Shown here in pieces: positions 1 to 64,000 of a stretch of DNA of 64,000 nt. This stretch comes from Agrobacterium rosae. Its GTDB lineage: Bacteria; Pseudomonadota; Alphaproteobacteria; Rhizobiales; Rhizobiaceae. The position numbers and the translations under genes were made by a program. Position 1 is the first letter of the stretch, and each line of letters starts with the position of its first letter. The DNA is taken from assembly GCF_002915175.1 (NCBI RefSeq), contig NZ_NXEJ01000008.1, positions 655,096 through 719,095 on the forward strand, in the 5' to 3' direction. Under the pieces are notes generated by a model that was not told where the DNA came from, did no database searches, and saw nothing but the letters and a program-made list of their open reading frames with translations.

Positions 1-157
1 TGCGACTAAATCCGTGCAGCGCGTATTCTTTGCCGCGTTCGGTTTCGTACCTGTGCAGAACAAACTTCTCCCTCAACGCGAGAGCTTTTGACCTTACTCC
101 TCTTTGTCCCTTGCGCAGTTGTTGAACGGCTTCTTCCGAGAAAAACTTCCCCTTCAA
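1..157 (-). CDS. Unrecognised protein, N-terminus only (runs off left edge)
   Basis: About 52 residues of an open frame that continues beyond base 1 on the minus strand. I read it directly from the complement: a stop precedes the frame and a GGGAG/AAGGGA purine stretch sits just ahead of a TTG at 157. The translation begins MKGKFFSEEAVQQLRKG and is coherent, basic and helix-prone. It contains REKFVLHRYE, unlike a random reading. No ATG start exists in this stretch, so the TTG start is inferred. It lies 32 bases downstream of the small secreted-protein gene on the same strand and could be cotranscribed with it. I do not recognise the family and assign no function. Confidence 0.45.
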   Translation of the reverse strand, partial: MKGKFFSEEAVQQLRKGQRGVRSKALALREKFVLHRYETERGKEYALHGFSR

Positions 158-189
158 TCCCTTTCTCCCCTATTTGTAAGCCACTTCGG

Positions 190-519
190 TCACTTTCTGA
201 GATAACTCTTTCCGCCGTCATCCTTGAGACAGTATTGCCCACCTCTCGGACCAGTGCAGTATGAACCGCCGCGACAAGAGCAATCCTTGGATGACGGCGC
301 TGCCGGTGACATGTCCGATGCCTCAGAGCCTAGCACGCCCAGGCTGCCAATTGTCGCGATGCAGGACTTCTTGCTAGCGCTGACTGATCCATCCACGCAA
401 ATGAACATCTCGCCCTGGCATCGATCAATGCCGCCCTTCTTCCCACTGCACGGATAATTGGCTGCCGCTGCCGATCCTACAGCAAGCAACGCTGCCGCCG
501 CGATCAAAATACCCCTCAT
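190..519 (-). CDS. Small secreted Cys-rich protein
   Basis: A 109-residue protein starting MRGILIAAAALLAVGSAAA, a clear Sec signal peptide with AXA-type cleavage near residue 20. The start at 519 is chosen over the upstream Met because the signal peptide begins there and an AGGGGCG ribosome site precedes it. The mature part has two small Cys-containing modules: one with CSGKKGGIDRCQG and CVDGS, and a C-terminal one with CSCRGGSYC and GGQYC. Even spacing of cysteines suggests disulfides in the periplasm or outside the cell. Proteins of this look are common hypotheticals in rhizobia. No enzymatic motif is visible, and the function is unknown. Confidence 0.7.
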   Translation of the reverse strand: MRGILIAAAALLAVGSAAAANYPCSGKKGGIDRCQGEMFICVDGSVSASKKSCIATIGSLGVLGSEASDMSPAAPSSKDCSCRGGSYCTGPRGGQYCLKDDGGKSYLRK

Positions 520-636
520 GACGCCCCTATCTTTTAGGAGCGGACAGTGTGCCATCAAAAGGTTGATGAAGACTCTTCAGCATTCACTGGACGAGCGTCA
601 AGGGTGTTCTTGCGGTCACTACGTGCGTAGCGGGGA

Positions 637-1148
637 TCAGCGACTGGCTTCCGTTCGGAGGCTTTTCCCGTTCTCACGATACTGCTCCATCCATCCCGCA
701 CCATAGCCAAACTTCAAACCTATTCGGTCATAATCGGGGAGCATCTGTCGAAAATCTGAATCCTTCCTTTGCTGACCTTTCTTTCCCGGCGCGGACAACC
801 AGTGTTGATGAGATGTTTTGATCACGTGGGCAACAACAGTACTTGAGGCAATGAAGGAGGAGGGATTTGAGGTTAGATCAATACCGAAATCAAGGAAGAC
901 ATAGAATAGCCGGTCGGACGCAATTCCCTCATGCTTTCGGCCCATATGCCAACCGCCGTCAGATCCTTTTTCAGTGCGGGTTTTGACTTGGATAGCGCAC
1001 AGCCTGTCCCCGATGTCGTCTGTCACCACGATATCTGCGTTTGGGACGCCAGATGGGGCAAGAGAGCAGCAATCATTCCATGCCGTAGCAACTGGCACAT
1101 AACGAAGTGCTCGCTGGCAGCGCCCAGTAGAGATGTTGCTGAAACCAA
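637..1148 (-). pseudogene. PD-(D/E)xK-like hypothetical protein, frameshifted
   Basis: Two overlapping frames join into one protein. The N-terminal part starts at TTG 1148 behind GGGAGG and reads VSATSLLGAASEHFVMCQLL then RHGMIAAL. The rest continues in another frame from about 1064 as APSGVPNADIVVTDDIGDRL, then AIQVKTR and SDGGWHMGRKHEG, to the stop at 637. The switch falls in an AGAGAG run near 1060-1066, where two extra bases would explain it. The order E..H, D..(I)VVTD, QVK resembles the nuclease-fold core seen in many hypothetical proteins of about 160-170 residues. It is a pseudogene if the frameshift is real, and an intact gene if it is a sequencing error. The nuclease activity is inferred only. 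Confidence 0.6.
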
Positions 1149-1320
1149 ATTCTCGCCTCCCAAATCGGAATGACAGTCGTATATGGGATGATGCCCGAGG
1201 AGCTATTTCACACGTTTGTGAACAGCCTTCTGCCGAGCGGATAAAGGTGGTCAGAAAGGTGGATCGAAAAGCAATAGCTCCACTTAGCCTGTTGAATTCT
1301 CAGTATTTTGACTGAAATTT

Positions 1321-1405
1321 TGGTGCCCCTTGCCGGAATCGAACCAGCACTCCTCGCGGAACCTGATTTTGAGTCAGGCGCGTCTACCAATTCCGCCAAA
1401 GGGGC
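1321..1405 (-). tRNA. tRNA-Leu (anticodon CAA)
   Basis: The minus strand folds as a class II tRNA: acceptor GCCCCTT pairing with AAGGGGC, encoded CCA end at 1321-1323, D-arm with GGCGGAATTGGTAGAC, anticodon stem CCTGA/TCAGG with loop CTCAAAA giving CAA, a long variable arm (TTCCGCGAGGAGT region) and a T-arm with GGTTCGATTCC. Length of 85 nt fits tRNA-Leu. It stands alone. No integrase or element end is visible next to it, although the broken nuclease-like gene lies just downstream. Confidence 0.97.
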
Positions 1406-1658
1406 AACTTTGGAATCTCATTCCTTGGTATGCGGCGGACTATACGAACCGACCATATAACGTCAATAGATATTTGCGAAAATCGCGATTTCACGAAACT
1501 TTGCTCAGAGCTGGCACCACCACACCGAACGAAGGATTTGCAAGCCGGATAAGACTGGATTAGAGGCATTGAGCAGCATATTTGAAAGAGCCGCATCCCG
1601 CCCGTTTTACACCTGATCAGGTGCTTTAGAATTTTCCGTCGAAAGTGAAAGACAGACC

Positions 1659-2174
1659 ATGGCAAGTGCAACCTCCGCAGAAAAGACCCGTAGCATGGCG
1701 GCTATCGTCGTCACGGTGGGAATGATCTTTACCGTTGGCTCGGCGCTCGCTTTTCAGCATATTGGCGGTTACACACCTTGCGCATTGTGCCTTCTTCAGC
1801 GCGATCCCTATTATTACGCCATACCCGTTGGCATTTTGGCGATTGCTGCAAGCCTGTTCCAACTGCCCGTCTGGTTGACGCGAACGGCCCTTGTTATCAT
1901 TGGCATTGCCATGCTGATTGGTGCCGGTCTCGGTGTCTATCACTCCGGCGTGGAATGGGGCTTTTGGGCTGGCCCGACGAGCTGCGCCACCAGTGCCCCA
2001 TCCATAACAACCAATGCAGGAAATCTCCTGGGCGATCTCAATGCCATCAAGGCACCATCCTGCAATGATGCGGCGTTGCGCGTTCTCGGCTTGTCGTTTG
2101 CTGGCTGGAACGTTCTCGCCAGTGTAGCTCTTGCGGCAATCGCCTTTTTCGGTGCCAGCCGCAAGTCAGCATAA
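1659..2174 (+). CDS. dsbB: Disulfide bond formation protein B
   Basis: A 171-residue, four-helix membrane protein that should reoxidise a periplasmic DsbA and pass electrons to quinone. The first redox pair is seen as PCALC (residues about 40-44) followed by LLQRDPYYYAI. The second pair is the Cys in TSCATS (about 109) and the Cys in KAPSC (about 133), in a periplasmic loop as expected. Its length is normal for the family. The start ATG at 1659 leaves a short cytoplasmic head of about 15 residues. The downstream HNH gene converges on it with 6 bases between stops. No DsbA is in the window. Confidence 0.88.
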   Translation: MASATSAEKTRSMAAIVVTVGMIFTVGSALAFQHIGGYTPCALCLLQRDPYYYAIPVGILAIAASLFQLPVWLTRTALVIIGIAMLIGAGLGVYHSGVEWGFWAGPTSCATSAPSITTNAGNLLGDLNAIKAPSCNDAALRVLGLSFAGWNVLASVALAAIAFFGASRKSA

Positions 2175-2180
2175 CGACGA

Positions 2181-2738
2181 TCAAGGCTGCAATTCGGTGT
2201 CCCAATAAAGATAATCCATCCAGCTTTCGTGCAAATAGTTGGGCGGAAATGAGCGACCGTTATTATGCAGGTCCTGCACCGTCGGCTGATAGGGTTTCTG
2301 GTGAGGGATCATCCCTGCAATCTTGGGCAACTTACTACCCTTTCTGAGATTGCAGGGTGAACATGCCGCGACAACGTTCAGCCAGGTGGTTTCTCCACCG
2401 TGGGCACGCGGTATAACGTGATCAAATGTCAGATCATCGTGTGATCCACAATATTGGCATTCGAATCTGTCACGCAGGAAGACATTAAAGCGTGTGAAGG
2501 CGGGGTTTCTGGTGGGCTGAACATAGGTCTTGAGGCTAACGACACTCGGCAACCGCATGGAAAAGCTGGGTGAACACACCGCGTGATCATATTCTGCAAT
2601 GATGTTCACACGGTCAAGGAATACTGCCTTGATCGCGTCCTGCCAGGACCACAACGACAAGGGATAATAGCTCAGTGGCCGGTAGTCTGCGTTCAAAACG
2701 AGCGCAGGCAAAGCCTGTGGTGAAACGGCAATCGTCAA
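2181..2738 (-). CDS. HNH endonuclease family protein
   Basis: A 185-residue protein with a C-terminal HNH fold: CQYC, then LTFDHVIPRAHGG, N in WLNVV and a second CSPC pair, all within about residues 95-140. The CxxC pairs suggest a structural zinc and the H/N/H residues a metal-bound active site for DNA cleavage. The N-terminal 80 residues (ALVLNADYRPLSYYPLSLWS) match the conserved lead-in of the widespread bacterial family to which this belongs. It neighbours a DNA repair glycosylase on the same strand, about 100 bases away. The physiological role of the family is not settled; phage or restriction context is absent here. Confidence 0.85.
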   Translation of the reverse strand: MTIAVSPQALPALVLNADYRPLSYYPLSLWSWQDAIKAVFLDRVNIIAEYDHAVCSPSFSMRLPSVVSLKTYVQPTRNPAFTRFNVFLRDRFECQYCGSHDDLTFDHVIPRAHGGETTWLNVVAACSPCNLRKGSKLPKIAGMIPHQKPYQPTVQDLHNNGRSFPPNYLHESWMDYLYWDTELQP

Positions 2739-2838
2739 GGGCGTCTCCTGACCGATTCTGCATCTACATCTTGTATATTAGGTCTGTTGTTACAGGATTG
2801 TGAAGCCCATAAATGAAGCGCTGAAAGAAAGGCTAATT

Positions 2839-3486
2839 TCAGGCGACCGGCAAAGCATCCCGCCGCATCGTGGAGGCATAATAAGCCCAGAAAAGCCGGG
2901 CAGCGACAGACCGCCAGGGGGACCACTCAGACGCGATCCGGTCGAGTATTTTTTGTGTGGGGCGGACTTCCATTTCCAACGCATGCGCGACCGCTGCCTG
3001 TAGCGCCACATCGCCGGATGGAAAAATATCCGCATGACCACCGCAAAACATAAGATAAACCTGCGCCGTCCATGGACCGATGCCGCCAAGCGACGTCAGT
3101 TCACGAAAAGCTTGCTCCTCACCCATCGCGTCTAAGGCGTCAAAATTCAGCCTGTCCTCAATTACGGCTGTAGCAACGCCATTCAGAGTTTTCGCTTTGG
3201 CGCGTGACAGTCCGAAATTGGGTTGATCGATAGCGGTCCCAGCCAGATAATTCTGCGCCGTAACCTCACCGATCCCATCTTCCATTTTTCGCCAGATGGC
3301 ATCGGCACTGGCCCTGGAGACGACCTGGGACACGATGATGTGGGCCAGACCCGCAAACCCAGGCGGACTAAGGCGCAACGGCAATGGCCCTGCTTTTTGC
3401 GCGATCGCCTTCAGCCGCGGATCGATTACGACAAGTGCCGCTAGTCCTTGATCTATATCCACAATATCTCGAATGATTTTGACCAC
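2839..3486 (-). CDS. DNA-3-methyladenine glycosylase II (AlkA-like)
   Basis: A 215-residue helix-hairpin-helix-GPD glycosylase that removes alkylated bases from DNA. The hairpin is seen as LTSLGGIGPWTAQVYL (about residues 130-145), followed by the catalytic aspartate in FPSGDVAL. A helical segment GLAHIIVSQVVSRASADAIW precedes it as in AlkA. It lacks the N-terminal beta domain of E. coli AlkA, as the short alphaproteobacterial forms do. Its start lies 58 bases from the divergent gluQ start, so the two share a short promoter region. Confidence 0.88.
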   Translation of the reverse strand: MVKIIRDIVDIDQGLAALVVIDPRLKAIAQKAGPLPLRLSPPGFAGLAHIIVSQVVSRASADAIWRKMEDGIGEVTAQNYLAGTAIDQPNFGLSRAKAKTLNGVATAVIEDRLNFDALDAMGEEQAFRELTSLGGIGPWTAQVYLMFCGGHADIFPSGDVALQAAVAHALEMEVRPTQKILDRIASEWSPWRSVAARLFWAYYASTMRRDALPVA

Positions 3487-3544
3487 ACCACATCACCAAA
3501 TGACTTCGTCTTGGCGAAGCACCGCAACCGTGGCAGAAGAAACC

Positions 3545-4426
3545 ATGTCTTTTCTTTCAGGTCAAAAGCCGGTTTTTCGTTTTGCACCCAGCCCCAACGG
3601 GCGGCTTCATCTCGGCCATGCACTTTCTGCCATTCTCAACCACGATATGGCCAAGGATGAGGGTGGGCGTTTTCTGCTGCGTATCGAGGATATTGATGTC
3701 GTGCGCTGCACGCCGGAACTCGAGCAGAGAATTTATGAGGACCTGACATGGCTTGGCCTCTCATGGGACGAGCCCGTGCGGAGACAATCGGAGAATTTCG
3801 ACGACTATCGCCAGGGACTGGAGAAATTGATTGGGATCGGACTGGCCTATCCGTCATTCATGAGCCGCAGCGAGACGAAAGCTTTCGTTAGAGACTACGA
3901 GGCGAACAGCAAGATATGGCCTCGCGATCCTGATGGCGCAGCGCTCTATCCGCCGCTCGACAAGCAAAGACCCGCGCAAGAAGTCGCAACGCTTTTGTCG
4001 TCAAACATACAGCATGCGTGGCGGCTGGATATGGATAAGGCCATTTCTCATCTCCGGCACTCGTTGGAATGGAGTGAAACCGGCAACGGCGATAACACGT
4101 TGATCAAAGCCGATCCGGCAGTCTGGGGAGACGTCATCCTGTCGCGTTCGGATGCACCTTCAAGCTACCACCTGTCGGTGGTTTTGGATGACGCTTTGCA
4201 GGGCGTGACCCATGTGGTGCGCGGAATGGATTTGTTTGATGCGACATCCATTCACAGGCTGCTACAAACTCTGCTGGAACTGCCGGTGCCAGAATATCAC
4301 CACCACCGTCTGGTGTTTGATGAGACCGGAAAAAAGCTGTCCAAAAGTATCGGTAGTACGGGTCTTTGGGCGCTGCGTGCTCAGGGCCACACGCCGTCAG
4401 ATATCCGCAGCCTCCTCGGCGTCTAG
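3545..4426 (+). CDS. gluQ: Glutamyl-Q tRNA(Asp) synthetase
   Basis: A 293-residue truncated glutamyl-tRNA-synthetase-like enzyme that attaches Glu to the queuosine base of tRNA-Asp. HIGH-type motif is FAPSPNGRLHLGHAL near the N-terminus and the KMSKS-type motif is KKLSKS near residue 265. The anticodon-binding half of GluRS is absent, which separates it from gltX. I chose ATG 3545 because the conserved domain starts a few residues later and the upstream frame overlaps the divergent glycosylase. The cysteines that bind zinc in the E. coli enzyme appear missing (YPSFMSRSE at the expected place). The stop overlaps the convergent YihY gene by 30 bases. Confidence 0.87.
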   Translation: MSFLSGQKPVFRFAPSPNGRLHLGHALSAILNHDMAKDEGGRFLLRIEDIDVVRCTPELEQRIYEDLTWLGLSWDEPVRRQSENFDDYRQGLEKLIGIGLAYPSFMSRSETKAFVRDYEANSKIWPRDPDGAALYPPLDKQRPAQEVATLLSSNIQHAWRLDMDKAISHLRHSLEWSETGNGDNTLIKADPAVWGDVILSRSDAPSSYHLSVVLDDALQGVTHVVRGMDLFDATSIHRLLQTLLELPVPEYHHHRLVFDETGKKLSKSIGSTGLWALRAQGHTPSDIRSLLGV

Positions 4427-5305
4427 CGCTTCTCTCAGGCTACCATTGTGAATGCCCGCCTTGATGACATGCCGGATGCGGTATTTCATCAGCGCGGCAT
4501 TGACCTCCGCTCCCAGCATGAAGATTACGCCGACCATATAAAGAAAGACAAGAACAATCATGACCGAAGCCAGACCCGCATAGGTCGCCGCATAGTTTGC
4601 AAAGGTTGCCAGATAATAGGCGAATATTGCCGCACCAATGACCCAGAAGATCAGCGTCAGGATGATGCCCGGCAAAACATCCCATATGCGGCGACGTCCA
4701 GCGGGAAGCCATAAATGCGCGGCTGAAAGCCCCACGGCAAGAACGATGATCGTACCGTAGAGGCCGAGGTTGGAAACCGTTACCAAGATGTCCTTCAACA
4801 AAGGAAAGCGTGTTTCAGCAAAAGAAAGTGCAACCGGTACCGCAACAAGGACAATGCTGATGGCAGCGAAAGTCGTGACGGCAATGACGACGTAGAACAG
4901 GCTGAGCAGGCGCGTTACGTACCACCAGCGTGTTTCGCTGACCCTGTAGGCGCGGTTTAGCGAAATTCTCAGGGCTTCAACACCGTTTGACGCAAAGTAA
5001 GCCGCTGCAAGTACGGAAATGGTCAATAGCCCACCGCGAGGGATGGTGAGAACCTGCTGCACCTGGGCGGCAAGTGGTGCTGCAATGGCCGCAGGCCATG
5101 TGTCAAAAATAATATGAACAGCGGTTTCGGCGAACTGGTCCGCGCCCAGAAAACCCGCCAGTGCGGTTCCAAAAATCAAAAAGGGAAAAAGTGCCAGAAG
5201 GATGGAGAGCGCAACATGGCTCGCCATTGCCCAGCCGTCGTCCTCCGCAAAGTGAAAATAGGCATCCAAGGCGACTTTTCGGACAATGTCCAACGCGGCA
5301 ACCAT
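4397..5305 (-). CDS. YihY/virulence factor BrkB family membrane protein
   Basis: A 302-residue polytopic protein with about six hydrophobic segments, beginning with an amphipathic N-terminus (FAEDDGWAMASHVALSILLALFPF) typical of the YihY/BrkB family, once mis-annotated as RNase BN. Other helices include TTFAAISIVLVAVPVAL, IILTLIFWVIGAAIFAYYL and a last one with VFLYMVGVIFMLGAEVNAAL. The C-terminus is cytoplasmic and acidic. The function is uncertain in the family; a transport or envelope role is usually assumed. Converges with gluQ (30-base overlap of 3' ends). Confidence 0.83.
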   Translation of the reverse strand: MVAALDIVRKVALDAYFHFAEDDGWAMASHVALSILLALFPFLIFGTALAGFLGADQFAETAVHIIFDTWPAAIAAPLAAQVQQVLTIPRGGLLTISVLAAAYFASNGVEALRISLNRAYRVSETRWWYVTRLLSLFYVVIAVTTFAAISIVLVAVPVALSFAETRFPLLKDILVTVSNLGLYGTIIVLAVGLSAAHLWLPAGRRRIWDVLPGIILTLIFWVIGAAIFAYYLATFANYAATYAGLASVMIVLVFLYMVGVIFMLGAEVNAALMKYRIRHVIKAGIHNGSLREALDAEEAADI

Positions 5306-5479
5306 GTCACCTCCTCAATCTGCATTCATTTGTAGCCCATTGCGAGATATGGGAAGCCATTCGATGCTTGTACAGCGCATGAAACCACACACCGGTTCCA
5401 CTCTAAAGAAAGAATTGTGCGCTACCGAATTCCATTCTACCTCTTTTCCATAACATGTACCGTCTTAGGAAAACATTTC

Positions 5480-6313
5480 ATGCTCGAAAAACCGGTCATC
5501 ATCATCACCGGCTGCTCCTCCGGGATCGGTGCCTATTGCGCGCAGGCGCTTCAGAAAGATGGCTGGTGGGTTTTTGCGACCGTCAGACGCGTTGAAGACA
5601 AAGCTGCGCTGGAACAGCAGGGTATGGAGACCCTGATCATGGACTATACCAAGCCTGAGACGATCGCCGCTCTTGTCGATGATGTAACAGCCAAAACCGG
5701 AGGGCGCATCGATGCACTGTTCAATAACGGCGCTTACGGCCAGCCCGGTGCCGTTGAAGATTTGCCCGTCAATGTTTTGCGCCAGCAATTCGAAACAAAT
5801 GTTTTCGGCTGGCACGACCTGACCTGCCGCGTCATTCCATTTATGCGCAGGCAAGGCAGTGGCCGTATCGTCCACTGTTCATCCATCCTCGGCCTAGTCC
5901 CTTATCGTTATCGCGGTGCCTATACCGCCTCGAAATTTGCGGTCGAGGGATTGGGTATAACGCTGCGCATGGAGCTTCATGGAAGCGGCATTGACGTCAG
6001 TTTGATCGAGCCTGGCCCTATTGCTTCGAAATTTACCGCGACGGCACTTGCGCATATCAAGGGAAATATCGACCTTGAAAACTCTGCCCACGCACAGGAC
6101 TATAAACGTCAACTCACCCGGCTGGATGGCAGCGGACCGGTCAACAAACATAAGCTGGGGCCAGACGCGGTCTATGCCGTGCTCAAACACGCGCTGACGG
6201 CAAAGAAGCCGAAGCCCCATTACTTGGTAACGAAGCCAGCCAAGCAAGCCGTATTGTTGAAACGGCTGATACCGTCAGGTTTGTTTTACCGATTACTGCG
6301 CAAGTTCGACTAG
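5480..6313 (+). CDS. Short-chain dehydrogenase/reductase family protein
   Basis: A 277-residue classical SDR. The cofactor motif is TGCSSGIGAYCAQAL (TGxxxGxG) at residues 9-23, the NNGAYGQ segment is the NNAG-equivalent, Ser is in HCSSILG and the catalytic pair is YTASK. The protein resembles SDRs close to 17-beta-hydroxysteroid-dehydrogenase-like forms (LIEPGPI). The substrate cannot be told. The start at 5480 places Met six residues before the Rossmann strand; the longer upstream frame adds only a non-conserved stretch. It is a single gene, with the HIG1 gene 65 bases downstream. Confidence 0.82.
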   Translation: MLEKPVIIITGCSSGIGAYCAQALQKDGWWVFATVRRVEDKAALEQQGMETLIMDYTKPETIAALVDDVTAKTGGRIDALFNNGAYGQPGAVEDLPVNVLRQQFETNVFGWHDLTCRVIPFMRRQGSGRIVHCSSILGLVPYRYRGAYTASKFAVEGLGITLRMELHGSGIDVSLIEPGPIASKFTATALAHIKGNIDLENSAHAQDYKRQLTRLDGSGPVNKHKLGPDAVYAVLKHALTAKKPKPHYLVTKPAKQAVLLKRLIPSGLFYRLLRKFD

Positions 6314-6377
6314 CGCTTCGACACTTCAATCAGCTACAACGCCACAAAGGCTACACGGCATTTCGGGAGAGTAGAGC

Positions 6378-6575
6378 ATGTCCAGTTTTACCATGGTTCT
6401 GGCGGTCATTGTTATGGGTCTCGTCGTCCTCGTCCTGATACGCGGACTATTCAACATGCTCAAAGGGACGGATGCCAACAAATCCAACAAGCTGATGCAA
6501 TTGCGACTTCTCCTGCAGGCCATTGCCATCATACTCATCATGTTGACGCTGTGGCTAACCGGCGGCGGTCGATAG
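6378..6575 (+). CDS. HIG1-domain twin transmembrane protein
   Basis: A 65-residue protein with two membrane helices (MVLAVIVMGLVVLVLIRGLF and LQAIAIILIMLTLWL) joined by a polar loop with NMLKGTDANKSNKLMQLR, the HIG1/hypoxia-induced arrangement. Mitochondrial homologues help assemble cytochrome oxidase; a bacterial role is inferred only. A good AGAGTAG ribosome site precedes the ATG. Its stop lies nine bases before the adenosyltransferase start, so the two are probably in one operon. Confidence 0.82.
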   Translation: MSSFTMVLAVIVMGLVVLVLIRGLFNMLKGTDANKSNKLMQLRLLLQAIAIILIMLTLWLTGGGR

Positions 6576-6584
6576 GGGACGGAA

Positions 6585-7172
6585 ATGGTCAAGCTGAACA
6601 AAATTTACACACGCACGGGCGACGACGGCACGACGGCACTCGTCTCCGGCCCGCGCCGTGTGAAGCATGATTTGCGCATCGAGAGCTTCGGAACCGTGGA
6701 TGAGGCGAATTCGGCCATCGGCGTCGCACGTCTCCATACAACCGGTCTTGTTGACCTCGACGCCATGCTGTTTCGTATTCAGAACGATCTTTTCGATCTA
6801 GGAGCTGATTTGGCAACGCCTGATCTCAGCGAAGTTTTGTCCTATGAGCCGCTGAGGATCGTTGAGGCGCAGGTCTTACGGATCGAAAATGAAATCGACG
6901 CGCTGAACGGAGATTTGTCGCCGCTGAAATCCTTCGTATTGCCTGGCGGAACGCCAGCTGCCGCCTATCTTCACCTCGCCCGCACCATTTCCAGACGTGC
7001 AGAGCGCCAGATGGTGGAATTGTCGCGGATCGAAGGTGAAGTCGTCAGTCCTGCAGCTTTGAAATACATCAACCGGCTCTCCGATTTTCTGTTCGTCGCG
7101 GCTCGTTTTGCCAATGATGCGGCTGACTCAGATGCACCTGATATATTGTGGGTTCCCGGTCAGAATCGCTAG
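6585..7172 (+). CDS. Cob(I)alamin adenosyltransferase, PduO type
   Basis: A 195-residue ATP:corrinoid adenosyltransferase that forms adenosylcobalamin. The N-terminal signature KLNKIYTRTGDDGTTAL binds ATP phosphates. FGTVDEANSAIG and the later SRRAERQMVELSR (RRAER motif) contribute the active site between subunits of the trimer. Its length is normal. It is followed 24 bases later by the rhomboid gene. No other cobalamin gene is in the window, so it may serve methylmalonyl-CoA mutase or scavenging elsewhere. Confidence 0.92.
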   Translation: MVKLNKIYTRTGDDGTTALVSGPRRVKHDLRIESFGTVDEANSAIGVARLHTTGLVDLDAMLFRIQNDLFDLGADLATPDLSEVLSYEPLRIVEAQVLRIENEIDALNGDLSPLKSFVLPGGTPAAAYLHLARTISRRAERQMVELSRIEGEVVSPAALKYINRLSDFLFVAARFANDAADSDAPDILWVPGQNR

Positions 7173-7196
7173 GCACAGGGCAAAGGTCATCCCCGT

Positions 7197-7973
7197 ATGT
7201 TCATTCCCCTGCATGATGCGAATTCGCTAAAATACATCAAACTGCAATATGTCACGCTGTCGTTGATTGGCATCAACGTTCTTGTCTGGCTGGTGGCTGA
7301 CTTTTTTGCCAGCGACGAGGCCGCCAATGCCGCATCCTTCGGCCTCGGTTTCATTCCCGCTGTGGTGTTCGATTACGCGCATCTCGACCACGGCCTGCAA
7401 ATGGTGCCCGATGATGCAACGGTTCTGACCTACGCCTTCATGCATCTGAGCTTCTGGCATCTCGCGTCCAACATGGTTTTCCTTTGGGTCTTTGGGGACA
7501 ATGTTGAAGATGCCTTCGGTCATCTACGCTTCCTGATTTTTTATCTGGCGTGCGCGGTGGCAGGTGCATTGTTTCATGGGCTAGTCGCACCGGCATCCGA
7601 AGCCCCGCTCATCGGTGCATCCGGCGCGGTTTCCGGGATCGTCGTGGCCTATCTGCTGCTTCATCCAAAAGTGCGGGTCTGGGTTCTGGTTTTCATGCGC
7701 ATTCCCGTACCCTTGCCCGCCTTCATTCCGCTGGCGCTGTGGGTCGGGCAGCAGTTCTTCATGTTCCTTTTCGGCATGCAGGACCGTGTCTCCTGGGGTG
7801 CACATGTCGGCGGAATCGTGATGGGCGCTATTCTGGTGCTGTTCCTGCGCAGACGGGGTGTGCCGCTGTTTGACCGCACAATCGTTACGCCACGCGCAGT
7901 CGCTCACAGGAATCAAGGCCCACAAACGGCCGTGGTGTCGCAAACGGAACGGCCTTTCGATGGCATCCGGTAA
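7197..7973 (+). CDS. Rhomboid family intramembrane serine protease
   Basis: A 258-residue polytopic protein. The nucleophile is seen in GASGAVSG (near residue 145) and the partner histidine in WGAHVGGIVMG (near residue 205). The conserved H-x2-SNM of helix 2 is present as WHLASNMVFLWVFG. Six transmembrane segments are expected, and the protein should cleave substrates within the membrane. The C-terminal 40 residues are polar and cytoplasmic. Substrate unknown. It probably shares a transcript with the two upstream genes. Confidence 0.9.
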   Translation: MFIPLHDANSLKYIKLQYVTLSLIGINVLVWLVADFFASDEAANAASFGLGFIPAVVFDYAHLDHGLQMVPDDATVLTYAFMHLSFWHLASNMVFLWVFGDNVEDAFGHLRFLIFYLACAVAGALFHGLVAPASEAPLIGASGAVSGIVVAYLLLHPKVRVWVLVFMRIPVPLPAFIPLALWVGQQFFMFLFGMQDRVSWGAHVGGIVMGAILVLFLRRRGVPLFDRTIVTPRAVAHRNQGPQTAVVSQTERPFDGIR

Positions 7974-7994
7974 AGATTGTTACGACGATTGATA

Positions 7995-8016
7995 TTTACG
8001 TTCACGTTAACGTAAG
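7995..8016. promoter_or_regulatory. LiuR-like palindrome upstream of etfBA
   Basis: The segment contains TTTACGTTCACGTTAACGTAAG, with the core TTCACGTTAACGTAA (8001-8015) nearly self-complementary and a second overlapping half (TTTACGTTCACG). It matches my recollection of the operator of MerR-family LiuR regulators, which control branched-chain amino acid and acyl-CoA catabolism. It lies about 140 bases before etfB, with no gene between, which suits electron-transfer flavoprotein serving acyl-CoA dehydrogenases. The regulator itself is not in the window. Confidence 0.5.
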
Positions 8017-8154
8017 ATATCCGCAACATGCATGAGATGATGAGCATTGCTCCGTTGAATTTGCGGGAAAAATGCGTATCCATGTCGCAACTTGATTATC
8101 AGGAGGACCGTTCAGCGTTTCGCTTTATGGTCAGGAGTTGAAGGAAGGCTGTCG

Positions 8155-8901
8155 ATGAAGATTCTTGTCCCGGTAAAGCGTGTGGTAGACTACAACGTCA
8201 AAATCCGCGTGAAGGCGGATGGTTCAGGTGTTGAGCTTGCCAACGTCAAGATGTCGATGAACCCGTTCGATGAAATTTCAGTCGAAGAGGCTCTTCGCCT
8301 CAAGGAAGCCGGTAAGGCGGAAGAAGTCGTCGTTGTTTCCATCGGACCCGCAAAGGCCGAAGAAACGCTTCGTACCGCGCTTGCCATGGGTGCCGACCGC
8401 GCAATCCTGATCGAAACCGATGAAGCCGTCGAGCCTCTGGCTGTCGCCAAGCTTTTGAAGGGCGTTGTAGATGCTGAAGCTCCAGGCCTCATTATCGTCG
8501 GTAAGCAGGCCATCGATGACGACAGCAACCAGACCGGCCAGATGCTGGCAGCGCTTCTGGGCTGGGGACAGGGCACGTTTGCGTCCAAGGTCGAGCCTTT
8601 TGATGGCAAGGTTGCCGTGACCCGTGAAGTCGATGGCGGTTTGCAGACCGTGGAGCTCAAGCTTCCGGCGATCGTTACCACCGACCTCCGCCTGAACGAG
8701 CCGCGCTATGCATCCCTTCCAAACATCATGAAGGCCAAGAAAAAGCCGCTCGATAAAAAGACGCCTGCCGATTTCGGCGTCGACATCGTTTCGCGCCTCA
8801 AGGTTTTGAAGACCGAGGAGCCTGCGGGTCGCAAAGCTGGCGTCAAGGTCGGCTCGGTTGCGGAATTGGTGTCGAAGCTTAAAGCTGACGGCGTCATCTA
8901 A
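8155..8901 (+). CDS. etfB: Electron transfer flavoprotein subunit beta
   Basis: A 248-residue ETF beta subunit, which with EtfA carries electrons from acyl-CoA and related dehydrogenases to ETF:quinone oxidoreductase. The start [18 protein letters not shown] is the family N-terminus; [16 protein letters not shown] and [17 protein letters not shown] are strongly conserved, the latter contacting AMP. The ATG at 8155 has a GGAAGG ribosome site, while the longer frame upstream adds unrelated residues. It is followed 24 bases later by etfA, forming the usual pair. Confidence 0.96.
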
Positions 8902-8925
8902 GGAAAGCGAAAGGGAGATTATACC

Positions 8926-9855
8926 ATGGCCATTCTTCTTCTGGCAGAACACGACAACGCAACCCTTTCCGACCAGACGGCAAAGACGCTGACGGCGGCC
9001 ACGCAAATCGGTGGCGACGTGACCATTCTGGTGGCAGGTTCCGGCGCAAAGGCCGCTGCCGATGAGGCAGCCAAGCTTTCCGGCGTCTCCAAGGTCTTGC
9101 TGGCCGACGACGCATCCTACGCCAACCAGCTTGCAGAGCCGCTGGCAGCGCTGATCGTTTCGCTGAGCTCTTCTTATGACGTGATCATCGCGCCTGCCAC
9201 GGCATCCGCCAAAAACGTTCTGCCGCGCGTAGCAGCGCTTCTGGATGTCGCTCAGGTATCCGAAATCATCGAGGTGATTTCCCCAGATACCTTCAAGCGT
9301 CCGATCTATGCCGGCAACGCCATCCAGACCGTTCAGGCCACAGATGCAAAGAAGGTCATCACCGTTCGTACGGCAACCTTTGCACCAGCGCAGGCTGGTG
9401 GGTCTGCGTCGGTCGAAGCAACAGCTGCGGCTGAAAACCCTGGTGTTTCATCGTTTGTGTCGGACGCCCTTGCTTCTTCAGACCGTCCTGAACTGACGTC
9501 GGCAAAGATCATCATTTCCGGTGGTCGCGCATTGGGCTCTGCCGAAAAATTCAGGGAAGTCCTGTTGCCAGTGGCCGACAAATTGGGTGCTGCCGTTGGT
9601 GCGTCCCGTGCTGCGGTTGACGCAGGTTATGCACCGAATGACTGGCAAGTCGGTCAGACCGGCAAGGTCGTTGCCCCGCAGCTTTACATCGCTGCTGGCA
9701 TTTCCGGTGCCATCCAGCATCTTGCAGGCATGAAGGACTCCAAGGTTATCGTCGCCATCAACAAGGACGAAGAGGCACCGATTTTCCAGGTTGCCGATTA
9801 CGGTCTGGTGGCCGACCTCTTCGAGGCATTGCCAGAGCTCGAAAAGGCGCTCTGA
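8926..9855 (+). CDS. etfA: Electron transfer flavoprotein subunit alpha
   Basis: A 309-residue ETF alpha subunit. The C-terminal FAD domain shows [12 protein letters not shown], the flavin-binding [20 protein letters not shown] and [19 protein letters not shown], all diagnostic. It binds FAD jointly with EtfB and passes electrons to the respiratory chain. Starts [11 protein letters not shown] with a GAAAGGGAG ribosome site upstream. A strong hairpin terminator follows the stop, so the etf pair ends here and the dehydrogenase downstream has its own start of transcription or read-through. Confidence 0.96.
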
Positions 9856-9870
9856 TCATATCAATTTGAA

Positions 9871-9897
9871 GGCGGCGCGTTTTTCCAACGCGCCGCC
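9871..9897 (+). terminator. Rho-independent terminator after etfA
   Basis: Perfect nine-base stem GGCGGCGCG/CGCGCCGCC with loop TTTTTCCAA, then TTTCGTTTT. It starts 15 bases after the etfA stop codon. Confidence 0.85.
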
Positions 9898-9970
9898 TTT
9901 CGTTTTCCGATAAGATGCACACCATATTGCAGCCGCAGGGCGCACAGACCAATTCCACAGGAGAGACATC

Positions 9971-10852
9971 ATGGCCGTTCCGATCAAGACTATCGGTATT
10001 ATTGGAGCCGGACAGATGGGCTGTGGCATCGCGCATGTTTCGGCGCTGGCGGGCTACAAGGTTCACATCTACGATCTGGCCAAGGATCGCATCGAAGCGG
10101 GCCTTGCCACCATCAACGGCAATCTTGCCCGTCAGGTCAGCAATGGCAAGATGCTGGATGAGGACCGAAAAAAAGCGCTTTCCCTGATTGCCGGCTCCTC
10201 CGACGTCAACGACCTTGCGGCGATGGATTTGGTGATCGAAGCCGCGACCGAACATGAAGAAACCAAGCGCAAGATCTATGCCCAGGTTTGCCCGGTGCTA
10301 AAACCCGAAGCGCTTTTGGCCACCAACACGTCTTCGCTGTCGATCACCCGCCTCGCTTCAGCTACGGACCGTCCGGAGCAATTTATGGGTATTCACTTCA
10401 TGAACCCCGTACCCGCCATGAAACTGGTGGAACTGGTGCGCGGCATTGCCACCGGTGAGCAGACCTTCGAAAGCGCCAAGCAATATGTCCGCTCACTGGA
10501 CAAAGCGATTACGGTTGCGGAAGATTTCCCCGCCTTTATCGTCAACCGTATCCTGTTACCGATGATCAACGAAGCGATCTACACGCTTTACGAAGGCGTC
10601 GGCTCCGTCGAAGCCATCGACACAGCCATGAAGTTGGGCGCGAACCACCCGATGGGACCGCTGCAATTGGCGGATTTCATCGGTCTCGATACCTGTTTGT
10701 CGATCATGCAGGTGCTGCATGACGGTCTGGCAGACAGCAAATATCGACCCTGCCCGCTTCTGGTTAAATATGTCGAAGCCGGTTGGCTCGGCCGCAAATC
10801 CGGTCGTGGCTTTTACGATTACCGTGGCGAAACACCCGTTCCGACACGGTAA
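9971..10852 (+). CDS. 3-hydroxybutyryl-CoA / 3-hydroxyacyl-CoA dehydrogenase
   Basis: A 293-residue NAD-dependent dehydrogenase. The Rossmann motif is IGIIGAGQMGCGIAHVSA at residues 7-24. NTSSLSITRLAS and GIHFMNPVPAMKLVELV hold the conserved Ser, catalytic His and the Glu partner region; DFPAFIVNRILLPMINEAIY and HPMGPLQLADFIGLDT form the C-terminal dimer domain. The length is that of the stand-alone short enzyme (Hbd/PaaH type), acting on short-chain 3-hydroxyacyl-CoA. Its position after etfBA is common in rhizobia and links it to acyl-CoA oxidation or polyhydroxybutyrate metabolism. Confidence 0.92.
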   Translation: MAVPIKTIGIIGAGQMGCGIAHVSALAGYKVHIYDLAKDRIEAGLATINGNLARQVSNGKMLDEDRKKALSLIAGSSDVNDLAAMDLVIEAATEHEETKRKIYAQVCPVLKPEALLATNTSSLSITRLASATDRPEQFMGIHFMNPVPAMKLVELVRGIATGEQTFESAKQYVRSLDKAITVAEDFPAFIVNRILLPMINEAIYTLYEGVGSVEAIDTAMKLGANHPMGPLQLADFIGLDTCLSIMQVLHDGLADSKYRPCPLLVKYVEAGWLGRKSGRGFYDYRGETPVPTR

Positions 10853-10863
10853 ATCATTCGGTG

Positions 10864-11532
10864 CTATTTTGATTTCGCAAAGGCCACCAGCGCCTTTGCA
10901 TCATTGCTGTCCCATGCGGCAGGCCCGTTCATCGAGGCAAGCAGACAGCCCCGATCATCAATCAGCAGTGTTGCGGGTAGGCCGAATGCGAGGCCTTCCT
11001 TTTTCAATGCGTTGAACACACCCATGGAACTGTCGCGATAAAGCTTGAGTGAATCGATGCCGTATTCGCTCATGAAGGTTTTCGGCTTCTCATCATCACC
11101 GGTATCGATGTTGACAGTGACGACCTCAAAGTTATTGGCTCCTGCTTCCTTTTCGAGAGCGTTGAGTGCAGGCATTTCTTCACGACATGGCACGCACCAT
11201 GTTGCCCAGAGATTGAGAAGAACCGCTTTTCCTTTCAGGTCATCTTGCGTCATCGCCGCCCCATCCGGTCCCTTGAAGGATAGCGGGACAACTCGCGGAC
11301 GCTCGCTTGCCGACATGGCCGCGACTTGCCCCTTCAACAGCGGCTTCAGGGAAGCGATGCGCTTTGCCGCACCCTCACATAAACCAGCCTGGGCTGCGAC
11401 TTCCCCTTGAACCTGACCTTCAGACCCAATAAGCCTGAACATCACCACACCCGCGCCGCAGACAATGCCGGCGACGGCGGCAATTGCAACAAGTCTGGCG
11501 GAAGGAAGCCTGAGCGGCTTTTTATCGGTCAT
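10864..11532 (-). CDS. tlpA: TlpA family thiol:disulfide interchange protein
   Basis: A 222-residue membrane-anchored thioredoxin-like protein. An N-terminal helix (about residues 12-33) anchors it facing the periplasm; the redox centre is WATWCVPCREEMPAL near residue 113, and the cis-Pro is in FGLPATLLIDD. It reduces periplasmic thiols, in rhizobia for copper delivery to cytochrome oxidase and cytochrome c maturation. There are two extra cysteines, one in AGLCEGA and one in DDRGCLLAS. Divergent from argH with 24 bases between starts, so the promoters must overlap the coding ends. Confidence 0.9.
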   Translation of the reverse strand: MTDKKPLRLPSARLVAIAAVAGIVCGAGVVMFRLIGSEGQVQGEVAAQAGLCEGAAKRIASLKPLLKGQVAAMSASERPRVVPLSFKGPDGAAMTQDDLKGKAVLLNLWATWCVPCREEMPALNALEKEAGANNFEVVTVNIDTGDDEKPKTFMSEYGIDSLKLYRDSSMGVFNALKKEGLAFGLPATLLIDDRGCLLASMNGPAAWDSNDAKALVAFAKSK

Positions 11533-11556
11533 TGAATACTCCAGGGCAGGCGAAAT

Positions 11557-12957
11557 ATGGCTGACGGCATCGAACAGAAATCTTCCAACCAGATGTGGGG
11601 CGGACGTTTCGCTTCCGGTCCCTCCGCCATCATGGAAGAGATAAATGCCTCCATCGGCTTCGACAAGAAGCTTTATGCGCAGGATATCCGCGGCTCAATA
11701 GCGCATGCCACCATGCTGGCTGCAAAAGCCATTATTTCTGAAGAAGATAAAGAAAAGATCATTCACGGCCTGAACACGATCCTGTCAGAGATCGAGGCGG
11801 GAAGCTTCGTGTTTTCGCGCAAGCTCGAAGACATTCACATGAATATCGAGGCACGTCTCGCCGACCTCATCGGCCCGGCAGCTGGACGTCTCCACACGGC
11901 CCGTTCGCGTAACGACCAGGTCGCGCTCGATTTCCGCCTTTGGGTGAAGGAAGAACTTCAGAAAACCGAGGCCATGCTGACGGGTCTGATCATGGCATTT
12001 CTCGACCGTGCCGAAGAACATGCCGACACCGTCATGCCAGGCTTCACCCATTTGCAGACGGCGCAGCCTGTCACCTTCGGCCACCACTGCATGGCCTATG
12101 TGGAAATGATCGGTCGTGACCGCGCCCGCGTTCGCCACGCCATCGAACATATGGATGAAAGCCCGATTGGTGCCGCAGCCCTCGCGGGCACCGGCTACCC
12201 TATTGACCGCCATATGACCGCAAAGGCACTGGGCTTCCGCGAGCCGACCCGCAATTCCATCGATACGGTCTCCGACCGCGATTTTGCGCTGGAATTCCTG
12301 TCGATCGCATCCATCTGCGCCACACATCTTTCGCGTCTGGCCGAAGAAATCGTCATCTGGTCGACCCCGCAATTCGGCTTCATCCGTCTTTCTGATGCGT
12401 TCTCGACCGGTTCCTCCATCATGCCGCAGAAGAAAAACCCGGATGCGGCAGAGCTGGTGCGTGCCAAGACAGGCCGCATCAACGGTTCGCTGATTGCTCT
12501 TCTCACCATCATGAAGGGTCTGCCGCTCGCCTATTCCAAGGACATGCAGGAAGACAAGGAACAGGTGTTCGATTCCGCCGAAAGCCTGGAACTTGCCATC
12601 GCCGCCATGACGGGCATGGTCCGCGACCTGGAAGTCCGCGTCGACAAGATGCGCGCCGCCGCCGGGTCCGGTTATTCCACGGCCACCGATCTGGCCGATT
12701 GGTTGGTACGCGAGGCAGGTCTACCCTTCCGCGATGCCCACCACGCGACCGGCCATGCCGTTGCCATGGCCGAAAAGAAAGGCTGCGATCTGGCTGACCT
12801 TTCGCTGGAAGAGTTGCAGTCGATTAATCCAGCGATTACCGCAGGCATTTTCGACGTCCTGTCCGTCGAAGCGTCTGTTGCCAGCCGCACCAGCTTCGGC
12901 GGGACGGCACCGTCAGAAGTGCGGAAGCAGATCGCCTGGTGGCGAACAAAGAACTGA
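11557..12957 (+). CDS. argH: Argininosuccinate lyase
   Basis: A 466-residue enzyme that splits argininosuccinate to arginine and fumarate, the last step of arginine synthesis. WGGRF is at the N-terminus, [15 protein letters not shown] binds substrate, TH in [12 protein letters not shown] carries the catalytic base region, and the fumarase/aspartase signature [12 protein letters not shown] is present near residue 288. Full length. Followed by a hairpin terminator, then a small lipoprotein gene and lysA, an order widespread in alphaproteobacteria. Confidence 0.97.
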
Positions 12958-12986
12958 TCAATCTACCGTTACGTCAGCATCAAAAG

Positions 12987-13014
12987 AAACAGGGTGCACA
13001 AGCGCCCTGTTTTT
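12987..13014 (+). terminator. Terminator after argH
   Basis: AAACAGGG (12987-12994) pairs with CCCTGTTTT, with the loop TGCACAAGCG, followed by a T-run ending TTTTCG. It ends about 40 bases before the likely lipoprotein start. Confidence 0.75.
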
Positions 13015-13052
13015 CGTTATCAGGAATGCAGAGATTTCCTTTGGACAGGCCC

Positions 13053-13250
13053 ATGCTTTCAAAAACCTTGCGCACTTTCATCGTTCCAGTCGGCATTACG
13101 CTTGCTGTCGGCCTTGCTCTTTCAGGCTGTGGCCGCAAAGGCGACATCGATCCACCGAGCACGCCCAAGGAGCAGCGCAACACCCGCTCCACCCATAACA
13201 AGGTGCAGCCCACGCCTGAACGGCCATTTATTCTCGATAAACTCCTTTAA
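13053..13250 (+). CDS. Small lipoprotein, LptM (YifL)-like
   Basis: A 65-residue protein with a lipoprotein signal peptide: MLSKTLRTF, hydrophobic VGITLAVGLALSGC with the lipidated Cys, then GRKGDIDPPSTPKEQ. The Cys-GRKG-(D/P) opening is typical of LptM, which helps the LptD/E outer-membrane translocon mature its disulfides. An alternative Met at 13026 would add nine residues; the later Met gives a normal signal peptide. It sits 11 bases before lysA, as in many alpha- and gammaproteobacteria. Confidence 0.78.
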   Translation: MLSKTLRTFIVPVGITLAVGLALSGCGRKGDIDPPSTPKEQRNTRSTHNKVQPTPERPFILDKLL

Positions 13251-13261
13251 GGTTTAGCGAC

Positions 13262-14530
13262 GTGAACCATTTTCACTATATCGACGGCGTGCTTCACGCC
13301 GAAAATGTTCCTGTGCCTGAAATCGCCAAGGCCGTTGGAACGCCGTTCTACGTCTATTCCACGGCGACGCTCGAGCGCCATTACAAAGTCTTCTCGGAAG
13401 CCTTTGCCGATGTAGACGCCATGGTCTGTTATGCCATGAAGGCAAATTCAAATCAGGCTGTTCTGAAAACCCTGGCAAAGCTGGGCGCTGGTATTGATGT
13501 GGTCTCCGGTGGCGAGTTGCGGCGTGCGCTGGCAGCTGGCGTTCCGGCAAGTCGCATCATGTTCTCAGGCGTTGGCAAAACCGTTGCCGAAATGGATTTC
13601 GCGCTTGAGGCCGGCATCTACTGCTTCAACATCGAATCCGAACCGGAGCTGGAGGTATTGAACCTGCGGGCGGTCAAGGCCGGCAAAAAGGCGCATGTCT
13701 CCTTCCGCATCAATCCTGATGTTGACGCTGGAACTCACGCAAAGATTTCAACGGGCAAGAAAGAAAACAAGTTCGGCATTCCCTATGAGCGCGCGCGTGC
13801 GGTCTACACCTATGCGGCGACCCTGCCTGGCATTCAGGTCAGCGGCATTGATATGCATATCGGTAGCCAGATTACGGAATTGCAGCCGTTCGAATCGGCG
13901 TTCCGTCTGCTGCGGACACTTGTTGAAGCGCTTCGCGGCGATGGTCACACGATCAGCCACGTGGATATCGGCGGCGGTCTTGGCATTCCATATCGCGAAG
14001 ACAACAACCCACCACCTTTGCCGGATGCCTACGCTTATATCGTCAAGAATGAGCTGAAGAGCCTGGATTGCAAGATTATCACGGAGCCTGGCCGCTTGCT
14101 CGTCGGCAACGCTGGCATTCTCGTGACTGAGGTCATCTACGTGAAGGACGGCGGCGAAAAGACCTTCGTTATTGTCGATGGCGCGATGAACGACCTCATC
14201 CGCCCGACGCTCTATGAGGCCTATCACGGCATTCGTCCGGTTGTTCAGCCTGCGGCAGATGCCCCGCGCATCAAGGCCGATATCGTCGGCCCCGTCTGCG
14301 AAACAGGCGATTACCTGGCACTCGACCGCGAAATGGCGGCCCCCGAACCTGGCGACCTCATCGCCGTCAGTTCCGCCGGTGCCTATGGCGCGGTGCAGGC
14401 CGGAACTTACAATTCGCGCCTGCTAGTGCCCGAAGTTCTGGTCAAGGGCAGCGAGTTTCATGTCGTCCGTCCTCGCGGGACTTATGAGGAATTGATTGCT
14501 CTCGACTCCGTTCCGGCCTGGCTTGAGTGA
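13262..14530 (+). CDS. lysA: Diaminopimelate decarboxylase
   Basis: A 422-residue PLP enzyme of the alanine-racemase fold III that makes lysine from meso-diaminopimelate. PLP lysine is in CYAMKANSNQAVLK (about residue 60); the phosphate loop DIGGGLGIPY, HIGSQI, the EPGR motif and the dimer-contributed CETGDYLA all match. The start is GTG at 13262. It closely follows the small lipoprotein gene and is probably cotranscribed with it. Confidence 0.97.
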   Translation: MNHFHYIDGVLHAENVPVPEIAKAVGTPFYVYSTATLERHYKVFSEAFADVDAMVCYAMKANSNQAVLKTLAKLGAGIDVVSGGELRRALAAGVPASRIMFSGVGKTVAEMDFALEAGIYCFNIESEPELEVLNLRAVKAGKKAHVSFRINPDVDAGTHAKISTGKKENKFGIPYERARAVYTYAATLPGIQVSGIDMHIGSQITELQPFESAFRLLRTLVEALRGDGHTISHVDIGGGLGIPYREDNNPPPLPDAYAYIVKNELKSLDCKIITEPGRLLVGNAGILVTEVIYVKDGGEKTFVIVDGAMNDLIRPTLYEAYHGIRPVVQPAADAPRIKADIVGPVCETGDYLALDREMAAPEPGDLIAVSSAGAYGAVQAGTYNSRLLVPEVLVKGSEFHVVRPRGTYEELIALDSVPAWLE

Positions 14531-14684
14531 TCACAATTGAGCGAATAGGCCTGAAAAACAGGGGTTAGCGCTCAGTTCCCCTCGTCTTCGCCATAAAGAG
14601 TGTTATCTTCACTCTCGTTGCACGGATTTGTTTCGCCGTTCCAGAATGGCGAAATCGGGTGGCCAGAACCGGGAGAACGGATTG

Positions 14685-17345
14685 ATGACCACATCGAAAC
14701 AAGGCGGAAAAGGCGCTTTCGAAAACAGGCCTAAACTTGCGCGGCGCGTGACGTCCAAGCGCTTTATCGCAAAGCTTGTCATCGTTGCAGAACGTTTGGC
14801 ACCCAAAACTCTTGTGCCTCTTTCTATCGCCGCCCTGTTTATCGTGCTGGGCTGGTTCGGCCTCTACCGGCAGATGCCGGATATCTTGCGCTGGGCCGTC
14901 GTCTTCGTCCTTATCTTTGCTTTCATCACTTCGCTTCTACCGATTTTGCGCCTGAAATGGCCGACGAAGGACGAGGCTTCGCGCCTGTTGGAAGAGCGCA
15001 ATGGCCTGCCCCACCAGCCCGTTGGCGTGCAGGAGGACGAACCCGCCTTCGAGACCCCATTCGCTCGCGCCCTTTGGAAAGAGCACCAGTTGCGCATGGC
15101 GCAGCGGATTGCAGCGCTGGACGCAGGACTTCCCCAGCCTGACATCGCTCGCCACGACCAGGTGGCACTGCGCGCCGTTCCAGCACTCATTCTCGTTGCC
15201 GCCTTCGGCTTCTCGTTTTCGAATGGTGCTGGTGATATTGCCGATGCATTTCGCAACCGACCAGAGGCTGGACCAGCCAATCCCGATATCCGTCTGGATG
15301 CGTGGGTGACACCACCTTCCTATACCGGACGCGCACCGATTTTTCTGACAGGCAACAATGCAGCCGCAACTGACGCGGTTTCCTTGCCCCAGGCCTCCAA
15401 ATTGACGATCCGCATGACCGGCGGCGATGGTGACGAGACCGTCACCTTCGAGCCCGAAGTGGGCGGAGATATCAAGACGCTCGCGCCGGAAAGCGCTGAC
15501 AAGCCCAACGGGCAGACTGTTGCGACAACAGAGCCGCAAGCGACGGAAGCACCACGCGCACCTAGAACCTTCACCATGGAGGTATCTGAAAGCGGGATGG
15601 TAGAAGCCAATGGCCAGCATTGGCAGTTCAACGTCATCCCGGACAAGGCCCCGACCATCGCGTTCGAAAATCTGCCCCGCCGTGCCGTGAATGGCGCGTT
15701 GGAAATCGGCTTCACCGCCAAGGATGACTACGGAATTCGCGAAGCCCATGCCGTGATCGAGCCAGTCGGCCTCGCAGCTGGCGCAACGCCTCTTTATCCA
15801 CCACCAGAATTCAAACTGGATTTGCCGCGCCAGAACCCGCGCGACATGAAGGGGGTGACCAGCCGCAACTTGACTGAACATCCGATGGCAGGCAAAAAGG
15901 TTCGCATCACGCTGGTCGCGACCGATGGCATGGGTCAAACGGGCCGCAGTCCTTCGCAAGAGATGATCCTGCCCGGTCGAAATTTCTCTGAGCCACTCGC
16001 CGCCTCGATTGTCGAACAGCGGCAGATTTTTTCGCTCGACACACGGCAGATGCCGAAAGCCATCGCTTTCAATGAAGCGGTTGGCATGCGCCCTGACGAG
16101 ACCATTCCCAACACCACCCATTATCTGCTGCTGCAATCTGCGCAGACACGTATGAAGCTGGCCTACAACGAAGAGATGTTGAAAAACACCTCGGACTATT
16201 TGTGGGAAGTGGCGCTTGGTATTGAAGACGGCGATCTGTCGCAGGCGGAACAACGGCTTCGCGATGCACAGAAAGCGCTGTCTGAAGCCATCGATCGCAA
16301 GGCAGGCGATGAAGAAATCGCCAAGCTGATGCAGGAGCTTCGCGAGGCGATGAAGGAGTTCATGAGTGAACTTGCCGAGCGCATGAAGAACGCGCCGCAG
16401 GCCAACATGAACCAGCAGGCGCAAAATGTGCTGCGCCAGCGCGATCTGGAAAACATGATGAACCAGATCGAAAACCTGGCCCGCTCCGGCAACCGTGATG
16501 CAGCCCAGGAAATGCTCTCTCAGATGCAGCGCATGATGAACAACCTTCAGGCCGGTCGTCCACAGCGCGGACAGCAGGGTCAGCAGCAACAGCAAAACAG
16601 CCAGTTGCGCCAGCAGATCGACAAGCTAGGCGAGATCATGCAGCAGCAGCAGAAGCTGATGGACGAAACTTTCAAACTGGATCAGGCCCTCCGCGACCGT
16701 ACGCAGCGCGGCGACCAGCCCCAGGGCGAAGAAGGCGGCGATCCGCAAATGGGTGAAAACGGGGAGCAACCACCCGGCCAACAGGGTCAGCAACAACAGG
16801 GCCAGAACCCGACCGACCAGATGACCGCCGAGCAGCTTCGTGAAGCGTTGAAAAACCTTCGCCAGCAGCAGGATGGACTCGGCAAGCAACTGGGCGAATT
16901 GCAAAAGGGTCTGCGTGACCTCGGCATGGAACCCGGCCAGAATTTTGGCAAAGCCGAGCAGGAAATGAAGGGTGCCGGTCAAGCGCTGGGCGATAGCCAA
17001 GGCGAACAGGCCGTTCAGGGTCAAGGTAATGCGCTGAACGCGCTCCGCCAGGGCGCTCAGGATATGATGGGCCAGATCATGCAGGCTATGCGTCAACAGG
17101 GTCAGCAACCGGGTCAAGGACAAGAAGGCATGATGGGTCAAGGCGGCCAGAACGGGCGTGATCCACTCGGTCGCCCCCGTGAAAGCAATGGCCCGGACTT
17201 CGGTGACAATCAGGTTCGCGTTCCCGACGAAATCGATGTCCAGCGCGCCCGTGAAATTCTGGAAGCCATTCGCGAGAAGCTGGGTAACAATCCACCCGGC
17301 GAAGTCGAGCGCCGCTATCTGGAGCGTCTTCTGGACATTCAGTAG
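14685..17345 (+). CDS. TIGR02302/DUF4175 family large membrane protein
   Basis: An approximately 886-residue protein found across Rhizobiales next to lysA. There are two N-terminal transmembrane helices (LVPLSIAALFIVLGWFGL and WAVVFVLIFAFITSLLPIL) and a third near residue 170, then a beta-rich periplasmic part, a coiled-coil-like segment with MKEFMSELAERMK, and a long Gln/Gly-rich low-complexity stretch (about residues 610-830) with runs such as QQGQQQQQ. It ends in a short ordered tail, GEVERRYLERLLDIQ. ATG 14685 follows GGGAG; an earlier ATG at 14646 is possible. Function unknown; the architecture suggests an envelope role. Confidence 0.82.
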   Translation: MTTSKQGGKGAFENRPKLARRVTSKRFIAKLVIVAERLAPKTLVPLSIAALFIVLGWFGLYRQMPDILRWAVVFVLIFAFITSLLPILRLKWPTKDEASRLLEERNGLPHQPVGVQEDEPAFETPFARALWKEHQLRMAQRIAALDAGLPQPDIARHDQVALRAVPALILVAAFGFSFSNGAGDIADAFRNRPEAGPANPDIRLDAWVTPPSYTGRAPIFLTGNNAAATDAVSLPQASKLTIRMTGGDGDETVTFEPEVGGDIKTLAPESADKPNGQTVATTEPQATEAPRAPRTFTMEVSESGMVEANGQHWQFNVIPDKAPTIAFENLPRRAVNGALEIGFTAKDDYGIREAHAVIEPVGLAAGATPLYPPPEFKLDLPRQNPRDMKGVTSRNLTEHPMAGKKVRITLVATDGMGQTGRSPSQEMILPGRNFSEPLAASIVEQRQIFSLDTRQMPKAIAFNEAVGMRPDETIPNTTHYLLLQSAQTRMKLAYNEEMLKNTSDYLWEVALGIEDGDLSQAEQRLRDAQKALSEAIDRKAGDEEIAKLMQELREAMKEFMSELAERMKNAPQANMNQQAQNVLRQRDLENMMNQIENLARSGNRDAAQEMLSQMQRMMNNLQAGRPQRGQQGQQQQQNSQLRQQIDKLGEIMQQQQKLMDETFKLDQALRDRTQRGDQPQGEEGGDPQMGENGEQPPGQQGQQQQGQNPTDQMTAEQLREALKNLRQQQDGLGKQLGELQKGLRDLGMEPGQNFGKAEQEMKGAGQALGDSQGEQAVQGQGNALNALRQGAQDMMGQIMQAMRQQGQQPGQGQEGMMGQGGQNGRDPLGRPRESNGPDFGDNQVRVPDEIDVQRAREILEAIREKLGNNPPGEVERRYLERLLDIQ

Positions 17346-17363
17346 TCGCATCCAGCCAACAAA

Positions 17364-17384
17364 AAGGGCGGTCAAGCCGCCCTT
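17364..17384 (+). terminator. Terminator after the TIGR02302 gene
   Basis: Perfect eight-base stem AAGGGCGG/CCGCCCTT, loop TCAAG. The upstream A-run and downstream bases allow it to serve both the plus-strand gene and the convergent response regulator. Confidence 0.7.
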
Positions 17385-17406
17385 ACGTCATTCTATTTGA
17401 GACGTC

Positions 17407-17775
17407 TCAAGCCGGAACAGCGGCCAAGGCGCGGGCAACCGCTTTGCGGATGTCGGGAAGCGCAAAAGGCTTCGGGATCACGTCGATGATTTTTTCCATC
17501 AGGTCATCAGCACGCTCGCGCTGCTCGGCATAACCCGTCATCAGGAGAATCTTCAGGTTCGGAAATTGTGAAGCCGCGCGGTGCGCCAGCTCGATGCCAT
17601 CCATCACAGGCATGCGGATGTCCGAAAGCAGAAGGTCGAACTTGCCTTCGCTGAGTTTCTCGAACCCTTGCTCGCCATCGGCAGCCTCATAGGTCTCGTG
17701 TCCGTCCAGACGCAACGCGCGCGCAACAAAGGTCCGCAATGCATCTTCGTCTTCAGTAATTAGTATTTTTGCCAT
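17407..17775 (-). CDS. Receiver-only response regulator, CpdR-like
   Basis: A 122-residue protein made of one receiver domain. The acidic pair is in TEDEDAL, the phosphorylated Asp in LLLSDIRMPVMDG (about residue 53), the Thr/Ser switch in LLMTGYAE and the Lys in VIPKPF. No output domain follows. CpdR, which gates ClpXP proteolysis of cell-cycle proteins in Caulobacter and Sinorhizobium, has this form and similar residues. I infer that role with moderate confidence; another single-domain regulator is possible. No histidine kinase is nearby. Confidence 0.8.
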   Translation of the reverse strand: MAKILITEDEDALRTFVARALRLDGHETYEAADGEQGFEKLSEGKFDLLLSDIRMPVMDGIELAHRAASQFPNLKILLMTGYAEQRERADDLMEKIIDVIPKPFALPDIRKAVARALAAVPA

Positions 17776-17922
17776 TTTCCATCGCTCCTGGTATTCATTC
17801 CAGCGAGCTCAAACTCGGTCATTTCCCTTTGCAAGAGGTAAATGAAAGCGACCATCTCAGTGGCATGGTTAACAATCCATGCTTGTATCGGCCACCAAGC
17901 GTTGCAAAATGAGACGGTACGC

Positions 17923-18468
17923 CTACTCGGCGTCGCCGGTCACCACGCCAACAAATGGCAGTTCACGGAAAGCATAGGCCACGTCCATGCCGTATCCAAC
18001 CACGAAGTAATCAGGGCACTCAAAGCCAACATAGTCAGCCTCGAGTTTTTCCTTGCGCTTGACCTTCTTGTCCAGCAGCACAGCAATAGAGACGTTACGC
18101 GCGCCACGCTCGTAGAGAAGCTCTTTAGCGAAAAGAAGTGTGCGGCCGGATTCGAGAATGTCGTCGATCAACAGCACATCACGGTCTTTCACGTCGCTGT
18201 CGATATCCTTCACGATGCGCACGCCCTGCGAAACCATGCCGGTTCCATAGCTGGAAAGCGTAATGAACTCGACTTCAGGTGCCAGTCCGCTGTCGTGGAG
18301 GGCGCGGATCAGGTCGGCCGCGAAAATGAACGAGCCCTTGAGAACAGCGATGACCAGAAGGTCATTCGTCGGTCCGCTGGCGATGCGCTTGGCCAAATCG
18401 CGATTGCGCTCAGCAATTTGTTCGGCTGTGTAAAGCGGCTCGATATTTTTTCCACGGACGACGGGCAT
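17923..18468 (-). CDS. hpt: Hypoxanthine phosphoribosyltransferase
   Basis: A 181-residue purine salvage enzyme converting hypoxanthine (and guanine) with PRPP to the nucleotide. The PRPP loop is VLLIDDILESGRTL (DxxxxSGxT), the pyrophosphate loop region is LLVIAVLKGSFIFAADL and the flexible loop FITLSSYG is present. Length normal. Starts MPVVRGKNIEPLYTAEQI. It lies alone between the response regulator and a membrane protein on the same strand. Confidence 0.93.
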   Translation of the reverse strand: MPVVRGKNIEPLYTAEQIAERNRDLAKRIASGPTNDLLVIAVLKGSFIFAADLIRALHDSGLAPEVEFITLSSYGTGMVSQGVRIVKDIDSDVKDRDVLLIDDILESGRTLLFAKELLYERGARNVSIAVLLDKKVKRKEKLEADYVGFECPDYFVVGYGMDVAYAFRELPFVGVVTGDAE

Positions 18469-18551
18469 GTCTTCTCCTGCGTTTTAATCCCGCGTGACCT
18501 ATCACATGACGCGGTCAATCGGAACGGAAAGAAGGGCGTCGGGTAGCACAG

Positions 18552-19226
18552 TCAGCGTTCGGAAACACCTGTTTTGGCGAAAGAAAGCTTGATTTCGGGT
18601 GTTTTTCCACCGGGATGGCGAAACTTCGCGGAAAACCCCTGGCTTGACCCGCGATCAATCTCTGATACGGGCGGCTCGATGACCATGCTGGCGACCTTCT
18701 CGCCATCGGCAGCGAATAAATCGGCGCGAATGGCCGGTATCTTCTGCACTCTGTCACTTTTGTTTTCAACGATGCCGTTGATAACCAGCACCTCCATCCC
18801 ACCTGCATCCTGTGGGACGAAGCTGAGGTGCGAAATGACCAAAGGGTCTATGGGAGCCACCACGGCTGCCTTTTCGATTGGCATCATGGTGAAGCCGCCC
18901 GACAACAGGAAAACGCTGACGACGGCCGCGGCAACGATTGCGGAGTAGCCATCGATCGAAAGGCCTGACAGTTTTTTGTCGATCCAGTTGATGAAAGATC
19001 GCAGCGCACTGAACGCCGATACCGCTTTTGGTGCCGCCTGTTGATAATCGGTTCGTCGATTGTCGTTTCCATAGTCACGGAAGGAGGTTTCCTTTATCGT
19101 GACAAACTCGGCATCTACGATGTCTGGATCGTGACGCGTTCGCCATGTCTGACGTAGCGGCGTTTCTGGCATCAAAAGGTCCAAGTCGAGTGTCGCATTC
19201 CGGCGAGATGAACGGAACATACCCAT
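18552..19226 (-). CDS. DUF3426-like membrane-anchored protein, without zinc ribbon
   Basis: A 224-residue protein with one transmembrane helix (SAIVAAAVVSVFLLSGGFTM, about residues 95-115) and a C-terminal extracytoplasmic domain with VLVINGIVENKSDRVQKIP, resembling the DUF3426 region of MJ0042-type zinc-ribbon proteins that lie beside ftsE in rhizobia. No CxxC pair is seen at the N-terminus of this copy. I chose the start at 19226 (MGMFRSSRR) because the open frame upstream overlaps ftsE in antisense. Divergent from ftsE with about 190 bases between. Function unknown. Confidence 0.72.
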   Translation of the reverse strand: MGMFRSSRRNATLDLDLLMPETPLRQTWRTRHDPDIVDAEFVTIKETSFRDYGNDNRRTDYQQAAPKAVSAFSALRSFINWIDKKLSGLSIDGYSAIVAAAVVSVFLLSGGFTMMPIEKAAVVAPIDPLVISHLSFVPQDAGGMEVLVINGIVENKSDRVQKIPAIRADLFAADGEKVASMVIEPPVSEIDRGSSQGFSAKFRHPGGKTPEIKLSFAKTGVSER

Positions 19227-19417
19227 GAAGTTCCCTCGGTCAGGTCTTCGGCCCGATAAAAACTGGGCATTGAATGAAATCCTGCCTAGTCGTAAATTTA
19301 ATTGGTTAATGCTTTGCAAAGATCGTCCATTGAGTCGCCCATACGCGCCATGCAGCGTGTGAAAGGCACCATAACGATGCAAATCTCTCGCCACGGAAGC
19401 AAAAGACTGGAAGTTCG

Positions 19418-20077
19418 TTGATCCATTTTGAAAATGTCGGGTTGCGGTACGGCATGGGCCCGGAAATTTTGCGGGACATGACCTTCGATATTCCAAAAGG
19501 GTCGTTCCAGTTTCTGACCGGCCCGTCAGGTGCTGGCAAAACGACGCTGCTGCGCTTGCTATTGATGTCGCTACAGCCGACACGCGGGCATATCCGCATG
19601 TTCAGCCGGGATGTTGCGCGGATTCCTCGCAGTGAACTGCCACTGCTGCGCCGTCGCGTCGGTATCGTTTTTCAGGACTTTCGCCTTCTGGATCATCTCA
19701 CCACCTATGAGAACGTGGCACTGCCGCTGCGCGTGCGGGGCAAAGAGGAAAGTGCCTATCGCAACGATGTGATCGAGCTTTTGAAATGGGTGGGGCTGGG
19801 CGAGCGAATGAACGTACTGCCGCCCATCCTATCCGGCGGGGAAAAGCAGCGCGCGGCAATCGCTCGCGCTTTGATGGACCAGCCGGAAATTCTGCTGGCC
19901 GATGAGCCAACCGGCAATGTCGATCCACCTATGGCTAAACGTCTGCTCAACCTGTTTCTGGAGCTTAACCGCCTCGGCACCGCCGTCGTTATCGCCACTC
20001 ACGATTTCGCGCTGATGGATCAGGTCAATGCGCGCAGAATGATCCTGACGGAAGGGCGGCTCGACGTCTATGAATGA
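19418..20077 (+). CDS. ftsE: Cell division ATP-binding protein FtsE
   Basis: A 219-residue ABC ATPase that with FtsX activates peptidoglycan hydrolysis at the septum. Walker A is GPSGAGKTTLLRLL, the Q-loop is VGIVFQDFRLLDHLTTYENV, the signature is LSGGEKQRAAIARALM, and Walker B is ILLADEPTGNVDP with the H-switch in IATHDF. The start is TTG at 19418 behind GGAAG, giving the conserved opening MIHFENVGLRYGMGPE. Overlaps ftsX by eight bases, so translation is coupled. Confidence 0.94.
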   Translation: MIHFENVGLRYGMGPEILRDMTFDIPKGSFQFLTGPSGAGKTTLLRLLLMSLQPTRGHIRMFSRDVARIPRSELPLLRRRVGIVFQDFRLLDHLTTYENVALPLRVRGKEESAYRNDVIELLKWVGLGERMNVLPPILSGGEKQRAAIARALMDQPEILLADEPTGNVDPPMAKRLLNLFLELNRLGTAVVIATHDFALMDQVNARRMILTEGRLDVYE

Positions 20078-21074
20078 GATGAACCGCAAACCGTTGAAAC
20101 CAGAGCAGAAGCAGGCACCCAAACAGCCGCAGATGCGCATACGCCCCATGGCACCCATTCTGCCGCCATCCAATATCCAGGGCAACGCGCTGATCGTGGT
20201 CATTGCGATCATGGCATTTCTTGCCTGCCTGACGTTGGGCGCTGTCAGCATGGTGCGTGCAACAGCCTCCACGTGGCAGAGCCAGATTTCGCGCGAAATC
20301 ACCATTCAGATCAAGCCGGACGAGGGGCTCGACATGAATGCGACACTGAACAAGGCCCGAAATCTGGCATTAAGCTTCGTTGGTACGCGCGAAGGCACGA
20401 TCATGGATGAGGCGGCAACCAGTCGTCTGCTGGAGCCATGGCTCGGCTCCGGTCTCGATTTGTCGGAGCTTCCCGTGCCTCGCCTCGTCATCATCACCAT
20501 CGATGAGAGCAATCCGCCGGATTTCGAAGCGATGCGAACCATGCTGAGGGCGGAGATTCCGCAAGCCTTTCTGGATGACCACCGCACCTGGGTGGACCGC
20601 CTCGTATCCATGGCCCATACCACTGTCATGATCGGCATCGGCGTCCTCGTCTTGGTGTTCAGCGCGATGGTTCTAACGGTAGTATTTGCCACACGCGGCG
20701 CGCTTTCCGGCAACCGCCATATCGTTGAGGTGCTGCACTTCGTCGGTGCCGAAAGCAGCTTCGTCGCGAGAGAGTTTCAAAAACACTTTCTGAAAATCAG
20801 CCTCAAAGGTTCGGGCTTTGGCAGCGCGCTCGCAGCTGGCGTCTTTCTTGCCGCAGGCTTCTGGCAGTCCCGGTCCTTGGCGACGCCGCAAAGCGACCAG
20901 GCCAGCGCTCTTTTCGGCACGTTTGCCGTCGGTGTTGAAGGTTATTTGGGAATTTTCGCGACCATGATGGTCATCGCGCTTTTGACTACGATCACCGCCA
21001 GACTGACCGTTATCCGCACCATTGACGACATAGATCGCGTGCGCTCTGACCCGTCCAAGAGCGAGGGTGTTTGA
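20070..21074 (+). CDS. ftsX: Cell division protein FtsX
   Basis: A 334-residue permease-like partner of FtsE with four membrane helices: one after a proline-rich cytoplasmic N-terminus (ALIVVIAIMAFLACLTLGAV), an extracytoplasmic loop of about 110 residues that recruits amidase activators, then helices at VMIGIGVLVLVFSAMVLTVV, SGFGSALAAGVFLAAGFW and the C-terminal FATMMVIALLTTITARLTV. Conserved HLVGAESSF-like segment appears as HFVGAESSFVAREFQ. Start overlaps the ftsE end. Confidence 0.9.
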   Translation: MNEMNRKPLKPEQKQAPKQPQMRIRPMAPILPPSNIQGNALIVVIAIMAFLACLTLGAVSMVRATASTWQSQISREITIQIKPDEGLDMNATLNKARNLALSFVGTREGTIMDEAATSRLLEPWLGSGLDLSELPVPRLVIITIDESNPPDFEAMRTMLRAEIPQAFLDDHRTWVDRLVSMAHTTVMIGIGVLVLVFSAMVLTVVFATRGALSGNRHIVEVLHFVGAESSFVAREFQKHFLKISLKGSGFGSALAAGVFLAAGFWQSRSLATPQSDQASALFGTFAVGVEGYLGIFATMMVIALLTTITARLTVIRTIDDIDRVRSDPSKSEGV

Positions 21075-21124
21075 GAGCATGAAACTGCCCGTTCCTTGCC
21101 TTAATCCGAGCTTATCGATAATTG

Positions 21125-21826
21125 ATGGTAATGAGTCGCACAGACCCGGATGACCACCCAACACCAACGTCGCGAAGCAGCTGGCTTTCGCGGCGCGGTC
21201 GCCTGCGCCGATTTGTGCGCGTCATCATCCTCATGTTTGTCGTGGTCATGGGCGCTGTTTTCGGCGGGTTTCTCTGGTTTGCCGACTCGGTCGCCTCGAT
21301 GCGACCGCCCTCGTCAACCAAGGCCGATGCCATCATTGTTCTGACGGGCGGGTATCTTCGGATCGACCAGGCCGTTGGCCTGTTGCGCGACGGGGTGGGC
21401 AAGCGACTGCTGATTTCGGGGGTCAATCCGTCCACCACCCGCACGCAGATTCGAAAAATGACGCAAAGCTCGCCCGACCTCTTCGCATGCTGCGTGGATA
21501 TGGGATATCAGGCGGTCGATACCATCGGCAACGCGAACGAGGCGGCAAAGTGGATCACGGATCGTGGCTATGCATCCGTGGTCGTGGTCACCAACAATTA
21601 TCACATGCACCGCAGCCTCTATGAGTTGCGCAACACCAGCCCGAATACGAATTTCATAGCATATCCGGTCATCAATTCGGATTTGGCCCGCACCAATTGG
21701 TTCAAGAACCCGGATGTCGTTCGCACGATGATCTCCGAATATATCAAATTCGTTGCAGCCGCGGCTCTTGATCTGACCGGACTGGGCAAGGGCGATGGCC
21801 TTCGAAACGGTACAACTGCGATCTGA
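21125..21826 (+). CDS. YdcF family (ElyC/SanA, DUF218) membrane protein
   Basis: A protein of about 233 residues with one N-terminal membrane helix (VIILMFVVVMGAVFGGFLWF) after a basic head, and a DUF218 domain: DAIIVLTGGYLRIDQAVGLL, LLISGVNPSTT, NEAAKWITDRG, and VVTNNYHMHRSLYELR. Family members act in envelope or peptidoglycan/undecaprenyl metabolism, but the reaction is unknown. The start could be ATG 21125 or ATG 21131; neither has a strong ribosome site. It lies 50 bases after ftsX and before plsC, suggesting an envelope operon. Confidence 0.83.
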   Translation: MVMSRTDPDDHPTPTSRSSWLSRRGRLRRFVRVIILMFVVVMGAVFGGFLWFADSVASMRPPSSTKADAIIVLTGGYLRIDQAVGLLRDGVGKRLLISGVNPSTTRTQIRKMTQSSPDLFACCVDMGYQAVDTIGNANEAAKWITDRGYASVVVVTNNYHMHRSLYELRNTSPNTNFIAYPVINSDLARTNWFKNPDVVRTMISEYIKFVAAAALDLTGLGKGDGLRNGTTAI

Positions 21827-21954
21827 GTATGCCCGGCCTTCGGCCTATGATGGGCCTTGCTGAAACACCCCGTTTTCGTGTAGGCGTTCGGCACTGCGCA
21901 CAACATCGAAGATGCTTCCTTCATGGTCAGGGATGCGCCGGGAGAAGCTTTTTC

Positions 21955-22746
21955 ATGCTCAGACTGCGCTCGATCCTTTTCAACACGTTGTTTTATCTGA
22001 ACCTGATTGTCCGCATGCTCGTGCTGACGCCGATTTATTTCATCGTGCCACGAAAGCTGGCGTTCGAAATACCGAAAGCCTGGGCTCGCTCCAATCACTG
22101 GCTGATGGAAAAGATCGCCGGAACGACCTTCGAGATCGAAGGGCTGGAGAATATTCCCGAAACCGGCTGCATCTTCGCACCGAAGCACCAGTCTTTCTGG
22201 GATACTTACGCGCTTCTGCCGAACCTCAAAGACCCCGTCTACATCCTGAAGCGAGAACTGATGTGGATTCCGCTTTTCGGCTGGTATGTCGCCAAGCAGC
22301 GAATGATCCCGGTCAACAGAGCCGCGCGTGGAAAAGTGATGCTCAAGGTTATGGAGCGCGCCAAGGAAGAAATGGCCAAGGGCCGCGAACTTATCATCTA
22401 CCCGGAAGGGACGCGCCGTCCGCCCGGTGCCGAGCCGGAATATCGTTACGGCATCGCCCGGCTTTACCGCGATCTCAAGGTTCCAGTCGTACCGGTTGCG
22501 ATGCATCCAGGCTTATTCTGGCCACGCCACACGACGATGCGCTATCCAGGCCATTTCAAGGTTCGTATTTTGCCCGCCATACAGCCGGGTCTGGACCCCG
22601 ATGTCTTCTTCAAGAAGCTGATAGAAGTTACGGAAAAGGCAAGCGACGAATTGTTGATCGAAACCGCGCGCAACAATCCCGATCTGCCTTTGCCGCCAAC
22701 AGCTGTGAAACGGCTGGCAGAACTTCAGGGAACGGTTGCGACCTGA
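21955..22746 (+). CDS. plsC: 1-acyl-sn-glycerol-3-phosphate acyltransferase
   Basis: A 263-residue membrane-bound acyltransferase that makes phosphatidic acid. The catalytic HX4D-type motif is KHQSFWDTYALLP, the substrate motif is YPEGTRRPPG, and an N-terminal hydrophobic hairpin (about residues 12-36) embeds it in the inner membrane. GGGAGAAG precedes ATG 21955; the longer frame upstream is not conserved in character. Its 3' end overlaps the convergent ChaC-like gene by 22 bases. Confidence 0.9.
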   Translation: MLRLRSILFNTLFYLNLIVRMLVLTPIYFIVPRKLAFEIPKAWARSNHWLMEKIAGTTFEIEGLENIPETGCIFAPKHQSFWDTYALLPNLKDPVYILKRELMWIPLFGWYVAKQRMIPVNRAARGKVMLKVMERAKEEMAKGRELIIYPEGTRRPPGAEPEYRYGIARLYRDLKVPVVPVAMHPGLFWPRHTTMRYPGHFKVRILPAIQPGLDPDVFFKKLIEVTEKASDELLIETARNNPDLPLPPTAVKRLAELQGTVAT

Positions 22747-23261
22747 GCAACGACTGTTGCTGCAACGCGCTCGAGCAGCGCATCACGGATTCCCATGTCC
22801 TGCAAATGCTGCACCGTATTGACGACATAATCGACATTCGGCCCGGATCGACCTGATGCCCGGCGCACGATGTGCGCCGCTTCGTCGAGAGACAAATCGC
22901 CGACATATTGTGAATGCTCAGGATCGGCCACATAGGTCATGGCCATTTCACGTCTACCATCGGCAAGACCCACGGCAATGACACGTTCCTTGTAAACATT
23001 GCTGACAAGTTCACGCTCACGAAGATAGTCGATAACGGGCCCACGATCTGCGTGCGACACACGGAACGCAACCCCCTGGCAGGAGCCTCCACGCTCCAGT
23101 CCCAGCACCAGCCCTGGGTTTTCATCGGTTCCCCGATAGACGTTCGAGCGAATGCACAGTGAACGGCGGTATCCATACAAGCGCGCCTGTTGACGCTCCT
23201 CAAATGGAAAGCCCGGGTTCCACATTAACGAACCATAGCCAAAGACCCAAAAATCGTCCAT
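22725..23261 (-). CDS. ChaC-like gamma-glutamylcyclotransferase
   Basis: A 178-residue protein with the ChaC N-terminus MDDFWVFGYGSLMWNPGF, which binds the gamma-glutamyl group through the YGSL loop, and the catalytic Glu likely in LRERELVSNVY. It should split glutathione or gamma-glutamyl amino acids to 5-oxoproline. I chose the Met four residues inside the longer frame because the domain begins there. Convergent with plsC. Confidence 0.85.
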   Translation of the reverse strand: MDDFWVFGYGSLMWNPGFPFEERQQARLYGYRRSLCIRSNVYRGTDENPGLVLGLERGGSCQGVAFRVSHADRGPVIDYLRERELVSNVYKERVIAVGLADGRREMAMTYVADPEHSQYVGDLSLDEAAHIVRRASGRSGPNVDYVVNTVQHLQDMGIRDALLERVAATVVAQVATVP

Positions 23262-23307
23262 ATCGCAAGCCAAACCAAATCACCTCTGTGCACCATTGGA
23301 GATCATC

Positions 23308-24309
23308 ATGGCAGCGTCAAGCCCATCCCGTACCAGCAGAAAATTCCTTTTTCTGGGCTTTGGGATAATAGTTTTCGTTGCCATTTACTCCGCTGGTTGG
23401 TTTTACGCTGCCCAACGGCTGCAGGAAACCGTTATCCGCACACTCGCACCCGGTGGTGCCGCCAGCGTCAGCGGCGAGTGCCGCGATATCGCTTTCAGAG
23501 GCTATCCGTTCCGTATCGGTCTTTTCTGCTCGAAAGTGGATGTTAAAGACACTCGCAACGACGTGACAGCCTCCTTCGGCGCACTGCGCTCGGCAGCACA
23601 GATTTATTCGCCGGGCCATATCGTTTGGGAACTGGACTCGCCAGCCACGATACAAACAGGACACGGGCTTGGCGTGACGGCACAATGGGCCAATCTGCAA
23701 TCCAGCCTCACTACCAAACTCAAGGGAATAGACCGCACATCCCTCGTGATCGACGGGTTGAAAGCGACCGCCGTGTCGTCAGTGACAGATCAGACCATCG
23801 ATTTCGACGCCGCCAAGACCGAAGTGCATCTTCGCCAGAACGGCCCGGACCTCGATGGCGCGATCACGCTGACCGATGCTTCGACCGTCATCAAGGGATG
23901 GCCGCAGCTTCTGCCGCGTCTCAACGCCATCGGCGACATAACACTCGCTGGCAAGGCTGGCATGATCGATGGCAGCGACCGTACCGGGCTCTACGGCGCA
24001 AGCGGCGAGTTGCGCCGAGTTATGCTGGATATCGGCGATGGCCGCACCATGCGCATCACGGGCCCCTTCTCCTTCGATGATCAGGGCTATCTCTCCGGCC
24101 AGTTCAAGCTGGAGATCGAAAAGCTCGGCGAATGGGCAGACAACGCCAAACAGACCTTTCCGCAACTGCAGTCCACAATCGACACCGCCCGTAAGCTTCT
24201 GCGTGCTTTGGCAGGCGGTGGTGACAGGGCATCCGTCGACCTAGTGGTAGATCGCGGTCGCGCAACCGTCAGCGGTTTCATTCCCCTGGGAAAGATACCG
24301 CCGATCTGA
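23308..24309 (+). CDS. DUF2125 family envelope protein
   Basis: A 333-residue protein with one N-terminal membrane helix (FLFLGFGIIVFVAIYSAGWF) and a long extracytoplasmic beta-rich domain typical of alphaproteobacterial DUF2125: ECRDIAFRGYPFRIGLFC is the hallmark, followed by the repetitive strand pattern of AsmA-like lipid-contacting proteins. GGAG lies six bases before ATG 23308. No function is established; an envelope or lipid role is inferred from architecture. It converges on tyrC with 3 bases between stops. Confidence 0.83.
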   Translation: MAASSPSRTSRKFLFLGFGIIVFVAIYSAGWFYAAQRLQETVIRTLAPGGAASVSGECRDIAFRGYPFRIGLFCSKVDVKDTRNDVTASFGALRSAAQIYSPGHIVWELDSPATIQTGHGLGVTAQWANLQSSLTTKLKGIDRTSLVIDGLKATAVSSVTDQTIDFDAAKTEVHLRQNGPDLDGAITLTDASTVIKGWPQLLPRLNAIGDITLAGKAGMIDGSDRTGLYGASGELRRVMLDIGDGRTMRITGPFSFDDQGYLSGQFKLEIEKLGEWADNAKQTFPQLQSTIDTARKLLRALAGGGDRASVDLVVDRGRATVSGFIPLGKIPPI

Positions 24310-24312
24310 TCG

Positions 24313-25242
24313 CTATTTCTTCTGATCCAGCGCGTGACGGCCGAAGTCAGGCGTATCGACGTCCTGACCAGCCTGAACGATGGAACGACGAATGGTGCGG
24401 GTGCGGCTGAAAAGTTCAAACAGCTTGTCGCCCTCGCCCCAGCGGATCGCGCGCTGAAGATAGGCGAGATCCTCCGAAAACCGAGCAAGCATTTCCAGTA
24501 TCGCGTCCTTGTTGTGCAGGCAGATATCCCGCCACATGGTCGGATCTGACGCCGCAAGACGCGTGAAATCGCGAAAACCGGAGGCAGAATATTTGATGAC
24601 TTCCGATTCCGTCACCGTTCCCAGATCATCCGCCGTGCCAACGATGTTATAGGCGATGATGTGCGGCAGATGGGAAACGATAGCCAGAACCTTGTCATGA
24701 TGCTCAGGCTCCATTTCATCGACGCGCGAACCGAGCTTTTCCCAAAATGTCTTGAGCTTGCCAAGCGCCACCGCATCCGTTCCCGGCAGCGGTGTGAAAA
24801 TGCACCAACGGTCATGAAACAGGCCTTCAAAGCCGGCATCGGGACCGGATTTTTCTGTACCCGCAAGCGGATGTCCGGGAATGAAATGGACATTGTCAGG
24901 CATATGCGGTGCCATCTGCGCGATCACGGACGCTTTGGTGGAGCCCACATCGGTGACGATGGAACCGGCCTTCAGGTGCGGAGCGATCTGTTCTGCCACG
25001 CTTCCGGATGCGCCAACCGGCACCGAAACAATCACCAGATCGGCATCCTTCACCGCATCTGCAGCCGACACCGTATAGGCCGTGCCCAGCTCCAGTTCTT
25101 GCGCCCGCTGCAGCGTTTCTGCGCTACGCGTGGAAATCACCACTTCACGTGCAAGGCCCAGTCCCTTGATATCACGTGCAATGGAAGAGCCGATCAGACC
25201 AATACCGATCAGCGTAATACGGTCGAACAGAATGTCGCTCAT
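24313..25242 (-). CDS. tyrC: Prephenate/arogenate dehydrogenase
   Basis: A 309-residue NAD(P)-dependent dehydrogenase of tyrosine synthesis. Rossmann motif LIGIGLIGSSIARDIK is at residues 12-27; the catalytic His is in FIPGHPLAGTEKSGP, and SHLPHIIAYN is the conserved helix. Length normal. Its start overlaps the hisC stop by one base, so the two are translationally coupled; this hisC-tyrC pairing is usual in rhizobia, where the HisC-type enzyme may also transaminate aromatic precursors. Confidence 0.92.
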   Translation of the reverse strand: MSDILFDRITLIGIGLIGSSIARDIKGLGLAREVVISTRSAETLQRAQELELGTAYTVSAADAVKDADLVIVSVPVGASGSVAEQIAPHLKAGSIVTDVGSTKASVIAQMAPHMPDNVHFIPGHPLAGTEKSGPDAGFEGLFHDRWCIFTPLPGTDAVALGKLKTFWEKLGSRVDEMEPEHHDKVLAIVSHLPHIIAYNIVGTADDLGTVTESEVIKYSASGFRDFTRLAASDPTMWRDICLHNKDAILEMLARFSEDLAYLQRAIRWGEGDKLFELFSRTRTIRRSIVQAGQDVDTPDFGRHALDQKK

Positions 25243-26348
25243 TATGCTCTGCCCATGAATTCTTTAAGCGCGGAGATCACGCCAAGGTTCGCTTCTTCCG
25301 ATCCAACCGTCATGCGCAGGGCATTGGCAAAACCATAACCTCGAACGGCGCGCAGCACATAACCGCGCCGCGTCAAGAATTCATCCGCGTCCGCTGCACG
25401 CTTTCCATCCACATCGGGAAAATGAATGAGGACAAAATTGGTGACTGATGGCGTCACGGTCAGGCCGAGGTCGGCAAAGGCGCTGTTAAGCTTTTCCAGC
25501 CATTCGAGGTTGTGCGCCACTGACTGCTGCATGAAGGCCTGATCGCGAATGGCAGCGGCACCTGCTGCGATGGCAGGCGCATTCATATTGAACGGGCCGC
25601 GCACACGGTTCAGCGCGTCGATGATGGCCGCTGGCGCATACATCCAACCGACACGAAGGGCCGCCAGTCCATAAACCTTGGAGAAGGTACGGGTCATCAC
25701 CACGTTGACGTTACCGGAAACCAGTTCCAGACCTGCCTCATAGTCGTTCTTGCGGACATATTCTGCATAGGCCGCATCCAGCACCAGAATGACATGCTTC
25801 GGCAGGCCGGCCTGAAGGCGGCGTACTTCAGAAACGGGAACGTAAGTGCCGGTTGGATTGCCGGGATTGGCAATGAAGACCATCTTGGTTTTTGGTGTAA
25901 CCGCAGCAAGGATTGCATCGACATCGACAGTGCAATCTTTTTCCTTCACCGTAACGGCTGCCGCACCCGCACCCATGATCTGGATCTTGTAGACCAGAAA
26001 ACCATGCTCGGTGATAATGGCTTCGTCGCCCGCCCCGAGATAGACGTGGCAGAGAAGGCCCAACAATTCATCAGAACCGTTTCCGCACAGAATGTTGGTT
26101 GTGTTCAAACCATGAACGTCAGCAATGGCCTGGCGCAAAGCAGTTGCCTGTCCATCCGGATAGATTTCCAGATTGAATGCGGCTGCCTTGAAAGCCTCGA
26201 TAGCCTTCGGGCTCGCGCCCAGAGGTGTCTCGTTTGAGGAGAGCTTATAGACCTTGGCGACGCCTTCGGCGTGCTCCTTGCCGGGAACGTAAGCGGCGAT
26301 ATCCAGGATACCCGGACGCGGAACAGGTTGGTTAAGCTCTGCACTCAT
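25242..26348 (-). CDS. hisC: Histidinol-phosphate aminotransferase
   Basis: A 368-residue class I/II PLP aminotransferase. It shows [15 protein letters not shown] at the N-terminus, [21 protein letters not shown], and the Schiff-base lysine in [17 protein letters not shown]. It converts imidazole-acetol phosphate to histidinol phosphate and, given the coupled tyrC, may also act in tyrosine/phenylalanine synthesis. Full length. The upstream methyltransferase is on the same strand 83 bases away. Confidence 0.93.
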
Positions 26349-26431
26349 TTCATCGACCTTCGGAAAAACACCGGAAAATCCGGCAAGACAATGCCGCAGG
26401 CATTAGACGGGAACAGGCCTTTTGTCGAGTG

Positions 26432-27193
26432 TCAGCGCGGTTTTTGCTGTTCTGGCACGGTTCTGGTAGTTGGCACGCCTTGAGGTGCAAGCACAGGCAC
26501 GAAGACGCGGCGCGACGCCCTTTGCGCGACTGGCAGACCCTGGTAGAGCCGCTTTTGCGCTTCTACCACGATAACGCCGGAGAAGACCGGCCACAGCTTG
26601 CGGCCCAGGCTTTCGAGGTAACGACGCAAGCGCAGAATGGAGCGCAGTTTCGTTGGTGGAAAGAACAAGGCTTCGGCCGTGGCGCTCGGGGTAAAATTCG
26701 TCTCGCGCAGGAGCGAGGTCAACTGGCTGCGCGAATAGGGGCGACCGGAACCGAAAGGCGTATGTTCCACGCGCGCCCAGACGCCGCGCCGGTTGGGCAC
26801 CACAATCACCAAACGCCCACCGGGAGCCAGAACCCGCCATAGTTCTTTCAGCGTCTCACGCGGATTTTCGGCAAACTCCAGAGAATGGACCATCAGCACT
26901 CGGTCGATGGACGAGTCCGGCAGCGGCAACTCCTCATCGAACACCAAAGCCGTGGAAGAAAGCTCACCGGCTGGCCAGTTGATCGCACCCTGCCCTGGCG
27001 GCATGAAGGCAAAGGTACGCTCCGCATCATGCCTAAATCGATCCAGAAATGGCACTGCATACCCCAAACCCACCAGCCGCTCGTCCGGCAAAGTTGGCCA
27101 AAGCGTCGACAGCGCCATGGTGATGGCCTGCTCTGCGGAGCGGCCAAGCGGGGAATGGTAGAATTCGCGCAGATCGACAATATCGGTGTTCAT
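26432..27193 (-). CDS. SAM-dependent methyltransferase (Methyltransf_11)
   Basis: A 253-residue protein with a class I methyltransferase core that starts late: IDRVLMVHSLEFAENPRETLKELWRVLAPGGRLVIVVPNRRG. The usual GxGxG SAM loop near the N-terminus is weak (LVGLGYAVPFLDRF). The C-terminal 30 residues are basic and Pro-rich, probably disordered. It is commonly found divergent from gloB in Rhizobiales, as here, but its substrate is unknown. Met 27193 rather than 27199 is a guess. Confidence 0.78.
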   Translation of the reverse strand: MNTDIVDLREFYHSPLGRSAEQAITMALSTLWPTLPDERLVGLGYAVPFLDRFRHDAERTFAFMPPGQGAINWPAGELSSTALVFDEELPLPDSSIDRVLMVHSLEFAENPRETLKELWRVLAPGGRLVIVVPNRRGVWARVEHTPFGSGRPYSRSQLTSLLRETNFTPSATAEALFFPPTKLRSILRLRRYLESLGRKLWPVFSGVIVVEAQKRLYQGLPVAQRASRRVFVPVLAPQGVPTTRTVPEQQKPR

Positions 27194-27289
27194 TGTCATG
27201 ATGTAGCAGTCCTCGGGTGGACTTCAAAGCTGAGAAACCTACATTGAAAAGCCCCAGGGTTCAAAAGCCTGAAAAGATGGAGAGGAAAC

Positions 27290-28060
27290 ATGAAGCCGTT
27301 GGAAATAGAAGTCTTTCTTTGCCGCAGCGATAATTTCGGTGTTCTGCTGCATGATAGCGAAACCGGCACGACCATTTCGATCGACGCCCCGGAAGAAGCT
27401 GCGATCCTCGACGCACTCAACCGTCGCGGCTGGACGCTGACCCATATTTTCACCACCCATCACCATCAGGACCACGTCGAAGCCAATCTGGCGCTGAAGG
27501 AAAAATTCGGCTGCGAAATCTATGGTCCCTATGATGAGGCTGTCGCCATCCCCGGGCTCGACAAATCCGCTGCCGATGGTGACGAATTCGAGTTGGCCGG
27601 ACGTCGCGTGCAGATCATTTCCACACCGGGCCATACGGCCGGGCATATTTGTTACTACCTGCCGGATGATGCGCTGCTTTTTGCCGCAGACACCCTCTTC
27701 GCCATGGGTTGCGGACGCCTGTTCGAGCGCCCCGCAGCAGATATGTGGCACTCCTTCCAGAAACTGATGGCGCTACCCGATGACATCCACGTTTATTTCG
27801 GCCACGAATATACCCTGTCCAATGCCCGTTTCGCCGTAACGGTGGACCCTGAAAACACCACTCTCAAGCAACGTGCGGGCGAAGTAGAAGCACTCCGAAA
27901 CGAAGGCAAGTTCACCATTCCCACGACCATAGGCTTGGAGAAGCAAACCAATCCCTACATGCGCGTTGCTGATCCAGCCATTCGTGCCACTATCAACCTG
28001 CCCGATGCCACGGATGCCGAGGTCTTTGCAGAGATCAGAACGCGGAAGGACAAATTCTGA
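27290..28060 (+). CDS. gloB: Hydroxyacylglutathione hydrolase (glyoxalase II)
   Basis: A 256-residue metallo-beta-lactamase-fold enzyme that hydrolyses S-lactoylglutathione, finishing methylglyoxal detoxification. The metal motif is [11 protein letters not shown] (TxHxHxDH), with further ligands in [25 protein letters not shown] and VYFGHEYT. The C-terminal glutathione-contact region has KQTNPYMR. Its last base pair overlaps the cupin start (TGATG), so the two are coupled. Confidence 0.94.
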
Positions 28061-28494
28061 TGGCGGGAAGTCTGCTTTCTACTGATGCCATTATTCGCGC
28101 ATTGAAACTGGAGCCGCATCCAGAGGGCGGCTTTTATCGCCAGACGTTTCAAGATGCGAAGGATGGCGAACGTGGTCATTCGACAGCGATTTATTATCTG
28201 CTGGAAAAAGGGCAGCGCTCCCATTGGCACCGAGTGATCGATGCTGTCGAGGTCTGGCACTATTATGCTGGCGCGCCCTTGGCGCTTCGTCTGAGCATGG
28301 ATGGCAAAACAGTTGATATCATAAAGCTCGGACCGACCCTCCTCGACGGCGAAAGACCGCAAGCCATCGTCCCGGCCGATTGCTGGCAGGCGGCGGAAAG
28401 CCTGGGCGATTTCACACTGGTCGGCTGTACCGTGGCACCCGGCTTCACCTTCGACAGTTTCGTAATGGCCGAACCCGGCTGGTCGCCAGGCTGA
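28060..28494 (+). CDS. Cupin domain protein (DUF985)
   Basis: A 144-residue single-domain cupin. Conserved DUF985 features are IIRALKLEPHPEGGFYRQTF, IYYLLEKGQRSHWHRVIDAVEVWHYYAG and FTLVGCTVAPGFTFDSF. Histidines in SHWHRV and WHYY could bind a metal. Starts at the ATG overlapping the gloB stop. Function of the family is not known; one plant/bacterial line is linked to sugar epimerase-like folds. Confidence 0.85.
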   Translation: MAGSLLSTDAIIRALKLEPHPEGGFYRQTFQDAKDGERGHSTAIYYLLEKGQRSHWHRVIDAVEVWHYYAGAPLALRLSMDGKTVDIIKLGPTLLDGERPQAIVPADCWQAAESLGDFTLVGCTVAPGFTFDSFVMAEPGWSPG

Positions 28495-28503
28495 GGACTT
28501 GGC

Positions 28504-29277
28504 TTAACCGCCGTATTTGGTGGCAGTGATATAAACCTGACCGACCTTAGTCGGTATGCGCGCATAAACCGGCGCGTAGACATCCATATTGCCTGCCTTG
28601 GCAAACCATATTTCCATGGAAATCGACTTCAGATATTCAATGTCCTTGCGGCCCTTGCGAAAGCCTGATTTCGGCACGTAGCGCGCATTACAGACAATGG
28701 CATCACCGGTAAAGCCATTCGTCGTGAAAGGCTTGGTTCCGCCAGAACTCAAAACGAGGTCCAGACGCGACTCACCATCATAGATCGGCAGACGGCTGGG
28801 GCAAATGCGTCCACCCACGGGAAAGATCAGCCCGGAAATCGGATCGAGCACGGAGCGCAGATCGCGATCCTTGACGTCGACCCAATTGTCGGGTCGCGCT
28901 TTCGGCTCCGGCTTGACCGTCGTCGAGGTCACATTGCCGTTGCGATATTGCACATCATAAGTCCGTGTGCGCTTGCCATCCTTGTAGACCAGCGAATATT
29001 CGTTGGCCTGCATTCGGTTTCCCCGCTTGGCTCCAGCAACATTGGTGCGCCCGGAAATGTCTTTCAACACGCTGGCAATGCCTGCTGCGCTGAACGAACC
29101 GGTAATGGAATAGGCGGTGCCATCCATGCGGGTCGAAAAGTTTGCCCGGGCAATCGGCAAGAGGCCCAGATTGATGCTGTATTCGCTATCGTGGCGCGTC
29201 TCTGCGGCAACAGCGGGTGACAGGCTTCCCAGCGTGAGGACAGCTGCTGCGAAAAACCTCTGTACTTTGACATTCAT
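28504..29277 (-). CDS. DUF3108 periplasmic protein
   Basis: A 257-residue protein with a Sec signal peptide (FFAAAVLTLGSLSPAVAAE) and a mature beta-rich DUF3108 domain (YSINLGLLPIARANFSTRMDG, IRYRNGNVTSTT-like strand as VQYRNGNVTSTTVKPEP). Two cysteines (GGRICPS and IVCNARY) may form a disulfide. The fold resembles outer-membrane lipoprotein carriers, but function is not established. Convergent with the cupin gene, ten bases apart. Confidence 0.82.
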   Translation of the reverse strand: MNVKVQRFFAAAVLTLGSLSPAVAAETRHDSEYSINLGLLPIARANFSTRMDGTAYSITGSFSAAGIASVLKDISGRTNVAGAKRGNRMQANEYSLVYKDGKRTRTYDVQYRNGNVTSTTVKPEPKARPDNWVDVKDRDLRSVLDPISGLIFPVGGRICPSRLPIYDGESRLDLVLSSGGTKPFTTNGFTGDAIVCNARYVPKSGFRKGRKDIEYLKSISMEIWFAKAGNMDVYAPVYARIPTKVGQVYITATKYGG

Positions 29278-29404
29278 TCAGGTAACACCTCGGCTGACAG
29301 AAAAAGCTGCCCTCTGCCGCGATGATATACGCCGACTTATGGCAATAAAAAAGCAGAGTATCGGCGAAATTCGGTGAAATCGCTCACAAAAAAGAGCGAG
29401 CGGC

Positions 29405-29433
29405 TTGACGGGAAGTTCCTGTCTGACTATAGA
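29405..29433 (+). promoter_or_regulatory. Promoter of rpmB
   Basis: TTGACG (29405-29410), a 17-base spacer and TATAGA (29428-29433) form an almost ideal sigma-70 promoter, 97 bases before the rpmB start. This is the best -35/-10 match I noticed in the window, as expected for a ribosomal protein gene. Confidence 0.72.
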
Positions 29434-29529
29434 ACCGCAACTTTCCAATCATTGCCAGTTGGATTGCTGACCGGATTTTGCCGGGTAGCGAGCCGTTGGT
29501 AAAACAGACGACAACAAATAGGTGTACCC

Positions 29530-29832
29530 ATGTCCCGTGTATGCGAATTGACCGGCAAGGGCGTCCAGACGGGCAACAACGTCAGCCACGCCAACAACAG
29601 AACCAAGCGCCGGTTCCTTCCGAACCTCTGCCAGGTTACGTTGATTTCCGATGCTCTCGGCCAGCGCTTCCGTCTGCGTGTTTCTGCAGCTGCTCTGCGT
29701 TCCGTTGAACATCGTGGCGGTCTCGACGCTTTCCTTCTCAAGGCAAGCGAAACCGAACTTTCGATGCGCGCCCGTCTGCTGCGTCGTCAGATCGCCAAGA
29801 AGACTGTTGAAACAGCTGTAGCTGCTGCTTAA
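29530..29832 (+). CDS. rpmB: 50S ribosomal protein L28
   Basis: A 100-residue basic protein with the L28 opening [20 protein letters not shown] and [12 protein letters not shown], then [20 protein letters not shown]. The longer 95-100-residue form is the alphaproteobacterial type, without the CxxC zinc pairs of some other bacteria. It has its own promoter and a perfect terminator, so it is monocistronic. It is a core chromosomal gene lying about 21 kb from repA. Confidence 0.97.
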
Positions 29833-29857
29833 TAGCGGTTTCAAGATCACGAACTTT

Positions 29858-29895
29858 CAAAAGGCTTGAATGGCAATTGCCGCTCAAGCCTTTTG
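29858..29895 (+). terminator. Terminator of rpmB
   Basis: Perfect 12-base stem CAAAAGGCTTGA/TCAAGCCTTTTG with a 14-base loop; the right arm contains TTTT and is followed by CTTGTTCT. It separates rpmB from the transporter gene. Confidence 0.85.
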
Positions 29896-29916
29896 CTTGT
29901 TCTCCCTTCGCTCCAA

Positions 29917-29942
29917 CTGGTGGCATCACCCAGGATAAAAAA
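29917..29942 (+). promoter_or_regulatory. Candidate preQ1-type leader before yhhQ
   Basis: A compact hairpin CTGG-TGGCATCAC-CCAG is followed directly by GATAAAAAA and then the ATG of a queuosine-precursor transporter. A short stem, a loop with C residues and an A-rich tail overlapping the ribosome site are the layout of preQ1-I riboswitches. The loop does not match the canonical sequence, so a simple hairpin is equally possible. Confidence 0.3.
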
Positions 29943-30578
29943 ATGCCCAATATGCGCTTTACGCTTGTCTACGTCGTCCTGATGACCATCGTCGTCGTGG
30001 CATCCAACATCTTCGTTCAGTATCCGCTTTCAGGCACTTTGTTCGGTATCAATCTCGGCGACCTGCTGACCTGGGGAGCCTTCACCTACCCCGTCGCATT
30101 TCTGATTACCGATCTCACCAACCGCCAGTTCGGACCGTCCATCGCGCGGCGTGTTGTTCTTGCCGGTTTCGTCGTCGGCGTATCACTGTCCTTCTGGACG
30201 TCCATACCGCGTATCGCCATCGCCTCCGGCACCGCTTACCTGATCGGGCAGTTACTCGATATCGTAGTCTTCAATCGCCTTCGCCAGCAAAGCTGGTGGC
30301 GCGCGCCGCTCGCAGGCTCGATGTTCGGTTCCGTGTTGGATACAGCTCTCTTCTTCTCGATTGCCTTTGCCGCCACTTTCGCTTTCGTTGGTCCCAACGA
30401 CGCCTTTGCAATCGAAGCGGCGCCAATCCTTGGAATTTTCGCGAGCGAAGCCCCGCGTTGGGTATCCTGGGCATTGGGTGATCTGTGCGTAAAAGTGCTT
30501 GTCGGTATCATCATGTTGCTGCCCTACGGCGCGCTCATGAGTACGCTCAAACCAATGCCGCCAGCCAAAATCCGCTGA
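29943..30578 (+). CDS. yhhQ: Queuosine precursor transporter
   Basis: A 211-residue membrane protein of the YhhQ/VUT family that imports preQ0/preQ1 for tRNA queuosine. It has about six helices: the N-terminal FTLVYVVLMTIVVVASNIFVQ, the family motif FTYPVAFLITDLTNRQFGP, and LAGSMFGSVLDTALFFSIAF. I chose ATG 29943 because the helix starts right after it; the longer frame runs into the rpmB terminator. Queuosine use fits the presence of gluQ at 3.5 kb, which modifies Q in tRNA-Asp. Confidence 0.88.
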   Translation: MPNMRFTLVYVVLMTIVVVASNIFVQYPLSGTLFGINLGDLLTWGAFTYPVAFLITDLTNRQFGPSIARRVVLAGFVVGVSLSFWTSIPRIAIASGTAYLIGQLLDIVVFNRLRQQSWWRAPLAGSMFGSVLDTALFFSIAFAATFAFVGPNDAFAIEAAPILGIFASEAPRWVSWALGDLCVKVLVGIIMLLPYGALMSTLKPMPPAKIR

Positions 30579-30779
30579 AGGAAGAGGCCTGCCAACGCAG
30601 GTCTTCTTTGTCGATATTCGACGCTTTGGCCACGGCTTTTCGGAATCTCGATAAAAATACGATTCATTGGCGTGTTCGAAACACACATGCCGATGAATCG
30701 CGCCAATCACCGATTGCGAACAGCCAAAGTTTCCGGCAATCATTATGTAAAGTTTTACGCTCTGGAGTTTCGCATCATC

Positions 30780-31214
30780 ATGAAAAAGTCACCCAACTCA
30801 ATCGATATACATGTGGGCTCCCGTATTCGCCTGCGTCGCGTCATGCTGGGCCTGAGCCAGGAAAAACTGGGCGACGGGCTTGGGATCACATTCCAGCAGG
30901 TCCAGAAGTACGAGAAGGGCACAAATCGCGTCGGTGCCAGCCGCTTGCAGCACATCTCGGAACTGCTGGATGTTCACATTTCCTATTTCTTTGAAGGCGT
31001 TCCCGACGCAGGAAACGACAGAACAGTGGCTGTGCCAAGTGCACTGTCCCAGTTCCTGAATTCGAAAGAGGGCATATCGTTAGCAAAGGCGTTTTCAGCC
31101 ATCAAGGACGTTCGCGTTCGCCGTCGCGTTCTTGAACTCGTCCAGTCACTGGGCGGCAATGCCGAGACGGACGCTCCCAAAACCACAGAAATCTTCGCAA
31201 CCCCAGTGAACTAA
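30780..31214 (+). CDS. XRE-family helix-turn-helix regulator
   Basis: A 144-residue protein with an N-terminal HTH_3 domain: GSRIRLRRVMLGLSQEKLGD, GITFQQVQKYEKGTNRVGAS and LQHISELLDVHISYFFEG, the usual rhizobial XRE type. The C-terminal part (about residues 75-144) is a helical extension with SLAKAFSAIKDVRVRRRVLELVQSL, likely for dimer contact. ATG 30780 is used, as upstream residues are not HTH-like. The SARP-like gene starts five bases after its stop, so the two regulators are probably cotranscribed and may control the YcaO/TfuA genes that follow. Confidence 0.85.
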   Translation: MKKSPNSIDIHVGSRIRLRRVMLGLSQEKLGDGLGITFQQVQKYEKGTNRVGASRLQHISELLDVHISYFFEGVPDAGNDRTVAVPSALSQFLNSKEGISLAKAFSAIKDVRVRRRVLELVQSLGGNAETDAPKTTEIFATPVN

Positions 31215-31219
31215 CCGAC

Positions 31220-33013
31220 ATGGTTTTTCGATTGGCCACGTTAGGCCGTTGCAATCTGGAAGATGAGAGCGGAAACGTACTAAACGTTTCCACCCAGGCT
31301 TTGCTCATCTGTGCCTATCTCTTTGATATTGGCAGACCGGTTGCACGACGTGATGTGGCCAATCTTCTATGGCCCGGCAACGGCGAGGCGGCACTGACAA
31401 ATCTACGCTCGACGTTGCGACGCTTTGCACTCGCGACGAAGAATGCCCCTGCCCCTTTGATCATTGCCGACACCAACGCCTTGTCGCTGAACCGGCAAAT
31501 GGTGGCCTGCGACCTTGACTTCATGACAATATCCGAGCCGCAGGAGCGCCTTCACGCAGCCTGTGCTGCGGTCGCCATGCAATTTCTCCCGTCTGTTGGC
31601 GAAGGAAAGACAGCGCTCGACATATGGGTCAGGGATGTTCGACTGCGGCTTTTGAGTACGCTTCGATCGCTGTTCATGGATATTTCCGGCTCTCCAGCAT
31701 CGCGGTCCCAGGCGCATGCAGACCTGAAACGCGCCGCAGTCCTTCTGCTTGAAGCGAACCCCCAAGATCACGATGTCAGACAGCAACTGTCGTCGGGGCT
31801 TGGCGCGCAGACAATAGCGGCAATGCCACGCCTACCAGCGGTGAGGGAACAAAGCGCTGCAAACCAGGCTGCGCAGCCCCGTATCGCTCTCCTTCCCCCT
31901 CACACGTCTAAAGAGGCCAGCCGGGATGGATCGATTGCAAACGCATTGATAGAAGATTTGACGATTGGGCTTTGCAGCAGCCATCTGGTTTCGGTCGTCG
32001 CACCCTACACGTCAGAGCGTATACAGGCATCGAAAGACAAGGCCGCCGTGCTCGAAAAGCACAATGTCGTTTATGCGCTCGACAGCAGGCGAAACGACAA
32101 CCACCTGTTCTTCCAGTTGATTTTTACACCGACTGAGGAAATCATCTGGGCAGAACGTTTCGAATTATCTCCCTTTTCGATCGCATCGCATCGAGAAACT
32201 ATCGCGCTGGCAATCCAGCGCGAATTGATGTCCAGAATAGGTTTGCATCAGGGAGCGGTCGGCGATTTTTCGCGCAGGCCAGAGGCTTACTTCCTCTATC
32301 TCAAGGGTCTGCAAACCCTTTCGAGCGTCAGTCTGCCCTCGATCCGGCGTGCCCGAAAATACTTCAAGGAAGCGCTGGAGCATGGAAATGACCTGCCAGA
32401 AGCGCTTGCGGCCATGTCGCGCACACTCACCATGGAGTGGTTGGTGACGGCGAGGTGCGATGATGAACTCCTCGCGAAAGCGCAGTATTTTGCCGACTGC
32501 GCTATCAAGGAAAACGGTGAGTTTGCCAGCGGCTTCAAGGAGCTTGGGGTGAGCCGCCTTTTCATGGGCAATATTGATGAAAGCCTAGCCGCGCTGTCGC
32601 AGGCTGAAAGCCTCAGCCCGCAATATGCCGATGTACTGGCCAGTCATGCTGACAGTCTGATTCATGCCAGCGATCCCGCCAGTGCTATTATCAAGATCAA
32701 ACATGCAATCGCTCTCAATCCCATATCACCGGATATCTATTTCTGGACGGCAGCAGGTGCCAGCTACTTTTTAGAGGAGTACGATCAGGCGCTGGCTTAT
32801 ATCGGCAAGATGAGCAACAAGCGCGCAGCGTCCCGGCTTGCTGCGGCCTCTTGCGGCATGCTGGGAGAGGTTGACAAGGCTCGCGCTTTTCGTGCAAAAG
32901 TCTTTGAAGACAACCCCAATTTTGATTTGGAGCGTTGGCTGGCTGTCATTCCCCACAAGGAGCAATGGCAGACCGAAATGTATCGAGACGGCCTCAAACG
33001 GGCCGGATTTTAG
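31220..33013 (+). CDS. SARP/CadC-like regulator with TPR repeats
   Basis: A 597-residue regulator. Residues about 5-95 form an OmpR-type winged helix as in SARP proteins (LGRCNLEDESGNVLNVSTQALLICAYL is split by the first strand; RPVARRDVANLLWPG and NLRSTLRRF follow). A middle part (about 215-340: PRIALLPPHTSKEA, ALIEDLTIGLCSSHLVSVVA) resembles the TolB-like domain of CadC/adenylate-cyclase regulators. The C-terminal 250 residues are TPR-like helices (EALAAMSRTLTMEW, FKELGVSRLFMGN, DVLASHADSLIHA). No membrane helix is seen. Such proteins often activate a neighbouring cluster; the 74-residue gene starts 12 bases after the stop. Confidence 0.8.
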   Translation: MVFRLATLGRCNLEDESGNVLNVSTQALLICAYLFDIGRPVARRDVANLLWPGNGEAALTNLRSTLRRFALATKNAPAPLIIADTNALSLNRQMVACDLDFMTISEPQERLHAACAAVAMQFLPSVGEGKTALDIWVRDVRLRLLSTLRSLFMDISGSPASRSQAHADLKRAAVLLLEANPQDHDVRQQLSSGLGAQTIAAMPRLPAVREQSAANQAAQPRIALLPPHTSKEASRDGSIANALIEDLTIGLCSSHLVSVVAPYTSERIQASKDKAAVLEKHNVVYALDSRRNDNHLFFQLIFTPTEEIIWAERFELSPFSIASHRETIALAIQRELMSRIGLHQGAVGDFSRRPEAYFLYLKGLQTLSSVSLPSIRRARKYFKEALEHGNDLPEALAAMSRTLTMEWLVTARCDDELLAKAQYFADCAIKENGEFASGFKELGVSRLFMGNIDESLAALSQAESLSPQYADVLASHADSLIHASDPASAIIKIKHAIALNPISPDIYFWTAAGASYFLEEYDQALAYIGKMSNKRAASRLAAASCGMLGEVDKARAFRAKVFEDNPNFDLERWLAVIPHKEQWQTEMYRDGLKRAGF

Positions 33014-33025
33014 GCAGGGGATACC

Positions 33026-33250
33026 ATGGCACAAGCAGTTATTCTGGGGATCGAGGGTGAAGAGGGCCTTTGGCTGGTCGATCTTCAATCGGGTACGATA
33101 ACAGCCGTCAAAGAGCCTTTGACCGGGGAACTGGCAAAGGCAGCGTCCCTGCGTGCATCGGGTGTTGCGATAACCAAGGGTGTCGATTTCGCAATCTCGG
33201 CATCCGCCGAGACCTTCGGAGCAGGCGGCATTCACGAAGGCAATGGCTGA
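33026..33250 (+). CDS. 74-residue Cys-free protein, candidate RiPP precursor or partner
   Basis: A small acidic protein preceded by a strong AGGGG ribosome site. It starts MAQAVILGIEGEEGLWLVD and ends SASAETFGAGGIHEGNG, with Gly, Ser and Thr concentrated in the tail. No cysteine is present, so thiazoles are excluded; Ser/Thr or backbone changes remain possible. The N-terminal half looks like short beta strands rather than a plain leader. It is tightly linked to the YcaO gene (TTG start two bases after its stop), which argues for joint function. It could be a substrate or an accessory recognition protein; the sequence does not decide. Confidence 0.68.
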   Translation: MAQAVILGIEGEEGLWLVDLQSGTITAVKEPLTGELAKAASLRASGVAITKGVDFAISASAETFGAGGIHEGNG

Positions 33251-33252
33251 TC

Positions 33253-34431
33253 TTGCAGCTCGATAATTATCGCGCATGTTCTGCAGGCGAAACCTTGGAA
33301 AGGGTTTCGCCTTTTCTTCGTCGACTCGGTATCACCAGACTTGGTCGGCAGACGGATCTCGATGATATCGGTATTCCCGTCTGGTGCGCATTTGCCCCGA
33401 ATGCAAAAGTAATCGTTATCGCCCAAGGTAAGGGCATGGATGACGAGGCCGCGAAAACATCGGCTGCGATGGAGGCAATCGAGCGATCGGTGGCGACAAA
33501 TCCGGCTTGCCAGTTGCTCGTTACGAGCCAGCAGACGCTGGAAACTTCTGGACATTCCTCGAACACCCTCGACAGCCTGCTCTCGCCGCGCGCAAAGCCG
33601 GTGTCACAAACCGAAGACATTAATTGGGCACGCGCCAAGCATCTGTTGACGGGTCATGAGATATGGGTGCCTTTCGATGCCGTGCATCTCGACCGAACCG
33701 TGACATCGCCACGATACTGGCAATCGTCCGATGGCCTCGCCTCCGGTAATACGCGTGACGAAGCCGTGCTTCACGGTTTGCTGGAACGGGTGGAGCGTGA
33801 CGCGCTGACGCTGTGGCAGGTCACGCCGGCAACCAAGCGATACGGGTCATCCGTCGACACGAATGCGATTGCGGAACCAACACTGCGGACCGCTCTGGAC
33901 AAAATCGCGCGTGCAGGTCTGGATATCGTCCTGTTCGACATTACGACGGATTTGCGGATACCGTGCATTGTAGCGTTGATGGGTCCCAAAAACCGAACAA
34001 ACACCCGCTCCATCCGCCATGTCGACATCACTCACGGCGCTGGTGCCTCCACTTCACCGGCCATTGCAGCAATAAGAGCCATTACAGAGGCCGCCCAGTC
34101 CCGGATGACGTTCATCGCCGGTGCAAGAGACGACCTGCTACCAGATATTTTTTCCCAGCACGCAGATCCGATGACAGTCGCGGCGCTGGATGCTTGCGCA
34201 TGCAAAAAGCTGACCGACCTCCCCGCTCTGAGCGCAAAATCCACCGAGCACTCTCTTCAGCTGGTTCTGGAGCAACTTCACAATTGCGATATCCAAGAAC
34301 TCTACGCCGTTGATCTCGCGCCCGAATGGTTGCCCGCCAGTGTCGTTAAAGTCATAGCACCTCAGCTTGAAAATCCGGATGGAGAACGACACCGGCGCTT
34401 AGGCAGCCGTGCTCTTTCGAAGGCTTTATGA
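33253..34431 (+). CDS. YcaO-domain cyclodehydratase/thioamidation-type protein
   Basis: A protein of about 392 residues. The YcaO ATP-binding fingerprint is seen as KTSAAMEAIERSVA (SxxxEAIER) and GLLERVERDALTLW (ExxERD); the opening SAGETLERVSPFLRRLGITR and HGAGASTSPAIAAIRAITEAAQSR are family hallmarks. It phosphorylates a peptide backbone amide with ATP to drive heterocycle, thioamide or amidine formation. The C-terminus lacks the PxPxP tail of azoline-forming YcaOs. TTG 33253 is the likely start, in frame with no closer ATG, and directly follows the small gene. The stop overlaps tfuA-like ATG (ATGA). Confidence 0.88.
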   Translation: MQLDNYRACSAGETLERVSPFLRRLGITRLGRQTDLDDIGIPVWCAFAPNAKVIVIAQGKGMDDEAAKTSAAMEAIERSVATNPACQLLVTSQQTLETSGHSSNTLDSLLSPRAKPVSQTEDINWARAKHLLTGHEIWVPFDAVHLDRTVTSPRYWQSSDGLASGNTRDEAVLHGLLERVERDALTLWQVTPATKRYGSSVDTNAIAEPTLRTALDKIARAGLDIVLFDITTDLRIPCIVALMGPKNRTNTRSIRHVDITHGAGASTSPAIAAIRAITEAAQSRMTFIAGARDDLLPDIFSQHADPMTVAALDACACKKLTDLPALSAKSTEHSLQLVLEQLHNCDIQELYAVDLAPEWLPASVVKVIAPQLENPDGERHRRLGSRALSKAL

Positions 34432-35120
34432 TGATCGTTGTTTTCGTGGGACCGAGCTTGCCGAATGCTCATGAGTTCGTGGACGCAAATGTCGAGGTCC
34501 GTCCACCCGCCTGCCAAGGCGATGTCATGCAGGCGATTGCGGATGGAGCACTCAAAATCGGATTGATCGACGGACAGTTCGAAATGGCGGCACCCGTCTG
34601 GCACAAGGAGTTGTTGTTTGCTTTATCAAAGAACATTTCGGTGTTCGGAGCCGCCAGCATGGGCGCATTACGGGCAGTGGAATGCGCCGCCTATGGCATG
34701 ATCGGCATCGGTAAAATATTCGAGGACTATGTTTCGGGTATACGCGTGGACGATGCCGATGTTGCCTTGACCTATGGCCCTGCGGAACTCGGATATCCGC
34801 CCTTGAGTATTCCACTGGTCAATGCTCAGGCGACGATCGCCAAAATATCCAATCTCGGATTGCTGAACCAACCATGTTGCGAAAAACTCGCTTATGCAGC
34901 GCAGACACTTTTCTTCAAGCGACGAACATGGAAGACGATCGCCCAATTGGCTGGCGTTGACGTCGAAACCCTCAAGCCGGTTCTAGACCTTTGCTGGGTG
35001 GACCGGAAAAAGCTGGATGCCATCGCGTTGCTTCAGGCGATGGAGCAAAATCTGCAGCCGGTGAAAGCCGAAGATTGGCAATTCAACGCAACCACACTGT
35101 TTCGGAAAATGTACCTTTAG
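34428..35120 (+). CDS. TfuA-like protein (YcaO partner)
   Basis: A 230-residue protein with the TfuA core: IVVFVGPSLPNAHE, RPPACQGDVMQAIADGA, IGLIDGQFEMAAPVWHKELL and VFGAASMGALRAVEC, then GIGKIFEDYVSG and DDADVALTYGP. TfuA was named from the trifolitoxin system of Rhizobium leguminosarum; in other YcaO systems it is thought to enable thioamide formation by delivering sulfur. Start overlaps the YcaO stop by four bases, so the two are coupled. The C-terminal 60 residues (RRTWKTIAQLAGVDVETLKP) form a helical tail. Confidence 0.9.
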   Translation: MMIVVFVGPSLPNAHEFVDANVEVRPPACQGDVMQAIADGALKIGLIDGQFEMAAPVWHKELLFALSKNISVFGAASMGALRAVECAAYGMIGIGKIFEDYVSGIRVDDADVALTYGPAELGYPPLSIPLVNAQATIAKISNLGLLNQPCCEKLAYAAQTLFFKRRTWKTIAQLAGVDVETLKPVLDLCWVDRKKLDAIALLQAMEQNLQPVKAEDWQFNATTLFRKMYL

Positions 35121-35247
35121 TTTTCGCATAAGGTGAAATCGCAACATTAAAAATCAATCCCTGCGTGTGCAACGATTTTGCAACGCGCTTAACGCGCGAT
35201 CTTCGCGTAAAACGAATCCATCGCAACAGACATACGATGAGATTCTG

Positions 35248-35484
35248 ATGACATTATCTAGAACTGACGCCGAGATCGATGAACGCCAGGAAGACTTTCT
35301 CACACTCATCAATATGCTGACCTACGCAGAAGGCGTTGCAGAAACGTTGGGTGCGCCATCGGCTAGCTGGTACATCGACGTCGCAAAACAAGCGCTCCAG
35401 TCCGCTTTACAGAACGAGATGGACGTGGAATTTTCAAATGCCGACATCGTAAACCTCGCATCGGTCCGCGCAGGCCATTGCTGA
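35248..35484 (+). CDS. 78-residue small protein downstream of tfuA-like gene
   Basis: Begins MTLSRTDAEIDERQEDFLTL and ends NLASVRAGHC, with one cysteine as the last residue. It is mostly helical and acidic (residues 10-70), with LGAPSASWYIDVAKQALQSA in the middle. The ATG at 35248 was chosen because the coherent sequence starts there; the ORF can extend upstream to 35167. It lies 127 bases after tfuA with a hairpin terminator after it, so it may be the last gene of the group. I do not recognise the family; a second candidate substrate is possible because of the Cys-terminal tail. Confidence 0.55.
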   Translation: MTLSRTDAEIDERQEDFLTLINMLTYAEGVAETLGAPSASWYIDVAKQALQSALQNEMDVEFSNADIVNLASVRAGHC

Positions 35485-35513
35485 GCTTACAGCCTGCATT
35501 CAACGAATCTCCT

Positions 35514-35549
35514 ACGCCAGGACAAGGATTTTCATTCCGGTTCTGGCGT
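35514..35549 (+). terminator. Terminator at end of the YcaO/TfuA group
   Basis: ACGCCAG (35514-35520) pairs with CTGGCGT (35543-35549), with a partly paired loop, followed by TTCTTT. Lies 30 bases past the small-gene stop, before the convergent hydrolase gene. Confidence 0.55.
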
Positions 35550-35600
35550 TTCTTTATGGATAGAGATCACCTGATAAGGATTGCCGTCGATGGACCAGGC

Positions 35601-37430
35601 CTATTGCAGGGGCGGAAATTGTTTCGCAATTGCTCTGACTTCATCAGCCCACGCGTGGCGCGCTTCCGCCGTAGTCAAGTTGTGATCGGCGTTTGCGATA
35701 TAGACGATCCGAGGACTTCCATATCGGCTGCTTAACAACCGCCCACGCGGACCGAAATTGGTCTCCAGCATGGCTGCCCCAACATCACCATCCGTATAGA
35801 CGATCGACATACGTGTGTCGTTGGCAACAATGGCTTTGAAATCTTGGGAAAGCGTATGAAAACGCTGAGATAGGAACGGGAAGCGCACCATAATCGGCGT
35901 TGTGAACGAAACCGCTTTTGCCGCAATCATCGCCCACATATTGACGATACCGTTTCTGATACGCACATCGCCACGCAGCACCCTGCGCCAGAAACCACCA
36001 CAGAAAAGTTTCGCCCCATAGCTTGCCAGTGGCTGCCGGGAGGAAACCAACAGAGCTTCGACATCGGCATCGGCAGGAATATAGAAATCGAACACGTTGA
36101 CGGGCACGACACCACTGAAACGCTTGTCCTTCACCCCGCCCTTGAAAGCCGCCCAGCCGCCACTGCACCGGCCCGTGACAACGACCGGGAAAAGCTGTCT
36201 TTCTTCCAGAAAATCCATAGCGACACTGATATCTGCAAGCTGTCCGTCGCCATAAATGATCTGGTTCCTTTGATCAGGAACCGGCGGACTATCCGCAATA
36301 TTGGCCATGTCGAAGCGCAAGCTGGCGATGCCGGAGCGTGCCAGATCTCTGCACAGCTTAACCGATATGCGCCCCCAGCCCGACGCACGCTCGTAACCTG
36401 TCGGCAGCACCAGAACGGTCGCGCCCTTGCGTTGCCCCTTCGGCTCGCACAAAACGCCGTAAAGGCGGCTCTGCTCGCCAAACCGTACCGGCGTTTCCTT
36501 GAAACAATCGCCAACCAGAGTGGCCGATGAAGGAACACGCCATTTGGCCTGAAGGTTTAAAGCAGTCGGAACCTTTTTGGCGAGGCTGCTTGCCCATTCC
36601 GCCAGCGTTTCGATAGCCGCCATTGGCGGCACCGAAAACAGGACGTCACTTATGAACCGGTCATAGTCTTCAAACGTCAGAGCGCGGACATCGACATCAA
36701 GTGTCTTCAAGTGCTCTGCAAATGCCGCATCGGCGGGGCGGTTTTCCTGCTTGAGCAAAAGAATGTTCGGTGCCGGTGCGTTTATTGCGGATGCAATGTT
36801 GAGTGTCCTCAACCCGGCTGTGACCGCTTCAGGTATTACCTGCTCACCCATGGTCGGGCCGGACGTGGAGCTGGCATTCAGGATTGCACCCTGATTGGCA
36901 ATTCGGCTCAACGCGACGAATTCGCGCAACCAGTGGCGACCAGACAAAGCCGGCGCTGCAAGAGCCAGGCCTGAAATGCCTTCCAACGTCTCCGCTACGC
37001 GCCACGCCATCGCGCCACCGATACCATGCCCGATGAGCAGGATCCGGTCCACTCCCGACGATTGTTTCAAAGTCCTTGCGGCTGCATCTATGGTGTCGAG
37101 CCAGATCTTCAAACCGTCGGCATAATCCGGGTGGTCAAGAGCATCCCCGGTTCCAGGATAATCGAAACGCATGCTGGCCATGCCACGTTTCGACAGCTCC
37201 ACGGCAAGCCGTTGCCAAAATTTTCGCGCGCACAGTTCCTCAAAACCCCACGAACCCACAAAAAGAACGGCAGTGTCCGTCGCGAAAGATGCGCCGTCTC
37301 GTTGAGACATATCGGCCAAGGCATCGGCGGGTCGGAAAAGGCCAACCGTATCTGCAAACGTAACGGGGTAATCAGCGGCGATCTGCACGCTCTTTCCCTC
37401 TACGACAGGCAGATTAAAATTGGCATTCAT
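35601..37430 (-). CDS. Tandem alpha/beta-hydrolase protein
   Basis: A 609-residue protein of two alpha/beta-hydrolase-like halves. In the first (about residues 45-285) the elbow is LLIGHGIGGAMAW, with Gly in the nucleophile position. In the second (about 310-600) it is VVTGRCSGGWAAF, with Cys there. Both halves carry the usual strand before the elbow (RILLIGHG; FPVVVTGRC) and a shared sequence about an FDYPGTGD/FDMANIAD step (MRFDYPGTGDALD and LRFDMANIADS). Such proteins occur in polysaccharide or exosortase clusters. Neither half shows a classical Ser elbow. It starts the exopolysaccharide-like cluster, facing the TfuA group. Confidence 0.8.
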   Translation of the reverse strand: MNANFNLPVVEGKSVQIAADYPVTFADTVGLFRPADALADMSQRDGASFATDTAVLFVGSWGFEELCARKFWQRLAVELSKRGMASMRFDYPGTGDALDHPDYADGLKIWLDTIDAAARTLKQSSGVDRILLIGHGIGGAMAWRVAETLEGISGLALAAPALSGRHWLREFVALSRIANQGAILNASSTSGPTMGEQVIPEAVTAGLRTLNIASAINAPAPNILLLKQENRPADAAFAEHLKTLDVDVRALTFEDYDRFISDVLFSVPPMAAIETLAEWASSLAKKVPTALNLQAKWRVPSSATLVGDCFKETPVRFGEQSRLYGVLCEPKGQRKGATVLVLPTGYERASGWGRISVKLCRDLARSGIASLRFDMANIADSPPVPDQRNQIIYGDGQLADISVAMDFLEERQLFPVVVTGRCSGGWAAFKGGVKDKRFSGVVPVNVFDFYIPADADVEALLVSSRQPLASYGAKLFCGGFWRRVLRGDVRIRNGIVNMWAMIAAKAVSFTTPIMVRFPFLSQRFHTLSQDFKAIVANDTRMSIVYTDGDVGAAMLETNFGPRGRLLSSRYGSPRIVYIANADHNLTTAEARHAWADEVRAIAKQFPPLQ

Positions 37431-37535
37431 CTTCCACCCTCCAATGGATGTCTAAAGCATAGAAACGAACAATGGCTCATTCACGTTAAGCAATGCTTGA
37501 TATTCTACTTGTCACAAGCAACCGTTTTTTGGTGC

Positions 37536-38801
37536 TCAGGCATTTATGTGGTTCGAATCGGGAATTTTAACAGCGGTTGCTGCAATCAGAATCTCATTGA
37601 GCTTCTGATAATAGCCTGATGCTTCTGATGTTCCCCGAAAACCATCAATGCCGGGGAAATGCGTATCCCGCTCCAGCCACCAACGGTCATGCCCTATCGA
37701 AAGAGCTCGCTCCAAAATGTCGGTAAGGCCCGTTTCCCGATCTGGATCATAACACCAGCCTGTTCCGAGGTCCCGCAAAATTTCCGGCGTGCCACCCCGT
37801 TCTGTCCCGATAACCGGAACGCCATAGGTGGCGGCCTCCATCAGAATGAGGCTTTGCGGTTCGTGCCAACGCGATGGAACGACGATGACGTCGGCGACTT
37901 TGTAAACGTCTTCCGGCGGCACAAACCCCAGAAAATGAATCGGAGCATCGCCGGCTAACGATTTCAGATGCCGCTCATAGTCTTCCCGCCCACGTCCCGC
38001 CACCAGCAACGTCGACGGCTCGGATTGCGGTAACGTCACAAATGCGCGGATCAGGTCTTCGATGCCCTTTTCTTCCGCCAAAGCTCCAAGATAGCCGAAC
38101 GTAAAACGCTCACTCGTGCTGTTTTTTCGACCCACCAACGGTGCCTGGAAAAGCGCTTCGCTGCGATTGGCGTTCAAAAGCACGTGCCAATCCGCCAGGG
38201 GTAAAACGCCATTGCGTAAAAATCGCTGACGTAGCGCATCGCTGACAGAGATCGCGGTAACCCCATCGCCTTTGCTGGACTTGATACGCGCCGTCAGAAC
38301 GCGGCATTCAAGACACGGCTTTTCGCAATTGCCGGAGCTGCGAAACATGCTCGATTTCGGGCAGAGCAAGGCGTAGTCGTGTAGATGCAGACAGAGCGGT
38401 ATCTTGAGCGCGCTGGTCGCTTCAAATATTGCGGGCTGCATTCTGGCGGAATTATGCGCGTAAACGAGGTCTACCTTCTCGCGCAGCAGCAGTTCTTTGA
38501 CGTCATTAGCCGACGTCGCACCCATCGCGCTGCGAATGTGCCAAGCCAATTTCGCCAGCTTTCCCACGGCCGGTTTGCGTGGGCCTGGCAGATAACTGTT
38601 GTGCCAGTTGATCCGCAAAACACGAATGCCGTCACTGTTGGTCGTTTCACCGGGAGGGGCGATGTGGTCACCTTCCAGACCCAGCGACAGAATGATGACA
38701 TCGTGGTAACGCGAAAGCTCTACCGCGCACATGCGTGCCACGATCTCTGCCCCGCCCTCCTCTTGAGGCGCGAATGTCTGTGCGACAATACAGATCTTCA
38801 T
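37536..38801 (-). CDS. GT4 family glycosyltransferase (paralogue A)
   Basis: A 421-residue GT-B retaining glycosyltransferase. The N-terminus MKICIVAQTFAPQEEGGAE holds the first Rossmann strand and sugar-acceptor loop, and the C-terminal donor site is seen in FGYLGALAEEKGIEDLIRAF and VPSRWHEPQSLILMEAATYG (EX7E-type). A four-Cys insert (CPKSSMFRSSGNCEKPCLEC) may bind metal. It is closely related to the gene at 41381 on the other strand, over its whole length. It should add a sugar to a lipid-linked repeat unit; donor unknown. Confidence 0.85.
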   Translation of the reverse strand: MKICIVAQTFAPQEEGGAEIVARMCAVELSRYHDVIILSLGLEGDHIAPPGETTNSDGIRVLRINWHNSYLPGPRKPAVGKLAKLAWHIRSAMGATSANDVKELLLREKVDLVYAHNSARMQPAIFEATSALKIPLCLHLHDYALLCPKSSMFRSSGNCEKPCLECRVLTARIKSSKGDGVTAISVSDALRQRFLRNGVLPLADWHVLLNANRSEALFQAPLVGRKNSTSERFTFGYLGALAEEKGIEDLIRAFVTLPQSEPSTLLVAGRGREDYERHLKSLAGDAPIHFLGFVPPEDVYKVADVIVVPSRWHEPQSLILMEAATYGVPVIGTERGGTPEILRDLGTGWCYDPDRETGLTDILERALSIGHDRWWLERDTHFPGIDGFRGTSEASGYYQKLNEILIAATAVKIPDSNHINA

Positions 38802-38893
38802 CGGTTTCGCTTTTTCTCCATCACGCATTCCTCGTCCGGCAAAGCCGTGGGAGCTGTTCAGGCCATCTTATTTCAGCAGGAGTAAACATAGCA

Positions 38894-39973
38894 TCAAAGA
38901 CCGTTTACCGCGCGAAGCAGAGCATCAGCGCTTCTATCCCAAGAAAACTTAAGTGCACGCGCATGACCGCGTGCGATCATGGTGGATCGGATGTCTGGAT
39001 TTGCCGCGAGGTGCTCAATGCACCGGACGATATCATGAGCATTGTTTGGATCGAAATAGAGCGCCGCATCGCCACAGACTTCACAGGCCGGCTCTATGTT
39101 TGATGACAGTACCGGACAACCCAGGAACATGGCCTCGAGAGGCGGAATACCAAAGCCTTCATAAAGGCTTGGGAAAAGCAGGGCAGCGGCATTTGCATAA
39201 AGTGCGACAATCTCTTCGTCGGTCAGGCGTCCGGTAAATATGACCTGATCGGCTCCTACGCTGTCGCTTTGGCTTTCCTGCGCATCTTCCTTGAAAACAC
39301 TCGATGCCGCAGCGCCCACCACCACGAAACGCGGAGCATTGTCAGCCATGATGCCAATTGCCTCGACAGCCCGCAGGATATTCTTGTTTGGCGTTGGGGA
39401 GCCGACGAACAGCACATAGGCATTTGATGTCAGATTCAAACGTTGCAACACCGTATCGTCAGGTGTGACGGATGCCATGTGTTCGCAGCTATTGGGAATG
39501 ACCGAGATATTTTTTGCGCCGATCGTCTGCGCCAGTTCCCGTTTGGAAAATTCCGAAACAGTCGCGATATGACCTCGACGCGCGAGCAGATGTCCAAGCG
39601 AGCCGTGCACGAAGCGATAGGCACGCGAGAAGTTCTCCGGCGTGCGAAAAATCATGGCGTCGTGGATGACGGTCAGGCTTTTCCCATGCAGGACCGGTCC
39701 ACTGTTGCAGAGATTGATCAGGCGACCGTGGCGGGACGCTGCAAAAAGTTGGGTCTGTTCCCAGAGATGACCCGAGAGACTGCCGACATGACGCTGTTCG
39801 ATGACAGACAGCTTCATATCCAGCGATGCATCTTTGGGTGCCAGCAAAACCCACTCATCCGTATTGTTTGTCGATGCGAGATGCCGGTCCAATGCTTTGA
39901 CGATTTCCCGCGCAAAACGCTGAACGCCGCTGGTTTTCTGGGTCAGAAACCGTCCGTTGATAAAGTTGGTCAT
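38894..39973 (-). CDS. GT4 family glycosyltransferase
   Basis: A 359-residue GT-B enzyme beginning MTNFINGRFLTQKTSGVQRF (the SGVQRFAREIV loop is typical of mannosyl- or rhamnosyltransferases). Donor site: FVGSPTPNKNILRAVEAI, then LLFPSLYEGFGIPPLEAMFLGCPVLSS with the EGFGIPPLE signature. The start overlaps the stop of the next GT gene (39970-39973, ATGA on the minus strand), so the two are translationally coupled. Confidence 0.87.
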   Translation of the reverse strand: MTNFINGRFLTQKTSGVQRFAREIVKALDRHLASTNNTDEWVLLAPKDASLDMKLSVIEQRHVGSLSGHLWEQTQLFAASRHGRLINLCNSGPVLHGKSLTVIHDAMIFRTPENFSRAYRFVHGSLGHLLARRGHIATVSEFSKRELAQTIGAKNISVIPNSCEHMASVTPDDTVLQRLNLTSNAYVLFVGSPTPNKNILRAVEAIGIMADNAPRFVVVGAAASSVFKEDAQESQSDSVGADQVIFTGRLTDEEIVALYANAAALLFPSLYEGFGIPPLEAMFLGCPVLSSNIEPACEVCGDAALYFDPNNAHDIVRCIEHLAANPDIRSTMIARGHARALKFSWDRSADALLRAVNGL

Positions 39974-41076
39974 GCGAACCTGCGGCTTTCAGCAGACCAG
40001 TTGTCCACAATGTGATGATAAAGCTGCATGAGTTCTTCGTTCGTCCGCTCGCTTCTGTAGCGCTGCATGAAACGCTCATAGCCAGCCGCGCCCATTTGCG
40101 CCCAGCCCTCGGAACTGCGTGACGCAATGGCCGCAGCAAGCGCCTTATGATCACCCGGGGGAAAAAGAACACCGGTTTTACCGTCACTCACCACCGATTG
40201 CAGACCTCCGACCGCCGAGGCGATGACGGGTTTGCGTGAACGCATCGCCTCGAGTGCCACAAGTCCGAAACCTTCCCACCGCGATGGCATCGCAACGACG
40301 TCGCAAACGGCCATATGGCCAGCAATATCCTCGGCCGATCGCCATCCCAGCAATTCGACATTGGCTGGCAACGTCTGCGTCAGATCATTCTTTGTCGTGA
40401 CATGCGCTCCGATGACGCGAAACACCGCCTTGTCCTTCAGTTCCGCTGCCGCTTGCAAGAGAATATCGACGCCCTTTTGCCGGTCCAGCCGTCCGACGAA
40501 CAGCACTTTTGTGCGCGTGTCGAGCCATTCGGTCGGCGTAGCCACCGGAAGCTGTGACGATATTCCGTTTTCGATGACGATCATCCGCTCGGCTGAAATC
40601 CCTGCTTTCAGGCCCTGCTCATATTCGTAACCCGATATTGCGACGATCTTGTCTGCAAGCGGGGAAAGAATACGCTCGGCCCACCGGGCAGGATGACGCA
40701 AGGGGCCAAGCGTCTCCATGTCGAACACCCATCCGTGCGGGCAATAGACGACAGGCGGAAATTTGCCCGGCATCGCTCTAATTGTGCGAACGATACCTCC
40801 TGCAAGGGTGGAATGTGCGTGAACGACATCGGGCCGAAATGATCTTACCTCGTGCAGCACGGCACGCGCCAATGCTGGGAGCGCAGTGGATCGTTTCCGT
40901 CTCACGAAAGTCGCGATAGAAGAAGCCGGGGTATTTTTCAGAAAGCCTATATGGGCATCGGGTACGATAACCCTGATATTTTCAGCGCCCAGAGCCTTGA
41001 TTTGGCTTGGGACTATTTCGTTGAAATAGGTCGCTGGCCCGCCAGGCATAGTCTCAAAAACGTGCAGAATCTTCAT
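39970..41076 (-). CDS. GT4 family glycosyltransferase
   Basis: A 368-residue GT-B enzyme. It starts MKILHVFETMPGGPATYFNE, a common exopolysaccharide GT opening; the middle has VVYCPHGWVFDMETLGPL; the donor side has LFVGRLDRQKGVDILLQAA and VAMPSRWEGFGLVALEAMRSRKP (EGFGLVALE). Met at 41076 was chosen, as the longer frame gives a non-conserved head. Its end overlaps the next gene downstream, which suggests a common sugar chain. Donor unknown. Confidence 0.86.
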   Translation of the reverse strand: MKILHVFETMPGGPATYFNEIVPSQIKALGAENIRVIVPDAHIGFLKNTPASSIATFVRRKRSTALPALARAVLHEVRSFRPDVVHAHSTLAGGIVRTIRAMPGKFPPVVYCPHGWVFDMETLGPLRHPARWAERILSPLADKIVAISGYEYEQGLKAGISAERMIVIENGISSQLPVATPTEWLDTRTKVLFVGRLDRQKGVDILLQAAAELKDKAVFRVIGAHVTTKNDLTQTLPANVELLGWRSAEDIAGHMAVCDVVAMPSRWEGFGLVALEAMRSRKPVIASAVGGLQSVVSDGKTGVLFPPGDHKALAAAIASRSSEGWAQMGAAGYERFMQRYRSERTNEELMQLYHHIVDNWSAESRRFA

Positions 41077-41380
41077 GATCCACCTCATCCACGGCATTGG
41101 ATCGATGACGACCTGCCCTTTCACGGAAACTTAAATCGCAAATTTCTTAATCAAGACAGAATATTGAAATGAAAAAGAGGGAATGCTCCATTTGACTTGA
41201 TCATATTGTGCGCTATGCAACTTGAAAACGCCACTCAGCCTGTTGCACTACTCATTTTATTTTGATGCCTCTGTTAAAGACTGCGTATTTCAGCGACGCA
41301 GCGTTCAATATATTTAAATGGTTCTGAAGTCATAACTACGCGTAAAGATAAGAACACTACGCGGATAGAGGTAAGCGGAT
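41077..41380. other. AT-rich divergent promoter region between two GT operons
   Basis: 304 bases without a gene. The divergent starts at 41076 (minus) and 41381 (plus) mean both promoters lie here. The region is clearly more AT-rich than its flanks, with TTAAATCGCAAATTTCTTAA, a possible TTGACT near 41193 and a TGCGT/ACGCA hairpin near 41280-41303. No conserved operator is recognised. Confidence 0.5.
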
Positions 41381-42616
41381 TTGAAAATCTGCATCGTATC
41401 GCAAACTTTCGCTCCACAAGAGGAGGGCGGCGCGGAAATTTCCGCTCGCCTGGGCGCAATGGAGCTTGGCCAGCGTCACGATATCACCGTGCTGGCATTG
41501 GGCAAAGAGGGCGATGCCATCGCACCGCCAGGTGAAACCCGGTTGCAAGGCTGCATTCGTGTGGTTCGCCTTCCCTGGAACAACAGCTATCTACCCCTGC
41601 CTCGTAAATCATCCGCCGGTTTTTTACACCGGGCAAGCTGGCATCTGCGCACCGCCATGGGAGCCCTTTGTCCGGAACAGCTCACAAAATTTCTGGTCAC
41701 GGAAAAGTTCGATCTCATCTATGCTCAGAACTCGGCCTATATGCAGCCAGCCCTCTTTATTGCTGCCCGCAGGGCAAATATCCCCATCTGCCTGCATTTG
41801 AGAGATTATGGACTGCTCTGTCCCAAGACCAGCATGTTTCGCAATGGCGATAATTGTGAGCGTCCGTGTTTCGACTGCTCGCTTTTGACGCGGCGGATGC
41901 GTGAGATGAGAGGCGAAGGCATGACGGTCATCGCTGTCAGCGACGCTCTGCGGCAACGGTTCGTCACCAACGGCGTCTTGGAAGATGCCGACTGGCACGT
42001 GATGCACAACACAAATGCCACCGAAAATATCTATGATAGATCTCTCGTCGGCAGACGGAACACGACAGCACCGGTGTTCACCTTCGGCTATCTCGGCGCG
42101 GTGTCCCAAGAGAAGGGCGTGGACGACCTGATCCGTGCCTTCATGTCACTGCCAGACCGCGACAATGCAAAACTTATTCTCGCCGGACGAGGCCGTGACA
42201 GCGACATCGCAAAACTAAAGCGACTGTCTCAAGGTGCGCCGATCGAATTTAAAGGTTTCGTCAGACCGGAAGAAATCTACCGCGTGGCCGATGCGATCAT
42301 CGTGCCGTCCAGATGGCACGAACCGCAGAGCCGCATTCTGGTCGAAGCGCCCGTCTATGGCATTCCCGTCATCGGCACGATGCGTGGCGGCACCACGGAA
42401 ATCATACGAGAACACCAGACTGGCTGGTATTATGATCCAGACAAGCCAGAAGCGCTGTCGGAACTCTTGGCAAAAGCTCTGGCGATTGGCCAGAAACGCT
42501 GGTGGGAAAAGCGCGACGAGATTTTCCCGGGTCTTGCGAGCTTCAAAGGAACTGCCGAACAATCCGGTTACTACGGTCATTTAGAGAATATATTACTGGC
42601 CGCAGCGAGGCGCTGA
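41381..42616 (+). CDS. GT4 family glycosyltransferase (paralogue B)
   Basis: A 411-residue GT-B enzyme. MKICIVSQTFAPQEEGGAEI matches the start of the gene at 37536-38801, as do ALRQRFVTNGVLEDADWHV and VPSRWHEPQSRILVEAPVYG. It carries the same four-Cys insert (CPKTSMFRNGDNCERPCFDC). The start is TTG behind AGAGGTAAG. It lies on the plus strand alone, between a divergent GT operon and a convergent TupA-like gene. Duplication with inversion is inferred from the similarity. It likely adds the same or a similar sugar. Confidence 0.85.
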   Translation: MKICIVSQTFAPQEEGGAEISARLGAMELGQRHDITVLALGKEGDAIAPPGETRLQGCIRVVRLPWNNSYLPLPRKSSAGFLHRASWHLRTAMGALCPEQLTKFLVTEKFDLIYAQNSAYMQPALFIAARRANIPICLHLRDYGLLCPKTSMFRNGDNCERPCFDCSLLTRRMREMRGEGMTVIAVSDALRQRFVTNGVLEDADWHVMHNTNATENIYDRSLVGRRNTTAPVFTFGYLGAVSQEKGVDDLIRAFMSLPDRDNAKLILAGRGRDSDIAKLKRLSQGAPIEFKGFVRPEEIYRVADAIIVPSRWHEPQSRILVEAPVYGIPVIGTMRGGTTEIIREHQTGWYYDPDKPEALSELLAKALAIGQKRWWEKRDEIFPGLASFKGTAEQSGYYGHLENILLAAARR

Positions 42617-42640
42617 AACCGCCTCGATTGACCCTTCAAA

Positions 42641-43555
42641 TTACAGCGAACCGGTCAGAAAATGGCCTTTGGGCTGGTCTTTCCAAAATGTTCCCAGCCA
42701 TGCGTCGGTTGATGGCGGCCTGAAGGCACCAAAGCCGGAGGTCGGGCTGAACGTCATTTCCCCAAACAAGGGTCCGGACGGCCTGTCATAGAAATCGATG
42801 CGAACGAACTCGAAGCCCTGTGCCAATGTACGAGCGGCTGCCAGAATCTCATCGAGATGCGGCGGGCGCGCTAGGTCCCCTGTCTCAAGCGGATAATAAT
42901 GCCCGAAATCGAGCTTGTTCCAATGCTCGTCATAAAAGCAGCGTCGGTGGTCGCTAAAGCGCGCCGTGTCGATCTGGATGCAGGGAACATCGTTTTCAAA
43001 GCAAAAGAACTTGTAGTCTACCGGTGCCTCTCCACCCTCCCCGATAAACGGTTCAATGAAGATTTCCGGATCGATGTGATTGTACCACTCTTCCGCCAAC
43101 CGCCATGCGGTTCGCCCGTTGAGCCAGACATCACATTTCTCCTTTGCGCCAACCAGATCCTCCGGTCCGTAGACGAAGATATTGCGATCTGACCCGTGAT
43201 TGACTTTGATGACATAAGGAAACGGCAGTGGTGGGCAATCGTCAAGGTTTTTGCCCCGCCACAGCGTTGGCGTCACCCATCGTTCCCCTAGAACCTCCGC
43301 GACATGCGCCTTTACCGCAATCTTGTCGCTAAGCAGGATCAGGCGCGGATCGGACTGCGGACCTGTCCAGGCGATCTTGCGGGCGGCGAGATGCTCGTTC
43401 AATGTTTTGGGGTTATCCAGATCGGCCCATAATTTGTGATAGCGATAATACTGCAATTGCGTTGCCTGCTTGATCGGCAGGCTCTGAATGGCTGCATGGT
43501 ACAGCTTTTTGAAAATGCGGCGTCCTAATGAATGCCGGGGCTGGTCCGATGCCAT
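42641..43555 (-). CDS. TupA-like ATP-grasp protein
   Basis: A 304-residue protein resembling the TupA-like ATP-grasp family found in polysaccharide clusters. It shows YYRYHKLWADLDNPKTLNEHL, PYVIKVNHGSDRNI, the ATP-grasp strand EIFIEPFIGEGGEAPVDYKF, FFCFENDVP and RIDFYDRPSGPLFGEMTFSP, the last carrying the metal-binding Glu region. Members are thought to make an amide or ester bond on a sugar or peptide, for example adding an amino acid to a polymer. Substrate here unknown. Confidence 0.8.
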   Translation of the reverse strand: MASDQPRHSLGRRIFKKLYHAAIQSLPIKQATQLQYYRYHKLWADLDNPKTLNEHLAARKIAWTGPQSDPRLILLSDKIAVKAHVAEVLGERWVTPTLWRGKNLDDCPPLPFPYVIKVNHGSDRNIFVYGPEDLVGAKEKCDVWLNGRTAWRLAEEWYNHIDPEIFIEPFIGEGGEAPVDYKFFCFENDVPCIQIDTARFSDHRRCFYDEHWNKLDFGHYYPLETGDLARPPHLDEILAAARTLAQGFEFVRIDFYDRPSGPLFGEMTFSPTSGFGAFRPPSTDAWLGTFWKDQPKGHFLTGSL

Positions 43556-43607
43556 GGGTTCAATCGCCTTCTAAAACGAATTTGGGATATTCAGCTTACT
43601 GCCGTTC

Positions 43608-44900
43608 CTATGATCGTGATGCTCGCCAAAGCAACGTGCTCGATATCGTCGCCGTAACAAGCGCCGTGAAAAACGCGGACAGACCGGCACCGATAAAACC
43701 AAAGCTACTGATCAACAGGAAACTCATACCGATCGACAGGAGAACGCTGGATAGATTGACGAATGCATAGTGTCCGTCTTTCCGCAGGCTGTTGAGCCCC
43801 AGACCCATGAGATCCGTGCAGGAGCGGACGACGGCCGTCAGAAGCAACAGCGCGAAAATACCTTGATGCTGGCCGAGTTCAGGCATGTTCATGAGATGCA
43901 CGAGAATATTGCCGCTGATGAAAATCGCCACACCCAATCCGAAAGCAACGGCAGCGGTTTTGGTAAACTGCCAGATCATTACTTCCCGCCACTCTTTCAT
44001 GGAGCCGGTATTGTAAGCTTTGAAAAGAGCGGGAATGGCGACCTGTAAAACTGCGGTCGCTATCAATGTCTGCAACGCATTGGCAAGCGACCAATAGAAC
44101 GTGTAGACGCCGGTGAGCGAAAGCGTGAGAAGCAGCGACACGATATAGCGATCCGCATAAACCAATCCGACATTGCTTATATCGCTGATATAGATCAGCC
44201 ATGCCTTTCGCATGCGTTTTCTCACCCACCGCATCCGCATGGGGGCCTGCAAAATCCGTCTGAAAGGCCATTGCCGTAGAAAGCTGGCAAGCGCGCCAAA
44301 CATAAGAATATACCCAAGGCTCCACGCGATCATGATCGTTTCGATGTTGCGGAAAACCTCTGAGATCAACCCCAAACCGATGACGGGTAGAATCCATGAT
44401 GAGGTTCTTAGAAAGAACAGCACATTGGCCTGGCTCGACATTTCCTGTGCAATGAGCGGCACATGAATATCGCAGGAAATCGTCTCTAGCCAAACGACCA
44501 GAAGGATAAGGAAGTAAAGCGGTACCACCGCATGACCCATAAAGTGGGCTAGGATCAAACCTATTGCGGTCATCGCGGCAAGCGACGTGACAGTCACCAG
44601 CAGTCGCGTCTTTATGTACACACCGGCGACGCCGGATGTTTTTCCGCTGACGTCTCTTGCTATGAAGTAATTCAGGCCCCAGCCGAGAGCTGCCGGAGCA
44701 GCATTCACCACACCCAGCGCAAGACCATAGATGCCGGCGGCTTCGAGGCCCATGAATTTGACAATATAAAAAGACAGCGCAAAGCGCAAAACAAGCGTCG
44801 AACCGCGAAGGCCCATATTGAAGATGACGTTGATACCGGTAAGAGAACGACCTTGCAGAAACGGTATACGCATGGCTGTCCGGTTGTTGTTTTCAGCCAA
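43608..44900 (-). CDS. Wzx-type oligosaccharide flippase
   Basis: A 430-residue, about 12-helix protein of the polysaccharide-transporter (MATE/MVF-like) group. Helices include LRFALSFYIVKFMGLEAAGIYGL at the start, TVTSLAAMTAIGLILAHF, and LTAVVRSCTDLMGLGL. It should flip lipid-linked repeat units. Its family opening (GINVIFNMGLRGSTLVLRF) fits O-antigen/EPS translocases. It lies 9 bases downstream of the Wzz-like gene on the same strand, so they are probably one operon. Confidence 0.83.
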   Translation of the reverse strand: MAENNNRTAMRIPFLQGRSLTGINVIFNMGLRGSTLVLRFALSFYIVKFMGLEAAGIYGLALGVVNAAPAALGWGLNYFIARDVSGKTSGVAGVYIKTRLLVTVTSLAAMTAIGLILAHFMGHAVVPLYFLILLVVWLETISCDIHVPLIAQEMSSQANVLFFLRTSSWILPVIGLGLISEVFRNIETIMIAWSLGYILMFGALASFLRQWPFRRILQAPMRMRWVRKRMRKAWLIYISDISNVGLVYADRYIVSLLLTLSLTGVYTFYWSLANALQTLIATAVLQVAIPALFKAYNTGSMKEWREVMIWQFTKTAAVAFGLGVAIFISGNILVHLMNMPELGQHQGIFALLLLTAVVRSCTDLMGLGLNSLRKDGHYAFVNLSSVLLSIGMSFLLISSFGFIGAGLSAFFTALVTATISSTLLWRASRS

Positions 44901-44909
44901 TGTCGATCC

Positions 44910-46988
44910 TCAATATTGCAAACCGGAACGCGTCATGCGGACCACTTTGATATTTTCCATGCCGCTCTCTTCTAACGTGACAAGCGCGATAACGATGCTT
45001 CCGGTATCGTCTTCGTGCTGCATGAGGAAGACGTCATCGAGATCACGGCGCAGGCTTGGATGAACCCGCGATTTTGTGGCCACGCCACCATCGATGACGA
45101 TGAGGTCGAAAGCCTCGCCGTTTCCGTCCGTCGTTTTTTTGAATGTCTCGCTCAAGTCCCGTTCATCCGCCGGGGAAAAGTGAAGAAACGGAACGGACTC
45201 GACATCGTAAAACCCGTTTCCGTCCACCTCAACTGTGCTTTGCTCAGGTAAAAGCATGGCCGTCAACAAAGGATCGTGTGTCGCACGATCGACAAGGAGA
45301 ACGCGACGTCCAAGTTTGGCAACATCCGCCGCCAGGTTGAACGCGGAATAGGGCGCGCGATTTTTCGGACCTGTGGAAACGACCATGATGGTGTGGTTGG
45401 CACCCGGTTTGAGCGCAGATGAAACGAACCGCGCCAAACCGTCAAAGCCCTCATCTGCTGTTGCGACCAGCGCTCTCATATCCGCCTCACGAACAAAGCG
45501 ATTGAATGTGGCGACGGGAGCAGCCGGGATAGCGCTGGTGTTATCCGAGGTCGGCAACAATCCACCACTGGGACCACGATCTGCCTCAGGGCCAGGTAAA
45601 CTATTGCGGGGCGAGCGCACCATCTGCAATTCACTTGGCTGATCATGAAACTGATCCCGCAAAATGAGAAGGCCAGCAGCCAGAAGAAGCCCGAAAATTC
45701 CGCCGCCGGCCGATATCAGACCGCGTGGAGGTCCAGCTTTGCGCAATGGCGGTTCCGCGCTGGAAATTATCTGCGGGTTTTCGCTCGATGTGCCCTGCTG
45801 CTCAGAAAGCTGCTTGGTTCTCAACAAGAACGCTTCATAGACGGCACGATCGCTTTCCAGCTTTCGCTGCAATTCGCGCAACCGCACCATGGTTTGTTCG
45901 TCGCTGTTGAGGCTTGTCTTCAGCGCGTCGGCGTTGGACGTCGAAAGTTTGAGCTGGTTTCTCAAACGCGCCAGATTGCTTGAAGTCGCCGTCGAGAAGT
46001 TCCGCAATTGTTCGTCAAGGATAGCATTGAGCGACTGGGTCCGCGCACGCGCGGCCTGAAGGGACGGATGCTGCGCACCCAATGACGTCGCCTGAACGGA
46101 CTCCTCTTCACGGCTTTCCTGATAACGCGCGCGCAAAGAAATAATTGCGGGTGTCAGGGACGTGTCCGGAATGGAGCGCAAATATTGTCTGTCGTTTCTG
46201 GCACGATTGAGCTCGGCCACAAGAGCTTCGCCTTCGGCAACCGAGGCCGACAGCCTTGATATTTCGGTATTGGCATCGGCAATGCGCTGCTCGACATCCG
46301 GTCGTCCTTGAATATCCGCCAGATTATGCTCTGCGCGATACGCCTGAACGGCACGGTCGCCATCTTCCACAGCTTTGCGCAGCTGATCAAGTTGCGCAGA
46401 AAGCCCCCCGCCCGTGCGCCGCAGCACATCGCTGTTCATTTCCATGCGCACTTGCGCGTAGGTGGTGGCGATGAGATTGGCCAGCTCGGCAGCGCGCTGC
46501 GGGCTGTCGGACTTGACCGACACATTGACGATGAAGCTCTTGCCGACAGCATCGACGGATATAACCTTGCGCAACGCATCGAGCGCCAGATTGCTGCGGC
46601 TTTCCTTGTCGGGGTAGACCGGGTCGGCGGCCCCAAATTTGGGATCGTCGTAAAGTTTCTCGCTCTCCACGATCCGTGAAAGCACCTGTGCAGAGGTGAT
46701 GATATATTGCTGATTGAGGACGTGTGAGTCCACCGCACGTGGCTGTCCCGGCAAGTCGCTTTCCAGGACCCGGGAGCCTTCAGGATCGAGCAAGATTTGC
46801 GACGTCGCGACATAGTAATTCGGGATCAACAACGACGCGCCGAACGCCAGTGCCGCGCAGATGATACCAATGAGGAGAATGAACAGGGCGTTACGCCACA
46901 GCAATGCCGCCAAACGGAGAAGATTGTTTGGCCCGCTTGTTTGCTCCCGATAATGCGGCTCGTAAGATGTCGTCTCGTTAATCGCCAT
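44910..46988 (-). CDS. Wzz/Wzc-like exopolysaccharide chain-length and export protein
   Basis: A 692-residue protein of the GumC/Wzc type. N-terminal helix at about 28-54 (NALFILLIGIICAALAFGAS), a large periplasmic coiled-coil region (RQYLRSIPDTSLTPAI, RLRELQRKLESDRAVYEAFL), a second helix near 425 (GLISAGGGIFGLLLAAGLLI) and a cytoplasmic C-terminal domain. In that domain the expected Walker A is replaced by STGPKNRAPYSAFNLA, and the second motif is RRVLLVDRATHDPLL, so kinase activity is unlikely. The last residue is Tyr, with no Tyr-rich tail. It probably sets chain length or bridges inner and outer membranes. Confidence 0.86.
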   Translation of the reverse strand: MAINETTSYEPHYREQTSGPNNLLRLAALLWRNALFILLIGIICAALAFGASLLIPNYYVATSQILLDPEGSRVLESDLPGQPRAVDSHVLNQQYIITSAQVLSRIVESEKLYDDPKFGAADPVYPDKESRSNLALDALRKVISVDAVGKSFIVNVSVKSDSPQRAAELANLIATTYAQVRMEMNSDVLRRTGGGLSAQLDQLRKAVEDGDRAVQAYRAEHNLADIQGRPDVEQRIADANTEISRLSASVAEGEALVAELNRARNDRQYLRSIPDTSLTPAIISLRARYQESREEESVQATSLGAQHPSLQAARARTQSLNAILDEQLRNFSTATSSNLARLRNQLKLSTSNADALKTSLNSDEQTMVRLRELQRKLESDRAVYEAFLLRTKQLSEQQGTSSENPQIISSAEPPLRKAGPPRGLISAGGGIFGLLLAAGLLILRDQFHDQPSELQMVRSPRNSLPGPEADRGPSGGLLPTSDNTSAIPAAPVATFNRFVREADMRALVATADEGFDGLARFVSSALKPGANHTIMVVSTGPKNRAPYSAFNLAADVAKLGRRVLLVDRATHDPLLTAMLLPEQSTVEVDGNGFYDVESVPFLHFSPADERDLSETFKKTTDGNGEAFDLIVIDGGVATKSRVHPSLRRDLDDVFLMQHEDDTGSIVIALVTLEESGMENIKVVRMTRSGLQY

Positions 46989-47395
46989 ACCGGTTTACGA
47001 TCCCATCTTTTGTGGAAGCTGCGTCTTACGATTTCCTGACATCGCCATTCTCTTGAACGTTCGCCTAATGTGTAATCGCCAGCTCGTTGCGGACGCGCCG
47101 CTTGCGTATATTCCGGCTTTTCTCATGATACGCGGAAGAACCGCCCAGTATTTGACCAGCCGTCAGTCTAGGGATGACGGGTTAATATACCGTTTTGCGG
47201 AAGCAGCCTTTCCTGGGCGGCCAATTCGTCTTCAGTAAGGCAATAGCTTTTGACCTGTTTTTGTCCCTAGCGTTTAGCGCTCTGCGAGCTCCCACCACAG
47301 ACATTCTTACGGCCCGCACGCACAGGATAAGAACCGCATCTTTTAGATAGCCGGCTAATCTTATTTTTCGAGTTGGCGTCCGATGACCCTTGGGA
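46989..47395. other. Gap between Wzz-like and XRE-cupin genes
   Basis: 407 bases with no gene I can support. The promoter of the minus-strand exopolysaccharide operon should lie near 47000-47100. A short frame on the minus strand (KSYCLTEDELAAQERLL, about 47200-47250) looks protein-like but has no start codon and ends after 32 codons, so it may be a remnant. Confidence 0.4.
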
Positions 47396-47956
47396 TCAGA
47401 AACTTGGAGGCGTGCAAGCACTGATGACTTCGCAGGGCACTGGCCCCACGCAACGAAACGTGTGCGGCCGTCTGCTTTCAAAATAATAGGCGTCGCCGGG
47501 GCCAAGAATGCGACGCTCATCATCCACCGTCACTTCCAACCTTCCTGAAAGAACGATACCGCCCTCCTCTCCTTCGTGAACCAGCGGAACACGGCCGGTC
47601 CCTGCACCCGGTTGGTAGCACTCCTTCAATATCTGCAAACTTCTTCCGAACAGGTTCTCTCCAATCTGACGATAGGAGACGGGCCCTTTACCAATCTCGA
47701 CCAACTCCTCAGCCGCGTAAAAAGCCTTGCGTGGCTTGTCTGGTTCCAGCGCAAAAAATTCGGCAAGTCCAATAGGGATGCCGTCGAGTATCCGCTTCAA
47801 TGCGCCGACTGAAGGATTTGTAGAGTTGGATTCGATCAGGGAGATCGCGGAGTTGGTGACCCCTGCACGCTTGGCCAACTCCCGTTGGGATAATTTGTGG
47901 AGAGAGCGCAGATGACGCAATCTGTTACCAATGTCGACGACCACCGTGAACCTCAC
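47396..47956 (-). CDS. XRE-cupin transcriptional regulator (PuuR-like)
   Basis: A 186-residue two-domain regulator. HTH at residues about 10-65: IGNRLRHLRSLHKLSQRELA, RAGVTNSAISLIESNSTNPS and LKRILDGIPIGLAEFFAL. A C-terminal cupin follows (about 110-180: VPLVHEGEEGGIVLSGRLEV, GDAYYFESRRPHTF). PuuR-type proteins sense amines or amino acids and repress catabolic genes. It is divergent from the transaminase gene, a strong hint of its target. The start is GTG, at 47956 or the later in-frame GTG 47944. Confidence 0.87.
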   Translation of the reverse strand: MRFTVVVDIGNRLRHLRSLHKLSQRELAKRAGVTNSAISLIESNSTNPSVGALKRILDGIPIGLAEFFALEPDKPRKAFYAAEELVEIGKGPVSYRQIGENLFGRSLQILKECYQPGAGTGRVPLVHEGEEGGIVLSGRLEVTVDDERRILGPGDAYYFESRRPHTFRCVGPVPCEVISACTPPSF

Positions 47957-48092
47957 CGTTGCATATGTTCGATATACCGCAAATCCTTACAAGGAAATCC
48001 ATCTTTATCAATGGCTTAGTCATTATAAGAAATAGACTTGTTCGATGATGCGAAGTGCAGGATTGATATCTTATCATAACATGGGGAACCCG

Positions 48093-49427
48093 ATGGATCA
48101 CAGCAACAAATCCAACATGCCAAATCTTTCCAATTTCTGGATGCCATTCACGGCAAACCGGCAGTTCAAGGCGTCGCCGCGGCTGTTGGCCAGTGCGGAA
48201 GGCATGTATTACAAAGATATTGATGGCAACACGATTCTGGATGGCACGGCAGGCCTGTGGTGCGTCAATGCCGGACATGGACGCAGGCGCATTACCGAAG
48301 CCGTAGAGCGCCAGCTTTCGACCCTCGATTTCGCGCCCACCTTCCAGATGGGCCATCCAATTGCCTTCGAGTTCGCCGAGAAGCTCGCAGCGATCGCACC
48401 CGGAGGACCGGATGCTGGACTCGATCGTGTTTTCTTCACCGGCTCCGGTTCGGAATCCGTCGACACCGCATTGAAGATCGCGATTGCCTATCAGCGCGCC
48501 ATCGGCCAAGGAACCCGCAGTCGCATCATCGGTCGTGAAAAAGGTTATCACGGCGTTGGCTTCGGCGGTATTTCTGTCGGCGGCCTCGTCAACAACCGCA
48601 GAGTCTTCCCCCAAATTCCCGCCGATCATATGCGCCATACGCTGGATCTAGACCGCAATGCTTTCTCACATGGCCTGCCGGAACACGGCGTCGAACTCGC
48701 AGACGATCTAGAGCGTCTGGTCGCGCTGCACGGTGCCGAGACCATAGCAGCTGTGATCGTAGAACCCATGTCGGGTTCGGCTGGCGTCATCCTTCCGCCG
48801 CAGGGATATTTGCAGCGTCTGCGCGCCATCGCCGACAAGCATGGCATCCTGCTGATCTACGATGAAGTCATCACCGGCTTCGGCCGCCTCGGCAAACCAT
48901 TCGCCACGGACTATTTCGGCGTCGTTCCGGATCTCGTCACCACTGCGAAAGGCATCACAAATGGTGCGATCCCGATGGGGGCAGTTTTTGCCAAGCGTGC
49001 GGTGTATGACGCGTTGATGCAAGGACCGGACAATCAGATCGAACTGTTCCATGGCTATACCTATTCGGGGCACCCCGTCGCTTGCGCCGCCGGTATCGCC
49101 ACGCTCGAGATCTATCAGGAAGAAGACCTGCTCACCCGCGCCGCTGATCTCGAACAAGCATGGCAGGATGCGCTTCACTCCCTGAAGGGACTGCCGCACG
49201 TCCTTGATATCCGCAATCTGGGCTTGGTTGGCGCGATTGAGCTTTCGCCACGGGAAGGTGCGCCGGGAACCCGTGCCTACGATGCGTTTGTGGATTGCCT
49301 CAAGAAGGGCCTCCTGGTTCGCGTCACCGGCGATATTATTGCGCTGTCCCCGCCACTGATTATCGAAGAAAGTCAGATTACGGATATTGTCTCGATTATC
49401 GGCGACGCCTTGAAACGCGTCGCATAA
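48093..49427 (+). CDS. Class III omega-amino-acid:pyruvate transaminase
   Basis: A 444-residue PLP enzyme. The opening FWMPFTANRQFKASPRL matches omega-aminotransferases; it shows FFTGSGSESVDTALKIAI, YHGVGFGGISVGG, the phosphate/base DEVITGFGRLG, and the Schiff-base lysine in VTTAKGITNGAIPMG. Substrates are likely beta-alanine or another omega-amine and pyruvate, giving malonate semialdehyde with alanine. GGGGA precedes ATG 48093. The XRE-cupin regulator is divergent. Malonate semialdehyde is also made by the rut pathway 9 kb away, so the two may feed one downstream route. Confidence 0.87.
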   Translation: MDHSNKSNMPNLSNFWMPFTANRQFKASPRLLASAEGMYYKDIDGNTILDGTAGLWCVNAGHGRRRITEAVERQLSTLDFAPTFQMGHPIAFEFAEKLAAIAPGGPDAGLDRVFFTGSGSESVDTALKIAIAYQRAIGQGTRSRIIGREKGYHGVGFGGISVGGLVNNRRVFPQIPADHMRHTLDLDRNAFSHGLPEHGVELADDLERLVALHGAETIAAVIVEPMSGSAGVILPPQGYLQRLRAIADKHGILLIYDEVITGFGRLGKPFATDYFGVVPDLVTTAKGITNGAIPMGAVFAKRAVYDALMQGPDNQIELFHGYTYSGHPVACAAGIATLEIYQEEDLLTRAADLEQAWQDALHSLKGLPHVLDIRNLGLVGAIELSPREGAPGTRAYDAFVDCLKKGLLVRVTGDIIALSPPLIIEESQITDIVSIIGDALKRVA

Positions 49428-49432
49428 TTTCA

Positions 49433-49469
49433 CTAGCCCCTGGAGCGGCTGTGTCGCTCCAGGGGCTAG
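49433..49469 (+). terminator. Terminator after the transaminase
   Basis: Perfect 15-base inverted repeat: CTAGCCCCTGGAGCG and CGCTCCAGGGGCTAG with loop GCTGTGT, then GCTTTACTAAATTTTT. It starts five bases after the stop codon. Confidence 0.88.
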
Positions 49470-49516
49470 GCTTTACTAAATTTTTAGCAAGTTTATACGC
49501 TTGTTTTAATTAAATA

Positions 49517-49549
49517 AAAAACGCCAAAAGAAAGCCAAGTGGCGTTTTT
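49517..49549. terminator. Bidirectional terminator between the transaminase and FAD-protein genes
   Basis: AAAAACGCCA and TGGCGTTTTT form a ten-base perfect stem with A-run on one side and T-run on the other. It can stop transcription both ways, serving the minus-strand FAD gene ending at 49573. Confidence 0.78.
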
Positions 49550-49572
49550 GTTTCACCACTTCGTACCGACAA

Positions 49573-50964
49573 TTATAGGTTATTTTCCTGTCCATCGGAG
49601 CTTTTGTTCTCCGCTTGTTTGGCAATGCGCTCAGCCACCTGGCGAGTCTGATTGCGTATGTCAGGCACAGCAGTAATTTCCCAAAACTGCCCCGCTGTCA
49701 AGGCTCCAACAGCAAAGAGGCCTTCTCGTGGGTAACCCTCACAAGACAAAGCCCGGGAGTTTTCGTCTACTCTAATCCCAAGCCCGAGAGGATCGATGTC
49801 GAGCATGTTTTGCGCCTGCATGTTTTGCAACAGTGGCGAATGGCCTATTCCAGCCCGCTCCATGCCCGTACAGTTTACGAGCCAGTCGAATGCGAGCGAT
49901 GTCTCTTCCGATGTGCCGCGCCGACGGAAGGTGAGATGGTTGGTATCGCCAAGGCGCGCTATCTTGGAGACGAAACCCGCATGAACCGATACCGTACCAT
50001 CCTGCATGAGGGCGTCGAAAACCTCATGGACCTGGGGTGCGATACGATGCCTGTGAATGTTCCACCAAGCCAAGGCGTGCCGCAGGAATCTCGACCGTTG
50101 CGCTTGGCTCAAATCCTGCCAGAGGTGTTGAGTCTTGTGCCGCAACCCTTCCATCACGGCTCGCCAATCCTGCCCTCCCCTCACCTGACGCCGGAGGTCT
50201 GCAAGAATCTCACTGATCTCCAACCGGCTTTTCATCAATGCCGGCTCTACCGCCTGCACGGGATGGGTGCTGTGCGCATGCGGCGTCAAACCACGGCGGG
50301 ACAGAACATGGATTTTGCCACGATGCCCCATGTTCCGGAGAGACAGAACCTGGTCGATCATCGTCAATCCGGAGCCCAGAATTGCGATGGTGTCATCTGG
50401 CTTCACGCGCGACAACCAGCCCAAGCGCCAGGGATTACGCACCACCCGACGCAGTAGCGCCATATCGGCATCGGAAGTTAGCCGCGGCAAACTCGCGGTG
50501 CCGACACCAAGACAAAGCGCAATATTTTTTGCTCTTAACTCTCTCCCATCACTAAGACGAAACCCAACTCCCTCCTCGTCGCATGACGAGCAAGAAAGGG
50601 CCTTGGCTTTAACAAAGTCTACGCGCGCGCGCTGATGTTTGCTGCGCAATAGGGAAGCCAGCGTATCTCTGAGATACAGACCGTAATCATGACGGGAGGC
50701 GAAACTGCCGCCGTCAACGGGCCGTCCGCGTTTCGTCAGCCAGTCCACGAAATCCGATGGCTTATCTGCAAAAGCACTCATGCGCGCCGCAGGCACATTC
50801 AATCGGTGCAAATGCAATTCGGTTCGATAAGCCGTTCCGCGACCAAACGCGGAATCATCTCCAACAATGGCGATGGACGCAGTCGAAGGAAGAACTTCTA
50901 GAAGATTGGTTACAAGACTGATCGCGGAAAACCCGGACCCAACAACGGCAACGTCATAAACCAC
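49573..50964 (-). CDS. FAD/NAD(P)-binding protein (HpyO/YdhS-like)
   Basis: A protein of about 463 residues with an N-terminal FAD loop VAVVGSGFSAISLVTNLL (GxGxxx), the family motif GRGTAYRTELHLHRLNVPAARMSAFAD, and a second dinucleotide loop IAILGSGLTMIDQVLSL. The family is the PF13454-type oxidoreductase, which often acts on unusual amino acids or in secondary pathways. The start GTG 50964 is preferred: it follows AGGAG by seven bases and gives VVYDVAVVGSG. The longer ATG frame at 50985 contains that ribosome site. Substrate unknown. Confidence 0.82.
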   Translation of the reverse strand: MVYDVAVVGSGFSAISLVTNLLEVLPSTASIAIVGDDSAFGRGTAYRTELHLHRLNVPAARMSAFADKPSDFVDWLTKRGRPVDGGSFASRHDYGLYLRDTLASLLRSKHQRARVDFVKAKALSCSSCDEEGVGFRLSDGRELRAKNIALCLGVGTASLPRLTSDADMALLRRVVRNPWRLGWLSRVKPDDTIAILGSGLTMIDQVLSLRNMGHRGKIHVLSRRGLTPHAHSTHPVQAVEPALMKSRLEISEILADLRRQVRGGQDWRAVMEGLRHKTQHLWQDLSQAQRSRFLRHALAWWNIHRHRIAPQVHEVFDALMQDGTVSVHAGFVSKIARLGDTNHLTFRRRGTSEETSLAFDWLVNCTGMERAGIGHSPLLQNMQAQNMLDIDPLGLGIRVDENSRALSCEGYPREGLFAVGALTAGQFWEITAVPDIRNQTRQVAERIAKQAENKSSDGQENNL

Positions 50965-51097
50965 ACAGAATCTCCTGTCTTTCATTTCGCACGCAGAAAA
51001 CCTTAACCACTCCAGAAACGCAAATGCGAATTAGCCAGCACTTCATATAGCTATAAACCGACCCGCTCTGCTCTCTCATGACAGTCGATACAAAGCA

Positions 51098-51113
51098 GTT
51101 AGCCGCGGCTAAC
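51098..51113. promoter_or_regulatory. parS centromere site for RepA/RepB
   Basis: GTTAGCCGCGGCTAAC, a perfect 16-base palindrome that matches the repABC parS consensus GTTN4GCN4AAC. It lies 213 bases before repA. I found only this copy near the cassette; repABC replicons often carry one or a few. RepB should bind it for segregation. Confidence 0.9.
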
Positions 51114-51257
51114 TTCGAGACGTCCTCAAACCTCCCGATACAATTCGCACCGTTCCAGCAAATTCACGACAGGAATAATGCTTAGTTGGCTGAAAAGATT
51201 CATGTTTAGGCTTTCCGAATACCTATTGCGCCAAAAAGAGAATCGGCGCTTATATCT

Positions 51258-51317
51258 CAGTTGCGGAAAAAACCGATTTCAGCGGAAAAAAACGCAACTG
51301 ATCCAACAAGCGGAAAA
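51258..51317 (+). promoter_or_regulatory. Inverted and direct repeats upstream of repA
   Basis: CAGTTGCG (51258-51265) and CGCAACTG (51293-51300) form an eight-base perfect inverted repeat. Three direct copies of GCGGAAAA start at 51263, 51282 and 51310. They end just before the repA ATG, where RepA-RepB autorepression acts in other repABC plasmids. The direct repeats are inferred to be part of the operator. Confidence 0.5.
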
Positions 51318-51325
51318 CACTTGAT

Positions 51326-52540
51326 ATGACCCAAAGCGCCGATCTGAAATCTGCTGAGAAGGCACCCGATCTTACGGAGCTTATCCTACAGCATTCGGCC
51401 GCGCTGTCTGCGCAACTGCAAGCGCACAACGCAAATACATTCGCACCTCTGTCCGAAAAAAGCATGAGGAATTTTTCTCCATCCGAAACGGCTAAGCTGA
51501 TCGGCATTGGAGAAGCATATCTCCGCCAGATCGCCGCCGAACAACCGGAGCTCAGCGCTTCGCAGAGTGGCGGTCGCCGAAGCTATTCCGTTGAGGATAT
51601 CCACGAGATCCGCAAGTTCCTCGATCAGGGCGCGCGCGGTACTCGCCGCTACCTTCCTCATCGTCGTGAAGGCGAAGACTTGCAGGTCATCGCCGTGATG
51701 AACTTCAAGGGCGGCTCCGGCAAGACCACAACATCGGCGCATCTAGCGCAATTTCTCGCACTGCGTGGCTATCGTGTTCTTGCAATCGATCTTGACCCGC
51801 AGGCAAGTCTGTCTGCCCTCTTCGGACATCAACCGGAGCTAGATGTCGGACCCAACGAAACTCTATACGGTGCGATCCGCTATGACGGCGAACAACGCCC
51901 CATCGCCGAGATCGTTCGCGGAACCTATATTCCCGATCTCCACATTATTCCCGGCAATCTGGAACTGATGGAGTTCGAACATGATACCCCACGCGCGCTG
52001 ATGCGCCGTGCGCCAGGAGACACGCTGTTTTTCGCCCGCATTGGTCAAGCTATCGCGCAGGCGCAAAACTTTTATGACGTCGTGGTTATCGATTGCCCCC
52101 CGCAACTCGGTTACCTCACACTATCGGCCCTGACGGCGGCGACATCGGTTCTTGTTACCGTTCATCCACAAATGCTCGACGTCATGTCGATGAACCAGTT
52201 CCTTGCCATGACCGGTGACCTTCTCGCTGAAATCGGCAGGGCTGGTGCTCGGTCGGATTATCACTGGATGCGGTACCTGGTCACACGCTTCGAGCCGAGT
52301 GATGGTCCACAGAACCAGATGGTGGCTTTCCTTCGCTCCATATTCGGAGAGCATGTGTTGAACCATCCCATGCTAAAGACCACCGCGGTGTCCGACGCCG
52401 GATTGACCAATCAAACGCTTTTCGAGGTGGAACGGACGCAGTTCACGAGAGCGACTTATGATCGCGCGTTGGAATCCATGACGAATGTTAATGCCGAAAT
52501 TGAAGGCTTGATTAAGAAAGCCTGGGGTAGGGCCGTATGA
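51326..52540 (+). CDS. repA: Plasmid partition ATPase RepA (ParA family)
   Basis: A 404-residue ParA-type ATPase of repABC. An N-terminal HTH region (about 60-110: TAKLIGIGEAYLRQIAAEQP) binds the rep promoter; the Walker A deviant is MNFKGGSGKTTTSAHLAQFL and the second motif is VLAIDLDPQASLSALFG, with VVIDCPPQLG as motif 3. RepA represses the operon with RepB and moves the replicon copies apart. Overlaps repB by four bases. Length is typical. Confidence 0.97.
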   Translation: MTQSADLKSAEKAPDLTELILQHSAALSAQLQAHNANTFAPLSEKSMRNFSPSETAKLIGIGEAYLRQIAAEQPELSASQSGGRRSYSVEDIHEIRKFLDQGARGTRRYLPHRREGEDLQVIAVMNFKGGSGKTTTSAHLAQFLALRGYRVLAIDLDPQASLSALFGHQPELDVGPNETLYGAIRYDGEQRPIAEIVRGTYIPDLHIIPGNLELMEFEHDTPRALMRRAPGDTLFFARIGQAIAQAQNFYDVVVIDCPPQLGYLTLSALTAATSVLVTVHPQMLDVMSMNQFLAMTGDLLAEIGRAGARSDYHWMRYLVTRFEPSDGPQNQMVAFLRSIFGEHVLNHPMLKTTAVSDAGLTNQTLFEVERTQFTRATYDRALESMTNVNAEIEGLIKKAWGRAV

Positions 52541-53550
52541 GCAGAAAAGAAATCTTCGCCAATCTCGGCGGTAAGAACACCGATAATGCAGACGCTCCTG
52601 CCGAGCGCGCTCGTCCGCGCATTCGCCCTATCCTTGGTTCGCCAGAGCTGGTGACCGATGTCATCAATTCTCCGGTGGGGATGATCGGACAATCCCTCAA
52701 TGAGGTATCCGAGCGCTCAAAACGTGCCGAAGAGATTGAGCGTAAGCTTGCTGAAGGGCTCACAATCGTCGCGCTCGATGCCTCAGACGTCGATCCATCT
52801 TTCATTCCTGACCGTATGCCTTCCTCCATTGAAGCCGATGTCGGCCTTGTGGAGGCTATTCGCGAACAGGGCCAGCAGGTCCCTATTCTCGTTCGTCCTC
52901 ATCCGCAGCATCCAGGGCGTTATCAGGTTGCTTTCGGTCATCGTCGTTTACGGGCTGTGGCTGAAATCGGTATTCCCGTTCGCGCAGTCGTTCGCAATCT
53001 CACAGATGAGCAGCTTGTTGTTGCCCAGGGTCAGGAGAACAACGAGCGTCGTGATCTCAGCTACATCGAAAAGGCACGCTTTGCGCAAAAGCTCCAGATG
53101 CGTTTCTCCCGAGAAACCATCATGGCCGCGATGTCTCTGTACAAAGGCGATCTGTCAAACATGCTTTCGGTTGTCGGCCGCATTCCCGATGACATCGTCG
53201 ATAGCATAGGCCCCGCTCCAGGTGTCGGGCGTCGTAGCTGGATGGATCTCGCAGAACAGCTTTCGTCTTCAAAGGTCAATGAAGCTGCGCGGGCCTATCT
53301 CAACGATGAGACCGTCGCCAAGCTTTCTTCGGAAGAGCGCTTCAAGTCAATTTTGGAGTTTCTCAAGCCGAAGGTTGAGCCAAAGAAAACCGGTGTTCTA
53401 TCAACGGAGAGCGGTCAGAAACTCGCAAAGATCGTAGAAACCGATCACCGGCTGGATATCTCTATCGACCGTAGGCAAGCGCCAGAATTCGCAGCCTTCG
53501 TTCTAGAGCACCTACAAACACTGTTCGAAGAGCATCGCTCTAAACAGTAA
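52537..53550 (+). CDS. repB: Plasmid partition protein RepB (ParB family)
   Basis: A 337-residue ParB-family centromere-binding protein. The ParB nuclease-like box is IREQGQQVPILVRPHPQHPGRYQVAFGHR split around residue 115, with GQENNERRDLSYIEKARFAQ following; the HTH is near RETIMAAMSLYKGDLSNM. It binds the parS palindrome upstream of repA. The start overlaps the repA stop (ATGA), so translation is coupled. A typical N-terminus (MSRKEIFANLGGKN) is present. Confidence 0.96.
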   Translation: MSRKEIFANLGGKNTDNADAPAERARPRIRPILGSPELVTDVINSPVGMIGQSLNEVSERSKRAEEIERKLAEGLTIVALDASDVDPSFIPDRMPSSIEADVGLVEAIREQGQQVPILVRPHPQHPGRYQVAFGHRRLRAVAEIGIPVRAVVRNLTDEQLVVAQGQENNERRDLSYIEKARFAQKLQMRFSRETIMAAMSLYKGDLSNMLSVVGRIPDDIVDSIGPAPGVGRRSWMDLAEQLSSSKVNEAARAYLNDETVAKLSSEERFKSILEFLKPKVEPKKTGVLSTESGQKLAKIVETDHRLDISIDRRQAPEFAAFVLEHLQTLFEEHRSKQ

Positions 53551-53599
53551 TCAACCCGTTTTCGATTGAACCATTAACAGGAGCAGCAAGCCCAAAAGA

Positions 53600-53680
53600 A
53601 AAAAGCCCCCGAACGTTGCCGCACGGAAGCCTTTCTTTGATCTAAGCACCCAAAGAATCTCATTTCCGCGAATCATAGTC
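53600..53680 (-). ncRNA. Counter-transcribed RNA (ctRNA/incA) of repABC
   Basis: The 195-base gap between repB and repC holds the conserved terminator-like hairpin of repABC ctRNAs: on the minus strand GCTTCCG...CGGGGGC followed by CTTTTTT, at about 53601-53630. The RNA would be transcribed toward repB and silence repC. The 5' end is approximate; about 50 bases of leader fit known ctRNAs. It is an incompatibility and copy-control element. Confidence 0.75.
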
Positions 53681-53745
53681 AATAGTCTTGGCATCGATAT
53701 TTCTTCGGTGAGCGATTTTCTTTTGCCTTTTTGAAGGTGAAAGAC

Positions 53746-55020
53746 ATGAATAGCGATATTGTAACGACGCCATTCGGGCGGCGAGGGCTATCACTTGGCC
53801 GTCTCGCAAGTCAGTTTGCGTCCAGAAACATTGACCCTGCGCGGTCGATCGATAAATGGAAGCTGTTTCGCGCCACATGCGAAGCTCGTCCCTTACTCGG
53901 TATTTCGGACCGATCACTGGCAGTGCTGAATGCTTTGCTCAGTTTTTATCCCAAAGCAGAATTGTCAGAGCGAAATGGCCTGGTGGTGTTTCCATCTAAC
54001 CAGCAGCTCTCTCTTCGTGCACATGGCATGACAGAGCAAACACTCCGCCGGCATCTTACCGCGCTCATCGAAGCCGGTCTCATTCTGCGTAAAGACAGTC
54101 CAAACGGGAAACGATACGCACGCAAAGACAGAAGCGGCGGCATTAGCGATGCATACGGATTTTCGCTTGCCCCGCTGATTACGCGGGCCGATGAAATACA
54201 AACGATTGCCGATCAGGTCATCGAAGAGCGTTTGCATCTACAAAGATTGCGGGAAAAAATCAGCCTGTGCAGACGAGACATCATAAAGTTTGGTGAAATT
54301 GCCGTGGTTGACGGTGTCGATGGTGATTGGGACAGCTATCGGCAACTCTATCTGATCACGACATCCACGCTTGACCGTAAATCAAAGGCTGCACATCTCG
54401 CTCTTGTTCTGGAAGATTTGGACCATTTGCGCGCAGACATGGCTAAGCAGTTGGAAAAACACATAGAAAAACAAAAAATAAGCGCCAATGCCTATCAAAA
54501 TGAGCGGCTTATACAGAGTTCAGAATCCGAATCCTTTATTGAAAGCCAACATGTGGATAACGAGAGAAACCCTCCGACCGAAACACCAGTAGAAACTCAA
54601 GCGGCTTTAGACGAGACAAACGTTGCAAAGGATCGCTCTTTCAGCCTCCAACGGGCTAGGAGCGAAGGTTTCGATCTCCAAACGCTGCTCAAAGCATGCC
54701 CAGAGATCGCCCTCTATGGCCCCAATGGGGATGTGAGAAGCTGGAACGACCTGAAACAAGCCACTCATGTGGTCAGAACAATGCTCTCCATTAGCCATTC
54801 TGCCTATGAAGCAGCAGAAAAAACCATGGGCTCACAGAATACCAATGCAATCATAGCGTGCATGCTGGAACGTTCAGCAACAATTCAATCTGCGGGTGGA
54901 TATCTACGCAGCTTGACCGAAAAATCGCGAGCGAAACAATTCTCAATAAAACCAATGCTCATGGCACTTCTACGCGCTCGTACATCACCACAAGCTGCTG
55001 CTGCCTATGCCTTATGCTAA
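53746..55020 (+). CDS. repC: Replication initiator RepC
   Basis: A 424-residue alphaproteobacterial initiator. The opening VTTPFGRRGLSLGRLASQFA is the family signature; a winged-helix core is at about residues 60-160 (LVVFPSNQQLSLRAHGMTEQ, LTALIEAGLILRKDSPNG). The C-terminal part includes ACPEIALYGPNGDVRSWNDL and ARTSPQAAAAYAL. RepC starts replication at an origin within its own gene in related replicons. ATG 53746 follows AAGGTG at seven bases; GTG 53737 and TTG 53731 lie in the same frame upstream. Confidence 0.96.
   Translation: MNSDIVTTPFGRRGLSLGRLASQFASRNIDPARSIDKWKLFRATCEARPLLGISDRSLAVLNALLSFYPKAELSERNGLVVFPSNQQLSLRAHGMTEQTLRRHLTALIEAGLILRKDSPNGKRYARKDRSGGISDAYGFSLAPLITRADEIQTIADQVIEERLHLQRLREKISLCRRDIIKFGEIAVVDGVDGDWDSYRQLYLITTSTLDRKSKAAHLALVLEDLDHLRADMAKQLEKHIEKQKISANAYQNERLIQSSESESFIESQHVDNERNPPTETPVETQAALDETNVAKDRSFSLQRARSEGFDLQTLLKACPEIALYGPNGDVRSWNDLKQATHVVRTMLSISHSAYEAAEKTMGSQNTNAIIACMLERSATIQSAGGYLRSLTEKSRAKQFSIKPMLMALLRARTSPQAAAAYALC
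54455..54560 (+). other. Putative origin region within repC (AT-rich)
   Basis: The stretch from about 54455 to 54560 is the most AT-rich part of repC by eye, with runs such as GAAAAACAAAAAATA. RepABC origins have been mapped to an AT-rich segment inside repC, so this is the likely oriV by analogy. No iterons are visible here. Confidence 0.35.
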
Positions 55021-55115
55021 AAGAAAAAATTAGATTGGCGACCTCTGCAATAAAATTGACTTTTTGAGGAAAGATTTTTATGTGCGCTGGAGCGACTGCG
55101 AAAAAGGAATGACAT

Positions 55116-55730
55116 ATGACTGCTGCAGAACTGGCCATCGAAACGTCTCAGGTTGAACCCAGCCGGACAAAGCGTTTGAAAGCAGCGACGCAGGACGCTC
55201 ACAAGGTTCTGGACGGCTTCATCATGTCGGCAAAACCGTTCGAAAGCCGCGAGAATTTTGCGAAGTTCGTTCAGACGCAGTATCTTTTTCACAGAGATCT
55301 CGACGCCTTCTTCTTCAACGACACTCTCGCCGAACTCTTGCCTGACCTTAAAGGACGCCGGCGTTTGGGCTTTATCGAGCAAGATCTGGCAGATTTGTCG
55401 ACAACAGTGCCTGCAAGCTCCGCAACTCATTTCAGCCAGGATGATGCTGCATTCGATCTGCCCGAGGCTCTGGGATGGCTTTACGTGGTCGAGGGCTCGA
55501 ACCTCGGTGCTGCCTTTCTGTTGAAAGACGCTGCGAAGATCGGCCTTGGCGAAACATTTGGTGCTCGGCATCTTGCAGGCGCACCCGAAGGGCGGGGATT
55601 GCATTGGCGTACCTTCGTTGCTGCGCTTGACGCAGTAGAGCTGACCGCAGAGGAAGAAAACCGAGTGATCGCTGGCGCAGAAGCCGCTTTCCACACTGTC
55701 CATGACCATGCAAAGCGTGTGATGGTTTAA
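55116..55730 (+). CDS. Biliverdin-producing heme oxygenase
   Basis: A 204-residue protein. The proximal heme ligand is likely the His in KAATQDAHKVLDGF (about residue 31), and GWLYVVEGSNLGAAFLLKDA carries the conserved GSxLG near the distal helix. It should cleave heme to biliverdin, iron and CO for iron supply or phytochrome chromophore. AAGGAA precedes ATG 55116. It stands alone after repC; no phytochrome or heme-uptake gene is in the window. Confidence 0.87.
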   Translation: MTAAELAIETSQVEPSRTKRLKAATQDAHKVLDGFIMSAKPFESRENFAKFVQTQYLFHRDLDAFFFNDTLAELLPDLKGRRRLGFIEQDLADLSTTVPASSATHFSQDDAAFDLPEALGWLYVVEGSNLGAAFLLKDAAKIGLGETFGARHLAGAPEGRGLHWRTFVAALDAVELTAEEENRVIAGAEAAFHTVHDHAKRVMV

Positions 55731-55837
55731 CCTTCTCTAACCGAGGGGCGGTTGCATAGTCCTTTGTGCGACTTGCCCTCAGATGCGGTTGAGCTACTAT
55801 GAAACGGTGGCGGGGAGGCCACTCCATAGGAGGTTCA

Positions 55838-56827
55838 ATGACGTATCGACTTTTTAAACGGCGAGCAGCTCTTGCACTCGCCGCATCCGCTGCTACTTTT
55901 CTTGCGATTGGCGCTTCAGCTCAAGCTCAGAGTTTTCCCGATAGAACAATAACGCTGGTCGTTCCTTTTGCTGCCGGCGGCTCTACCGACGTTGTCGCTC
56001 GCGTTATTGCGCAGAAAATGGGTGATGAACTCGGTCAGCAAATCGTTGTGGAAAATGTCGCAGGTGCTGGCGGAAATCTCGGGGCTGACCGGGTCGCACG
56101 GGCTGAGCCCGATGGCTATACGGTTTTGATGGGCACGGTCGCTACCCACGCTCTTAATCCCCTTATTCTTAAGACCAAACCCTATGATCCTGAAAAGGAC
56201 TTCGCGCCGATCTCGCTGCTGGTCGTCGTGCCCAATGTTCTGGTCGTCAACCCACAGCTACCCGTCAACACGGTGGCCGAACTGGTTGCTCTTTTGAAAG
56301 CAGAGCCGGATAAATATGCCTATGCGTCATCCGGAAATGGAACGCCGCTCCACCTTTCCGGTGAGCTTTTCAAAGCTATGACTGGCGTCAGTATGCAGCA
56401 CGTTCCCTATAAGGGATCAGGTCCGGCGCTGAACGATCTTCTCGGAAACCAGGTTTCCATCATGTTCGACAATTTGCCGTCGTCGTCAGGGCACGTCAAA
56501 TCCGGTACGTTAAAGGCGCTGGGCGTAACGACGGCTGAGCGGGCAACATCCTTCCCCGACGTGCCGACGATTGCCGAAACAGTTCCAGGCTATGAAACGT
56601 ACACCTGGAACGCACTGTTTGCGCCAGCGGGAACTCCCCCGGAAGCGATCGATAAACTGAACGCCGCTGCAAAAAAAGCGCTTGCAGACCCAAGCGTTGC
56701 TGCCCGAATGGCAGATTTCAGCGCCAAGATCGTCGGCTCCACGCCAGATGAGCTCAAGACCCATGTGGCACAGGAAATCGCCAAATGGGGTCCAGTCGTC
56801 AAAGACGCAAATGTTCAGATGGATTGA
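55838..56827 (+). CDS. Bug family tripartite tricarboxylate substrate-binding protein
   Basis: A 329-residue periplasmic protein with a signal peptide (RAALALAASAATFLAIGASA) and the TctC/Bug fold: PDRTITLVVPFAAGGSTDVV, VVENVAGAGGNLGADRVARA, YASSGNGTPLHLSGELFKAM and PYKGSGPALNDLLG. It binds a carboxylate ligand for a TTT transporter or sensor. TAGGAGG precedes ATG 55838. No TctA/TctB partners lie beside it, so it is an orphan whose partner must be elsewhere. Confidence 0.88.
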   Translation: MTYRLFKRRAALALAASAATFLAIGASAQAQSFPDRTITLVVPFAAGGSTDVVARVIAQKMGDELGQQIVVENVAGAGGNLGADRVARAEPDGYTVLMGTVATHALNPLILKTKPYDPEKDFAPISLLVVVPNVLVVNPQLPVNTVAELVALLKAEPDKYAYASSGNGTPLHLSGELFKAMTGVSMQHVPYKGSGPALNDLLGNQVSIMFDNLPSSSGHVKSGTLKALGVTTAERATSFPDVPTIAETVPGYETYTWNALFAPAGTPPEAIDKLNAAAKKALADPSVAARMADFSAKIVGSTPDELKTHVAQEIAKWGPVVKDANVQMD

Positions 56828-56833
56828 ACTAGC

Positions 56834-56859
56834 GGCGATCAGTCTCCGGACTGATCGCC
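56834..56859 (+). terminator. Hairpin after the Bug-family gene
   Basis: GGCGATCAGTC/GACTGATCGCC, eleven-base perfect stem with loop TCCG, seven bases after the stop. The following bases are not T-rich, so efficiency is uncertain. Confidence 0.6.
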
Positions 56860-57012
56860 ATTATCCCCAAGCCGGGCACATTTGAGGCAAAGGGGTACCT
56901 GTGATCAGAGCATTCTTGTGCTCTAGCGTTAGGGCCGCGAACGGACACATCCGACAATCAAATTATAAGTCCGTCTATAACCAATCGATCTGCCGAAGAA
57001 ATAAGCAATATT

Positions 57013-57047
57013 TTTATCAAGCGATAAATATTTTATCATTTGATAAA
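57013..57047. promoter_or_regulatory. Tandem TTTATC-N4-GATAAA operators upstream of rutA
   Basis: TTTATCAAGCGATAAA (57013-57028) and TTTATCATTTGATAAA (57032-57047) are two perfect inverted repeats with four-base spacers, 19 bases apart. Outer sequence extends to ATTTTTATCAA and TTGATAAAAAT. They lie about 117 bases before rutA. They do not match the RutR consensus of enterics that I recall, and the cognate regulator is not identified. They sit in a 336-base gap (56828-57163) that otherwise holds only the hairpin and the rutA promoter region. Confidence 0.68.
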
Positions 57048-57163
57048 AATAAAAATTCCGATACCTTATAAATCATTGTTTTTACACACCATACGAGACT
57101 GGCACGGAACCTGCATTTTACTTCTCATCAGTTCGATACGAACACAGGACATGGAGGGTGCAA

Positions 57164-58255
57164 ATGGAAATCGGTGTTTTCATTCCAATTGGAAACAATG
57201 GCTGGCTGCTTTCGGAAAACGCGCCGCAATACAAGCCAAGTTTTGAGCTCAACAAACAGATCACGTTGGCGGCTGAAAAATATGGCTTCGATTTCGCGCT
57301 GTCGATGATCAAGCTGCGCGGTTTTGGCGGCAAGACCGAGTTCTGGGACTATAATCTGGAATCCTTCACGCTGATGGCGGGACTTGCAGCGGTCACCTCT
57401 AAAATCAAGCTTTTTGGCACCACCGCCACGCTTGTCATGCCTCCCGCGATCGTGGCGCGCATGGCGACCACCATCGATTCCATCTCTGGCGGCCGTTTCG
57501 GGATCAATCTCATCACCGGTTGGCAGCGCCCGGAATATAGCCAGATGGGCCTTTGGCCGGGCGATGAGTATTTTGGTGACCGTTACACCTATCTCAGCGA
57601 ATATACGACGGTGCTTCAGGAGCTTTTGGCGACGGGCCAATCGGACCTCAAAGGCAAATATTTCACCATGGACGATTGCCGCATGAAACCGGTGCCGCAG
57701 GGTGATGTGAAGCTCATCTGTGCAGGTTCATCTGACAAGGGTATGGAATTCTCGGCGAAATTTGCGGATTACAGCTTCTGTTTCGGTGTTGGCGTCAACA
57801 CGCCAAAGGCCTTTGCACCCACCAACGAACGTTTGCTGGCAGCCACCGAAAAAACGGGGCGAGATGTCCGTTCCTTCGTGCTGACCATGGTGCTTGCGGA
57901 AGAAAAATCCGAGGACGCCTGGGCAAAGTGGGAACACTACAAGGCCGGTGCAGATCAGGAAGCCATCAAATGGCTGGGCCTACAAAGCTCTGTCGATACA
58001 AAGTCGGGCTCCGATACCAATGTGCGCCATATGGCGAACCCGGTGTCAGCCGTGAACATCAATATGGGTACCATTATCGGCTCCTATGAAGAGGTTGCGG
58101 CCATGCTGGATGAGATGAGTGAAGTTCCCGGCACCGGCGGCGTCATGCTGACATTTGATGACTTCGTCGAGGGCATCGAGAAGTTCGGCAAATATGTACA
58201 GCCGCTGATGAAAAGCAGGCAGCATGTAACAGCGACATTGGAGGCCGCAGAATGA
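57164..58255 (+). CDS. rutA: Pyrimidine monooxygenase RutA
   Basis: A 363-residue flavin-dependent luciferase-family monooxygenase that opens the uracil ring to ureidoacrylate. It starts [17 protein letters not shown], the RutA opening; [38 protein letters not shown] and [18 protein letters not shown] are typical. GGAGGG precedes ATG 57164, with a GTG six bases upstream as alternative. The stop overlaps rutB (ATGA), so translation is coupled. Confidence 0.95.
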
Positions 58256-58992
58256 CGCAAGCCGTTGTTGCTGGCTATCAGCCGCCAAAAAGCCGATCGG
58301 AGAGTGTCACGCTTCCTGCAAGGCCAGAGCCGATCTCATTGAAACCGAGCGAAACTGCGGTCGTGGTGGTGGATATGCAGAATGCCTATTCCACCGAAGG
58401 CGGTTATGTCGATCTGGCTGGTTTCAATATAGCCGGTGCCAAATCCACCATCGCCAATATCGGCAAAACGCTGGATGCAGCGCGCGCGGCGGGCGTTCAG
58501 GTCATCTATTTCCAGAATGGTTGGGATAGCGATTATGTTGAGGCAGGCGGGCCTGGTTCTCCCAACTGGCATAAATCCAATGCGCTGAAAACCATGCGTG
58601 CGCGACCGGATTTGCAGGGAAAGCTGCTGGCCAAAGGCACATGGGATTATGCCATCGTTGATGAGCTGACGCCGCAACCGGGTGATATTCTGGTGCCCAA
58701 GACGCGCTATAGCGGTTTCTTCAACACCAATATGGACAGCGTGTTGCGGGCGAGGGGCATTCGCAATCTCGTCTTCGTCGGTATTGCCACCAATGTCTGC
58801 GTGGAAAGCTCGCTACGAGATGCGTTCCATCTGGAATATTTCGGCGTGATGCTGGAGGACGCGACCCATCATTTGGGGCCGGATTTCATCCAGCAGGCCA
58901 CCGTCTATAATGTCGAGAAATTTTTTGGCTGGGTGGCGACGGTCAATGATTTCTGCGCCGTCATTTCGCAAGCGGCACCCATCGAAGATTGA
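58252..58992 (+). CDS. rutB: Ureidoacrylate amidohydrolase RutB
   Basis: A 246-residue isochorismatase-like cysteine hydrolase. The catalytic triad is seen as Asp in [19 protein letters not shown], Lys in [13 protein letters not shown] and Cys in [18 protein letters not shown]. It releases carbamate/ammonia from the ring-opened uracil product. The start overlaps rutA. The long N-terminal head (about 35 residues) is usual in RutB. Confidence 0.94.
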
Positions 58993-59019
58993 TGCAGCAA
59001 CGATAAAGAGGAACATGAC

Positions 59020-59406
59020 ATGCCTAAAAAAATCATCGTACCGGAAGGCACAGCCAAGCCCATCGCGCCGTTTTCACCCGGAACATTGGCCGATGGCATG
59101 GTCTATGTGTCCGGCACGCTACCCTTCGACAAGAACAATGACGTGGTGCATGTGGGCGACGCCGCAGCGCAGACGCGCCACGTTCTAGAAACCATCAAGT
59201 CGGTCATCGAAACCGCTGGCGGTACTATGGAAGATGTGACCATGAACCATATTTTCATCACCGATTGGGCCAATTACCAGGCGATCAACACTGTTTATGC
59301 CGAATATTTCCCCGGTGATAAGCCAGCCCGCTACTGCATCCAATGCGGTTTGGTAAAGCCCGACGCGCTGGTGGAAATCGCCACCGTCGCCCATATCGGC
59401 AAATAA
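59020..59406 (+). CDS. rutC: 3-aminoacrylate deaminase RutC (Rid family)
   Basis: A 128-residue YjgF/Rid-family protein that speeds removal of the amine from 3-aminoacrylate to malonate semialdehyde. It shows [58 protein letters not shown] and [19 protein letters not shown], the last with the Arg/Cys active-site pair. Lies 27 bases after rutB. Confidence 0.93.
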
Positions 59407-59422
59407 CGGTAGGGACCGCGCA

Positions 59423-60208
59423 ATGATACATTTCGAGGTTCATGGTCGGCAAGAGCCTGCTGTCGAGACGATTGTCTTATCGTCAGGCCTTGGCGGCTCT
59501 TCCACCTACTGGGCACCACAGATGGACATGCTGCAAAAGCATTTCCGCGTTGTCGTCTATGATCATTGCGGCACTGGCCGAACCGGTGGAGAAGTGCCGG
59601 TCAACGGCGGTATCTCCGCCATGGCCGATGATGTGCTGGAGCTGGCAAGCCAATTGAGCCTCGAAAAATTTCACTTCATGGGTCATGCACTAGGCGGCCT
59701 GATCGGTCTCGATATCGCGCTGCGCAAACCCAGTTTAATCGATCGGCTGGTGCTCGTGAATGCGTGGAGCAAGGCGGATGCCCATTCCGGACGCTGCTTC
59801 GATGCGCGCATATCGCTGCTGGATTCCGGCGTCGAGGCCTTCGTAAAGGCGCAGCCGCTCTTTCTATACCCTGCCGTATGGATGTCCGATAATGCCGAGC
59901 GGCTGGCGAAGGACGACGCCCATGGTGTTGAGCATTTTCAGGGCAGAGACAATGTTCTGCGCCGCATAGCAGCGCTCCGGTCGTTCGATGTGGACGGGCA
60001 ACTGGCAGACATCAACAATTATACCTTGGTTGTTGCTGCGAAAGATGACTTGCTGGTGCCTTATACGCGTTCCGTCAGGCTTGCAGACGGTTTGCCAAAC
60101 GCCGAGCTCGTGCTTTTCGATGAGGGCGCACATGCGATCAATATAACCGATGTCACAGGTTTCAATGCAAGTTTGGAGAAATTCCTGCTTGCCCCGGCAT
60201 CGGCGTAA
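59423..60208 (+). CDS. rutD: Aminoacrylate/carbamate hydrolase RutD
   Basis: A 261-residue alpha/beta-hydrolase that finishes hydrolysis in the rut pathway. The elbow is FMGHALGGLIGLDIAL, with Ala in the Ser position; RutD of E. coli carries the same GHALG, so this is family-typical rather than a loss. LSSGLGGSSTYWAPQMDML and YDHCGTGRTGG are conserved. The His near the end is in FDEGAHAINITD. It lies 16 bases after rutC. Confidence 0.93.
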   Translation: MIHFEVHGRQEPAVETIVLSSGLGGSSTYWAPQMDMLQKHFRVVVYDHCGTGRTGGEVPVNGGISAMADDVLELASQLSLEKFHFMGHALGGLIGLDIALRKPSLIDRLVLVNAWSKADAHSGRCFDARISLLDSGVEAFVKAQPLFLYPAVWMSDNAERLAKDDAHGVEHFQGRDNVLRRIAALRSFDVDGQLADINNYTLVVAAKDDLLVPYTRSVRLADGLPNAELVLFDEGAHAINITDVTGFNASLEKFLLAPASA

Positions 60209-60240
60209 ATTTGATGATTTGTAAGGGAAGGTTCGTTTAG

Positions 60241-60765
60241 ATGCAGACGTTGTCTCTCAAAAAGGATGCTACAATGGAGACGAAGACTGTAGAACAGCGC
60301 GGCCTGGATTATCGCAACGCGATGTCGCAACTTGCCGGCGCCGTCAACATCGTCACGACGGATGGCGCAGCGGGCAGGGCCGGTTTTGCGGCAACGGCGG
60401 TGTGCAGCGTCTCGGATAATCCGCCGACATTGCTGGTCTGCCTCAACCGAAATTCCTCCGCGCATAAATTCGTCATCGCCAACGGCGTCGTTTGCATCAA
60501 TACGCTGGCAGCTGAGCAAGAACAGTTAAGCGGCATTTTTGGCGGCAAGACACCGATGGATGTCCGGTTTTCATCTGGAGAATGGACCACGCTGGAAACC
60601 AAGGCACCGGTGTTGGAGGGCGCACTGGTCTCCTTCGATTGCCGCATCCGCACCATTCACGATGGTGGCACGCACGATATTCTCATGTGTGAAGTGCTCG
60701 ATACGGTCATCCGCGAGGGTGAGGAAGCCCTGATCTATTTCAAACGGGGCTACCGCACACTCTGA
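60241..60765 (+). CDS. rutF: Flavin reductase RutF
   Basis: A 174-residue FMN reductase that supplies reduced flavin to RutA. It shows [60 protein letters not shown] and a C-terminal [10 protein letters not shown]. Start 60241 follows AAGGGAAGG; a later Met at 60274 behind AAGGATG would give a shorter 163-residue form. It ends the rut block, and the next gene converges. rutE and rutG are not in the window. Confidence 0.93.
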
Positions 60766-60780
60766 CGCGTTGTATGGCGT

Positions 60781-61899
60781 TCAGTCGATGCTTTTTCCAA
60801 AGCGTTCAAAGCTTTCCGCAAGCACAGTCGTTCCGGTGCCCGGCAGTTCGGGGCGTTTATAGATGCCATCATAGACATTGGCCGGTTCTTCGAAGTGATC
60901 CTTGATCCACGGAATATATTCAAGGATCGTCGAGGCCGGATGCCAATAGCTGAGATGCACATGCACCTGGCTCATTTCGCCCGCATGCGGAACGACAGGC
61001 AGCCGGTGTGCGAGCGCCAGATCGGCGACCTGGATGTATTCGGTAATACCGCCAAGCCTCGTTACGTCCGGCTGCACATAGGCGACGGCACCCGCCGCGA
61101 TGAAGGAGCGAAAAGCGTCAACGGTATAAAGCTGTTCACCCAGCGCAATCGGGATCGATGTGTTGCGCGCCAACGTCGCATGGCTGATGACATCGTCATA
61201 CCACATCGGCTCTTCGAACCAGTAGATATCCAGATCGCGGGCGAGGGCGCAGAAGCGTTGGCAGGTGGGCAGATCCCACTTGCCGTTTCCATCGATCGCG
61301 ATGCGGATGGACGAGCCGAGGCGCTTGCGAACCGCTGTCAGCCGTTCGATGTCGACATTGGGATCGTCATGCCCGACCTTGATCTTTATCCGGCTAAAAC
61401 CGTCTTCTTCCACGGCCTTTGCCGAACCGCTCAAAAGGGCATCTTTGGAGAAGGAAAGCCATCCGATATCAGTATTGTAGGCCTCAAGCTTGTCTGTACG
61501 GGCTCCGCCCAGATAGGCCCATAATGGCTGCTGCGCCTTTTTCGCTTTCAGGTCCCACAGGGCCACGTCGACGGCGGCCAGTGCCAGTTGCGTAATGCCG
61601 GCTCTGCCGACCCACTGCAAAGATGGGTGACGGGCCAGCTTGGTCCATAACCGCGTGTGATCGCTGGCATCCTCGCCGATCAGAAGCGGTGCGTAGCAAT
61701 CTCGAATACAGGATGTGATCAACCGGTCGGATGCCAGATGTGCATGGGTGCCGGTGAAGCCGTACCCCTCCAGACCGTCTGCGGTGACGATCTTTGCGCC
61801 GACAACACCCCAATGGGTAATGCTGTGGGTCGAATCTGAAATCGAGTCCGATGTCAGTGGTAGATGTAGAATGAAGGGATGAATGGATGCTATTTTCAT
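60781..61899 (-). CDS. Enolase superfamily (mandelate racemase subgroup) acid-sugar dehydratase-like
   Basis: A 372-residue TIM-barrel enzyme with a capping domain. The catalytic KxK is in FSRIKIKVG; metal ligands are Asp in [10 protein letters not shown], Glu in YWFEEPMW and Glu in [10 protein letters not shown]; the general-base histidine is in [12 protein letters not shown]. This is the MR-subgroup arrangement of sugar-acid dehydratases. The substrate, an aldonate or aldarate, cannot be told. The start ATG at 61899 gives [10 protein letters not shown] divergent Ldh_2 dehydrogenase and a GntR regulator complete the unit. Confidence 0.85.
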
Positions 61900-61953
61900 G
61901 ATGGATAATCCTCCTCCGATTATCATGATGACGTCGAGTTTACAGACAGATCG

Positions 61954-62952
61954 TCAATGCGAATCCAGCCGTTCGAGATAGGGTAGTTCGTCGGGTGAAA
62001 TAACTTCCGCGACCGCCTGAATGCGCAGCATGGCGCGGCTGCGGGAGATTTGCAGATGGCGGGCCAATTCATCTTGCGCACCGACCAGATCGCCAGCGAG
62101 CAGACAGTCGAAAATGGCCAGGTGCTCCGGCAGAAACGGCTCTGTGTCGAACAATTCCATGGTCCAATGGTAGAGAAAATGGTGCGCTACCAACAAAGCC
62201 TGGGGCAGGCTGATGGCCCGCATCAGTGATTCATTGCCGCAATATCCCAGCAGTTCGACGTGAAGCTGTTGTTCCAACGCATCCAGCGTGTGCCCTTCGA
62301 TGGTGTCGATAGAGGCAATCGCATCCATGACGTTTCGGCGTAGCGTCTCAAGCAATCCGGCTGGCAGATTGGGAACGGCCTTTGCCAGAGCCAATGGCTC
62401 CAATATCCAGCGAAGCTCATAGAGCTCTTCGATATGTTTTGCAGTCAGCGCGGGTGCGTACCAACGGCCGCTATCGTCCTTGCGCACGATACCACGCTGC
62501 TGAAGGCGGGAAACGACATCGCGGGCAACGGTTCGGCTAACGCCGTAATGCTTTGCCAAAAGCGCTTCGTTGATGCGCCAACTGGCGAGGGACGTGCGGG
62601 AAACGATCTCGATCTCTATGTCGGAATAAATGATTTCCCAGCTGGACTGGCTGTGGATGCGAGCATCTGTAGCTGAAATGGAAAGTGGCGCAACTATCTC
62701 CAACGCTTTTGCTGGCAGCGATGTATGAGCGACGACATCATAACCCCGGGCTTCCGCTTTGCGCAGCAATTGCAACTGTTCAAGCTCAACAAGCGCTTTT
62801 CTGGCGGGTGCTCGACTGATGCCGAAACGCTTGGCGATCATCGTCTCTGTAAGCCTCGTACCCTCTCCAATCACGCCGTTGAGGATATCGGCAGACAGGG
62901 CCTCGCTGGCGCGGCGATAGAGTTTCAGGCCAATGCCCGTCGTGCCCTTCAT
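61954..62952 (-). CDS. GntR/FCD-family regulator with two winged-helix domains
   Basis: A 332-residue regulator, longer than the usual 220-250. There are two winged helices: residues about 12-70 (GTRLTETMIAKRFGISRAPA) and about 105-165 (SWRINEALLAKHYGVSRTVA), each with a GntR-type recognition helix. A C-terminal FCD-like domain (about 170-320: ELYELRWILEPLALAKAV, HVELLGYCGNESLMRAI) should bind an organic acid. Met 62952 was used; the frame extends upstream but overlaps the divergent dehydrogenase gene. It probably controls the dehydratase and dehydrogenase genes on either side. Confidence 0.83.
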   Translation of the reverse strand: MKGTTGIGLKLYRRASEALSADILNGVIGEGTRLTETMIAKRFGISRAPARKALVELEQLQLLRKAEARGYDVVAHTSLPAKALEIVAPLSISATDARIHSQSSWEIIYSDIEIEIVSRTSLASWRINEALLAKHYGVSRTVARDVVSRLQQRGIVRKDDSGRWYAPALTAKHIEELYELRWILEPLALAKAVPNLPAGLLETLRRNVMDAIASIDTIEGHTLDALEQQLHVELLGYCGNESLMRAISLPQALLVAHHFLYHWTMELFDTEPFLPEHLAIFDCLLAGDLVGAQDELARHLQISRSRAMLRIQAVAEVISPDELPYLERLDSH

Positions 62953-63025
62953 GAAAAATTGTCCCGCTCTGTTCCCACCGGCTTTGATGTTTTGACGCTT
63001 CAGGGATTGCACGACAAAATATTTG

Positions 63026-63047
63026 TGTCTAGTGTATGCACAAGACA
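63026..63047. promoter_or_regulatory. Extended palindrome between GntR and Ldh_2 genes
   Basis: TGTCT (63026-63030) and AGACA (63043-63047) flank AGTGTATGCACA, and the whole 22 bases pair at 18 of 22 positions. The inner TTGTG/CACTA halves (complement strand) suit FCD-type GntR regulators. It is 21 bases before the strong ribosome site of the dehydrogenase side and 74 bases from the GntR start, a natural operator for both. Confidence 0.65.
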
Positions 63048-63087
63048 TTTTGATGGGAGGAGCCGAAATGTTTAAGGCAAGTGCGCT

Positions 63088-64000
63088 TTGAAAGTGCCGC
63101 TTTCCATTCTCGATCGCTTTTGTCGAGCCGTCTTTGCCGCTGCCGGTGCAAACACGGCAACGGCTGACGCGGCAAGCCGGGCGATGATGCATGGCACGCG
63201 ACATGGGGTGGACAGCCACGGTGTTCGTTTGCTGGATCACTACATCTCAGCGCTGGAGGGCGGCAGGATCAACCGCAGCCCCAACCTGAAACGGGTCGCA
63301 GGTTTTGGCGCGGTCGAAACGCTGGATGCTGATAATGCTCATGGAGCACTTTCGGCCTATACAGCTATGGATCGCGCTACCAAGATTGCTGAAACATTCG
63401 GCATTGGTGCGGTTGCCATCCGCAACACGTCGCATTTCGGACCAGCAGGCGCTTACTCGTTTGAGGCTGCCAAAAAAGGCTTCATCGGTATCACCTTCTG
63501 CAATTCCGATAGTTTCGTGCGCCTCCACGATGGCGCGACTCGTTTCCATGGCACCAATCCCATTTCGGTTGGCGTACCAGTTGCGGGTGAAAATCCATGG
63601 CTGCTCGATATGGCGACCAGTTCCATTCCCTACAATCGCGTGCTGCTCTATCGCAGCCTTGGCCAGGCTTTGCCGCAAGCCACAGCATCGGATGCGGGCG
63701 GGCACGATACGCTTGATGCCGACGCCGCAGACATGTTGGCCCCTTTGGGTGGTGAGTTCGGTTTCAAGGGTGCAGCGCTTGCAGGGGTGGCGGAAATTTT
63801 CAGTGCAGTGCTGACCGGCATGAAGTTGAGCTTCGACATTCCACCCATGGGTGGGCCAGATTTTTCGAAGCCGCGGGGTTTGGGTGCGTTCGTTCTGGCT
63901 CTCAAACCTGAAGCTTTCGTTGAAAAGGAAATCTTTGACGAGGGGATGCAGCGCTATCTGCATGCCTTGCGTAGTTCTGCAGCCAGACAAGATTGCCATG
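63088..64000 (+). CDS. Malate/L-lactate/ureidoglycolate dehydrogenase family (Ldh_2), partial
   Basis: About 304 residues of an NAD(P)-dependent oxidoreductase that runs off the right edge. It shows DSHGVRLLDHYI at the N-terminal domain, RNTSHFGPAGAYSFEAAKKG with the catalytic His, CNSDSFVRLHDG, HGTNPISVGVPV and GGEFGFKGAALAGVAEIF. The likely start is TTG 63088 or GTG 63094. The only strong ribosome site (GGGAGGAG) serves an ATG at 63068 in another frame that ends after seven codons and overlaps this start. Either coupling or a small frameshift is possible. It likely oxidises a hydroxy acid linked to the dehydratase. Confidence 0.82.
   Translation, partial: MKVPLSILDRFCRAVFAAAGANTATADAASRAMMHGTRHGVDSHGVRLLDHYISALEGGRINRSPNLKRVAGFGAVETLDADNAHGALSAYTAMDRATKIAETFGIGAVAIRNTSHFGPAGAYSFEAAKKGFIGITFCNSDSFVRLHDGATRFHGTNPISVGVPVAGENPWLLDMATSSIPYNRVLLYRSLGQALPQATASDAGGHDTLDADAADMLAPLGGEFGFKGAALAGVAEIFSAVLTGMKLSFDIPPMGGPDFSKPRGLGAFVLALKPEAFVEKEIFDEGMQRYLHALRSSAARQDCH

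Follow-up and report, generated by a model that had tools for sequence, protein, structure and literature searches.

A conserved YcaO-TfuA module in Agrobacterium rosae with a candidate RiPP precursor and a conserved, probable partner protein

Gene content and layout of the locus

The window analyzed here, a stretch of 64,000 nucleotides from Agrobacterium rosae, contains a module of six genes at 30780-35484, all on the plus strand and in the order XRE, SARP-like/TPR, p74, YcaO, TfuA, p78. Its features are as follows.

30780-31214, plus strand: XRE (HTH_3) regulator that opens the module, ATG start (Pfam HTH_3, E 2.9e-12)
31220-33013, plus strand: SARP-like regulator with a weak N-terminal winged-helix region and a C-terminal TPR region (TPR matches), 5 bases after XRE
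33026-33250, plus strand: p74, proposed precursor of 74 aa without Cys, after a 12-base gap (family alignments, codon and pN/pS tests, tandem cores in relatives)
33253-34431, plus strand: YcaO enzyme, TTG start, after a 2-base gap (PF02624, E 5.7e-66)
34428-35120, plus strand: TfuA, overlapping YcaO by 4 bases (PF07812, E 4.7e-38)
35168-35185, plus strand: proposed operator of the SARP-like regulator, TGCAACG-4 nt-TGCAACG (repeat conservation)
35248-35484, plus strand: p78, conserved small partner protein of 78 aa ending in GHC, after a 127-base gap (HMM, codon test)
35514-35549, plus strand: hairpin 3' of p78, 10-nt arms with 90% complementarity and a 16-nt loop, followed by TTCTTT

The initial annotation had described most of this layout, and the tight run from XRE to TfuA (gaps of 12 bases or less and a four-base overlap), the XRE assignment, the Cys-free 74-residue protein, and the Cys-ended 78-residue protein with its downstream hairpin all hold. 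The module encodes no ABC exporter or protease, also as had been noted. The hairpin is a probable transcription terminator, which a simple terminator scan did not call because that scan permits loops of 3 to 8 only. A sigma-70-type scan returned no promoter-like site 5' of XRE or p78. The open frame of XRE extends upstream to a GTG at 30672, and a conserved block is present upstream of this gene. XRE recurs in 76 of 80 related loci (tblastn E<=1e-5). The next gene past the module (35601-37430, minus strand) encodes an alpha/beta hydrolase by Pfam; it was set aside as a maturation enzyme because just 4 of the 80 related loci contain a match.

Distribution of the module and split layouts

These 80 loci are the best 80 of 417 YcaO relatives, retrieved with an alignment of 11 YcaO sequences of which 10 are p74-linked, so the frequencies within them do not give a rate for all such YcaOs. 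A p74-type protein is encoded just upstream of YcaO in 70 of the 80 (gaps up to 330 bases), and in the remaining 10 the genome holds p74 elsewhere without exception; two of these genomes (G630 and G636) carry an additional p74 ahead of a different YcaO. TfuA is missing from 10 of the 80 loci and is encoded elsewhere in all 10 of those genomes, adjoining a SARP-like gene in 7 and lying behind an XRE gene in 3. The six-gene set is conserved and common in rhizobia, and both small ORFs named in the initial annotation, whose lack of conservation had been set as a refuting outcome, are conserved with the YcaO/TfuA pair.

In a sample of 297 genomes of the order, TfuA occurs in 44, and all 16 genomes with a credible p74 also hold TfuA (hypergeometric 3.6e-15, a statistic that ignores kinship). 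The p74 count started from 18 matches, of which G199 and G226 were left out because the matches lie inside frames of 1246 and 659 aa. Among 337 genomes of the class, the p74 profile matched the genome of origin alone. Within the genus, 21 of 39 genomes have TfuA without p74, and a 142-aa protein occupies the p74 position in all 5 of those inspected; a shared origin of p74 with these 142-aa proteins of other Agrobacterium is not significant (hhalign probability 0.6%).

p74 has a conserved leader and a faster-evolving core

p74 behaves as a real coding gene: relative to its nearest relative (L106), codon positions 1, 2, and 3 differ at 2, 2, and 21 sites. The protein divides into a leader of approximately residues 1-57 and a core within residues 58-74 (..ETFGAGGIHEGNG), with pN/pS of 0.23 in the leader versus 0.48 in the tail (36 pairs among 9 close relatives). 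The core usually carries a terminal G-x-x-[D/E] motif (62 of 71 sequences), and the Gly is variable, the 9 sequences without this motif having either S-x-x-[D/E] (6) or neither form (3); in many cores, Ser precedes the Gly. Counted by eye, 7 of the 70 named loci and 9 of 15 relatives in the order have their cores in tandem arrays, which vary in copy number between relatives; the p74 of the window has a single core and no repeat. Precursors with ASHYYYPSR/AHILYG repeats have a leader that matches residues 1-31 of p74 (96%).

Faster core evolution and tandem arrays fit a peptide precursor, and a RiPP precursor is our preferred reading of p74. It combines the features by which such precursors are recognized, a small ORF beside a modifying enzyme across genomes and a conserved leader followed by a faster-evolving or repeated core. 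Comparison of the p74 family (62 members) with Pfam and NCBIfam gave only stray matches of 1 to 3 members each, the best being Nucleoporin_FG (E 2.6e-4, one member) and VapC (E 0.0039, three members), neither of which was accepted as a known family. A search for relatives with solved structures yielded none (best E 0.084), and no secretion signal was visible by eye on p74.

The initial annotation had suggested that the product may be a small protein carrying the modification and not a secreted peptide. Under that reading, p74 would be kept whole as a small folded protein whose tail is modified by YcaO/TfuA and which acts in the cell. No protease or exporter is linked to the genes, the leader is strongly conserved, perhaps beyond the needs of recognition alone, and protein thioamidation has precedents in McrA (PMC5589413) and uL16 (PMC13063428), according to the accessible text of both papers. 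Nevertheless, variable-number tandem cores and faster tail evolution typify peptide precursors, and a dedicated protease is also missing from the thiovarsolin system as described in the available parts of PMC6511847. We therefore regard a whole-protein role for p74 as unlikely, and the earlier suggestion as only partly supported.

A SARP-like regulator and a heptamer repeat upstream of p78

The domain calls for the second regulator are faint. TPR matches in the window protein lie below the Pfam cut-off, and among nine SARP-like proteins (the window and 8 relatives) the sole DNA-binding match is one Trans_reg_C (E 0.0062, below cut-off), with no BTAD domain found by Pfam in any of the nine. Of the SARP/TPR label given initially, the TPR part thus has sub-threshold matches and the SARP part is not confirmed by Pfam, with indirect support coming from the proposed operator.

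This operator is a heptamer direct repeat with a period of 11 to 12. A pattern for it, defined post hoc after the sites had been inspected, matched 5' of p78 in 77 of the 78 loci, versus 34 of 14385 control windows. Its form TGCAACG-4 nt-TGCAACG is near-invariant across 8 Agrobacterium-type sequences, and the copy at 35168 is the only site in the genome with 0 mismatches. Allowing 2 mismatches leaves the repeat little more frequent across the genome than its control (3 versus 2), and a scan of the window with up to 3 mismatches gave 11 sites versus a shuffle mean of 10.4, no excess, so that the exact site alone stands out. The two types of the repeat, one of them the TGTCACG type, track residues 64, 67, and 73 of the SARP-like protein and not XRE, which suggests that the SARP-like regulator may control p78 through the repeat; the repeat types also follow clades, so this tracking is partly shared descent. 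The SARP regulators PimR and AfsR target heptamer direct repeats with a 4-nt spacer and an 11-bp period, as available parts of PMC5930380 describe, and AfsR also carries a TPR domain according to the consulted text of PMC10936776; the regulator here differs in having no SARP-type Pfam domain call. That the locus is regulated was called right from the start.

The SARP-like/TPR gene precedes p74 in all 70 p74-bearing loci of the best 80. Where the YcaO locus is without p74 (10 genomes), a SARP-like homolog lies directly 5' of the best p74 every time and precedes 11 of 13 p74 genes overall, the exceptions being L197 and L198, where p74 stands before YcaO with no SARP-like gene within approximately 1.5 kb upstream. 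In the RRNPP systems of Gram-positive bacteria, the gene for a TPR receptor lies directly 5' of its propeptide gene, and the order seen here (70/70 loci; 11/13 elsewhere) is alike. RRNPP propeptides also bear a signal for secretion, and their peptides are taken back into the cell. The module could be a signaling circuit, in which a thioamidated p74 core, intracellular or exchanged, would be read by the SARP-like TPR protein and switch p78 on via the repeat. The position of the best p74 in the 10 split genomes and of the repeat at p78 would suit such a circuit, and the p74 genes of L197 and L198 speak against it; we consider it distinctly unlikely, although, if true, it would be RRNPP-like but use a YcaO-modified peptide in Gram-negative rhizobia.

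p78 as a conserved, probable partner

Like p74, p78 behaves as a coding gene (codon positions 1, 2, and 3 differ at 1, 2, and 8 sites). It follows in 78 of the 80 loci (HMM matches among the best 80 of 417 YcaO relatives; HMM built from 30 of the 78 matching loci) and, in the order sample, is present in 14 of the 16 genomes that hold p74. The order sample gave 15 p78 matches, of which the only one outside those genomes, inside a 325-aa frame of G182, was left out. Comparison of 14 members with Pfam/NCBIfam-type profiles gave stray matches only.

p78 could itself be the substrate or product, with p74 as an accessory leader-binding or regulatory protein. Its linkage (78/80) is as tight as that of p74, it has its own conserved control site, a terminal Cys is present in 33 of 78 loci, and p78 stays beside YcaO in 9 of the 10 genomes without p74 at the YcaO locus. 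Remaining near YcaO equally suits a helper role, however, and p78 has no repeats, no leader/core split visible by eye, and a C-terminus that varies by clade. We find this assignment quite improbable; p78 more probably acts as a partner protein under a control site of its own than as another substrate.

YcaO, TfuA, and the likely chemistry

The tfuA gene is named from the trifolitoxin system of Rhizobium and, going by the title of a 1996 study by Breil, is said to be involved in trifolitoxin production. YcaO enzymes catalyze azoline, amidine, and thioamide formation; the first and last are covered in the accessible text of PMC5589413. Both domains here exceed their Pfam cut-offs, which places the pair among the TfuA-associated YcaO systems, and the genome contains no second TfuA match. 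Of 7 relatives inspected, 5 have a TTG at the position corresponding to the YcaO start.

The best NCBIfam match of YcaO is TIGR03266 (206 bits, equivalog cut-off 365), and TfuA matches NF033432 (163.8 bits, equivalog cut-off 235.2); these are the equivalogs for McrA-glycine thioamidation, and neither protein reaches its cut-off. The closest solved chains are MJ1094 (6pe3, E 1.7e-58) for YcaO and 6xp8 (E 2.8e-26) for TfuA. This proximity to the archaeal thioamidation pair makes thioamidation of a peptide backbone likely, in line with the first reading of the locus. Alignment with MJ1094 and the family alignment show conservation of the segments MEA.ER, EA..HG..ER.ERDA, and RA.TE..QSR, which we take to be the ATP-binding motifs. 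Three such YcaO motifs are mentioned in the available text of PMC8120280. As read off the sequence, the YcaO C-terminus (..RRLGSRALSKAL) lacks PxPxP, as was stated initially. A different backbone change on p74, azoline or amidine, is within the repertoire of YcaO enzymes, and Ser precedes Gly in many cores. The module encodes no additional enzyme, however, its YcaO lacks a PxPxP tail, p74 of the window is Cys-free, and the TfuA partner and nearest homologs are of the thioamide type; we judge such a change very improbable.

A model for the module

Taken together, we favor, as probable, a six-gene RiPP-type module with p74 as the precursor, its core modified by YcaO and TfuA, and p78 under the control of the SARP-like protein. 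YcaO with TfuA would recognize the conserved leader and act on the backbone of the C-terminal core. The change would most likely be the conversion of one amide to a thioamide, for which the conserved Gly of G-x-x-[D/E] is a possible site, and the modified peptide would then be trimmed by peptidases of the cell. The SARP-like/TPR protein would bind the heptamer repeat and control p78, which would make p78 a regulated partner or the output of the system, while XRE probably governs the main promoter. The analysis names a precursor family with its likely core motif and border between leader and core, a partner gene conserved alongside it, and one regulatory target, probably the only one, so that product, enzyme site, and regulation each become directly testable. 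If a thioamide peptide is this widespread among plant-associated bacteria, its genes being retained though scattered, a general role in rhizobial life would be implied.

Relation to known systems

TfuA-related clusters of Rhizobium are already in print. The accessible text of an antiSMASH/RiPPER survey (PMC8120280) reports >500 of them in Rhizobium, with dominant families in Rhizobium and Agrobacterium, and the present locus probably falls in one of these; its main text, so far as available, differs in naming no p74-like precursor, p78, operator, or split layouts. In the openly licensed literature searched, no precursor or product was found assigned to this kind of rhizobial TfuA cluster, nor were the p74 family, the split layouts, the operator, or p78 found described. 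The McrA thioamidation system of methanogens is closest to both enzymes by profiles and structures, and it differs in that its substrate is a large enzyme (PMC5589413, parts available) and that scores here fall below equivalog level.

The thiovarsolin system of Streptomyces varsoviensis, as set out in the accessible parts of PMC6511847, is alike in that YcaO and TfuA adjoin a precursor composed of a leader and a single or imperfectly repeated core, and a fragment limited to varA, varY, and varT yielded two thioamidated products. The host phylum and core motif differ, the APR of VarA-like cores being absent from p74, and those parts mention no counterpart of p78 or the operator. The module also has no VarO-type gene and so lacks both marks of the thiovarsolin family; a heme-oxygenase-like gene lies 20 kb away, at 55116-55730.

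A conserved six-gene set with enzymes of the thioamide type

The module is a conserved six-gene set that combines a precursor-like 74-residue protein (p74), enzymes of the thioamide type, and a regulator-tracking site before the gene for a 78-residue protein (p78). The window sequence bears out the initial annotation in its gene order, its gaps and overlap, and its hairpin, and Pfam confirmed the assignments of XRE, YcaO, and TfuA. The SARP/TPR label holds less firmly: the TPR matches of the window protein fall below the Pfam cut-off, and of 9 proteins scanned only 1 gave a match for the DNA-binding part, a weak one to Trans_reg_C. A genome search returned a single TfuA match in the window's own genome. 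By YcaO identity the nearest loci are in Rhizobium skierniewicense (90%) and then Agrobacterium rubi (79%), in a named-genome scan that may leave out records very near the window's own, and the window is thus Agrobacterium-like.

The best solved match of the YcaO profile is MJ1094 (6pe3, E 1.7e-58), above azoline enzymes such as TruD (3.7e-25), and TfuA matches 6xp8 (2.8e-26). McrA thioamidation families rank first in NCBIfam, yet below their cut-offs. Because both the nearest structures and the top-ranked families point this way, the reaction is likely to be thioamidation. YcaO and TfuA would thioamidate the p74 core, and the modified p74 would be trimmed by peptidases, as has been proposed for thiovarsolin (PMC6511847).

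Co-occurrence of p74 with YcaO and TfuA

Among 297 genomes of the order, p74 matched in 18 at E<=0.01, and 16 were counted credible after 2 matches inside long unrelated frames were dropped. TfuA was present in 44 of the 297 genomes, and every one of the 16 p74 genomes was among them, an overlap with a chance of 3.6e-15 if the genomes are assumed independent, which they are not. The order SARP-p74-YcaO-TfuA was intact in 14 of the 16, counting the window; in one other genome the contigs end at the module (L028, L087), and in G023 SARP-p74 and YcaO-TfuA lie on separate contigs. p78 was found in 14 of these 16 genomes, with no credible match elsewhere in the order sample. Within the genus sample of 39 genomes, p74 occurred in 14 and TfuA in 35, and by their coordinates all 14 have a same-strand TfuA gene no more than 2 kb from a p74.

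A wider scan covered one genome per species (84,980 species) with YcaO alignment A2, a query not free of bias since 10 of its 11 sequences are p74-linked. It yielded 417 relatives, of which the best 80 were examined. In 70 of these 80 loci a leader HMM placed p74 shortly before YcaO, with gaps of up to 330 bases.

Gene layouts in the best 80 of 417 YcaO loci
XRE>SARP>p74>YcaO>TfuA>p78: 64/80 loci
XRE>YcaO>p78: 6/80 loci
XRE>YcaO>TfuA>p78: 3/80 loci
XRE>SARP>p74>YcaO>p78: 2/80 loci
SARP>p74>YcaO>p78: 2/80 loci
Other layouts, one locus each: 3/80 loci

All 10 genomes without p74 at the YcaO locus proved on genome search to have it elsewhere, with a SARP-like gene directly upstream of the best p74 locus in each and of 11 of their 13 p74 genes; the other two (L197 in G630, L198 in G636) each precede a second YcaO gene. 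G636, the genome of locus L171, holds three p74-type matches at different sites, one directly 5' of a YcaO gene. TfuA, absent from 10 of the 80 loci, was likewise present elsewhere in all 10 genomes (11/11 including that of L171), seven of the displaced genes adjoining a SARP-like gene and three lying behind an XRE gene. Retention of the gene set despite its shuffled arrangement argues for function better than adjacency alone.

More than 500 TfuA-related clusters in Rhizobium have already been counted in the survey PMC8120280. The literature searched, the abstract and results section of that survey included, yielded no description of the p74 precursor family, p78, the repeat before p78 (its putative operator), or the split layouts.

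A heptamer repeat before p78 and its putative regulator

For p78, an HMM made with the window sequence and those of 30 loci among the 80 gave a downstream match in 78 of the 80. Its C-terminal residue is Cys in 33 of the 78 (mostly GHC, also GNC and GRC; the Cys-ended loci are L106-L137 and L185) and mostly His in the remainder; p78 can be imagined as a sulphur carrier.

The block TGTGCAACGnTTTTGCAACGCGC between TfuA and p78 is near-invariant in 8 sequences and has the heptamer TGCAACG repeated at 11 bp. Relatives carry CAACG..CAACG (type A) or TCACG..TCACG (type B) with a period of 11-12, located 71-148 bases before the p78 match; this pattern, which was set after the sites had been seen, occurs in 77/78 loci (L152 being mixed) versus 34/14,385 control windows. 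The window's own genome has a single exact site, and with 2 mismatches the pattern is hardly commoner there than its control (3 vs 2). Among 13 p74-type order loci examined, 11 keep a heptamer repeat of 11-bp period after TfuA, with L027 a doubtful case and L034 lacking the repeat; none was present after TfuA in the 4 loci examined that have a 142-residue protein at the place of p74. A scan called no sigma-70-type promoter upstream of p78. In six loci (L145, L147, L149, L150, L183, L184) the type-B repeat has a second copy, which lies before XRE on the opposite strand.

When 36 type-A and 32 type-B loci were compared, 5 of the first 110 positions of the SARP-like protein fully separated the repeat types, versus 3 of the other 487, 0/144 in XRE, and 0/391 in YcaO, a test weakened by shared descent. 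Three of the five (64, 67, 73) should, by analogy, fall in the recognition helix. Known SARP sites are heptamer repeats separated by 4-nt spacers, and an OmpR-type domain binds them (PMC5930380). Given these type-tracking residues and the known heptamer sites, the SARP-like protein most likely binds the repeat and controls p78, which it would activate. A bolder reading makes the p74 peptide a ligand of the SARP-like TPR domain, on the grounds that a SARP-like gene precedes 11 of 13 p74 genes in the scattered-layout genomes and that p78 is the main conserved target.

p74 as a proposed precursor

Family alignments show a conserved N-terminal part, MAx.VVIG..GE.GLWLADL.AGTV... In a comparison of 9 close relatives, residues 2-57 have a pN/pS of 0.23 and residues 58-74 one of 0.48. 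The C-terminus has the form G-x-x-[D/E] plus up to 5 residues in 62 of 71 proteins; S replaces G in 6, and 3 have neither form. A repeat search found no tandem repeat in the window p74, which has a single core. Repeated cores were counted by eye in 7 of the 70 named loci (L132, L134, L136, L137, L138, L144, L163) and in 9 of 15 order relatives, including L021, with four GGFFEAS-like units, and L026, with a 14-residue unit present about 6 times (5.5 copies of a 42-bp period in the DNA).

Other repeated precursor candidates were found in at least 8 of 38 further TfuA loci fetched from the order, lying between SARP and YcaO in L085, L091, L092, L093, L095, L097, and L100 and upstream of YcaO in L105; the L092 candidate has a 42-bp repeat period. 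The multi-core candidates beside YcaO/TfuA in L092, L097, L100, and L105 have the units AAHILYGADTRS, ASHYYYPSR, ASHIFYGVD, and TQVCGKISPKAVTP. The leader of precursors with ASHYYYPSR/AHILYG repeats matches p74 residues 1-31 (hhalign 96%), and the 142-residue group gave no leader match to p74 (hhalign 0.6%).

In other Agrobacterium-type genomes this 142-residue protein takes the place of p74 between SARP and YcaO-TfuA, as seen in the 5 inspected out of 21 (L226:4302-4730, L227-L230). In L230 (G656), YcaO and TfuA were each matched in separate pieces, as if broken, and the 142-residue gene is intact. Short-repeat arrays occupy the middle of a related protein in L091, L093, and L095, those of L093 and L095 being AGVQSQ-like. 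A second YcaO-TfuA system occurs in three genomes from a single genus (L070, L071, L073), with a candidate precursor of 47-52 residues that lacks repeats and ends in ALKFR/ALRFR and with an XRE gene in opposite orientation.

Surroundings of the module

Window positions 35601-46988 hold glycosyltransferase and polysaccharide genes and an alpha/beta hydrolase whose likeness to exosortase-associated hydrolases is below cut-off. A repABC-type set (RepA-like, RepB-like, RepC; PF03428/PF11800 for RepC, with a ParA-type ATPase) lies at 51326-55020, within an 889-kb contig, and the first 30 kb of the window (1-30 kb) contain apparent housekeeping genes. With both on one contig, the contig may be a chromid.
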